A stretch of DNA of 28,066 nucleotides from a virus. The position numbers and the translations under genes are program-made. Location of the stretch: positions 1-28,066 of the IMG/VR virus record IMGVR_UViG_3300020497_000007; one strand, 5' to 3'. Shown one piece after another: positions 1 through 28,066 of this stretch. The notes under the pieces were generated by a model. The model did no database searches, had not been told where the DNA came from, and saw only the letters and a list, made by a program, of their open reading frames with translations. Numbering within the stretch: the stretch's first letter is position 1; each line of letters begins with the position of its first letter.

Positions 1-192
1 GGACCCCATTTACATTTTGAAATAAGACGTAGTAGTGAAAAATTAATTGATATACGAAATGGTTATGGTAGATTATCCGGTTCAAATATTTTAAACCCTG
101 AGGATTTTATTAAAAAATCTGATCAAAAAATTGTGAGTGGAGCACCTAATCATGGTCAATTAGGTAGTACATCTAGTGGGGTTATAGCCTAA
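1..192 (+). CDS. M23-family (LytM-like) peptidase, C-terminal fragment
   Basis: The first 63 codons in frame 1 are the end of a gene that begins upstream of the window. The fragment starts with GPHLHFEIR, the HxH motif of M23 zinc metallopeptidases (His3 and His5 here), where one His is a zinc ligand and the other is catalytic. It continues with an NG turn and NPEDFI, matching the usual 'NG..vNP..fi' end of the domain. M23 enzymes cut peptide cross-links in peptidoglycan. In a phage this is either a tail-associated lysin or an endolysin; the window cannot decide which. About 20 polar, Gly/Ser-rich residues follow the domain. The family call is firm; the exact role is inferred. Confidence 0.8.
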   Translation, partial: GPHLHFEIRRSSEKLIDIRNGYGRLSGSNILNPEDFIKKSDQKIVSGAPNHGQLGSTSSGVIA

Positions 193-218
193 GGTTGTTA
201 TTATAAAAAATAATTACT

Positions 219-229
219 ATATTTAGTGT
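219..229 (+). promoter_or_regulatory. weak variant of the ATATTTATA element
   Basis: ATATTTAGTGT lies immediately before the ATG at 230 and after the stop of the peptidase gene at 192. It resembles the repeated ATATTTATAAT element (1211, 5864, 11560, 14230), and its spacing to ATG is closest to that of the 11560 copy. One copy this degenerate is not proof of function. Confidence 0.25.
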
Positions 230-847
230 ATGGTATTAGGTTATATTATTTCAGAGGAAAAGATAGAAGTTGAAAATTTTGTCAATTTAAATTCATTAAT
301 TGATATTGATGATGAATTACCAAGATTAATTGTTGGTAGAGAATTTAGTAAAACTTTAGGTTTGAAACCATCTATTTTAAATAAAAAGATGAGTAAGTAT
401 AGTTACTGGACATATTCCTCTACCGAGAAGAAGTCTGAATATACTGATGATTTAGAGTTATTTAAAAAAATATCTATAGATTTATTTCTAAGTAAAGTAA
501 AATATTTTTACATAGATCCATTCAATTTAACCTTAACACAAATAAAACGATTGATAACCAAAGTTAATGGTGTTACCAATGGTTTAATTTATTATGATAC
601 AAAAATGTGTTATGTTTTTTATGATGGTATGACTTATGGTATTAATTGGGATGTTATGGAGTATTTAGGGTTGGGGAAACAAAGGTTAATAAATTACTTA
701 AAAGATAAAAATTTTAAGATTTTACATAAAGATGAAATATTTAATAAGTGTATGTTTGAGACTAATAATATTAAGGTTTTACCGTACTTACACTATTTAA
801 AAACATATGAACAACAAGATCTTATTAGCGTCCTTCATCACAGTTAA
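230..847 (+). CDS. hypothetical phage protein, 205 aa
   Basis: I do not recognise this protein. It starts at the first ATG after the peptidase gene, 38 bases from the upstream stop. The sequence is mixed alpha/beta in character, rich in Lys, Ile, Tyr and Leu, with no signal peptide, membrane segment or cysteine motif. A middle segment (about residues 99-165) alternates hydrophobic and aromatic residues (GLIYYDTKMCYVFYDG) like paired beta strands. Its last 41 bases overlap the next gene in another frame, an unusually long overlap for this window, which suggests translational coupling. No function is proposed. Confidence 0.7.
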   Translation: MVLGYIISEEKIEVENFVNLNSLIDIDDELPRLIVGREFSKTLGLKPSILNKKMSKYSYWTYSSTEKKSEYTDDLELFKKISIDLFLSKVKYFYIDPFNLTLTQIKRLITKVNGVTNGLIYYDTKMCYVFYDGMTYGINWDVMEYLGLGKQRLINYLKDKNFKILHKDEIFNKCMFETNNIKVLPYLHYLKTYEQQDLISVLHHS

Positions 848-1202
848 ACAATCTGACGATTTCTTTAATAAATTAGACACTTTATTTTCAATAAAAAAAG
901 ATAAGACATTCATTTTTAGTTTAGGTGAAAATTTAATGGTCACTTTTAAATTAACCTCAACAAATGATTTAAAAGAAGTTATTAAGACTAAATTAAAAAA
1001 CACGATACAAATCCACAAAAAGAGTAATAGTTTTTACACAATAAACGCTTTGAATAAATTAATCCAAAGAGATTTTAATTTGGTGGATGGTAATATAGAT
1101 TATAAATCTTATTCCATTGATTGGGATAAATACCAAGATAAGTTATTTTTACTAAAAGAGGGTGAATTACTAATTCAAGATATAAAAAAAGTAATTTTAT
1201 GA
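807..1202 (+). CDS. hypothetical phage protein, 131 aa
   Basis: This is a small soluble-looking protein with strongly basic and aliphatic composition and no recognisable domain. The start at 807 gives MNNKILLASF and overlaps the previous gene by 41 bases. The next Met in frame is about 42 residues further in and would remove a well-formed N-terminal strand and helix, so I kept the longer form. The segment TFIFSLGENLMVTFKL looks like two beta strands joined by a turn. It is followed by a 46-base gap holding a candidate promoter element. Function unknown. Confidence 0.65.
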   Translation: MNNKILLASFITVKQSDDFFNKLDTLFSIKKDKTFIFSLGENLMVTFKLTSTNDLKEVIKTKLKNTIQIHKKSNSFYTINALNKLIQRDFNLVDGNIDYKSYSIDWDKYQDKLFLLKEGELLIQDIKKVIL

Positions 1203-1210
1203 TTTAACAG

Positions 1211-1221
1211 ATATTTATAAT
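1211..1221 (+). promoter_or_regulatory. candidate phage promoter element ATATTTATAAT (copy 1)
   Basis: This lies in the gap between the stop at 1202 and the ATG at 1249. With its flanks it reads GATATTTATAATGAAATAAG, identical at 19 of 20 positions to the copy before the helicase gene (5863-5882). A matching sequence is also found before the 1494-aa structural gene and, less perfectly, before gp25. If the element is a -10-like box, the transcript would start about 20 bases before the ATG. Confidence 0.55.
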
Positions 1222-1248
1222 GAAATAAGATTACTAATATATAAAAAT

Positions 1249-1440
1249 ATGGATAATAATAAAAAAAATGTTGATGAAAAAGGGATTGTTAACACCCTTG
1301 AAAACTTCTTATCTAATGATAAAAGTGATAAAAATGTTGAATGTACTGGTGACGTTTGTTATGTAAATGATGGTAAAGAACTTGTAGAACGAATTGAAAA
1401 AAAATTAGTTACCAGTGATGGTAGAAGATTGTTAATATAA
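1249..1440 (+). CDS. small hypothetical acidic protein, 63 aa
   Basis: The 63-residue protein is highly charged (Asp, Glu, Lys) and has two cysteines four residues apart (CTGDVC, about residues 32-37). It ends in a TSDGRRLLI tail. It lies directly downstream of a candidate promoter element, and the bases before its ATG (ATATAAAAAT) are the same as those before uvsX. It may be first in a short unit with the 228-aa gene starting 21 bases after its stop. I do not recognise a family. Confidence 0.6.
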   Translation: MDNNKKNVDEKGIVNTLENFLSNDKSDKNVECTGDVCYVNDGKELVERIEKKLVTSDGRRLLI

Positions 1441-1461
1441 TAAGAATTAATCATATACCAA

Positions 1462-2148
1462 ATGTCAAAAAATTTAAAATCAGATTTATCAGAAACTCTA
1501 AAGAGATATAACTTATTAACAGAATATAAATTCTATGTCCCTCGTATGGATGAAGAAAATTATGACCAAGATGATATATTCTTAGATGAACAAGATGTCC
1601 CTATGGATGATGTTCCAACTGAAGAAGTACCTACTGAAGATGTTCCAATGGAAGAACCAACAACCCCAGAGATGGGTGTGACACCAGAACCAACTATGGA
1701 TACGACAACTCCCCCTATGGGTGGTGAAGTTGAAGTGGATGTAACAGATATCGTAAAAGATACTAAAGAAACTAAAGACGCGGTTAATAGTGGTAATCAA
1801 AAAGTTGATGAGTTATTAAATAAATTAAAAGATTTAGAAACTAAATTAGCGTCAATGGATAGTTTAACAGCTAAAATTGATAATTTAGAAAGTGAGTTTG
1901 AAAAAAGAAATCCTACACCAGAAGAAAAATTGGAAATGAGATCATTAGATTCTTTTCCATATAATCTTAAATTAACTGATTATTGGGCTGGTAAAGAAGG
2001 AGCTTACAATGTTTTAAATAATGATAATAACAATTTAACTTCAATGGGTAAACAACCCGCTGAAAAAGAATATGTATTAACACGAGATGAAATAGAAAAA
2101 GATTACAGTGAAGGTGATGTTTCTGATTCATTTTATCCGGAAGATTAA
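1462..2148 (+). CDS. acidic, repeat-bearing coiled-coil protein, 228 aa (probable structural or scaffold-like)
   Basis: Three zones can be seen. Residues 1-44 are a short charged N-terminus. Residues about 45-85 form a low-complexity acidic, Pro/Thr-rich tract with pentad repeats of the form DVPMD, DVPTE, EVPTE, DVPME (bases 1594-1653). Residues about 93-150 are a heptad-like helix (VDELLNKLKDLETKLASMDSL) that should form a coiled coil. The C-terminus is acidic and probably flexible. There is no enzymatic motif. Acidic low-complexity plus coiled-coil layout is common in phage scaffolding or assembly proteins, but that is only an analogy. A strong terminator follows directly, so it ends a transcription unit. 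Confidence 0.7.
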   Translation: MSKNLKSDLSETLKRYNLLTEYKFYVPRMDEENYDQDDIFLDEQDVPMDDVPTEEVPTEDVPMEEPTTPEMGVTPEPTMDTTTPPMGGEVEVDVTDIVKDTKETKDAVNSGNQKVDELLNKLKDLETKLASMDSLTAKIDNLESEFEKRNPTPEEKLEMRSLDSFPYNLKLTDYWAGKEGAYNVLNNDNNNLTSMGKQPAEKEYVLTRDEIEKDYSEGDVSDSFYPED

Positions 2149-2169
2149 TAATTTTTTAAAAAAAAGACT

Positions 2170-2198
2170 AAGGGGACTTTACAGTCTCCTTTTTTTTT
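2170..2198 (+). terminator. intrinsic terminator after the 228-aa gene
   Basis: A nine-base-pair stem AAGGGGACT / AGTCTCCTT (one G-T wobble) encloses a TTAC loop and runs into eight or nine Ts. It sits 21 bases after the stop at 2148 and ends the upstream unit before the gp32 block. Confidence 0.85.
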
Positions 2199-2200
2199 AC

Positions 2201-2208
2201 TATATTTG
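2201..2208 (+). promoter_or_regulatory. Bacteroidota-type promoter -7 element (TATATTTG) before gene 32
   Basis: TATATTTG matches the TAnnTTTG -7 element of Bacteroidota primary sigma promoters. It lies directly after the terminator T-run and 37 bases before the gp32 ATG. A good upstream -33 TTG element is not clear because the terminator stem occupies that place. This suggests recognition by host RNA polymerase. Confidence 0.45.
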
Positions 2209-2221
2209 TTGAAATAGAATG

Positions 2222-2235
2222 TTTAATTAATTAAA
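2222..2235 (+). promoter_or_regulatory. UUAA-repeat palindrome in the gp32 mRNA leader (possible autogenous operator)
   Basis: TTTAATTAATTAAA is a perfect 14-base palindrome made of overlapping TTAA units, 10 bases before the gene 32 start codon. The known T4 gene 32 translational operator is an unstructured A/U-rich leader with repeated UUAA-like units next to the start codon, which gp32 itself covers. The resemblance in place and composition suggests the same control, but AT-rich DNA makes such sequences common. Confidence 0.35.
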
Positions 2236-2245
2236 ATTAGTAAAA

Positions 2246-3169
2246 ATGTCAGAAAAAACAAGTTCATTACAATCGATTCTCGATCAGTATGAAAAAAACA
2301 AGTCATCACAAAGTGGTGGAGGATTTGAAAGAAAGGAAGTAGATCTTACCAAGTATTTCTCCGAAAAATTAAGAGAAGGTCAAAAATCAGATGAGAAACG
2401 AGTGAGAATCTTACCTACAAAAGATGGTTCACCTTTCACTGAAGCTCATTGGCACGAACTTCAAATTAACAAACAGTATAGTAAAATTTATTGTACTAAG
2501 AAAAATGATGGCACTAGATGTCCATTATGTGAGGCTCATGAAGCTTTAAAAATGACTGGTAACGCGACAGACAAAGAACTCGCTAAACAGTTCGCACCAA
2601 GATTATTCTACATCACTAAAGTGATTGATAGAGATAAAGAATCTGAAGGTGTTAAATTTTGGAGATTCAAACATTATTATAATGGTGAGGGTGTATTTGA
2701 TAAATTAATCCCAATCATTAAAAAAAGAGGTGACATCCAAGACGCTAGAACAGGTAGAGATATCACTATGACTTTGGAGAGAGATTCAAAAGGTAGAAGT
2801 AAATTAACTTCAATTATGGATGAAGATCCTTCTTTATTAACAGATCCTAAATCTGAGTACGCAAAAGTTTGGATGACGAATGAAGAAACATATAAAGATG
2901 TTTATCGTCCAAAAAGTATTGAGTATATGGAAATCATCGCAAAAGGTTTAGAACCAGTTTGGGATAAGGAACAAAAGAAATTTGTTTCTAAAGATGATTT
3001 AGATAGTAAACCAGGTGGGAGTTTAGAATCTGAAATTAAAATGATGACTTCTGGTACTAAAAGTACACCGGTAGTTAAAAAACCAAGTCCAGTTGTTGAT
3101 GAGGTTAGTGAGGAAGAAGTAGATTTAGTTGAAACTGAAGCTACTGATGATGATGAATTACCATTTTAA
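2246..3169 (+). CDS. 32: gp32-like single-stranded DNA-binding protein
   Basis: The 307 residues compare with 301 for T4 gp32. The order of elements fits: a flexible N-terminus, then an OB-type core from about residue 50 (KRVRILPTKDG). Within the core lies a zinc-binding insert with His68/His70, Cys83, Cys92 and Cys95 (IYC...RCPLC), like the HCCC site of T4 gp32. Strand-rich sequence with aromatic residues continues to about residue 245 (KFWRFKHYYNGEGVFD). The last ~45 residues are an acidic tail ending DDDELPF. gp32 coats ssDNA in replication, recombination and repair and contacts partner proteins through its acidic tail. Downstream neighbours uvsX, RNase H and helicase are its known functional partners. 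The tip DDDELPF is unlike T4 and resembles bacterial SSB tips. Confidence 0.93.
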   Translation: MSEKTSSLQSILDQYEKNKSSQSGGGFERKEVDLTKYFSEKLREGQKSDEKRVRILPTKDGSPFTEAHWHELQINKQYSKIYCTKKNDGTRCPLCEAHEALKMTGNATDKELAKQFAPRLFYITKVIDRDKESEGVKFWRFKHYYNGEGVFDKLIPIIKKRGDIQDARTGRDITMTLERDSKGRSKLTSIMDEDPSLLTDPKSEYAKVWMTNEETYKDVYRPKSIEYMEIIAKGLEPVWDKEQKKFVSKDDLDSKPGGSLESEIKMMTSGTKSTPVVKKPSPVVDEVSEEEVDLVETEATDDDELPF

Positions 3170-3173
3170 TTTT

Positions 3174-3197
3174 AAAAATATAAAAATATAAAAATAT
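3174..3197 (+). repeat. three tandem copies of AAAAATAT running into the uvsX start codon
   Basis: Three exact 8-base copies of AAAAATAT fill the gap between gp32 and uvsX, and the last copy provides the A and T of the ATG at 3196. The string ATATAAAAATATG here is identical to that at the 63-aa gene (1238-1250). It may act as an A-rich, unstructured ribosome entry region in a genome without Shine-Dalgarno sites. Confidence 0.6.
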
Positions 3198-4311
3198 GTC
3201 AGTCGAAAAAAGACCTAAAAAATCCACTAGTGGAATAAAAAAACAAGAATTTAATCTAACCGAATTTAAAAAAGGTGTCGGTTTAAATTCATCTGTTAAA
3301 GATAAAGAATTGAGTTGGATTCCATTTTCACCAGCTTTTCACGAAGCTACAGGTGTACCTGGAATTCCTAAAGGATACGTGTCATTGAGTAGAGGTTTCA
3401 GTAATACTGGTAAATCAACCTCTATTTATGAAGCGGTTGTTTCTTGTCAAAAAATAGGTATCTTACCTATTATTATTGACACTGAGAATAACTGGAGTTG
3501 GGATCACGCTAAATGTATTGGTGTTGATTTTAATGAAGTCGCTGATGAGAATGGTGAAGTTGTTGATTATGAAGGTTTTTTTATGTTCATCAACAATAAA
3601 ACATTATTTGATAAGTACGGTAAGTTTCACCACGATGAAGGTGTTTACAAACAAAAAGAATTCCGTAGAAAAGCTTGTATTGAAGATATTTCTTTATTCA
3701 TTGAAGACTTATTAGATTTACAACAAAAAGAAGAGTTACCATATGAATTATGTTTTTTATGGGATTCTATTGGAACTATTGATTGTTTTAGATCTGTTGT
3801 CGCCAAAACTAAGAATAATATGTGGAACGCAGGGGCATTGGAAACCGCGTTTAAAGGTATCTTAAATAATGATATACCTTCTTCACGAAAAGAAGATTCA
3901 AAATATACTAACACATTCTTAGCGGTTCAAAAGATTTGGATTGATAATATGAATGGTGGTGGTGTTAAACACAAAGGTGGTGAAGGATTCTTTTACGGAG
4001 CTCGTTTTATTTTACACTTTGGTGGTGTTATTGGTCACGGAACTGAAACATTAACCGCAAGTAAAGGTGATAAAAAATATGGATTTGGTGTTCAATCTAA
4101 AGTTAAAGTTTGGAAAAACCAAGTTAATGGCATCACGTTTGAAGGTAAAATATGTTCAGTACCACATGGTTTCTGGAGTCCGGACAAGTTAAACGAATAT
4201 AAAGATAAATATAAACCTTACTTACTTGAAAAATTAGGTATGGAATATGGTGACTTTAATATCGAAACTGAACTAGTTTCAGACGCATCAGGATTATACG
4301 CAGAAGATTAA
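3196..4311 (+). CDS. uvsX: UvsX-like RecA-family recombinase
   Basis: The protein has 371 residues (T4 UvsX 391). The Walker A motif is GFSNTGKST at residues 67-75. The catalytic-Glu region DTENNW is at 95-100, and the Walker B strand LCFLWDS at 185-191 ends in Asp190. A Gly-rich loop (NMNGGGVKHKGGEGFF, 251-266) sits where the second DNA-binding loop of RecA-type proteins lies. UvsX forms filaments on gp32-coated ssDNA and drives strand exchange and recombination-dependent replication. Position directly after gp32 supports the call. The N-terminal ~40 residues are basic and low-complexity. Confidence 0.92.
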   Translation: MSVEKRPKKSTSGIKKQEFNLTEFKKGVGLNSSVKDKELSWIPFSPAFHEATGVPGIPKGYVSLSRGFSNTGKSTSIYEAVVSCQKIGILPIIIDTENNWSWDHAKCIGVDFNEVADENGEVVDYEGFFMFINNKTLFDKYGKFHHDEGVYKQKEFRRKACIEDISLFIEDLLDLQQKEELPYELCFLWDSIGTIDCFRSVVAKTKNNMWNAGALETAFKGILNNDIPSSRKEDSKYTNTFLAVQKIWIDNMNGGGVKHKGGEGFFYGARFILHFGGVIGHGTETLTASKGDKKYGFGVQSKVKVWKNQVNGITFEGKICSVPHGFWSPDKLNEYKDKYKPYLLEKLGMEYGDFNIETELVSDASGLYAED

Positions 4312-4337
4312 TTATTTAACCATTTAACACTTTAAAA

Positions 4338-5393
4338 GTGAAAAGACCACCGAGGTACAAAGACAAAATTGAAATTAAAGTACCTGAAACTATACTTGTA
4401 GATGGTAACGCACTATTAAATGTGGCGTATCATGGAGCTAAAAATCTATATAATAGTGATGGTATTCACATTGGTGGGTTATTTCAATTCTTTACAATTC
4501 TTAGGAAAATAGTATTGGATCAAGAACCAAGTAAATTATTTGTATTTTGGGATGGTATGTGTAGTGGTAGATTGAGGTATGAAATCTATAAAGATTATAA
4601 GGCTAATAGGGAAAAGAATTTTGAATACCATTTAGATTCTGATGATCCAATTAGAGAGTCTCAAAAATTAAGAATTAAACAATACGCTGAGGAACTTTTT
4701 ATTAGACAATACCAAGATGATATCGTTGAAGCTGATGATTGTATTGCTTATTATTGTAATACAATGTCACCATACGAAAAGATTACGATCTGTACTGGAG
4801 ATAAGGATCTTTGTCAACTAATAGATGACAATGTTAGAATTTATTTTTTATCAAAGAAAAAATTTATAACAAAAGAAAATTATCTCTCAGTATTTGATCA
4901 TCATCAAGAAAATGCTACTTTAGTTAAAGTTATTACTGGAGATTCTTCTGATAATATTAAAGGTGTTAAAGGAGTACAAGAAAAAACTTTAATAAAATTA
5001 ATTCCGGGTATTATACAAAAAAAAGTGACTATTGACGAAATTTTTACTATACTTAAGGAAGAACAAAGTAAAAGGAAAAAACCGCTTAAAGTTATTGATA
5101 ATATTCTAAATGGGATAACCGATGGTATCCAGGGAGACAAATTATATGAAATAAACCAAAAAATAATAAATTTAAAAGAACCATTACTAACAGAAAAAGT
5201 GATTAACGAAATTAATGATTTAATAGATTCACCAATTGATCCTGAAGGTAGAGATAATAAAAATTTATTTAGAATGATGAGTGAAGATAAATTTTTAAAA
5301 GAAATACCTGGGAAAGAAAATGGATATATTGAATATTTTAAACCGTTTTTAAAATTAATAAAAAAAGAAAAAGAATTATTTAACAACAATTAA
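4338..5393 (+). CDS. rnh: T4 RNase H-like 5'-3' exonuclease (flap/PIN-type nuclease)
   Basis: The family's acidic metal-binding residues appear in order: Asp22 (LVDGNALL), Asp72 (FVFWDG), Glu131/Asp133/Asp134 (VEADD), Asp155/Asp157 (TGDKD), and Asp202/Asp205 (TGDSSDN). The YKDYKANR motif (84-91) and the helix-hairpin-helix region GVKGVQEKTLIKLIPG (209-224) are also present. At 351 aa it is somewhat longer than T4 RNase H (305). The enzyme removes RNA primers and flaps from lagging-strand fragments, working with gp32. The start is GTG at 4338, the only non-ATG start I accept in the window; no ATG offers a better N-terminus before the conserved ILVDGN. Confidence 0.92.
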   Translation: MKRPPRYKDKIEIKVPETILVDGNALLNVAYHGAKNLYNSDGIHIGGLFQFFTILRKIVLDQEPSKLFVFWDGMCSGRLRYEIYKDYKANREKNFEYHLDSDDPIRESQKLRIKQYAEELFIRQYQDDIVEADDCIAYYCNTMSPYEKITICTGDKDLCQLIDDNVRIYFLSKKKFITKENYLSVFDHHQENATLVKVITGDSSDNIKGVKGVQEKTLIKLIPGIIQKKVTIDEIFTILKEEQSKRKKPLKVIDNILNGITDGIQGDKLYEINQKIINLKEPLLTEKVINEINDLIDSPIDPEGRDNKNLFRMMSEDKFLKEIPGKENGYIEYFKPFLKLIKKEKELFNNN

Positions 5394-5394
5394 T

Positions 5395-5853
5395 ATGAAA
5401 AAAGAAATCGAAAAACTACCTTACGAATTTATTCTGTACATTAACAATAATATTGTATGTCAAAGATACTTCAATGTTAAAGGATTTAACCATAAATCAA
5501 TAAATTCATATGAAATTAGAGAAGTCATTGAAGACTCTTGTGATATCATCAAAAGAGATTTGAAAAAGAAAACTTTAGAATATCTTTGGAAGTTTTTCAA
5601 CTCTTATGTTGAACAAAAAACTGAAGAAATTGATAGAAGAAATGTCTATGAAAATGAAGATTTCTTTGATTTAGAGATAAAATTTGATGATAATGGCGAC
5701 CGAAAAACAATTGCTATGCAACGATTCACTGGGAATGTTTATCCACCAAAAGTACGTTACTCTGTGGATATCAGAGAGTTAATACCAAGTATTATTTCAA
5801 ATATTCAAGAAGGTTTGAGTAGAAAAAATTACAATGTAATAGAAACCATATAG
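5395..5853 (+). CDS. hypothetical protein between RNase H and helicase, 152 aa
   Basis: The start ATG follows the upstream stop by one base (TAATATG), implying coupled translation with RNase H. The sequence has a mixed N-terminal strand segment (YEFILYINNNIVCQRYF, about 10-26), a long charged helix (about 42-80), an acidic stretch (EDFFDLEIKFDDNGD, about 88-102) and a C-terminal helix. It contains no known catalytic motif. Its place in the replication block suggests a replication accessory role, possibly a helicase or primosome partner, but nothing in the sequence proves this. Confidence 0.75.
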   Translation: MKKEIEKLPYEFILYINNNIVCQRYFNVKGFNHKSINSYEIREVIEDSCDIIKRDLKKKTLEYLWKFFNSYVEQKTEEIDRRNVYENEDFFDLEIKFDDNGDRKTIAMQRFTGNVYPPKVRYSVDIRELIPSIISNIQEGLSRKNYNVIETI

Positions 5854-5863
5854 TAAAAACAAG

Positions 5864-5874
5864 ATATTTATAAT
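5864..5874 (+). promoter_or_regulatory. candidate phage promoter element ATATTTATAAT (copy 2)
   Basis: This is the same element as at 1211, with an extended match GATATTTATAATAAAATAAG. It begins ten bases after the stop of the 152-aa gene and ends 15 bases before the helicase ATG at 5890. It would let the helicase and reductase genes be transcribed separately from the gp32 block. Confidence 0.55.
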
Positions 5875-5889
5875 AAAATAAGTTTTAAA

Positions 5890-7290
5890 ATGACAAATAA
5901 AAGTACAGACAGTTTAGGTTATTTAGGTCACACATTTCAATTAAAATTATTAAATCAGATATTATTAGATGATAAGTTTTCATCAACGATAATCGATGTT
6001 TTAGATCCAACTTATTTTGATAATGAATACCTTAGATTAATTTCTAGTAAAATTAAAGATTACCACGAAAAGTATGAAACAATACCAGAGGTTAACACTT
6101 TAGAACAAATGTTAATCGTTGAGATTAAAAGAGAAGTTACCAGACAACATACTTTAGACTTATTAAATGAGGTTAAAGATATATCTCAAAAAGATAGTAT
6201 TTATACCCAAGAAACTGGGTTGATGTTTTGTAAACAACAGGAGTTAAAAAAAGCTACTAAGAAAATTCAAAAAATTCTTGATATGGGTGATTTTGATCGA
6301 TACCAAGAATGTGAAGAAATACTTAAACAAGCTTTAACTGTTGGTAATTTAAAAGATAATGGGGTTGATATTTTTAGTGGTATTGATGATGTATTATCTG
6401 ATGACTTCAGAAATCCAATCCCAACCGGTATTCATGGGTTAGACAATCTAATGGATGGTGGTTTATCTAAAGGTGAGTTAGGTGTTATATTAGCCCCATT
6501 TGGTGTTGGTAAAACAACTATGGTAACTAAGTTAGCTAATACAGCGTATAACTTAGGATTTAATGTAGTCCAAATATTCTTTGAGGATAATCCTAAAGTA
6601 ATACAGAGAAAACATTTTACGTGTTGGACTGGTGTTGAGTTAAATAAATTAAATGAAGAAAGAGAACGAGTTAAGTTTGAGGTTGAGAGTATTAAAGAAA
6701 ATTCAACCGGAAACCTAATTTTAAAGAAATTCCCAAGTGATGGTACGACAATACCACACATCAAACAATACCTTAGAAAATTAACATCTGATGGGATTAG
6801 ACCAGATATCGTATTACTTGATTATATTGATTGTGTACAACCATCTAAACGAGTTGATGATGTAAACGTTGGTGAAGGTAATGTGATGAGAGAATTTGAA
6901 TCTATGATTGATGAGTTAAGTCTTGTTGGTTGGACTGCGATACAAGGTAATAGAGGTTCAATTGGTGCTCAAGTAGTTGAAGCTAATATGATTGGTGGTT
7001 CTATTAAGAAAGGTCAGATTGGTCACTTTATAGTTTCTATAGCTAAAACATTAGATCAAAAAGAAGAGGGTAGAGCTACTATGGCGATTCTTAAATCTAG
7101 ATTTGGTAAAGATGGTGTTATATTTGAAGATATTGTTTTTGATAATGGAACAATTTGTATTGATACTACATCTTCAAGTGATGTTTCTTTCTTAAGTTTT
7201 GAGAAGGGGTTAGATAAAAAGAAATCAAATAGAATACAAGATGCTCTTAAACTAAGAGAAGAGTTTTTAAATAAAAATAAAAGTAATTAA
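5890..7290 (+). CDS. 41: gp41/DnaB-family replicative DNA helicase
   Basis: The protein has 466 residues (T4 gp41 475). The N-terminal ~150 residues are helical, as in the DnaB/gp41 oligomerisation domain. The RecA-like motor domain follows: Walker [10 protein letters not shown] (202-210), catalytic Glu in FFEDNP (Glu232), Walker [10 protein letters not shown] (306-314, Asp311), the QGNRG motif (352-356), and a C-terminal arginine-finger-like KSRFG (402-406). It unwinds DNA ahead of the phage replisome as a hexamer on the lagging strand. No intein is seen here, although gp41 genes of related marine phages often carry them. It is followed by nrdB with a one-base gap (TAATATG). Confidence 0.93.
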
Positions 7291-7291
7291 T

Positions 7292-8242
7292 ATGGAACCA
7301 ATACTAGTAACAAATCCTGATAGGTTTGTATTATTCCCAATTGAACATCAAGATTTGTGGGAATACTACAATATTGAAAAAGCTGCGATGTGGACAGCTG
7401 AAGAATTAGATTTATCAAAAGATATTGATCATTGGGAAAACAAATTAACTGATAATGAAAGATTTTTCATTAAAAATGTATTGGCTTTTTTCGCCGCGTC
7501 TGATGGTATTGTAAATGAAAATTTAGCTATCAATTTTTTAAATGAAGTACAATATACTGAAGCTAAGTTTTTTTATGGGTTTCAAATTATGATGGAGAAT
7601 ATACATAGTCATGTGTATTCTTTATTGATTGACACTTATATAAAGGATATTAAAGAAAGACATAAATGTTTTAAGGCTATTGAGTACATGCCACCGGTTA
7701 AGAAGAAGGCTGATTGGGCTTTGAAATGGATTGAATCAGAATCATTTGTTGAAAGACTATTAGCTTTTGTGGCGGTAGAAGGTATATTTTTTAGTGGTTC
7801 TTTTTGTAGTATATTCTATTTAAAGTCTAGAGGATTAATGCCGGGGTTATGTGATAGTAACGCTTTCATATCAAGAGATGAAGCCTTACATTGTGATTTC
7901 GCGATACATTTATTAAACAATCATATTGTTAATAAACCATCTAAAGAAAAAATAAAGGAGATATTATTATCTGCGTTAGATATTGAAAAAGAATTTATAT
8001 TAGAATCATTACCAGTATCACTTATTGGTATGAACGCTGATTTAATGAAACAATATTTGGAGTTTGTTGTTGATGGTTTACTATCAACACTCAATTGTGA
8101 AAAAGTATTTAACACAAAAAATCCATTTGAATTTATGAATCAAATTGCGTTAAAAACAAAACAAAACTTTTTTGAGGGGAGATCTACAGAATATAAAGCC
8201 GCTGATTTATCAGGACCAATATCATTTGACGAAGAAATTTAA
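7292..8242 (+). CDS. nrdB: class I ribonucleotide reductase small subunit (NrdB)
   Basis: All diiron ligands are present with E. coli-like spacing: Asp71 (SDGIVNEN), Glu102 and His105 (MENIH), Glu163 (VEGIFFSG), Glu197 and His200 (RDEALH). The radical tyrosine is Tyr109, four residues after His105 as in E. coli (Tyr122 after His118). The protein makes and stores the tyrosyl radical used by NrdA. At 316 aa it lacks long N-terminal extensions. Motifs such as EELDLSKDI and [11 protein letters not shown] resemble the eukaryotic R2 branch rather than E. coli NrdB. The C-terminal tail (ISFDEEI) should dock to NrdA. It is translated one base after the helicase stop. Confidence 0.95.
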
Positions 8243-8262
8243 ATTTTAAAAAAAATAATTAT

Positions 8263-9828
8263 ATGCGAGTAATAAAAAGAAATGGGTCTAAGATTGATTT
8301 CAACCCAAATAAAATTTTAACTAGAATAAAAAAACAAGCGGAAGGGTTAAAAATAAATGCTGATGAAGTATTTCTTAAAGTTACTCAAGGTATTGCTGAT
8401 AATATGACAACCGATGAAGTTGATGATTTAATTTCAGTTGTGTCAGAATCATTAGCTATGAATCATCCAGACTATTCTAAGTTGGCCGCTAACATATCAA
8501 TTAGTAAATTACATAAAGAAACTGAAGATTCTTTTATGAAGGCTACTAAAAGATTATATAACGCTGGTTTATTAAATGATTTCTATTATAATAAAGTAAA
8601 AGAAAATATTGATCTGATTGAATCAGTAATTGATTATAAAAGAGATTATAGATTTGATTATTTTGGATGGTGTTCACTTAAAGATATCTACTTATTAAAA
8701 ATTGGTGATGAAATAACAGAAAGACCACAACACCTATACATTAGAGTAGCTTTAATGGTGACTAATAACCCTACTGATTTTAAAGAAAAGTATGAAGATT
8801 TAAGTTTACAAAGGGAATCTCCAGCTACGCCTATAAAAATTAATATTGGTACTAATATAGGACAAATTGCGTCATGTAATTTATCTATAGTTCCGGATGA
8901 CTCAACTGAGGGGTTATTAAGTATGTTAAATAGAATATCAGTATCATCATCTAAAGCTGAAGGTATTGGTTTAGCTATATCTAACATTCGTTCAAAGGAA
9001 AGTAATGTTGGACAATCAAATGGTAAAGCTGGTGGTATTTTAAAATATTTAAAAGTTGTAAATGAAGCTTTAAGATTTTGGAATCAAAGAGGTAAACGAC
9101 CTGGATCTTGCGCTGTTTATATTGAACCTTGGCATAAAGATGTATTTGATATTTTGGATATTAGAAAGAAAACTGGTGATGAAACACTTAGAGCACGAGA
9201 TTTATTTTCAGCGTTATGGATACCGGATAACTTTATGAGAGCTGTTGAATCAAATGGGGATTGGTATTTGTTTTGTCCTAATGACATTAAACAAGCTGGT
9301 TTAAAACCATTTTATGATATCTATGGTGAAGAATATGAGTTAGAATATAATAAGGCTGTTGAGATGGGTTTAGGTACTAAAATCAAAGCTCACGATTTGT
9401 GGTTAAGAATTATTGAATCACAAATTGAAAGTGGTATGCCTTATATGTGTTTTAAAGATCATGCGAATAATAAATCAAATCAAAAGAATTTTGGTGTTAT
9501 ACATTCAAGTAACCTATGTTGTTTACATAGTGACACATTAATTACGATTATGTATGGTAATGGTGAGATTAGAGAAGTAACTATGAAAAATGTTGTTGAA
9601 GAAATTAAAAAGGATAAAAATATAAAAGTTTTAAGTCAAGATAATATTTTTAGACCAATGTTGGCTGCTGCGAAAATGAAATCAAACGCTGAAATTATAG
9701 AAGTTAGTGATGATGAGTTAGGGGTAAAAATAGTTTGTACACCAGATCACCAAATATTAACAAAAAACAGAGGGTATGTTATGGCCGGTGAATTAAATGA
9801 AAATGATGAATTAATTATTAATAAATAA
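8263..9828 (+). CDS. nrdA: NrdA N-terminal fragment fused to the N-half of split intein 1
   Basis: Residues 1-419 are the N-terminal part of a class I ribonucleotide reductase large subunit, and residues 420-521 are an N-intein. The ATP-cone (about 1-90, MRVIKRNGSKIDF) is the allosteric activity site. Cys205 (IASCNLS) corresponds to the redox-active Cys225 of E. coli. The extein ends HSSNLC, where Asn417 and Cys419 match E. coli Asn437 and the thiyl-radical Cys439. From Cys420 the sequence is an intein: CLHSDTLITI (block A) and CTPDHQILTKNRGYV (block B). The ORF ends in TAA and one base later the next ORF starts with the C-intein. Alone the fragment cannot be an active reductase. The 21-base gap from nrdB suggests one operon. 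Confidence 0.93.
   Translation: MRVIKRNGSKIDFNPNKILTRIKKQAEGLKINADEVFLKVTQGIADNMTTDEVDDLISVVSESLAMNHPDYSKLAANISISKLHKETEDSFMKATKRLYNAGLLNDFYYNKVKENIDLIESVIDYKRDYRFDYFGWCSLKDIYLLKIGDEITERPQHLYIRVALMVTNNPTDFKEKYEDLSLQRESPATPIKINIGTNIGQIASCNLSIVPDDSTEGLLSMLNRISVSSSKAEGIGLAISNIRSKESNVGQSNGKAGGILKYLKVVNEALRFWNQRGKRPGSCAVYIEPWHKDVFDILDIRKKTGDETLRARDLFSALWIPDNFMRAVESNGDWYLFCPNDIKQAGLKPFYDIYGEEYELEYNKAVEMGLGTKIKAHDLWLRIIESQIESGMPYMCFKDHANNKSNQKNFGVIHSSNLCCLHSDTLITIMYGNGEIREVTMKNVVEEIKKDKNIKVLSQDNIFRPMLAAAKMKSNAEIIEVSDDELGVKIVCTPDHQILTKNRGYVMAGELNENDELIINK
9520..9825 (+). other. split intein 1, N-terminal half (IntN, 102 aa)
   Basis: The first residue is Cys420 (TGT at 9520), the splicing nucleophile. 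Block A is CLHSDTLI and block B is CTPDHQI with the TxxH catalytic pair. The segment ends INK at the stop codon, at the usual position where split inteins divide. No homing-endonuclease motif is present. By recollection the TKNRGYV segment resembles the metagenomic NrdJ-1 and NrdA-2 split inteins, which also sit near this site. Confidence 0.9.
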
Positions 9829-9829
9829 G

Positions 9830-9928
9830 ATGATAAAAATAAAAAAATTAGAAGAAAAAATTGATGTATATGATATACAAGTAGAAGAAACTAGTAATTT
9901 CTTTGCTAATAATATATTAGTACATAAT
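9830..9928 (+). other. split intein 1, C-terminal half (IntC, 33 aa)
   Basis: The 33 residues hold block F (VYDIQVEETSNFFANN) and block G (ILVHN). The terminal His-Asn pair is followed by extein Ser (+1), the second nucleophile. The ATG start gives an IntC of the standard ~35-residue size of natural split inteins. Confidence 0.92.
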
Positions 9929-10816
9929 TCCGAAATTATGGAGGTAACTGATAAAGAAACCACCGCCATCTGTACGCTAACGTCAATACCGGTTCAAAAA
10001 TTTGTCATAGATAATGAGTATGATTTTAATGAATTAGGTCGTGTTACACGATCAATAACAAAATCACTTAATATTGCGATAGATGTTAATGAATATTCAA
10101 CTAAAGAAGGTAGAAAAGGTGGTTTAGAACAAAGAGCTTTAGGTATTGGTATCCAAGGATTAGCTGACACTTTCGCTATGTTACGATTACCATTTGTATC
10201 TGAAGAAGCTAGATCATTAAATAAAAAAATATTTGAAACAATTTATTATAACGCTTTAAGACAATCTTGTGATTTAGCGAAAGAAACTGGATTAACTTAT
10301 GATTTTTATGAAGGATCTCCAATTTCAAAAGGTATTTTCCAATGGGAAATGTGGGGTGTTGATGAATCTGAATTGAGTGGTATGTTTGATTGGAAACAAT
10401 TAAGAAAAGATATTAAAAAATATGGTGTTAGAAACTCACTTGTCACGACCTGTCCGCCAACCGCAAGTTGTCAAGTTATTGATACTAGAATACATACTGA
10501 AAATGGTGTTAAATCATTTAAAGATTTACTAGTTGAAAATGGTGTTGATTATGTTAAATTAGAAGAATCTAATGAACAACAATGGGTTGAATTTAAAACA
10601 CCTATAAAAGTAAAAACTTATAATGGGTATGAAGATGTAAGTCAAATAAAATATAATGGTCATTCTGAAGTTTATAAAATTGAAATGGAAGATGGTTCTA
10701 TATTTGAAGCAACACCTAACCATAAATTTAGGATTAAAAGAGGTGATACTGAAATTTGGGTTAAAGTTGAGGATTTATTAACTACGGACGATATTATAAA
10801 TATTTTTGAAAAATAA
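9830..10816 (+). CDS. nrdA: middle NrdA fragment carrying C-half of split intein 1 and N-half of split intein 2
   Basis: The 328 residues have three parts. Residues 1-33 are the C-intein of split intein 1, ending ILVHN. Residues 34-213 are NrdA, starting SEIMEV and ending CPPTAS. Glu35 matches E. coli Glu441, and Cys48 (TAICTLTS) matches redox-active Cys462. Residues 214-328 are the N-intein of split intein 2 (CQVIDTRIHTENG...). The protein therefore must be spliced at both ends. The start ATG lies one base after the TAA of the preceding ORF and is shifted +1 relative to it. The extein segment (180 aa) begins and ends exactly where the flanking fragments leave off. Confidence 0.93.
   Translation: MIKIKKLEEKIDVYDIQVEETSNFFANNILVHNSEIMEVTDKETTAICTLTSIPVQKFVIDNEYDFNELGRVTRSITKSLNIAIDVNEYSTKEGRKGGLEQRALGIGIQGLADTFAMLRLPFVSEEARSLNKKIFETIYYNALRQSCDLAKETGLTYDFYEGSPISKGIFQWEMWGVDESELSGMFDWKQLRKDIKKYGVRNSLVTTCPPTASCQVIDTRIHTENGVKSFKDLLVENGVDYVKLEESNEQQWVEFKTPIKVKTYNGYEDVSQIKYNGHSEVYKIEMEDGSIFEATPNHKFRIKRGDTEIWVKVEDLLTTDDIINIFEK
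10469..10813 (+). other. split intein 2, N-terminal half (IntN, 115 aa)
   Basis: It begins with Cys (TGT at 10469) directly after extein PPTAS. Block A is CQVIDTRIHTENG and block B is EATPNHKFRI with the TxxH pair. A typical WVKVEDL...DDI segment near the end precedes the stop. Its sequence is clearly different from intein 1, so cross-reaction between the two should be low. No endonuclease is present. Confidence 0.9.
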
Positions 10817-10847
10817 AATAAGTAATCTAATAAAAACAAAAAATAAA

Positions 10848-10952
10848 ATGAAAATAAAAAGTATAATTAAAAACGGAGTTAAACCAACTTGGGATATTGA
10901 AGTACCAAATGTTCATCATTATATAATGGAAAATGGTTGTGTTAGTCATAAT
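10848..10952 (+). other. split intein 2, C-terminal half (IntC, 35 aa)
   Basis: It contains block F (TWDIEVPNVHHYIMENG) and ends CVSHN, with extein Ser as +1 residue (TCG at 10953). Length and motifs are those of a natural C-intein. Confidence 0.9.
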
Positions 10953-11465
10953 TCGGCCCGTGTCATAGGTTCTAATGAAGCTTTTGAACCGTTTACTTCT
11001 AATTTATATGTTCGTAAGGTAACTGGTGGTGAATTCGCTATGGTTAATAAACATTTGGTTAAAGATTTAGAATTAGAAGGGTTATGGAATAGGGACATTC
11101 TTAATGAATTGATAAAAAATGATGGTAGCGTTCAATCAATCCCAGTTATTAGTCAAGAAATGAAGGAAAGATATAAAACTGTTTGGGAGATATCACAAAA
11201 ATCTCTTATTGAAATGTCGGCCGAAAGAGCTCCATTCATTGATCAATCTCAAAGTCTTAACATATTTTTCGCCACACCAACGGTTGGTAAATTAACTACC
11301 TCACACACATTAGCTTGGAAGTTAGGTTTAAAAACTGGTCAATACTACCTAAGAAGTCAACCGGTAGAAATGAAAGGTAAACATTTAGCTATTGATATGG
11401 GTAAACAAATTAAACCTGAGAAACCTACTGATAGTCAATTTGAATGTTATGGTTGTAGTGCGTAA
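10848..11465 (+). CDS. nrdA: C-half of split intein 2 fused to the NrdA C-terminal fragment
   Basis: I start this gene at the ATG at 10848, 31 bases after the previous stop. A TTG at 10806 is also in frame but would add 14 low-complexity residues and overlap the upstream gene. Residues 1-35 are the C-intein (ending NGCVSHN) and residues 36-205 are the end of NrdA, starting SARVIGSNEAFEP, the usual continuation of the PTAS loop. Tyr166-Tyr167 (QYYLRSQP) correspond to E. coli Tyr730-Tyr731 of the radical-transfer path. The C-terminal CYGC (Cys200, Cys203) is the thioredoxin/glutaredoxin-reducible pair. The fragment completes a 769-residue NrdA. It is followed by a terminator. Confidence 0.92.
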   Translation: MKIKSIIKNGVKPTWDIEVPNVHHYIMENGCVSHNSARVIGSNEAFEPFTSNLYVRKVTGGEFAMVNKHLVKDLELEGLWNRDILNELIKNDGSVQSIPVISQEMKERYKTVWEISQKSLIEMSAERAPFIDQSQSLNIFFATPTVGKLTTSHTLAWKLGLKTGQYYLRSQPVEMKGKHLAIDMGKQIKPEKPTDSQFECYGCSA

Positions 11466-11467
11466 CT

Positions 11468-11499
11468 AAAATAGTTAAATTTTATATAAAATAGTTAAA
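11468..11499 (+). repeat. direct repeat AAAATAGTTAAA, two copies 20 bases apart
   Basis: Copies at 11468-11479 and 11488-11499 lie between the nrdA stop and the terminator; the second runs into the left arm of the terminator stem. Spacing of two helical turns could suit a protein-binding site, but chance is possible in such AT-rich DNA. Confidence 0.4.
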
Positions 11500-11531
11500 C
11501 TAGGGAAAATATCTCTAGTTTTTCTTTTTTT
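11498..11531 (+). terminator. intrinsic terminator after nrdA
   Basis: An eight-base-pair stem AACTAGGG / CTCTAGTT (one G-T wobble) has a seven-base loop AAAATAT, followed by a T-rich run with a single C. It separates the reductase unit from the baseplate genes. Confidence 0.78.
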
Positions 11532-11559
11532 AAAAATATACAAATATTTTTTATTGTAT

Positions 11560-11570
11560 ATATTTATAGT
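11560..11570 (+). promoter_or_regulatory. ATATTTATA element before the baseplate unit (copy 3)
   Basis: ATATTTATAGT follows the terminator and ends one base before the ATG of gp25 at 11572. The core is identical to copies 1 and 2, but the spacing to ATG is so short that, if it were a -10 box, the mRNA would be leaderless or start inside the gene. Confidence 0.4.
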
Positions 11571-11571
11571 A

Positions 11572-11952
11572 ATGGCTAAACAGTTTATTAACATAAGATA
11601 CCCCTTTATAAATAGTCCGGAAGGATTTTTCTTAGATTTAACGACAACAACTATTGATGCGGTTAAATCTGATTTACAACATCTTTTATTAACTGAAAAG
11701 GGTGAGAGATTTTATTTACCAGATTTTGGAACAAATTTAAAAAGATTTTTATTTGATCCAAGTGACGAAAAAACATTGGCAGATATTGAAGATGACCTTA
11801 AAGTAACGGTTACTAAATATTTACCAGGATTAACTATAACCGGAGTAAAATTATACTCTGAAGATGATCAAAAAGGTGTCGCTGTTAGAGTTCATTTTAC
11901 CATTGGTGATGGTATTTTCTCTAGTAGTGATTTCATAGAAATTAACGTATAA
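11572..11952 (+). CDS. 25: gp25-like baseplate wedge protein
   Basis: The 126 residues compare with 132 in T4 gp25. The GPW/gp25 signature is present at residues 38-53 (LLLTEKGERFYLPDFG) and continues TNLKRFLFDP. gp25 is the small wedge protein that connects the baseplate to the first sheath ring of contractile tails. I chose the ATG at 11572 rather than an in-frame TTG at 11554, because the added residues would be encoded by the ATATTTATA element and the family starts close to this point. The next gene, gp6, begins one base after its stop, the conserved gp25-gp6 order. Confidence 0.93.
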   Translation: MAKQFINIRYPFINSPEGFFLDLTTTTIDAVKSDLQHLLLTEKGERFYLPDFGTNLKRFLFDPSDEKTLADIEDDLKVTVTKYLPGLTITGVKLYSEDDQKGVAVRVHFTIGDGIFSSSDFIEINV

Positions 11953-11953
11953 T

Positions 11954-13774
11954 ATGGCATATCAAACAAACTATTCAGCTAGAAATTTCGCTGACATAAG
12001 ATTAGAATTATTAAATTATGTAAAACAATATTATCCTGATATATTCAGTGATTTTAATGACGCGTCTGTGGGTACAATGTTACTTGAATTAAACGCGGCC
12101 ACAGCTGATATTTTATCGTATCATACTGATAGGATGTTTCAAGAAACTCAAATTGATTACGCTTATGAAAGAAGTTCATTACTTTCATTGGGGAGAACAT
12201 TAGGTGTTAAAATACCTAACACAAGACCCAGTGTTAGCGTGGTTAATTGGTCGGTAGTAGTGCCGGTTAATGGTGCTACATTTGATCTTGACTATTGTCC
12301 AATAATTAAAAGAGGTTCACAAGCTACTGGTGCTGGTAAAATATTTGAAGTTTTAAATGATATTGATTTTACATCAAGATATAATAATTTAGGTATACCT
12401 AATAGAACTATAGTACCTAATACTAATTCTAATGGTTCAATACAAAACTATACTATAGTTAAACAAGAAATTGTATTTAATGGTTATACTAAGGTTTTTA
12501 GTAAAGTATTAACTGAAGCTAATTCAGTACCATTCTTAGAAATTATACTACCAGAAGATGATGTCTTATCTGTTGAAAATTTAATAATATTACCTGGGAC
12601 TAATTATACTACTATACCAACATTATCTCAATTTTTAGATGTTAATAACGCTTGGTATGAGGTAGAGTCTTTAGCCGAAAATAAAATATTCATTGAAGAT
12701 ACAAATGTAACTACCATTACAAATGGTGTTAGAAAAGGTATTTGGAAAAATATTAGTAAAAAATTTATTAGAGAATACACTGATCAGGGTTTTTCTAAAT
12801 TAACATTTGGTTCTGGTTATAAAGATATTAGTTTTACTAGTGAGTTTGATGAAAATTGTAAATTTTTAGTAGAGAAAATTGGTGATTTTATTAATAATAC
12901 GGCTTTAGGTGAGATACCACCTTCTAATAGTACTATGTTTATTAGATATAGAGTTGGTGGTGGTGCGGACACTAATCTAGGTCCAAATACTATTACTGAA
13001 TTGGGTATTGTTGATATTATTGTTGATGGACCAGATAACGCTAAGAATAACGCGGTTAGACAATCATTAGAAGTTAATAATCCAATCCCAGCTACTGGTG
13101 GTGCTGATCAACCTGGTACTGAAGAATTAAGAGGATTAATAAAGTATAATTTTTCATCACAAAATAGATGTGTAACTATAAAAGATTATAAGTCAAGAAT
13201 AACTTTAATGCCGGGTAATTTTGGTGCTCCATTCAGAACTAATGTATGGGAAGAACAAAATAAAATTGTAGCCGCTATTATGACATTAGATGAAAATAGT
13301 AACTTAAGTAATATAACAAATACTATCTTAAATCAAAATATCTCAGAATATCTATCAGATTATAGAATGTTAAATGATTATATAGTGGTTAGACCAGCGA
13401 GGATTTTTAATTTAGGTTTTGATATTGATTTATTTGTTGATAAGAGTGTAACTAAATCAGAAATAATCGGTAATGTTATAGAAATTGTTAAGAATTATTT
13501 TGATATTTCAAAACAAGAAATGGCTCAAAATATTTATTTAGCTCAATTAGTTGAACAAATTAATAATGTAGCTGGAGTATTAAATGTAATTGATATTAAA
13601 GTATTTAATAAAGTTGGTGGTGGTTCTTATTCATTAAATGAAGTTAGTCAACCATATATTGATTCAACAACAAGACAGATTAATTTAATGGGATTATTTA
13701 CATTATTCGCTGATCCAGATAGTATGTTTGAAATAAAATATCCGGAGAAAGATATTAGAGTTAGTATACGATAA
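11954..13774 (+). CDS. 6: gp6-like (baseplate J family) baseplate wedge protein
   Basis: The protein has 606 residues (T4 gp6 660). The N-terminal region has the family pattern of a helix, then DASVGTMLLELNAATADILSYHTDR (about 37-60), followed by YERSSLLSLGRTLG. The middle is strand-rich with a VNWSVVVPVNGATF segment, and a second conserved zone around residues 370-430 contains the TEELRGLIKYNFSSQNRCVTIKDY sequence. gp6 forms the wedge ring that rearranges from hexagon to star when the tail contracts. It is directly coupled to gp25. No truncation is visible. Confidence 0.9.
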   Translation: MAYQTNYSARNFADIRLELLNYVKQYYPDIFSDFNDASVGTMLLELNAATADILSYHTDRMFQETQIDYAYERSSLLSLGRTLGVKIPNTRPSVSVVNWSVVVPVNGATFDLDYCPIIKRGSQATGAGKIFEVLNDIDFTSRYNNLGIPNRTIVPNTNSNGSIQNYTIVKQEIVFNGYTKVFSKVLTEANSVPFLEIILPEDDVLSVENLIILPGTNYTTIPTLSQFLDVNNAWYEVESLAENKIFIEDTNVTTITNGVRKGIWKNISKKFIREYTDQGFSKLTFGSGYKDISFTSEFDENCKFLVEKIGDFINNTALGEIPPSNSTMFIRYRVGGGADTNLGPNTITELGIVDIIVDGPDNAKNNAVRQSLEVNNPIPATGGADQPGTEELRGLIKYNFSSQNRCVTIKDYKSRITLMPGNFGAPFRTNVWEEQNKIVAAIMTLDENSNLSNITNTILNQNISEYLSDYRMLNDYIVVRPARIFNLGFDIDLFVDKSVTKSEIIGNVIEIVKNYFDISKQEMAQNIYLAQLVEQINNVAGVLNVIDIKVFNKVGGGSYSLNEVSQPYIDSTTRQINLMGLFTLFADPDSMFEIKYPEKDIRVSIR

Positions 13775-13824
13775 TATCTTTACTAATTTAAAATTATAGT
13801 TAATATTTAAATAAAAAAATTAAT

Positions 13825-14226
13825 ATGGGGTGTGGTTGTAAATCAAACAAAAATAGTGGTACACAAAATGAATTAATGGAAAATGCCTTGGCCGATATGA
13901 GTGGTAAAGGTATGAGTTCAATTATTAATAATAATTTAATCGTTAGGTTATTATATTTTTCAGTGGCTTTACCATTGGTAATCTTATTATTACCAATAGT
14001 TTTTATCATTTTATTTAATCATTTAGTTATGGGTAAATCGGTTGATTTAAGTAGTTTATTAAAAAAAGTATTTTTAATTGATTTCTATAATAAAATGAAG
14101 AAAAAAAGGGAAGATAAACTTGATGAGGAAGAATATGATGAAGAGGAAGAAGATGATGATGAGTATGAATATGAAGATGTTTATGTTACACCAATTGAAA
14201 AAATAGATTCCAAAGAAATTAAATAA
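13825..14226 (+). CDS. small membrane protein with MGCGC N-terminus and acidic tail, 133 aa
   Basis: Residues 1-10 are MGCGCKSNKN. A long hydrophobic segment follows at about 38-69 (IVRLLYFSVALPLVILLLPIVFIILF), enough for one or a tight pair of membrane spans. A basic stretch comes next (KMKKKREDK), and then an extremely acidic tail (EEEYDEEEEDDDEYEYED). The Cys2/Cys4 pair could be a lipid or metal site, but there is no lipoprotein signal peptide because the cysteines precede the hydrophobic part. Position between baseplate and fibre-like genes suggests a virion or lysis-related membrane role, which is inference. The N-terminal pattern seems to recur in phages of Bacteroidota, by recollection. 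Confidence 0.72.
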   Translation: MGCGCKSNKNSGTQNELMENALADMSGKGMSSIINNNLIVRLLYFSVALPLVILLLPIVFIILFNHLVMGKSVDLSSLLKKVFLIDFYNKMKKKREDKLDEEEYDEEEEDDDEYEYEDVYVTPIEKIDSKEIK

Positions 14227-14229
14227 TAG

Positions 14230-14240
14230 ATATTTATCAT
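14230..14240 (+). promoter_or_regulatory. candidate phage promoter element ATATTTATCAT (copy 4)
   Basis: GATATTTATCATTAAAAG starts three bases after the stop of the 133-aa gene and ends 12 bases before the ATG at 14253. It differs from copies 1 and 2 by one core base and has the same A-rich 3' flank. It would drive the long structural gene cluster. Confidence 0.5.
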
Positions 14241-14252
14241 TAAAAGAATTTT

Positions 14253-17200
14253 ATGTCTAAATCCATTAGGATAAATACAACACCTCTAGGGAATGATAAA
14301 CACTTAAAAGTAAAAATTGATCAAGATTTTGATTTTTTAGAGATTTTAAGTTTAAAAATAACCCAAACTGAAGCGTACACTAAGTATTGTTCGGATTATG
14401 GTGTTGTAGTTGGTAGAGTTGTAGTTAATAACGGATTTGGTATTCCAAACGCTAAAATTTCTATTTTCATCCCATTAGCGGAAGAAGATAAATCAAGACC
14501 AGAGATTAATGGGTTATATCCATTTGAAACTATTTACACTAAAGATTATAAGGGGATTAGATATAATTTATTAAGTAATGAACCAAGACCAGATGATGAA
14601 TGTCACGTTGCGGTAGGTACTTTCCCAGATAAACGACAAGTTTTAGATTGTGGTACAACTTTGGAAGTATTTGAAAAATATTATAAGTTTACTACTACTA
14701 CTAATAGTGCGGGTGATTATATGATATTCGGTGCTCCAGTTGGAGAACATACAATTCATATTGATGTTGATTTAAGTGATATAGGATTTATTAGTCAAAA
14801 ACCTTATGAATTAATTGGTCAAGGTTTTAGTAAAAATTTATTTGCGAGTAATAGTCAATTTAAAACAGGACAAAATTTAGATGTATTAAGTCAAATAAAA
14901 AGTAGAAATACTAGTGCGAGTGTAATTCCATTTTGGGGTGATTTAGAAGAATGTGAAGTTGGTATTACAAGAGTAGATTTTGATTTAAATTATGATATAA
15001 TACCCACAGCGATTTTTATTGGGAATATTTTTGGTGATAATGAAAAAAATAGTGTTAATAAAAGATGTAGACCTAGAAGAAAATTAGGAAATCTTTGTGA
15101 AACTGTTACCGGTGAAGGGACTATTGAAATGATTAGAAAAACACCGGAAGGACTTATAGAAAAGTTTTCGGTGGATGGTGATAATTTAATTAATGAAAAT
15201 GGTGTTTGGTGTTATCAAATACCAATGAACTTAGATAAGTTAGTTACTGATGAGTTTGGTAATTTAGTACCATCAGAAGATCCGGAAAAGGGTGTACCAA
15301 GTAACGCTAAAGTTAGATTTAGAGTTGCTATGAATGAAACTGGTGATACTGGTAGAATACGTTCTAGAGCTAAATTTTTAATACCGAATAGAGGTCTTGA
15401 TTATAATTTTGATGATTCAACACCAGATACTGAATTCGCTGATTTAAGGTGGAAAAAAGTGTATACTGTTAGACAATTTATTGCTCGGTATCAAAAATAT
15501 TGTGAGACAAAAGTTTGTGGAACTAAAAGATCTTTTATTGGTATAAAGGATGTTGATGATTGTGGTGATCATACACCATTCCCATACAATAGAATTGATA
15601 CTGATTTAAATCCGTTATATAGTATTATATGTTTAATCGTAACTATATTAATGACATTAATAGAATTAATTAATGTAAGTTTAATTAGATTACTTAACAT
15701 TGTTATAGGTGCTTTAAATGCTATACTTTGTTTTATTTGTAATATTATCTACGGATTAGGTCAATTTATTGACTCTATTGTTAGTGCCATTAATGGTCTT
15801 ATCCCTGGTAACGGACCATTAAGTTTTAATGTTTGTAATTTTTGTATTGGTACTGGTTGTTGTACTTGTGGAAGTATAATGAATTATATGTCATGTATTT
15901 CTATTAAGTGTGATGAAAAATCATTCGCACCAGGGTGTTATAAACCATCATCATGTTCTTTACCAAGTGGTTGTAGTATACCATCAGATGTAGATAAACT
16001 TGGATGGTGTACGGCTAATAGTGGTCAACCACCAGAAAACTATCCTGGCGATGGTGTTACTAATCAAATTGATTGTGGATCATATAACGCGAGTGATGCT
16101 CATGGGTGTTGTGGTCCCGCGGGAAGTGGTTTTATTCCATTCGCTGGCGCTATGGATTGTATTGAAATACAATTAGCGAGAGCTCTAAATGTTTTTAAAT
16201 TTGATTTTTATAATGATTGGATTAATGGTAGTCTTTACGCTTTTTTATTCAAATATAAAGTTAGAAGAAAAAAGAGTAAAAAAAGAACTGTAGAAAAGTT
16301 TTGTGAATATGATTGTCACGACACGTATGAAAGTGATACAGATTCACCGGAACATAAGTATAATAAGTGTAGAGATAATTTATTCTTAGTTGATACTTGT
16401 GTTGCTAACGATAATAACCCTATTAGTTTTAATAAGGTTGGTATAGATGAAGGTATTATAAAAGAACATAAAGATGAATTATATTATGCTGCGATGACAC
16501 ATGATACCGCCAACTTATTATACGCTACAGATATAACTTGTCTTGGTAGTGCGGTTAATTGTGATATTGATGGTAGACAAAAAATAGTTACTTATTTAGT
16601 TAACACTTCATATAAAATGCCACCAGATACAGCTGAATTAGATAGTAATAATGTTTTGGAAACTACCGCGATAGACCCATTATTATTATCTTTAAATTGT
16701 TTTAGGGTTAAAGTTGAAGATTATAATTGTAAAAATATTAAAAGAATTTGTGAAATTGGTATTGGTTTGGATGAAAATAGAGTTGATGATACACCACCGG
16801 GGGTAGCCGCTAATTGTAATATTGAAATATTTGATAGTCCAATTACTATCGCCACAACGGAAGAATTAGAAGGTGAATTTTTAAGAAATGAATTAGGTTC
16901 TTGTGCTACTGGAATTTATCAGTTTGATTGTACACAAGAACAAACAGATTACAATATATTTAGAGGGTATAATAATCCAAACCCATTGGGGCTACCAACA
17001 GAAAATTCATATTTTTATTATTTTGGGATTAATCCTGGTAAGAGTGCGTTGGATTGTGCTATGGCCTCATATTTTGTCCCTTGTAAGCGAGATAAACAAA
17101 ATCAAATCCCAGCTCAAATTACAACTATAGATAATACTTGTAATAATCAAAACGCTGGTTCTGTTACCGTTAATCTATTAGGTGGTAAAGAACCATTTAC

Positions 17201-18737
17201 GTACACATTTGCTGATACTAATTCTAATTCAATATTAGGAAGTCCTTCATCACCAACAACATCTAATTTTATATCATTCACTAATCTATTTGCTGGTTCA
17301 TATCAATTAAGTGTGACCGATAAATATGGTGATAATTCATTATACAATATCAATATCAATGAACCATTAAGTTTAATTGCTGTACCAACAAGTGTACAAA
17401 ATACAACATCACCTATTTTAAGTAATGGTAGTATAGATATTAATGTATTTGGTGGTAATCCACCTTACACATATCTTTGGTCGCCAGGTGGACAAACAAC
17501 ACAAGATTTGTCTGGAATTGGTGTTGGTGTTTACAATGTAACCATTAAAGATACTGCGACACCTACTTGTAGTCAACAGACTATAACATTAACTGGGTTA
17601 ACTATAGCATCACCTTCTGCGTTGAATTTTAATTATACAACAGTACCATCTAGTTGTTATAATCAAGGTGATGCACAAATAGTGTTATCAAATATTACCG
17701 GTGGAACTTCTCCATATACAATATTTATTAATGGAACATTAACTACAAGTAGTATTGGTAATTTAACTGGTAATACTAGTGGTATACCATATACAATAAC
17801 AGTTTATGACTCAACATCAGCACAAACTGTGACACAAATTGTTACTTTAACATCACCACCTTTATTAACAGCAACAGCAGTACCTGGTACTATTTTATGT
17901 AATGGTTGTACCACTAATATTACTGTTAACCCTAATGGTGGAACATCACCATATACTTACAAATGGAATGATTCAAATAATCAAACTACACAAACAGCCC
18001 TTAATTTATCTGAAGGTACTTATGTGTGTATGATAAAAGACGCTAAAGATTGTGAATATAAAGTTACAACTACAATCACAGCACCACCAAAATTAGATAT
18101 AAATAATGTATTTGTAACTAATGCGGTTTGCTTTAATGGCACAGCTCAAGTTAGTTTTAATCTTGCTGGCGGTACTGGTAATTTAAGTTATGCTATATAC
18201 AATGCCGCATTAAATACAACTTTAACACCGACTTGTAATAATTGTAATACACCAACAAGTACACCATGTACTTCATCTTGTGTATCATCACCTGGTACAT
18301 TAGCGCAACCAATAACTAGTAATGTAACACCTGGGACTTATACATTTAATATACCGCATATTATGATTAGTAAACAATATTATATGGTGGTAACTGATAC
18401 TAATGGTTGTAAAACTTGTACAACATTTATTGTAACATCACCACCACAATTATCTGGTTTATTTACATATAATTTAACTAATAGTATACCGTTTAAACAA
18501 TATTCATTAAATATTACTGGTATAGGTGGGACTTTAACTACATCGTATACTATTAATTTATATAATAGTGTTTTAGGTAATACTAATTGTAATCTTAGTA
18601 CAACTCCAATAACACCTAATAGTTTTACACCAACAACTAAAGATTACATAAATTTAGGTAGTGGTGAATATATAATACAAATAAAAGATGATAATAATTG
18701 TCTATGGTGTAGTTCAACGTTCACTTTACCCTCATAA
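14253..18737 (+). CDS. large structural/adhesin protein with hydrophobic core and SprB-type repeats, 1494 aa
   Basis: Several zones can be seen. Residues about 50-180 contain a carboxypeptidase-regulatory-like beta-sandwich (GRVVVNNGFGIPNAKISIFIPL ... TNSAGDYMIFGAPVGEHTI). Residues 455-517 are an unbroken hydrophobic stretch, long enough for two or three membrane helices. Residues 528-620 are Cys-rich (14 Cys in about 93 residues, including CC and CxxC patterns). Around 660-690 there is a basic KVRRKKSKKR tract. From about 956 to the end there are five or six SprB-like repeats. SprB repeats are known from flavobacterial gliding adhesins. In a phage, this suggests host-surface binding by a tail or baseplate fibre, with the hydrophobic part perhaps used for membrane contact; both are inference. 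It overlaps the next gene by one base. Confidence 0.85.
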   Translation: MSKSIRINTTPLGNDKHLKVKIDQDFDFLEILSLKITQTEAYTKYCSDYGVVVGRVVVNNGFGIPNAKISIFIPLAEEDKSRPEINGLYPFETIYTKDYKGIRYNLLSNEPRPDDECHVAVGTFPDKRQVLDCGTTLEVFEKYYKFTTTTNSAGDYMIFGAPVGEHTIHIDVDLSDIGFISQKPYELIGQGFSKNLFASNSQFKTGQNLDVLSQIKSRNTSASVIPFWGDLEECEVGITRVDFDLNYDIIPTAIFIGNIFGDNEKNSVNKRCRPRRKLGNLCETVTGEGTIEMIRKTPEGLIEKFSVDGDNLINENGVWCYQIPMNLDKLVTDEFGNLVPSEDPEKGVPSNAKVRFRVAMNETGDTGRIRSRAKFLIPNRGLDYNFDDSTPDTEFADLRWKKVYTVRQFIARYQKYCETKVCGTKRSFIGIKDVDDCGDHTPFPYNRIDTDLNPLYSIICLIVTILMTLIELINVSLIRLLNIVIGALNAILCFICNIIYGLGQFIDSIVSAINGLIPGNGPLSFNVCNFCIGTGCCTCGSIMNYMSCISIKCDEKSFAPGCYKPSSCSLPSGCSIPSDVDKLGWCTANSGQPPENYPGDGVTNQIDCGSYNASDAHGCCGPAGSGFIPFAGAMDCIEIQLARALNVFKFDFYNDWINGSLYAFLFKYKVRRKKSKKRTVEKFCEYDCHDTYESDTDSPEHKYNKCRDNLFLVDTCVANDNNPISFNKVGIDEGIIKEHKDELYYAAMTHDTANLLYATDITCLGSAVNCDIDGRQKIVTYLVNTSYKMPPDTAELDSNNVLETTAIDPLLLSLNCFRVKVEDYNCKNIKRICEIGIGLDENRVDDTPPGVAANCNIEIFDSPITIATTEELEGEFLRNELGSCATGIYQFDCTQEQTDYNIFRGYNNPNPLGLPTENSYFYYFGINPGKSALDCAMASYFVPCKRDKQNQIPAQITTIDNTCNNQNAGSVTVNLLGGKEPFTYTFADTNSNSILGSPSSPTTSNFISFTNLFAGSYQLSVTDKYGDNSLYNININEPLSLIAVPTSVQNTTSPILSNGSIDINVFGGNPPYTYLWSPGGQTTQDLSGIGVGVYNVTIKDTATPTCSQQTITLTGLTIASPSALNFNYTTVPSSCYNQGDAQIVLSNITGGTSPYTIFINGTLTTSSIGNLTGNTSGIPYTITVYDSTSAQTVTQIVTLTSPPLLTATAVPGTILCNGCTTNITVNPNGGTSPYTYKWNDSNNQTTQTALNLSEGTYVCMIKDAKDCEYKVTTTITAPPKLDINNVFVTNAVCFNGTAQVSFNLAGGTGNLSYAIYNAALNTTLTPTCNNCNTPTSTPCTSSCVSSPGTLAQPITSNVTPGTYTFNIPHIMISKQYYMVVTDTNGCKTCTTFIVTSPPQLSGLFTYNLTNSIPFKQYSLNITGIGGTLTTSYTINLYNSVLGNTNCNLSTTPITPNSFTPTTKDYINLGSGEYIIQIKDDNNCLWCSSTFTLPS
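17118..18734 (+). repeat. SprB-type repeat array in the 1494-aa protein (5-6 degenerate units)
   Basis: Units of about 75-115 residues share the pattern 'C.nG...v...GG..PYtY.w......l..G.Y.v.v.D...C....'. Examples are VFGGNPPYTYLWSPGGQTT...GVYNVTIKD, NPNGGTSPYTYKWNDSNNQ and NITGGTSPYTIFING. Units begin near residues 956, 1043, 1118, 1208, 1284 and 1403 (approximate). The first four are clear, and the last two are divergent with insertions rich in Cys, Thr and Pro. Confidence 0.8.
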
Positions 18738-20320
18738 TGAATACTGAAAGATTATATAAAATATTAGATTCACAGATTTCAAAAAAGTCTGTGAATAAAG
18801 ATTTTAATATTAACATTGGGTTAAGTAATACTAATAAACCATTACCACTCAATCAAATTGATAGTGTTGTTGATCAATCCCAAGTCTTTGAAGATGAAAG
18901 AAATGTTAGTAATTTATATAGATTTTTAGGTTCAATTAGACCATTAATATCAAATGTTTTATTTGATATCACAGGTCCGGATTCATTACAAACTATTAAT
19001 AGTATTATATCTTTATCAGATGAACAATTTTCACAAGTGAATCAACTATTAATTGAACAAAATGGTTGGTTTGGTTATTTCGTTCAAAATGGTAATAATT
19101 TATGTGAATTCGTTGATTTATACCCTAAAAAAAAAGATTTATTAATTGTTAAAGATGGTGTAAAAGATAACTGGTCATTAAAGATAACTTACCCTTATAC
19201 CGGTTTATCTAATACAGTTTATTTTAACGCTAATAATGATCCATTACGACCAATTTATTTAAGTGATGGTATCGCGATTAGTTCTGTTTATCAAACAAAA
19301 GTTGGTGATGTTGATATGACTGGGTTTAAAATACCAATTTCACATGGTTTAAATGTGGGTGATGAGGTTAAGATTACCGGAGGAACTTTATATGATGGTA
19401 TACATACAGTGATTTTATTGGGTGATAATGTTAATAATGAGTTTATAATTAACACTTTTATTACTGGTTCAACTAGTGGTATTACATTTACAAACGCGTC
19501 AATGAAAAGAGTGGTTAATAATGTAGAATCAAAATATTATGCGAGATACTTTAGTGCGATCACACAAACTAATGAAATAGATTTTTATCCAACAGCGTTT
19601 AGTACAACCATTTTTGGTGATGAAGTCATAGGTTTCAATACCAATAATAATATAGATATATCATTATATAGGGATTATTTAGATAGACCTATTACCGAAG
19701 TATATTTAACGATGGTTAAAACAAAAACATCCTCAAATTATTGGGGTAATTTAAAAGTTGGATTAGAAACAAAAGTTGATTTAGTTAATTATGACATAAA
19801 ACAAATAAATGATCAACCCTACCCATTACCTGATTTAGGTATAATTAGTTCGACTAATAATGTTTTCTTCGGTGATATTATTGATTACAACGATGAAAAT
19901 ATTAGTGAGATAATATTAGAAGGGGCTAGACATAGATTCAATTCTAATAATAGAAATACTAACTCATATTATGAGGGGTATTATTATAAACCACATTATA
20001 AAATAGTTACACAATATTATTCAAGTCAAGTGGAATATAGTGATCCTAATATACCAACTATTAATATACCAGATTACGCTTTATTTTCTAATGGTAGATA
20101 TAGATGGAGAGATATATTAACAAAGGGATACTTTGATGAAACTAATAGAGGTGTTAATTATCCATTTTTAAATGGGGTTACATATATCCACGAGAATTAT
20201 TTTTTAAGTTTAAAGCGTCAAGATCCTACACTTTCGTATGATCATGGAACTTCATCAATTAATGGTGCGACTTGTTCAAGTACACAACAATTTACAATAA
20301 ACGATAACGATGTTTGTTAA
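18737..20320 (+). CDS. hypothetical structural protein, 527 aa
   Basis: The start ATG overlaps the previous stop (TAATG). The N-terminal ~70 residues are helical and charged. The middle is strand-rich with a segment around residues 190-255 (GFKIPISHGLNVGDEVKITGG...DGIHTVILLGDN) that looks like a small beta-barrel with a Gly-rich turn. Near the C-terminus the segment GRYRWRDILTKGYFD ... NYPFLNGVTYIHENYFLSLKRQDP is dense in aromatics and looks conserved. No enzymatic motif or membrane segment. I do not recognise a named family; the context (between virion genes downstream of gp25/gp6) makes a baseplate or tail-fibre part the likeliest role. Confidence 0.78.
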   Translation: MNTERLYKILDSQISKKSVNKDFNINIGLSNTNKPLPLNQIDSVVDQSQVFEDERNVSNLYRFLGSIRPLISNVLFDITGPDSLQTINSIISLSDEQFSQVNQLLIEQNGWFGYFVQNGNNLCEFVDLYPKKKDLLIVKDGVKDNWSLKITYPYTGLSNTVYFNANNDPLRPIYLSDGIAISSVYQTKVGDVDMTGFKIPISHGLNVGDEVKITGGTLYDGIHTVILLGDNVNNEFIINTFITGSTSGITFTNASMKRVVNNVESKYYARYFSAITQTNEIDFYPTAFSTTIFGDEVIGFNTNNNIDISLYRDYLDRPITEVYLTMVKTKTSSNYWGNLKVGLETKVDLVNYDIKQINDQPYPLPDLGIISSTNNVFFGDIIDYNDENISEIILEGARHRFNSNNRNTNSYYEGYYYKPHYKIVTQYYSSQVEYSDPNIPTINIPDYALFSNGRYRWRDILTKGYFDETNRGVNYPFLNGVTYIHENYFLSLKRQDPTLSYDHGTSSINGATCSSTQQFTINDNDVC

Positions 20321-21167
20321 TAGGTATAGAATATTAGCCGGTAGTTTACCGGATACGAGTGGTACGACTATGGTAGTACCATTTTCATTAGATTTTTTTC
20401 CGGTGGATAATTCTGAATTAATCCAAACTAATTTCGTTGATATGGAGACGGAAAAAGCGATTAACCCTATCATTGATTATGAAAAATCAAGATTTTTACC
20501 ATTTGTTAGTGGGGGTACACAAATTAGTGAAATTAAATATAAATTATTTAATGGACCAGGTTCTCCACTATATTACTCTGATTTAGGGATAACAGATGAT
20601 GACGTTAAATTTAGAAGAAATAGATATTTAAACACTTTTTTAAAGTTATCATTTTATGATTCTGATGAGGTAACAAATAGTAACTTCTTATTCTCAATTG
20701 ACCACTTTAGTCAATTAGGGGATGATCAAGTTGATTTAACTGGATGTCCACCAGCTAGTAGTAGTTGTACTGGACCTATTAATGTTAATTATGGTAAACC
20801 AAAAGTAGTAACTTCAATGCCAGTATCTTATTTAAGTAGTGATCCAATTTCATTACCAAAAAAAATGGCTGAAGGATATTATATTTATTGGTTATTAAAA
20901 GATGTAATAAATAAACCAAAAGATATTTATGTTAGGGCGACTTTGAATAACGCTGTAACTGGTAAAATTACCCAATTTTATGGTGTTTTAGATTTGTACC
21001 CATTAGAATACGACTCATCTATGTTTAAGAAAAGAAATATTAAATGTAAAATTTTTAAAGACCCAGTAGATGGGATTTTTAAATATAATATTGATGACAC
21101 TGATAGATCAATATCTATTAACCAATTATTAACAACAATAAATCTTTATAAATTAATTGTTAAATAA
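20310..21167 (+). CDS. hypothetical structural protein, 285 aa
   Basis: The gene overlaps the previous one by 11 bases and starts with ATG in another frame. The protein is strand-rich and soluble-looking. It has a short Cys-containing loop (LTGCPPASSSCTGP, about residues 144-157) and a conserved-looking C-terminal part (MAEGYYIYWLLKDVINKPKDIYVRATLNN). There is no domain I can name. Its tight coupling to neighbours suggests that its product is needed in fixed ratio with them in the baseplate or fibre. Confidence 0.75.
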   Translation: MFVNRYRILAGSLPDTSGTTMVVPFSLDFFPVDNSELIQTNFVDMETEKAINPIIDYEKSRFLPFVSGGTQISEIKYKLFNGPGSPLYYSDLGITDDDVKFRRNRYLNTFLKLSFYDSDEVTNSNFLFSIDHFSQLGDDQVDLTGCPPASSSCTGPINVNYGKPKVVTSMPVSYLSSDPISLPKKMAEGYYIYWLLKDVINKPKDIYVRATLNNAVTGKITQFYGVLDLYPLEYDSSMFKKRNIKCKIFKDPVDGIFKYNIDDTDRSISINQLLTTINLYKLIVK

Positions 21168-22093
21168 TGGAAATAATAAATAGGATAGTACCTTTAGAAG
21201 ATTTAATTAGTAGAAAATCACCATTAAATTTGGATGGTAAAACTATTTCATTGGGTGGTAATAATTGTATTGTTATTCAAACTAAAGATATTATTTTAGA
21301 AAACGCCATTGATATTAGTTTTAATTGGGGTGAAATTATAGCTGAATCTTTTAGTATTAACATTTTTTTAACTCAAAACATTGATGATATTGGTATTTAT
21401 AAAGATATTGATAGTGTTGATGAAACACCTGATTATAGTATATTAGAGGGTTATTATAATTATTATTTAACTGGTCTAACTTGGACAACCCCTTTACCAC
21501 ATGATGTAGTATTTACAGGACCCTACACAATTGATCAAACTTTATTATATCGATTAAGAGGTCAAACAGCCGTTGACCATTATTTTAGTGGTGGTACAGT
21601 GACAGGGTTAACTAGTAGTTTAATAGATACGGTTAAAACATATAAAAAAGCTACCCCATATCAAGTTGGGACTAATCTTAACACAGAACCTACACAATAC
21701 TTTACTGGTATATTATCTTTAACAACCGGTAGTACTAGTTATGTTTTGGACGCGTCAATTACAGATATTTTTAATACTGGTATTCGTTATGTAGATGATA
21801 ATACCAAAAGAACTGTGTATGATGATACATTTAACATTGATATTATTATAAATAAAACTACATTTGAATATAGTGCTCTTGGGTGGGATAGTTCAAATAC
21901 TTCACTTTCGGCCTTAACAAAAGAAGAGTTAGATTTAGGAATAGTTTTTCCTCACAAAATATATAATGATGTATTTATAGATAGGAGTGAAATATCGGTA
22001 GAAGAAACTCAAATGAAGTTATCTGAAATTGATACATTAGCTCAATTAATAAGATATGGGAATAAATTTTATAACATTAAAACACAAGATTAA
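21167..22093 (+). CDS. hypothetical structural protein, 308 aa
   Basis: ATG overlaps the upstream stop by one base (TAATG). The protein is beta-rich, with many Thr, Ile, Asp and Tyr, and Gly turns (FTGPYTIDQTLLYRLRGQ; FSGGTVTGLTSS). It has no signal peptide or membrane span. The C-terminus is a charged helix (SEISVEETQMKLSEIDTLAQLI). Unrecognised; probably virion-associated from its place in the cluster. Confidence 0.75.
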   Translation: MEIINRIVPLEDLISRKSPLNLDGKTISLGGNNCIVIQTKDIILENAIDISFNWGEIIAESFSINIFLTQNIDDIGIYKDIDSVDETPDYSILEGYYNYYLTGLTWTTPLPHDVVFTGPYTIDQTLLYRLRGQTAVDHYFSGGTVTGLTSSLIDTVKTYKKATPYQVGTNLNTEPTQYFTGILSLTTGSTSYVLDASITDIFNTGIRYVDDNTKRTVYDDTFNIDIIINKTTFEYSALGWDSSNTSLSALTKEELDLGIVFPHKIYNDVFIDRSEISVEETQMKLSEIDTLAQLIRYGNKFYNIKTQD

Positions 22094-22096
22094 GTA

Positions 22097-23008
22097 ATGG
22101 CAACAGGCGTATATGGAACAATAAGACCAACAGATGTATCACCAAATGATATGGAAATTTACTATCATTATAGTCCATCTAGATCTACAACTGGTAATGT
22201 GGATTTAATTAAAATTAGTGACCCTAATGAAATTATTAAGAAAGTTGATGATCCTAGTAACCCTGGACAAATTTTTGGTGGGATGTATACACTTACATTA
22301 CCAACAACTATTTTTAATTTAAAGGGGATTTATAGTATTATTATTAGACCAAAACAAATTAAGACTACTATAATGGATTGTGGAATTTTATCCGCGTTTC
22401 CAGATATAAAAGGTATTGTTCTTGATTCTAGTACAATTTTACCGGAAGATATTAGTAAGTTTGAAAACCAAGGTTTAGTTGGATTTAGGGTAGAGTACTT
22501 ATCAACGAATCCTACCGCTAATGAGAAGAAAGTTCAAAATGTATTTAGAATTGTTACATCAAATAACAAATGTGAACCAGTTTTAGGTAATCAGAATAAT
22601 ACATCACAAAAATCAACTACATATAGATTTAACGATAATTCAACAACCGTATTTTGTACATTAACACCTAGCTCAGCTCCAAATGTAAAACCAAACGCTT
22701 TACCATTTATTGGTGTTCCAGGTCAAAAAGTTATTATAACTAATACTTTTTTCAATCCAGTTATGATTGAAATTGAGATGGTTGAAAATGATTTTGATAC
22801 ATTAGCTAATGGGTTATTTGGTAATCAAACTAAATCAGACGCTGATGGTGTTTATACCATTTACAATAATAGTAATGAAATTTATAAACAATATAATCTT
22901 TTTGAAATTAAAGATGAATTCGGTAAACCACTTTATGAAGTTAGAGAGGAGAGAACTAATATTGATTTCACAAAAGACTTTAATCAAATTATTACCGGTG
23001 TTCAATAA
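22097..23008 (+). CDS. hypothetical structural protein, 303 aa
   Basis: The gene starts three bases after the previous stop. The protein is soluble and beta-rich. It begins with a short YGTIRPTDVSPNDMEIYYHYSPSR-type opening and includes an FNLKGIYSIIIRPKQIKTTI strand pair and a C-terminal charged segment (YNLFEIKDEFGKPLYEVREERT). There are three scattered Cys but no clear metal site. No named family; a baseplate or fibre-associated role is inferred from position. It overlaps the following large gene by one base. Confidence 0.75.
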   Translation: MATGVYGTIRPTDVSPNDMEIYYHYSPSRSTTGNVDLIKISDPNEIIKKVDDPSNPGQIFGGMYTLTLPTTIFNLKGIYSIIIRPKQIKTTIMDCGILSAFPDIKGIVLDSSTILPEDISKFENQGLVGFRVEYLSTNPTANEKKVQNVFRIVTSNNKCEPVLGNQNNTSQKSTTYRFNDNSTTVFCTLTPSSAPNVKPNALPFIGVPGQKVIITNTFFNPVMIEIEMVENDFDTLANGLFGNQTKSDADGVYTIYNNSNEIYKQYNLFEIKDEFGKPLYEVREERTNIDFTKDFNQIITGVQ

Positions 23009-26000
23009 TGGCGACAAAATATAAAGTAATTGGGAATAATTTTAATGAATCGTTAGTTGGATTACAATTCGCAGCTGAAAATGGAACACCCTTGTTTACC
23101 ATAGGTAATTTTCAGTTAGAAACAACACTTACTGAAAAAGAGAATAAAACTTATAATATAGGTGAGGCTTCTGATTATTATACTTTAACTGATTTAGGTG
23201 AAACAACTCAGGAAGATAATACATTAAGAAAAAATAAGACAAGATTAAATTTAAACCCAGATTATACAAATCCTAAAAGTTATTCGTATTTTGGTTCTAT
23301 TAAAGAATATTTTAGGGTTAATGTTGAAGGTATTATACAACAATGGCCAGCGTCAATTTATGTTGACAAAGTTTTTAATAATACAACCGGTAACACCGTA
23401 GAAAATTATACTTATAATCCAATATTAAAAAAATCTAATTTTAAAGTTAATAATAATTACTTTAATAATACCTTTGATATTAAATATACTAGTCAATATA
23501 CTACTAGTAGTAATCTTGATAATAAGTTAAGAAATTTAAATGTTGAATATGGTAGATATACAATTTTTTATGAAGGTATAGAATACCCTATTACAAATTT
23601 TACTGGATCAACATTATTCTCAAATGATTATGTTTATTTTGAGGTTGATGGGAATCCATTTCCATTAGTTACAGGAACAACATTGTCGAGTAATTATCAT
23701 ATCAAACCTAATAGTGTTGAAGTAGAAACTTTCTTTTCATCATTATCAGATTTATCTTATGAATTATTAAATAGGTATGTAGTACCGGTGAATACAATTA
23801 AGTTTACTTACATTAGTGAATCAACCGGTGGACCATTTGACGTTGTTGTTAATAGGGAATACACTTGGCCAGTAGTTGATGGTTATAATATTGACATAAC
23901 CACAACTTTATTTGATACCTATTTAACATCAATTTATGAGTTTTGTGATTATTTTGATGAGAATGACACTAACATTATGAATAGAATGTTGGTAGCTGAT
24001 TCTATTAATAAGTTAAATACTATTAGAAGAGGTGATGGTAGTGAAGATGAGAATGACGCTGAAAAGGTATCTAAATTAATTAATATCTACGCTAGAGAAT
24101 TTGATGAAGTAAAAAAATATATGGATGGGATTTCTACTATTAGAAATGTCACTTATAATAAAAACGCTAATACACCGGATAGTTTAGTTAAAGATGTGGC
24201 TAAAACATTTGGTTGGGAATTATTAACACCAATGTCAGATGTTAATTTAATATCAAGTTTTATTCCAACTAAATCTGTATACTCTGGTTATACTATAAAT
24301 TATTCAAAATATGATGCTGAAGTAGAATTTTGGAGAAGACTAATTATGAATACCACCCACTTATGGAAAAGTAAGGGTAGTAGAAAAGCGATAGAATTTT
24401 TATTTCAATATATTGGATCACCAGAACAGTTAGTTAGTTTTAATGAATATGTCTATGTCGCTAAAAAACCACTTAATGTTGAATTATTTAAAGTAATTAT
24501 AAAACAACTTACAGGTACTGATGATATTAGTATATATAATTTAGATGAAGAAGGTTTCCCTAAAATATTACCAGAAACTCCATACAATTATTACCAATCA
24601 AATGGTTTATGGTATAGAGAGACTAGTGGTAATAACGCGGGTATAGATATATTAGATGGTAATAATCCACATACTGGTCCGTATGACGCGGGTAAAAATT
24701 ATTTAAACCAATTTAGGTCATTAATCGGATCATTTAGTTCTTATACACAAAATAATGGTTCTACAATTAGAATCACTAATGAGTATATTGAATTTAGTAA
24801 TTTATTTAAAAACTATTCCAATGGATTAATTAATGATTATTCTGGACAAGTTTATTTAGAAGATTATAATGTGGATGGGAAACCAAATTTATGTTTTAGT
24901 GTTAGTGGTACAGTAATTACTGACCCTGACCCTCAGTATGTTTTAGGTATATGTGGTTGTCCAATTGGTGTTAGTGATCACGCTTTAATGTTAGGTTTCA
25001 AAAAAGAAACTACTTTAAAACCTTGTGTGGTACAAAGTACTGGTGAAACTGTATCAATGGGTAGATGTCAATTTGAATATCAAACAATAACTAATGAACC
25101 ACCAATTATATTATTTTCTAGTACAACTAACTCATCGGTATCATTAGTGGCGAGGGAATGTTGTACATCAACAGTGATACCATTAAAGGGTAATGTTCAA
25201 ACATCACCACCAACATGGATTAGTGTTGGGGAGGGTTTGGGTTATTGTTATTGGGATAAAACTTGTGGCGAATTAACTATATACGCTGTTGATGATGATA
25301 ATAAAATTATTTTTATTAATGGTAATGGTATTATTGGTACTACTAGTGCTGAGTTACAACAAAATGAAGGTGGAATTTTTAATTGTTGTAGTTATTTTGG
25401 TGGTACTTATGACTCAAAATCTGATACTTGTAATTTAAGTATAGTAACAACTACTACTGATAGTACTACCGGTGCGACATGTCAATTAAACATTATAAAA
25501 GATATTAATGATGATATAATTTTAAACACTGATGGCACAGTTTCTTTTACTGATGGTCAAGGTGGTATCGTAGCTGGTAATTTAGAATGTTGTAGATACA
25601 ATAGTACAAATATAACACCACTAACTTTTTGTGGTGGAAATTGTTATTGGAGTAATCCATCAAAAGATTGTGATTACTATAATGATATTAAAGTTACTCT
25701 CGGTGTTGACGGGTCTGATGGTATTTATATACTATCTGGTTCAAATGAAAATTGTTATTTTCAAGTTGAATTTGATATGTTAATAAATTTTGATTGTACA
25801 AATTTATTAAATTGTATTGGTAATAATAGTATATTGGAAAGTTTAAGTGCGTTTACGATTGACGCTACCGTGGAGTCTGCCACTGGGACTACCCCAACCA
25901 CATTACAAGTATTTCCAGCTTATCAGTTCAATATAGATAATAAACCAACCGGTATTTATTTTACTGGACGAGAAAGTAATTGTAATAGTTTAAATAATCA

Positions 26001-28066
26001 AATACTAATAGAGTTAAGTGGTAATTGTGATACGGTTACTAGTGAAACATTTAGTGCTAAATGGGTTACGGTTAAATTTAATATAAATGATTATATTGTT
26101 GGACAAAAAATAAAATTAGGGTTTAATTTTAATAATGTACCTTGTGAATTTAATTTTTTAGTTGATAATATAAAGATAGATAGACTTTGTGTCGTTACCA
26201 ATGAAGATATATTAAACTTAACAAATTCACCTGGATTTGATATCACAAGGATTGTAGATAACAAAAAATCTTGGGATTATACAGAAACTATGGTTAAACG
26301 TACCGTAGATTATTTAGATTTTAGAGAAACGTCTTATTATGAAAAAGATAGTAGATTATTACTTAATTCAAAAGAAGTTGACTTAACATTAGATGCGGCT
26401 CAAGCGATTGATAACGATGTGTTATGTTATATAAGAAAAAATGATTGTTTTTTTACCGGCAACACAGGTACAACAATTAGTGATCCTTACCTTAACGTAT
26501 TTAAAACAGAAATTGATGTTATTGATGATGTTAATGAGTTTAAAAATTTTGTTTTAACAAGATTAATAGACCCAAAAAGTAGACAAGTAATTAGATCATA
26601 CCCATTATTGAGATATCTTTTTGATAAGTATTTAAATCTTTGTGGTATGAATACTTGTGATAATTTAGGTAATCAATATAATTACGATTCATTACAAAAT
26701 TTTATTGATTTAATTGGTGATTATTGGATTAATTTGGTGGAACAATTAGTACCATCAACAAGTATATGGAAAGGTGCTACTAGGTATTATAGAAATACGG
26801 TATTTGATCAACCAAAATATAAATATAAAAATTATTCTTTATCATTTGATTGTAACCCAGATTGTGAAACAATATCTAGTCCCGGTTATGATTGTCAATT
26901 AACAATACCTGAAAGTAGTTTTAATGGAATTGTTAAAAACATTTACGCGTTAAGTAGTCCTAAAACATATGAGAGTTTAATTTATACTTGTTGGGGTAAT
27001 AGTTATGGTTATTCTACACCGAAGGGTGAAGTAGCTGTAGCAGTCCCCGCTATTAGAGGTAGATATGGTTATAATGATATAACCGATGAACCAATATTAT
27101 TAACCCCAGATCAATATGGTGTGATTGACGCTAGTTATGCTAGTGGAGTTGGAATTACTACTAGACCCATTAAATTTGTTAAAAGTCAATATGAGGGTGG
27201 TGGATTGTATTATACATTACCTGATCCAATCCTTAGTTGTCTAAGTACTAGTGGTAAGACATTAGACCTTGGGACAATAAGTGTTACCGGAGTAATTGAT
27301 GATGGACTTTCTGGTATAACTATATTTAATGAATTAGTTCTTACTGGTCAAACTATAAATGAACTAACTAATGTTGATTATAATGACATTTATAATTCAA
27401 TGATAAATGGATTCACTAATATTGGGTATACTATTACATATAGTGGTACTAGTTTAATTGTAACATCTAATAATGATAATGATTGTGGTAAAGATTTAAG
27501 TATTAATGTGTGTATTGATATTGATCTTTCATGTACATCTGGTGGTACTGATCCATCATGTGTACCTTACACATATATTGATACTATTAATTTTGATCCT
27601 AAATTACCACCAAAGTATGGTGCTTATTCACCTGTAAATAATTGTACATATGTAATATCAGATAACGCTTTAACTATTATAAGTGGTGGGACTAATGTCG
27701 GTATAATTAGTAGTGTGTTTAGTACTACTATTATGGCTGATATTATATATTGTCCAACTAATGATTCAGTCTATGTTTTAGAAACGTCACCGGCTTTTAA
27801 AGTTAGTGTAACGGATTGTACAACGAATACGATAACAAGTGTAATATCATTATCACCTAATTCGCCAGTGAGTAATATTATTTCTAATAGAATGGTTTAT
27901 AATTCAACTGATAATTTAATTTTTGTTAGTCATTATTCTGGTGTCTTAACCATTGATTGTAACACAAATACTATTGTTAATGTTATCAATAAAACTACAA
28001 TACCTTATAAGGGTTTTCAAATGACACATAATACATTAAATAACACCATTTATATTTCTAATGGTC
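23008..28066 (+). CDS. giant tail/baseplate protein with gpI/gp7-like segment, Cys-rich repeats and beta-propeller repeats (C-terminus beyond window)
   Basis: I followed this frame from the ATG at 23008 (overlapping the previous stop, TAATG) to the window edge without a stop: at least 1686 residues. Residues about 397-470 (VAKTFGWELL ... WRRLIMNTTHLWKSKGSRKAIEFLFQYIG) follow the pattern of P2 gpI-type tail proteins, where a helix with the HR.KGT..AI...L...G motif is typical. gpI is the counterpart of T4 gp7, the wedge partner of gp6. Residues about 714-900 hold Cys-rich repeats with CC and CYW..C motifs. The last ~110 residues are YVTN-like propeller repeats. Likely a wedge or tail-fibre protein; the assignment to gp7 is an inference. 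Confidence 0.82.
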   Translation, partial: MATKYKVIGNNFNESLVGLQFAAENGTPLFTIGNFQLETTLTEKENKTYNIGEASDYYTLTDLGETTQEDNTLRKNKTRLNLNPDYTNPKSYSYFGSIKEYFRVNVEGIIQQWPASIYVDKVFNNTTGNTVENYTYNPILKKSNFKVNNNYFNNTFDIKYTSQYTTSSNLDNKLRNLNVEYGRYTIFYEGIEYPITNFTGSTLFSNDYVYFEVDGNPFPLVTGTTLSSNYHIKPNSVEVETFFSSLSDLSYELLNRYVVPVNTIKFTYISESTGGPFDVVVNREYTWPVVDGYNIDITTTLFDTYLTSIYEFCDYFDENDTNIMNRMLVADSINKLNTIRRGDGSEDENDAEKVSKLINIYAREFDEVKKYMDGISTIRNVTYNKNANTPDSLVKDVAKTFGWELLTPMSDVNLISSFIPTKSVYSGYTINYSKYDAEVEFWRRLIMNTTHLWKSKGSRKAIEFLFQYIGSPEQLVSFNEYVYVAKKPLNVELFKVIIKQLTGTDDISIYNLDEEGFPKILPETPYNYYQSNGLWYRETSGNNAGIDILDGNNPHTGPYDAGKNYLNQFRSLIGSFSSYTQNNGSTIRITNEYIEFSNLFKNYSNGLINDYSGQVYLEDYNVDGKPNLCFSVSGTVITDPDPQYVLGICGCPIGVSDHALMLGFKKETTLKPCVVQSTGETVSMGRCQFEYQTITNEPPIILFSSTTNSSVSLVARECCTSTVIPLKGNVQTSPPTWISVGEGLGYCYWDKTCGELTIYAVDDDNKIIFINGNGIIGTTSAELQQNEGGIFNCCSYFGGTYDSKSDTCNLSIVTTTTDSTTGATCQLNIIKDINDDIILNTDGTVSFTDGQGGIVAGNLECCRYNSTNITPLTFCGGNCYWSNPSKDCDYYNDIKVTLGVDGSDGIYILSGSNENCYFQVEFDMLINFDCTNLLNCIGNNSILESLSAFTIDATVESATGTTPTTLQVFPAYQFNIDNKPTGIYFTGRESNCNSLNNQILIELSGNCDTVTSETFSAKWVTVKFNINDYIVGQKIKLGFNFNNVPCEFNFLVDNIKIDRLCVVTNEDILNLTNSPGFDITRIVDNKKSWDYTETMVKRTVDYLDFRETSYYEKDSRLLLNSKEVDLTLDAAQAIDNDVLCYIRKNDCFFTGNTGTTISDPYLNVFKTEIDVIDDVNEFKNFVLTRLIDPKSRQVIRSYPLLRYLFDKYLNLCGMNTCDNLGNQYNYDSLQNFIDLIGDYWINLVEQLVPSTSIWKGATRYYRNTVFDQPKYKYKNYSLSFDCNPDCETISSPGYDCQLTIPESSFNGIVKNIYALSSPKTYESLIYTCWGNSYGYSTPKGEVAVAVPAIRGRYGYNDITDEPILLTPDQYGVIDASYASGVGITTRPIKFVKSQYEGGGLYYTLPDPILSCLSTSGKTLDLGTISVTGVIDDGLSGITIFNELVLTGQTINELTNVDYNDIYNSMINGFTNIGYTITYSGTSLIVTSNNDNDCGKDLSINVCIDIDLSCTSGGTDPSCVPYTYIDTINFDPKLPPKYGAYSPVNNCTYVISDNALTIISGGTNVGIISSVFSTTIMADIIYCPTNDSVYVLETSPAFKVSVTDCTTNTITSVISLSPNSPVSNIISNRMVYNSTDNLIFVSHYSGVLTIDCNTNTIVNVINKTTIPYKGFQMTHNTLNNTIYISNG
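25147..25700 (+). repeat. degenerate Cys-rich protein repeats (CC ... CYW..C) in the giant ORF
   Basis: Three CC-centred blocks occur at about 25156 (VARECCTS), 25384 (IFNCCSYFGG) and 25585 (NLECCRYN). Two CYW blocks occur at about 25244 (YCYWDKTCGEL) and 25639 (NCYWSNPSKDC). Order and spacing suggest repeats of roughly 65-110 residues. The glycine-rich approach (EGGIFNCC, GGIVAGNLECC) is shared by two copies. Confidence 0.55.
27736..28066 (+). repeat. YVTN-like beta-propeller repeats at the window end
   Basis: Blades of about 45 residues repeat the pattern 'i.Yn...n.iyV.......v.viDc.tNtI...I'. The first has NDSVYVLETSP ... VTDCTTNTITSVI, the second has DNLIFVSHYSG ... TIDCNTNTIVNVI, and a third starts NNTIYISNG at the edge. 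The array continues outside the window. Confidence 0.65.

What the first reader, a model, noticed from the sequence alone, without database searches (positions are those of the whole stretch)
8263..11465. Ribonucleotide reductase NrdA made from three polypeptides by two different split inteins
Three consecutive ORFs encode NrdA(1-419)-IntN1, IntC1-NrdA(180 aa)-IntN2 and IntC2-NrdA(170 aa). Each broken end carries full intein splice motifs (Cys1 with block A, TxxH block B, block F, terminal His-Asn then Ser). The exteins add up to 769 residues, a normal class I NrdA length, with every catalytic residue conserved. Single split inteins in NrdA and two in gp41 are known from marine metagenomes. 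A doubly split reductase with contiguous, endonuclease-free halves is rare as far as I know, and dNTP supply would depend on two ordered trans-splicing reactions that must not cross-react.
Basis: partly seen in the sequence, partly recalled or inferred. Interest (0 to 1): 0.87.

Follow-up and report, generated by a model that had tools for sequence, protein, structure and literature searches.

The report
Reductase spliced together from three proteins
A virus of bacteria encodes its essential DNA-building-block enzyme as three separate proteins whose ends carry two different 'self-cutting glue' domains; relatives show that parasitic nuclease genes probably broke the gene at both places and were later lost, leaving the virus dependent on stitching the enzyme together.

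Summary
NrdA is encoded as 419 + 180 + 170 residues (769 in all) by three ORFs, with split-intein halves IntN1/IntC1 (102/33 aa) and IntN2/IntC2 (115/35 aa) at the breaks. It is not a sequencing artefact: three other metagenome assemblies are 100% identical across the locus, and 67 related contigs have both sites exactly empty. This is the known 'fractured gene' arrangement (split intein plus free-standing homing endonuclease) carried to an endonuclease-free end state at two sites. Relatives show the steps: both sites with endonucleases (L106, Klebsiella jumbo phage KP13-7), one shortened and one gutted endonuclease (L111), one endonuclease left (L102), none left (window, L103-105, L113). The doubly split NrdA is therefore not unique; at least six lineages have it, including an isolated phage annotated mostly as 'hypothetical proteins'. 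Intein 1 is a relative of the split intein NrdJ-1 and intein 2 is DnaE-like (23% mutual identity), which fits orthogonal pairing. Break 1 lies directly after the radical-bearing cysteine, so unspliced pieces should be inactive. Splicing itself is inferred, not shown. New variant of a known kind.

The parts
8263..9519 (+). NrdA N-extein, residues 1-419: ATP cone, all-alpha domain, start of the barrel; ends HSSNLC with the thiyl-radical Cys (residue 419) as its last residue
   Evidence: PF03477 1e-13, PF00317 1e-11, PF02867 1.4e-66; alignment to human RRM1, where SNLC aligns with the SNLC of the catalytic Cys; DNA coordinates
9520..9825 (+). IntN1, 102 aa (C1 nucleophile, block B TPDH), then stop codon at 9826-9828
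   Evidence: NCBIfam TIGR01445 7.5e-7; joined with IntC1, best PDB match NrdJ-1 8ubs 1.3e-23
9830..9928 (+). IntC1, 33 aa, own ATG one base after the ORF1 stop, ends ILVHN; +1 residue Ser
   Evidence: TIGR01443 1.9e-7; start MIKI conserved in L102, L106 and CPt10
9929..10468 (+). NrdA middle extein, 180 aa (SEIMEV...PPTAS), from beside the active site to the substrate phosphate-binding loop
   Evidence: PF02867 2e-55; contiguous with both neighbours in 67 empty-site relatives
10469..10813 (+). IntN2, 115 aa (C1, block B TPNH), ends DDIINIFEK, stop codon at 10814-10816
   Evidence: TIGR01445 8e-9; alignment A1 of 7 loci; joined with IntC2, best PDB matches are DnaE inteins at about 2e-6
10817..10847 (+). 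31-base spacer where relatives carry a ~355-aa endonuclease gene; possibly a remnant of its 3' end
   Evidence: Relatives L013, L049, L007, L106; similarity to the 3' end of the L049 endonuclease gene is only marginal (p 0.04)
10848..10952 (+). IntC2, 35 aa, starts MKIK, ends CVSHN; +1 residue Ser
   Evidence: TIGR01443 6.9e-6; start and sequence conserved in six relatives
10953..11462 (+). NrdA C-extein, 170 aa (SARVIG...FECYGCSA), with the radical-transfer Tyr pair and C-terminal CxxC
   Evidence: PF02867 1.6e-39; Y730, Y731, C764, C767 invariant in 37 sequences
7292..8242 (+). Intact nrdB (small subunit) directly upstream, partner of the spliced NrdA
   Evidence: Uninterrupted 316-aa ORF; same gene order nrdB-nrdA in relatives

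Best explanation
This is a class I ribonucleotide reductase large subunit of a T4-like phage, encoded as three polypeptides and joined by two independent protein trans-splicing reactions. ORF1 is NrdA(1-419)-IntN1, ORF2 is IntC1-NrdA(420-599)-IntN2, ORF3 is IntC2-NrdA(600-769). IntN1 pairs with IntC1 and IntN2 with IntC2; each pair folds into one class 1 intein, cuts itself out and leaves native NrdA. Both breaks arose in the fractured-gene way: split inteins with a free-standing endonuclease gene between the halves (GIY-YIG at site 1, a Vsr-like enzyme at site 2) spread by homing into the most conserved codons of nrdA. Each endonuclease was then lost, but the gene stayed broken because the halves already had their own stop and start codons and kept splicing. 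Shown here: the anatomy, the empty sites, the intermediate states, purifying selection on exteins and intein halves. Inferred: that splicing occurs, that the pairs are orthogonal, and that the endonucleases are active homing enzymes.
For: Anatomy and intein signatures. Three further identical assemblies. Sites exactly empty in 67 contigs. State series: L106 has both endonucleases; L102 has GIY-YIG at site 1 only; L103-105, 97% identical to L102, lack it; L013/L015/L016/L049 have site 2 split with an intact endonuclease gene; L111/L112 have site 2 with an internally deleted 90-aa remnant; the window and L113 have none at either site. Site-1 enzymes are GIY-YIG (PF22945 3.6e-13; PF01541 4.1e-7); the site-2 enzyme model's best fold match is Vsr (probability 0.98, E 0.11) and I-Bth0305I is also listed. 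Intein halves stay under purifying selection: L106 vs L113 IntN2 dN 0.042 / dS 1.40, IntN1 0.098 / 0.61; L102 vs L111 IntN2 0.150 / 1.55. NrdA of the window is no further from outgroups than its intact sister L006 (0.545 vs 0.543; 0.518 vs 0.518) and keeps all catalytic residues. No second PF02867 gene in four partial genomes carrying the split form.
Against: No splicing has been observed. Orthogonality rests on sequence divergence (23% identity), not on a pairing test. The site-2 endonuclease assignment is weak (no E below 0.001). The endonuclease remnant in the window spacer is marginal (p 0.04), so loss at that exact site is inferred from relatives. The contig is a fragment, so another RNR elsewhere in this phage cannot be excluded.
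Confidence: 0.9

Rival explanations
1. The breaks are frame errors (assembly or sequencing) in two ordinary contiguous mini-inteins, or are bridged by ribosomal frameshifting.
For: At both breaks the halves are adjacent and in different frames, and one-base changes could join them (reading of the frames).
Against: Identical sequence in three other assemblies. The stop of IntN and the start of IntC sit at homologous positions in relatives that have a whole gene between them. The breaks fall at the canonical split point of both inteins. Start-codon contexts match those of other genes in the window.
Confidence: 0.03
2. NrdA is a decaying pseudogene broken by parasites, and the phage relies on host dNTP supply. 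This was suggested for Campylobacter phage nrdA in the literature.
For: PMC3653736 describes Campylobacter phage nrdA as apparently degenerating, and CPt10 nrdA is annotated as disrupted.
Against: dN/dS of exteins and intein halves well below 1, no rate acceleration, all catalytic residues kept, nrdB intact. CPt10 itself reads as NrdA-IntN / two ORFs / IntC-NrdA-mini-intein-NrdA with intact motifs.
Confidence: 0.05
3. The three pieces assemble non-covalently into an active RNR without splicing, as split NrdA does in Aeromonas phage Aeh1.
For: A reductase split into two peptides by a homing endonuclease and still functional is on record (mentioned in PMC10448857).
Against: Here every broken end carries a complete intein half with conserved splice residues under selection, and break 1 lies directly after the catalytic Cys and break 2 in the phosphate-binding loop, so 33- to 115-residue tails would sit in the active site.
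Confidence: 0.03

Closest known systems
Fractured genes with split inteins and free-standing homing endonucleases (Dassa et al. 2009, doi 10.1093/nar/gkp095; cited in PMC7090010 and PMC3653736, itself not held here)
   Same: Conserved phage enzyme gene broken by a split intein, endonuclease gene between the halves in relatives; NrdA and NrdJ are among the reported hosts (7 nrdA and 2 nrdJ interrupted by inteins, per PMC3653736)
   Different: Two different split inteins in one nrdA, and no endonuclease at either break. Whether any of the 2009 NrdA loci were doubly split could not be checked
NrdJ-1 natural split intein (PDB 8ubs)
   Same: Best solved match of intein 1, 1.2e-24, with the same C-extein start SEI
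   Different: Host is NrdA, not class II NrdJ; no splicing data for this intein
Npu DnaE split intein (PDB 4kl5, 2keq)
   Same: Best solved match of intein 2, about 2e-6
   Different: Distant; host gene and insertion site differ
Klebsiella jumbo phage KP13-7 nrdA (OP617745.1, 30877-36407)
   Same: Broken at the same two sites by split inteins, IntN1 and IntC1 of the same kind as here
   Different: Other genes still present at both breaks (GIY-YIG at site 1, an unassigned ORF at site 2), plus a third interruption upstream with an HNH gene; annotated mostly as hypothetical proteins
Campylobacter phage CPt10 / IBB_35 nrdA
   Same: Split intein at site 1 and intein at site 2
   Different: Site 2 is a contiguous mini-intein; two unassigned ORFs at site 1; annotated as disrupted gene
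AceL NrdHF split class 3 intein (PMC7891396)
   Same: Fractured RNR gene with an intervening GIY-YIG gene; trans-splicing characterised experimentally
   Different: Beta subunit, one break, class 3 chemistry

Membership tests
Class I ribonucleotide reductase large subunit (NrdA) | ATP cone, all-alpha and barrel domains in order | tested here: met
   PF03477, PF00317 and PF02867 across the three ORFs; full-length match to human RRM1 3.5e-214
Class I ribonucleotide reductase large subunit (NrdA) | Catalytic Cys/Asn/Glu triad, redox Cys pair, Tyr pair, C-terminal CxxC | tested here: met
   N417, C419, E421, C205, C434, Y730, Y731, C764, C767 invariant in 37 NrdAs
Split intein (class 1) | Cys1, block B TxxH, terminal His-Asn, nucleophilic +1 residue in matching halves on separate polypeptides | tested here: met
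   Both pairs
Split intein (class 1) | Trans-splicing activity | not testable with these tools
   Needs co-expression
Fractured gene (Dassa type) | Split intein in a conserved gene with a free-standing endonuclease gene between the halves | tested here: not met
   No endonuclease gene in the window at either break; present in homologous loci L106, L102, L013, L049, KP13-7, so the window is a derivative and not a full member
Vsr-like (I-Bth0305I type) homing endonuclease at site 2 of relatives | Vsr/PD-(D/E)XK fold | tested here: inconclusive
   Foldseek best hit 1cw0 Vsr prob 0.98 but E 0.11; model pTM 0.45; no Pfam match
GIY-YIG endonuclease at site 1 of relatives | GIY-YIG domain | tested here: met
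   PF22945 3.6e-13 and 2.2e-7, PF01541 4.1e-7

The most novel reading that the evidence does not exclude
Homing endonucleases act as a one-way gene-fracturing ratchet: they break nrdA at two active-site codons, then decay and vanish, while the breaks become fixed because stop and start codons are already in place. The end state is an essential enzyme that must be assembled from three polypeptides by two natural, mutually orthogonal split inteins of different ancestry. The middle polypeptide has the IntC-extein-IntN layout that would circularise it if the wrong halves paired, so orthogonality has been kept by selection.
Probability: 0.6. Interest if true: 0.65.

Novelty: new variant of a known kind. 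Interest (0 to 1): 0.52.

Why it matters
It supplies a natural case of a three-piece essential enzyme joined by two different split inteins, with near-complete intermediate states: empty, broken with endonuclease, broken with a gutted endonuclease, broken without. That makes the question of how split inteins arise and persist directly testable on one gene. It gives two naturally co-occurring intein pairs (NrdJ-1-like and DnaE-like) that should be orthogonal, of use for multi-fragment protein assembly. It also suggests that some phage nrdA genes annotated as disrupted or hypothetical are working, trans-spliced genes.

Tried and rejected
Frame-error and pseudogene readings were tested and rejected. 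IntN1 as a single query found only the same phage, so site-1 relatives were reached through IntN2. Megablast against isolated phages found nothing near the window. Rfam found no group I intron in the KP13-7 or CPt10 regions at gathering thresholds, so the nature of the first KP13-7 interruption is open. The search for an endonuclease remnant in the 31-base spacer was only marginal (p 0.04 against L049, not significant against L013 or L106). Net charges of the halves gave no clear orthogonality signal. The careful phylogeny did not finish; the quick tree with SH-aLRT was used, and long-branch rows L106/L113 make its root uncertain. The automatic count put L107 and L115 as 'insert' at site 1; for L107 this comes from a gappy alignment, since its ORF is contiguous there; L115 was not followed up. 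The 2009 fractured-genes paper is not held.
Full report
OBSERVATION. The window is one whole IMG/VR contig of 28,066 bases. Its gene order (gp32-like, UvsX-like, RNase H-like, DnaB/gp41-like, nrdB, nrdA, gp25-like, gp6-like) reads as a T4-like phage from the ORFs (by inspection of the translations). The three ORFs are as described: 8263-9828, 9830-10816 and 10848-11465. Exteins are 419, 180 and 170 residues, 769 in all; intein halves are 102+33 and 115+35 residues. Pfam places the three parts consecutively on the NrdA models, and NCBIfam's intein_Nterm and intein_Cterm models exceed their cut-offs at all four ends.

NOT AN ARTEFACT. Three other IMG/VR contigs from other samples (L004, L005, L047) are 100% identical over 5.8 to 7.8 kb including both breaks. 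Of the loci that could be scored, 67 have both sites empty exactly at the predicted junctions. The IntC1 start (MIKI), IntC2 start (M[KR]I) and IntN2 end (DDIxNIFE, stop) are conserved across lineages, including those in which a complete gene separates the halves. So each break is an old split point, not a frameshift in a contiguous intein.

WHERE THE BREAKS LIE. Aligned to human RRM1, break 1 follows the Cys of SNLC (residue 419), the thiyl-radical cysteine, and separates it from Glu421; break 2 lies in PTAS|S, the substrate phosphate loop (the functional roles are established knowledge of class I RNR). These residues are invariant in the 37 NrdAs compared. Separate pieces would therefore have a divided active site, which makes splicing, rather than plain association, the likely route to activity (inference).

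ORIGIN: A SERIES OF STATES. L106, whose NrdA is only about 40% identical, has both breaks with a further gene in each: GIY-YIG at site 1 (PF22945 2.2e-7) and a 426-aa protein at site 2 that is homologous to the site-2 gene of L049. L013, L015, L016 and L049 have site 1 empty and site 2 split around a ~355-aa gene; L007 shows the same up to its contig end. L102 is doubly split with GIY-YIG at site 1 only; L103-105, 97% identical to it, lack that gene and have a one-base gap between the ORFs, as the window does. L111 is doubly split, with a shortened GIY-YIG gene at site 1 and an internally deleted 90-aa remnant of the site-2 gene that has lost the conserved EYHGEKFHP core; L112 shows the same remnant. 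L113 is doubly split with short spacers and no endonuclease, and carries a third, contiguous mini-intein next to the Cys205 equivalent. The site-2 gene has no Pfam match; its model most resembles Vsr endonuclease (probability 0.98 but E 0.11), with I-Bth0305I also listed. The direction from endonuclease-bearing to endonuclease-free is supported by the gutted copy in L111/L112; a gain in L102 rather than a loss in L103-105 cannot be excluded for that pair.

FUNCTION KEPT. dN/dS is low in exteins and intein halves: for L106 vs L113 IntN2 dN 0.042 and dS 1.40; for L102 vs L111 IntN2 0.150 and 1.55; for the window vs L006 (empty) N-extein 0.092 and 0.82. The window's NrdA is as close to four outgroups as that of its intact sister L006 (0.545/0.543, 0.524/0.525, 0.518/0.518, 0.540/0.543). 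Four partial genomes with the split gene hold no second PF02867 gene, within the limits of fragments.

TWO DIFFERENT INTEINS. Intein 1 matches NrdJ-1 (8ubs, 1.2e-24) including the SEI C-extein. Intein 2 matches DnaE split inteins (about 2e-6). They are 23% identical to each other. NrdJ-1 is among the mutually orthogonal split inteins used together in PMC7090010. ORF2 is IntC-extein-IntN, a layout that would circularise the middle piece if IntC1 and IntN2 paired (established knowledge of intein cyclisation), so orthogonality is needed here; it was not tested.

MOBILITY. L102 and L111 differ by about 20% in NrdA DNA (N-extein dS 1.55), yet IntN1, the spacer and the first ~40 bases of the endonuclease gene are about 99% identical, and the identical tract starts at the NrdA/IntN1 junction. 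This is the footprint of a recent transfer. The quick tree forces at least three changes for the doubly split state.

COMPARISON. The closest known system is the fractured-gene arrangement of Dassa et al. 2009, known here only through citing papers. The window lacks the endonuclease that defines it and is best called an endonuclease-free derivative with two breaks. Klebsiella phage KP13-7 carries a form with further genes at the same two breaks, unrecognised in its annotation. Campylobacter phage CPt10, annotated as disrupted, reads as a split intein at site 1 and a contiguous one at site 2. None of the searches of the held library turned up a paper describing a doubly split NrdA, but most subscription papers are not held.

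VERDICT. Observation confirmed; interpretation mostly right, but the arrangement is a recurrent end state of a known process and not a singular oddity. New variant of a known kind, interest 0.52.

Noticed in passing
L102 2845-3240 vs L111 3243-3640: Near-identical tract (about 99%) of IntN1 plus spacer plus endonuclease start between phages whose NrdA DNA is about 80% identical; it begins at the extein/intein junction. Looks like recent homing.
   Followed up: yes
L102, L103, L111 site 1 vs window, L106, KP13-7, CPt10: The intein junction is shifted by one codon: NL|intein|C(A/S)EI, with the catalytic Cys as the +1 nucleophile, against NLC|intein|(S/C)EI with it at -1.
   Followed up: partly
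L113 2460-4403: Third, contiguous mini-intein in NrdA next to the Cys205 equivalent (GMISC|FTKDT...VVHN|CNLT), in addition to two split inteins.
   Followed up: partly
L111 5445-5717 and L112 about 943-1284: Gutted site-2 endonuclease gene: 90-aa ORF joining its first ~100 and last ~30 residues.
   Followed up: yes
L108 (OP617745.1 30877-36407): Klebsiella phage KP13-7 nrdA is broken three times (HNH-associated break, then two split inteins with a gene in each) but annotated mostly as hypothetical proteins.
   Followed up: partly
L110 (NC_027996.1 117773-121840): Campylobacter phage CPt10 nrdA, annotated as disrupted, has intact split-intein halves around two unassigned ORFs, so it may be trans-spliced rather than dead.
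   Followed up: partly
L039 46-2774 and L103 424-1752: The gp41-like helicase gene upstream of nrdB is also split by an intein, with a DUF559/MTES_1575-type endonuclease gene in L039 and without one in L103; the window's copy (5890-7290) is uninterrupted.
   Followed up: partly
window 14253-18737: 1494-aa protein with repeated segments in its C-terminal third, possibly a virion adhesin; not analysed.
   Followed up: no

Follow-up and report, generated by a model that had tools for sequence, protein, structure and literature searches.

GhpA, the grappling-hook protein of Aureispira sp. CCB-QB1, forms hooks at the cell surface, each assembled as a multimer. It is a cellular protein of 5898 residues and consists of a chain of Ig-like domains, segments of which are among the solved structures (PDB 9flp, 9flu, 9flw and others). 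SprB, the gliding adhesin of Flavobacterium johnsoniae, carries tandem units, and its export requires its TIGR04131-type C-terminal domain, or CTD (PMC5682007). For Cellulophaga and related Flavobacteria, it has been proposed that phages use SprB/RemA-type adhesins as receptors (PMC13288928). Adhesive strings of Ig-like domains are already known from phages as Hoc, pb10 and whiskers, and T4 Hoc has been described as a conserved anchor that bears variable Ig-like domains (PMC10385173). SprB repeats in uncultured phages are also already named in UniProt ('SprB repeat [uncultured Caudovirales phage]', A0A6J5LD72), where Myoviridae sp. ctPuP5 A0A8S5LA66 is a full-length relative (E 2e-80) of the scaffold described below; neither entry gives a function. 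A search of the open literature found no paper that ties SprB repeats to phage virions, an absence that is weak evidence. In the present case the string is of a Bacteroidota surface-adhesin type and is carried by an uncharacterised, widespread scaffold.

Results

The protein is encoded in the window, i.e., the whole stretch of 28,066 nucleotides that was analysed, and consists of a conserved scaffold followed by an arm of SprB-like units (Table 1). The initial annotation had placed five or six units of the SprB pattern in this part of the protein, and this is borne out by a full-length unit profile, which finds six, the last two of them degenerate. The consensus of the tandem units is C.G..G.i.v.GG..PYtY.w...i..L..G.Y.v.v.D..gC. 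When the protein is searched against Pfam, SprB (PF13573, with a curated cut-off of 28 bits) is the only family that passes its cut-off, and the runner-up, Y_Y_Y, reaches 23 bits. Scores for SprB are 66.1 bits (E 2.1e-18) with the full-length protein and 75.8 bits (E 2e-21) with the isolated arm, with four to five matching stretches at these scores, two of the five matches exceeding the cut-off on their own. With a score above the cut-off, tandem copies and no better Pfam family, the arm belongs to the SprB family at the level of its repeats. Unlike SprB, the phage protein is far shorter and is fused to a phage scaffold.

Table 1. Features of the locus. Bit scores of the SprB-like units are from a 76-column full-length unit profile built in this analysis; counts for downstream genes refer to 50 relatives with enough flanking sequence.
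Feature	Residues	Position	Strand	Evidence
gp25-like baseplate wedge protein		11554..11952	+	PF04965, 47.5 bits; upstream in 98/107 relatives
gp6 / baseplate J-like wedge protein		11954..13774	+	phrog_219 and phrog_6; upstream in 104/107 relatives
133-aa protein with hydrophobic segment, immediately 5' of scaffold gene		13825..14226	+	upstream in 94/107 relatives
Whole ORF (1494 aa), conserved scaffold and SprB-like arm	1-1494	14253..18737	+	>590 relatives
Scaffold, ending just past the YYFGINPGKSALD..FVPC motif	1-945	14253..17087	+	family alignment
Carboxypeptidase-regulatory/transthyretin-like beta-sandwich	48-250	14394..15002	+	PF13620 in relatives, fold likeness
Long, very hydrophobic helix	454-516	15612..15800	+	structure model
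PF13573 matches (n = 5)		17121-17207, 17421-17492, 17634-17735, 17895-17981, 18111-18209		Pfam
SprB-like unit 1	963-1047	17139..17393	+	54 bits
SprB-like unit 2	1057-1130	17421..17642	+	55 bits; window's best PF13573 match
SprB-like unit 3	1135-1210	17655..17882	+	41 bits
SprB-like unit 4	1216-1286	17898..18110	+	67 bits
SprB-like unit 5, degenerate, insertion-bearing	1293-1401	18129..18455	+	21 bits
SprB-like unit 6, degenerate, runs to stop codon	1418-1493	18504..18731	+	23 bits
Five conserved downstream operon genes (18737, 20310, 21167, 22097, 23008)		18737..28065	+	44-48/50 relatives

In the structure model, the arm is a succession of linked beta-sandwiches with good local confidence across units 1 to 4. 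Among solved structures, segments of GhpA come closest to it (Foldseek E 3e-14; VIA Z 11.0 and rmsd 6.3 over 292 residues), which makes the predicted fold of the arm GhpA-like, although a shared fold shows no function. The match in sequence is weak (E 7.5e-4, about 14-19% identity), and the arm has six units, in contrast to the length of GhpA. By sequence, the profile of the arm also matches PDB entries of phage decoration proteins and of a neck-whisker protein. Arrays of Ig-like domains can also serve as mere spacers.

The scaffold is modelled with a pLDDT of 82 and a pTM of 0.80. It has no match in the PDB by sequence and no significant match by fold, where it gives resemblances of single domains only, and a new fold is not thereby proven; in BFVD there is one relative, from Myoviridae sp. 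ctPuP5. Its transthyretin-like domain is supported by PF13620, which matches 45 of 47 relatives with E values up to 0.1, the window protein itself being below the cut-off, and by VIA-align Z values up to 7.7, a likeness at the level of the fold only. The hydrophobic helix spans 63 residues in the model, and the maximal 19-residue Kyte-Doolittle mean exceeds 1.6 in 126 of 128 relatives. Such a helix, together with the adjoining small membrane-type protein, is not typical of a fibre at the periphery and would be compatible with membrane insertion too.

The gene order is conserved, with gp25, gp6, the small membrane-type protein and the scaffold followed by the five downstream genes. The placement of the protein in the tail region, as initially annotated, is supported by gp25 and gp6 just upstream, and from this position we infer that the protein belongs to the virion. 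In another clade, arrays of seven SprB units are encoded as separate genes of the same operon, directly after the homologue of the gene at 23008. A search of the window for tRNA genes found none.

The scaffold, about 945 residues long, occurs in more than 590 IMG/VR contigs of up to 413 kb. Arms with at least two SprB units are found in 52 of 128 complete members, and the remaining members either carry other tails or end right where the scaffold ends. From this follows that the arm is modular. Among the tails of 53 relatives, 27 match SprB, four BiPBP_C, three Por_Secre_tail and one a BspA-type leucine-rich repeat, while the PHROG family 'Hoc-like head decoration' is matched by 19. At least three near relatives inside the clade of the window protein lack any arm, and the arm is therefore not indispensable for infection. 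Armed, other-armed and armless relatives thus provide a natural series for probing the role of the arm, and the scaffold provides a marker for a big group of uncultured phages.

When the scaffold of two family members (by tblastn) and the next gene were searched against INPHARED, no match was found in 50,697 named phage records, and so no cultured host can be read from them. A recognisable Shine-Dalgarno sequence is absent from 22 window genes and present at just 14 of the 144 scaffold genes of the family, and several relatives are binned with Bacteroidales and Cytophagales genomes. Since both observations fit a Bacteroidota host, such a host is likely; other binned relatives fall into bins with the labels Clostridiales, Mycoplasmatota and Wolfebacteria. 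The earlier suggestion that the repeats point to the host group is thus supported as to the likely host but not as to the argument, because the SprB score alone does not identify a gliding host. PF13573 is also passed, with 46-50 bits, by Ig-type proteins of enterobacterial phages, i.e., the pb10-like protein of coliphage Gostya9 and the fibritins of Cronobacter and Citrobacter phages. The objection that the repeats are equally common in phages of unrelated hosts is therefore half borne out: in those proteins Ig_3 outscores SprB, whereas in the window arm SprB is alone above the cut-off. A Pfam match to SprB in a phage should therefore not by itself be taken as an indicator of a gliding host.

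On the scaffold tree, the presence or absence of SprB repeats requires 5 changes, against a mean of 35 when states are shuffled, and the best match of a unit is the unit at the same position in a relative in 98 of 109 cases, against 34 when shuffled. Because of these two results the arm is, as judged from the sequences, an old, vertically inherited and sometimes lost module. It also diverges faster than the scaffold: in 325 of 325 pairs the two arms resemble each other less than the two scaffolds do, with median identities of 26% and 46%. The same-position matches, together with the clade-wide distribution, led us to reject a recent capture from a host. Among cellular genomes, 27 of 118 that belong to the same phylum as a Cytophagales bin carry SprB repeats, versus 1 of 119, below the cut-off, for the phylum of a clostridial bin. 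That a host adhesin module was captured, as proposed initially, is in this respect possible, but the capture would have been ancient, since the units match those of other phages better than those of hosts.

Discussion

The protein is, on balance, probably a structural component of the baseplate or tail region of a large myovirus-like phage, with a swappable adhesive arm for reversible attachment. Residues 1-945, with the transthyretin-like beta-sandwich, the long hydrophobic helix and further beta domains, would anchor the protein in the tail, and residues 960-1494, with six Ig-like domains of the SprB/GhpA type, would form a swappable arm that points outward from the presumed virion. The arm would adhere reversibly, probably to glycans or surface proteins, and may thereby hold the phage close to its Bacteroidota host, on that host, or on a surface associated with it, while dedicated receptor-binding proteins make contact. 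The protein offers a concrete candidate mechanism of attachment for these phages.

A possible, though less probable, reading is that the Ig-like units have no special tie to host adhesins and act as in Hoc, pb10 or whiskers, binding mucus, polysaccharide or particles, or merely extending another part. The similarity to T4 Hoc, T5 pb10 and fibritin-type proteins lies in an Ig-like string on a conserved anchor, with the virion place presumed for the window protein, and it is reinforced by the Hoc-like PHROG matches among the tails, by the matches to decoration and neck-whisker proteins in the PDB and by the enterobacterial proteins that cross-match PF13573. The anchor is nevertheless different, in that pb10_N and Fibritin_C, which Pfam finds in the control proteins, are absent from the window protein, and its gene adjoins baseplate wedge genes. 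Furthermore, the best family of the window arm is SprB and not Ig_2, Ig_3 or I-set, and its nearest solved folds come from a Bacteroidota adhesin.

It is unlikely that the arm is a captured SprB-type adhesin of the host that now works as the primary receptor-binding device, perhaps through homotypic contact with SprB/RemA-type adhesins. Among the cellular genomes considered here, SprB repeats are characteristic of Bacteroidota, and some window units are 54-58% identical to host units across 43-52 residues. The arm is, however, clade-wide and old, its units find their best matches at the same position in other phages, and near relatives do without it. A tree of the units (80 columns), in which phage and host units are interleaved and 8 of 118 branches are well supported, is too short to give a direction of transfer.

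That the product is instead a membrane protein which the infected cell produces, e.g., a surface adhesin or a protein that excludes superinfection, is more doubtful still. The hydrophobic helix, conserved as a hydrophobic stretch through nearly the whole family, and the membrane-type gene directly upstream would suit such a protein, but the gene lies within a baseplate/tail operon of strict order, related phages swap the arm for other long tails, and a signal peptide is missing. By direct reading of the sequence, used in place of a dedicated predictor, none is seen at the N-terminus MSKSIRINTTPLGND, and the N-terminus MSKSIRINTTPLGNDKHLKVKIDQDFDF lacks a hydrophobic core.

Returning to the adhesive tail protein, a wider conjecture, which we regard as quite improbable, is that a very large group of big, uncultured Bacteroidota phages builds the baseplate periphery from one conserved scaffold with a membrane-type helix and interchangeable, host-style outer arms (SprB/GhpA arrays, leucine-rich repeats and other Ig types), and that SprB-type arms bind the SprB-type adhesin fibres of the host. 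If this were true, the host gliding adhesin would be a docking site for SprB-armed phages.

The initial suggestion that the protein mimics the cargo of the gliding machinery, so that the type IX secretion system (T9SS) would handle it, is spoken for by the resemblance of the repeats alone and is very improbable, given that SprB itself needs its CTD for export, that the window protein lacks a signal peptide and, in the Pfam search, a CHU_C/type-B CTD (TIGR04131) and a Por_Secre_tail domain, that phages with no SprB arm carry the same scaffold, and that a search of SprB-armed relatives gave no CHU_C, a T9SS C-terminal domain. This domain is absent from 17 of 18 scaffold-bearing virus records, one of which (G001) encodes an identical copy of the window protein, and the sole match, in G032, lies in another gene.

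The 642-kb record LR756502 was considered as a phage relative and rejected, as it encodes an SprB protein with a signal peptide and a CHU_C domain; this protein looks like an ordinary secreted adhesin of the Bacteroidota type, and the record was used solely as a host-type comparison.

SprB Repeats on a Conserved Scaffold

The product of ORF 14253-18737 (1494 aa) matches the SprB repeat family, PF13573, with 66.1 bits over the full protein (E = 2.1e-18; cut-off 28 bits), and no other Pfam family exceeds its own cut-off in this protein. A full-unit profile, seeded with a host-type SprB array and then iterated over host and phage proteins, detects six units in the C-terminal arm (residues 963-1493), of which units 5 and 6 are degenerate. 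The initial annotation, which had read five or six SprB-type repeats here, is therefore confirmed as to family, position and unit number, while its interpretation, capture of a host adhesin or mimicry of gliding cargo, with a pointer to the host group, is partly supported.

The remainder of the protein, residues 1-945, is a conserved scaffold with a mean column identity of 34% (alignment A3), modelled with pLDDT 82 and pTM 0.80 and without a significant match among PDB chains. Scaffold relatives occur in at least 592 IMG/VR contigs, some above 350 kb, and BFVD holds one clear relative (Myoviridae sp. ctPuP5); none is detectable in INPHARED by tblastn. A 19-residue hydrophobicity above 1.6 is retained in 126/128 relatives. 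In one relative, L118, the scaffold is divided between two overlapping ORFs, whether through a frameshift, splitting of the gene or faulty assembly.

Coordinates of features in the window and in related loci
Feature	Position	Basis or remark
ssDNA-binding protein, UvsX/RecA-like recombinase, exonuclease, DnaB-like helicase		window genes
Both ribonucleotide reductase subunits, then baseplate genes gp25 and gp6		window genes
Ribonucleotide reductase large subunit	window 8263-11465	three ORFs
Membrane-type small gene	window 13825-14226	directly 5' of scaffold gene
Carboxypeptidase-regulatory/transthyretin-like sandwich	residues 48-250	predicted
Strongly hydrophobic helix, 63 residues	residues 454-516 (window 15612-15800)	structure model
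Five PF13573 matches	window 17121-18209	Pfam profile search
Last ORF	window 23008-28065	open at window end
Divided scaffold	L118:995-4487	ORFs 995-2824 and 2805-4487
Stand-alone SprB ORFs (seven or two units)	L209:13384-15519; L210:8777-11668 and 13250-14767	tail operon, armless members
SprB-array protein, 1670 aa	L174:6885-11897	LR756502.1

The window, with a GC content of 29%, is a piece of a large phage genome, and the scaffold gene is the second after gp6. Gene order is strict across relatives: upstream lie gp25 (98/107), gp6 (104/107) and a 133-aa membrane-type protein (94/107), and the five genes that follow the scaffold gene are present in 44-48 of the 50 loci with sufficient flank. From this strict order with gp25 and gp6 follows that the product is likely a tail or baseplate structural protein, whose presence in the particle we infer. 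The membrane-type gene adjoins the gene for a protein that itself has, in nearly all members, a conserved and very hydrophobic helix, an unusual feature for the product of a baseplate operon. The terminal part of the last ORF, read directly, resembles beta-propeller repeats of YVTN type and may be involved in receptor binding.

Two split inteins apparently interrupt the large subunit of ribonucleotide reductase and divide it among its ORFs: ORF 8263 has an intein N-half at its end, ORF 9830 starts with a C-half that matches profile positions 124-155 of PF14890 and seemingly ends in a second N-half, and ORF 10806 has a C-half-like stretch at its start. Phage ribonucleotide reductase genes with split inteins are known from metagenomes.

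Inheritance of the Arm

Downstream of a conserved YFG..GKTALDK...FF..C motif the tail of the protein is variable. Among 128 complete members, 52 have at least two SprB-like units, 25 have one weak unit and 51 have none, several stopping exactly where the scaffold ends. Pfam matches in 53 tails are to SprB (27), BiPBP_C (4), Y_Y_Y (4), Por_Secre_tail (3) and BspA-type LRR (1). The tail set as a whole also includes Listeria-Bacteroides repeats and BACON, besides the leucine-rich repeats, and it is over this set that Por_Secre_tail, a T9SS-type sorting domain, is counted. In a long-tailed clade (e.g., L049, L058, L070) tails reach about 1900 aa.

On a scaffold tree built from the first 500 residues, and thus excluding the tail, the SprB state requires 5 changes, whereas shuffling gives 35.1 on average. 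The closest relative, L035 (62% identity), forms a pair with the window at support 99. The best match of a unit is the same-position unit of another family member in 98/109 cases (shuffled mean 34, maximum 58), and the arm is more diverged than the scaffold in 325/325 pairs. Since the armless members L017, L098 and L127 are placed among armed ones, they read as losses. Together, the tree changes, the positional matches and the divergence mean that the arm is an old, vertically inherited, fast-diverging and dispensable module, which either arose once within the SprB clade, or arose earlier and degenerated in the sister clade with long tails.

Role of the Arm

The model of the arm (pLDDT 79, pTM 0.44) shows linked beta-sandwiches, with the low pTM leaving the position of the domains relative to one another uncertain. 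Segments of GhpA, the grappling-hook adhesin of the bacterium Aureispira, are the top three Foldseek PDB matches and the best VIA match to this model, and at the sequence level the PDB matches of the arm profile include GhpA again, along with Ig domains of titin and, from phages, decoration proteins and a neck-whisker protein. The arm is most likely adhesive: the conserved scaffold would sit as an anchor in the tail and the variable Ig-like string would extend outside, an arrangement like that of Hoc (PMC10385173). Ig-type adhesive strings on phages are already known; here a probable one is carried by an uncharacterised, widespread scaffold.

It is also conceivable that the arm docks homotypically on host adhesins of SprB/RemA type, since it has been suggested that phages use SprB and RemA as receptors in Cellulophaga and related bacteria (PMC13288928). 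Mimicry of the gliding machinery's cargo finds no support, as the 1494-aa protein has neither a signal peptide nor a CTD, whereas export of SprB requires its own CTD (PMC5682007).

Host

In a sample of 118 genomes from the phylum to which a Cytophagales bin belongs, 27 have SprB repeats, compared with 1/119 for the phylum of a clostridial bin, where the single case lies below cut-off. The profile by itself is nevertheless insufficient to identify the host, because proteins of three other phages also pass PF13573, namely coliphage Gostya9 (pb10-like, 46.7 bits), Cronobacter phage Banach (fibritin, 45.8 bits) and Citrobacter phage KKP_3664 (fibritin, 50.1 bits), with Ig_3 scoring higher in all three. 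As a pointer to the host group the repeats thus fail on their own, and what hints at Bacteroidota is independent of them. A recognisable Shine-Dalgarno sequence precedes 0/22 window genes and 14/144 scaffold genes of the family, and scarcity of this signal is a known Bacteroidota trait. Relatives are, moreover, binned with Bacteroidales, Paludibacteraceae and Cytophagales genomes; others lie in bins labelled Clostridiales, Mycoplasmatota and Wolfebacteria, which may reflect mis-binning. A gliding host is not indicated.

SprB Units Elsewhere

Two armless members, L165 and L172, have 7-unit SprB arrays as separate ORFs directly after the homologue of gene 23008, one of them with an additional two-unit ORF, and in L123 another operon protein terminates in one SprB unit alongside an armed scaffold. 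SprB-type units are thus set at several positions within one operon.

A 642-kb "uncultured phage" record (LR756502.1) encodes a secreted-looking SprB-array protein that is either unusual phage cargo or a sign that the record is not purely phage; it has a signal peptide and a CHU_C domain, and its gene lies near topoisomerase, rhomboid and glutamate-synthase-like genes.
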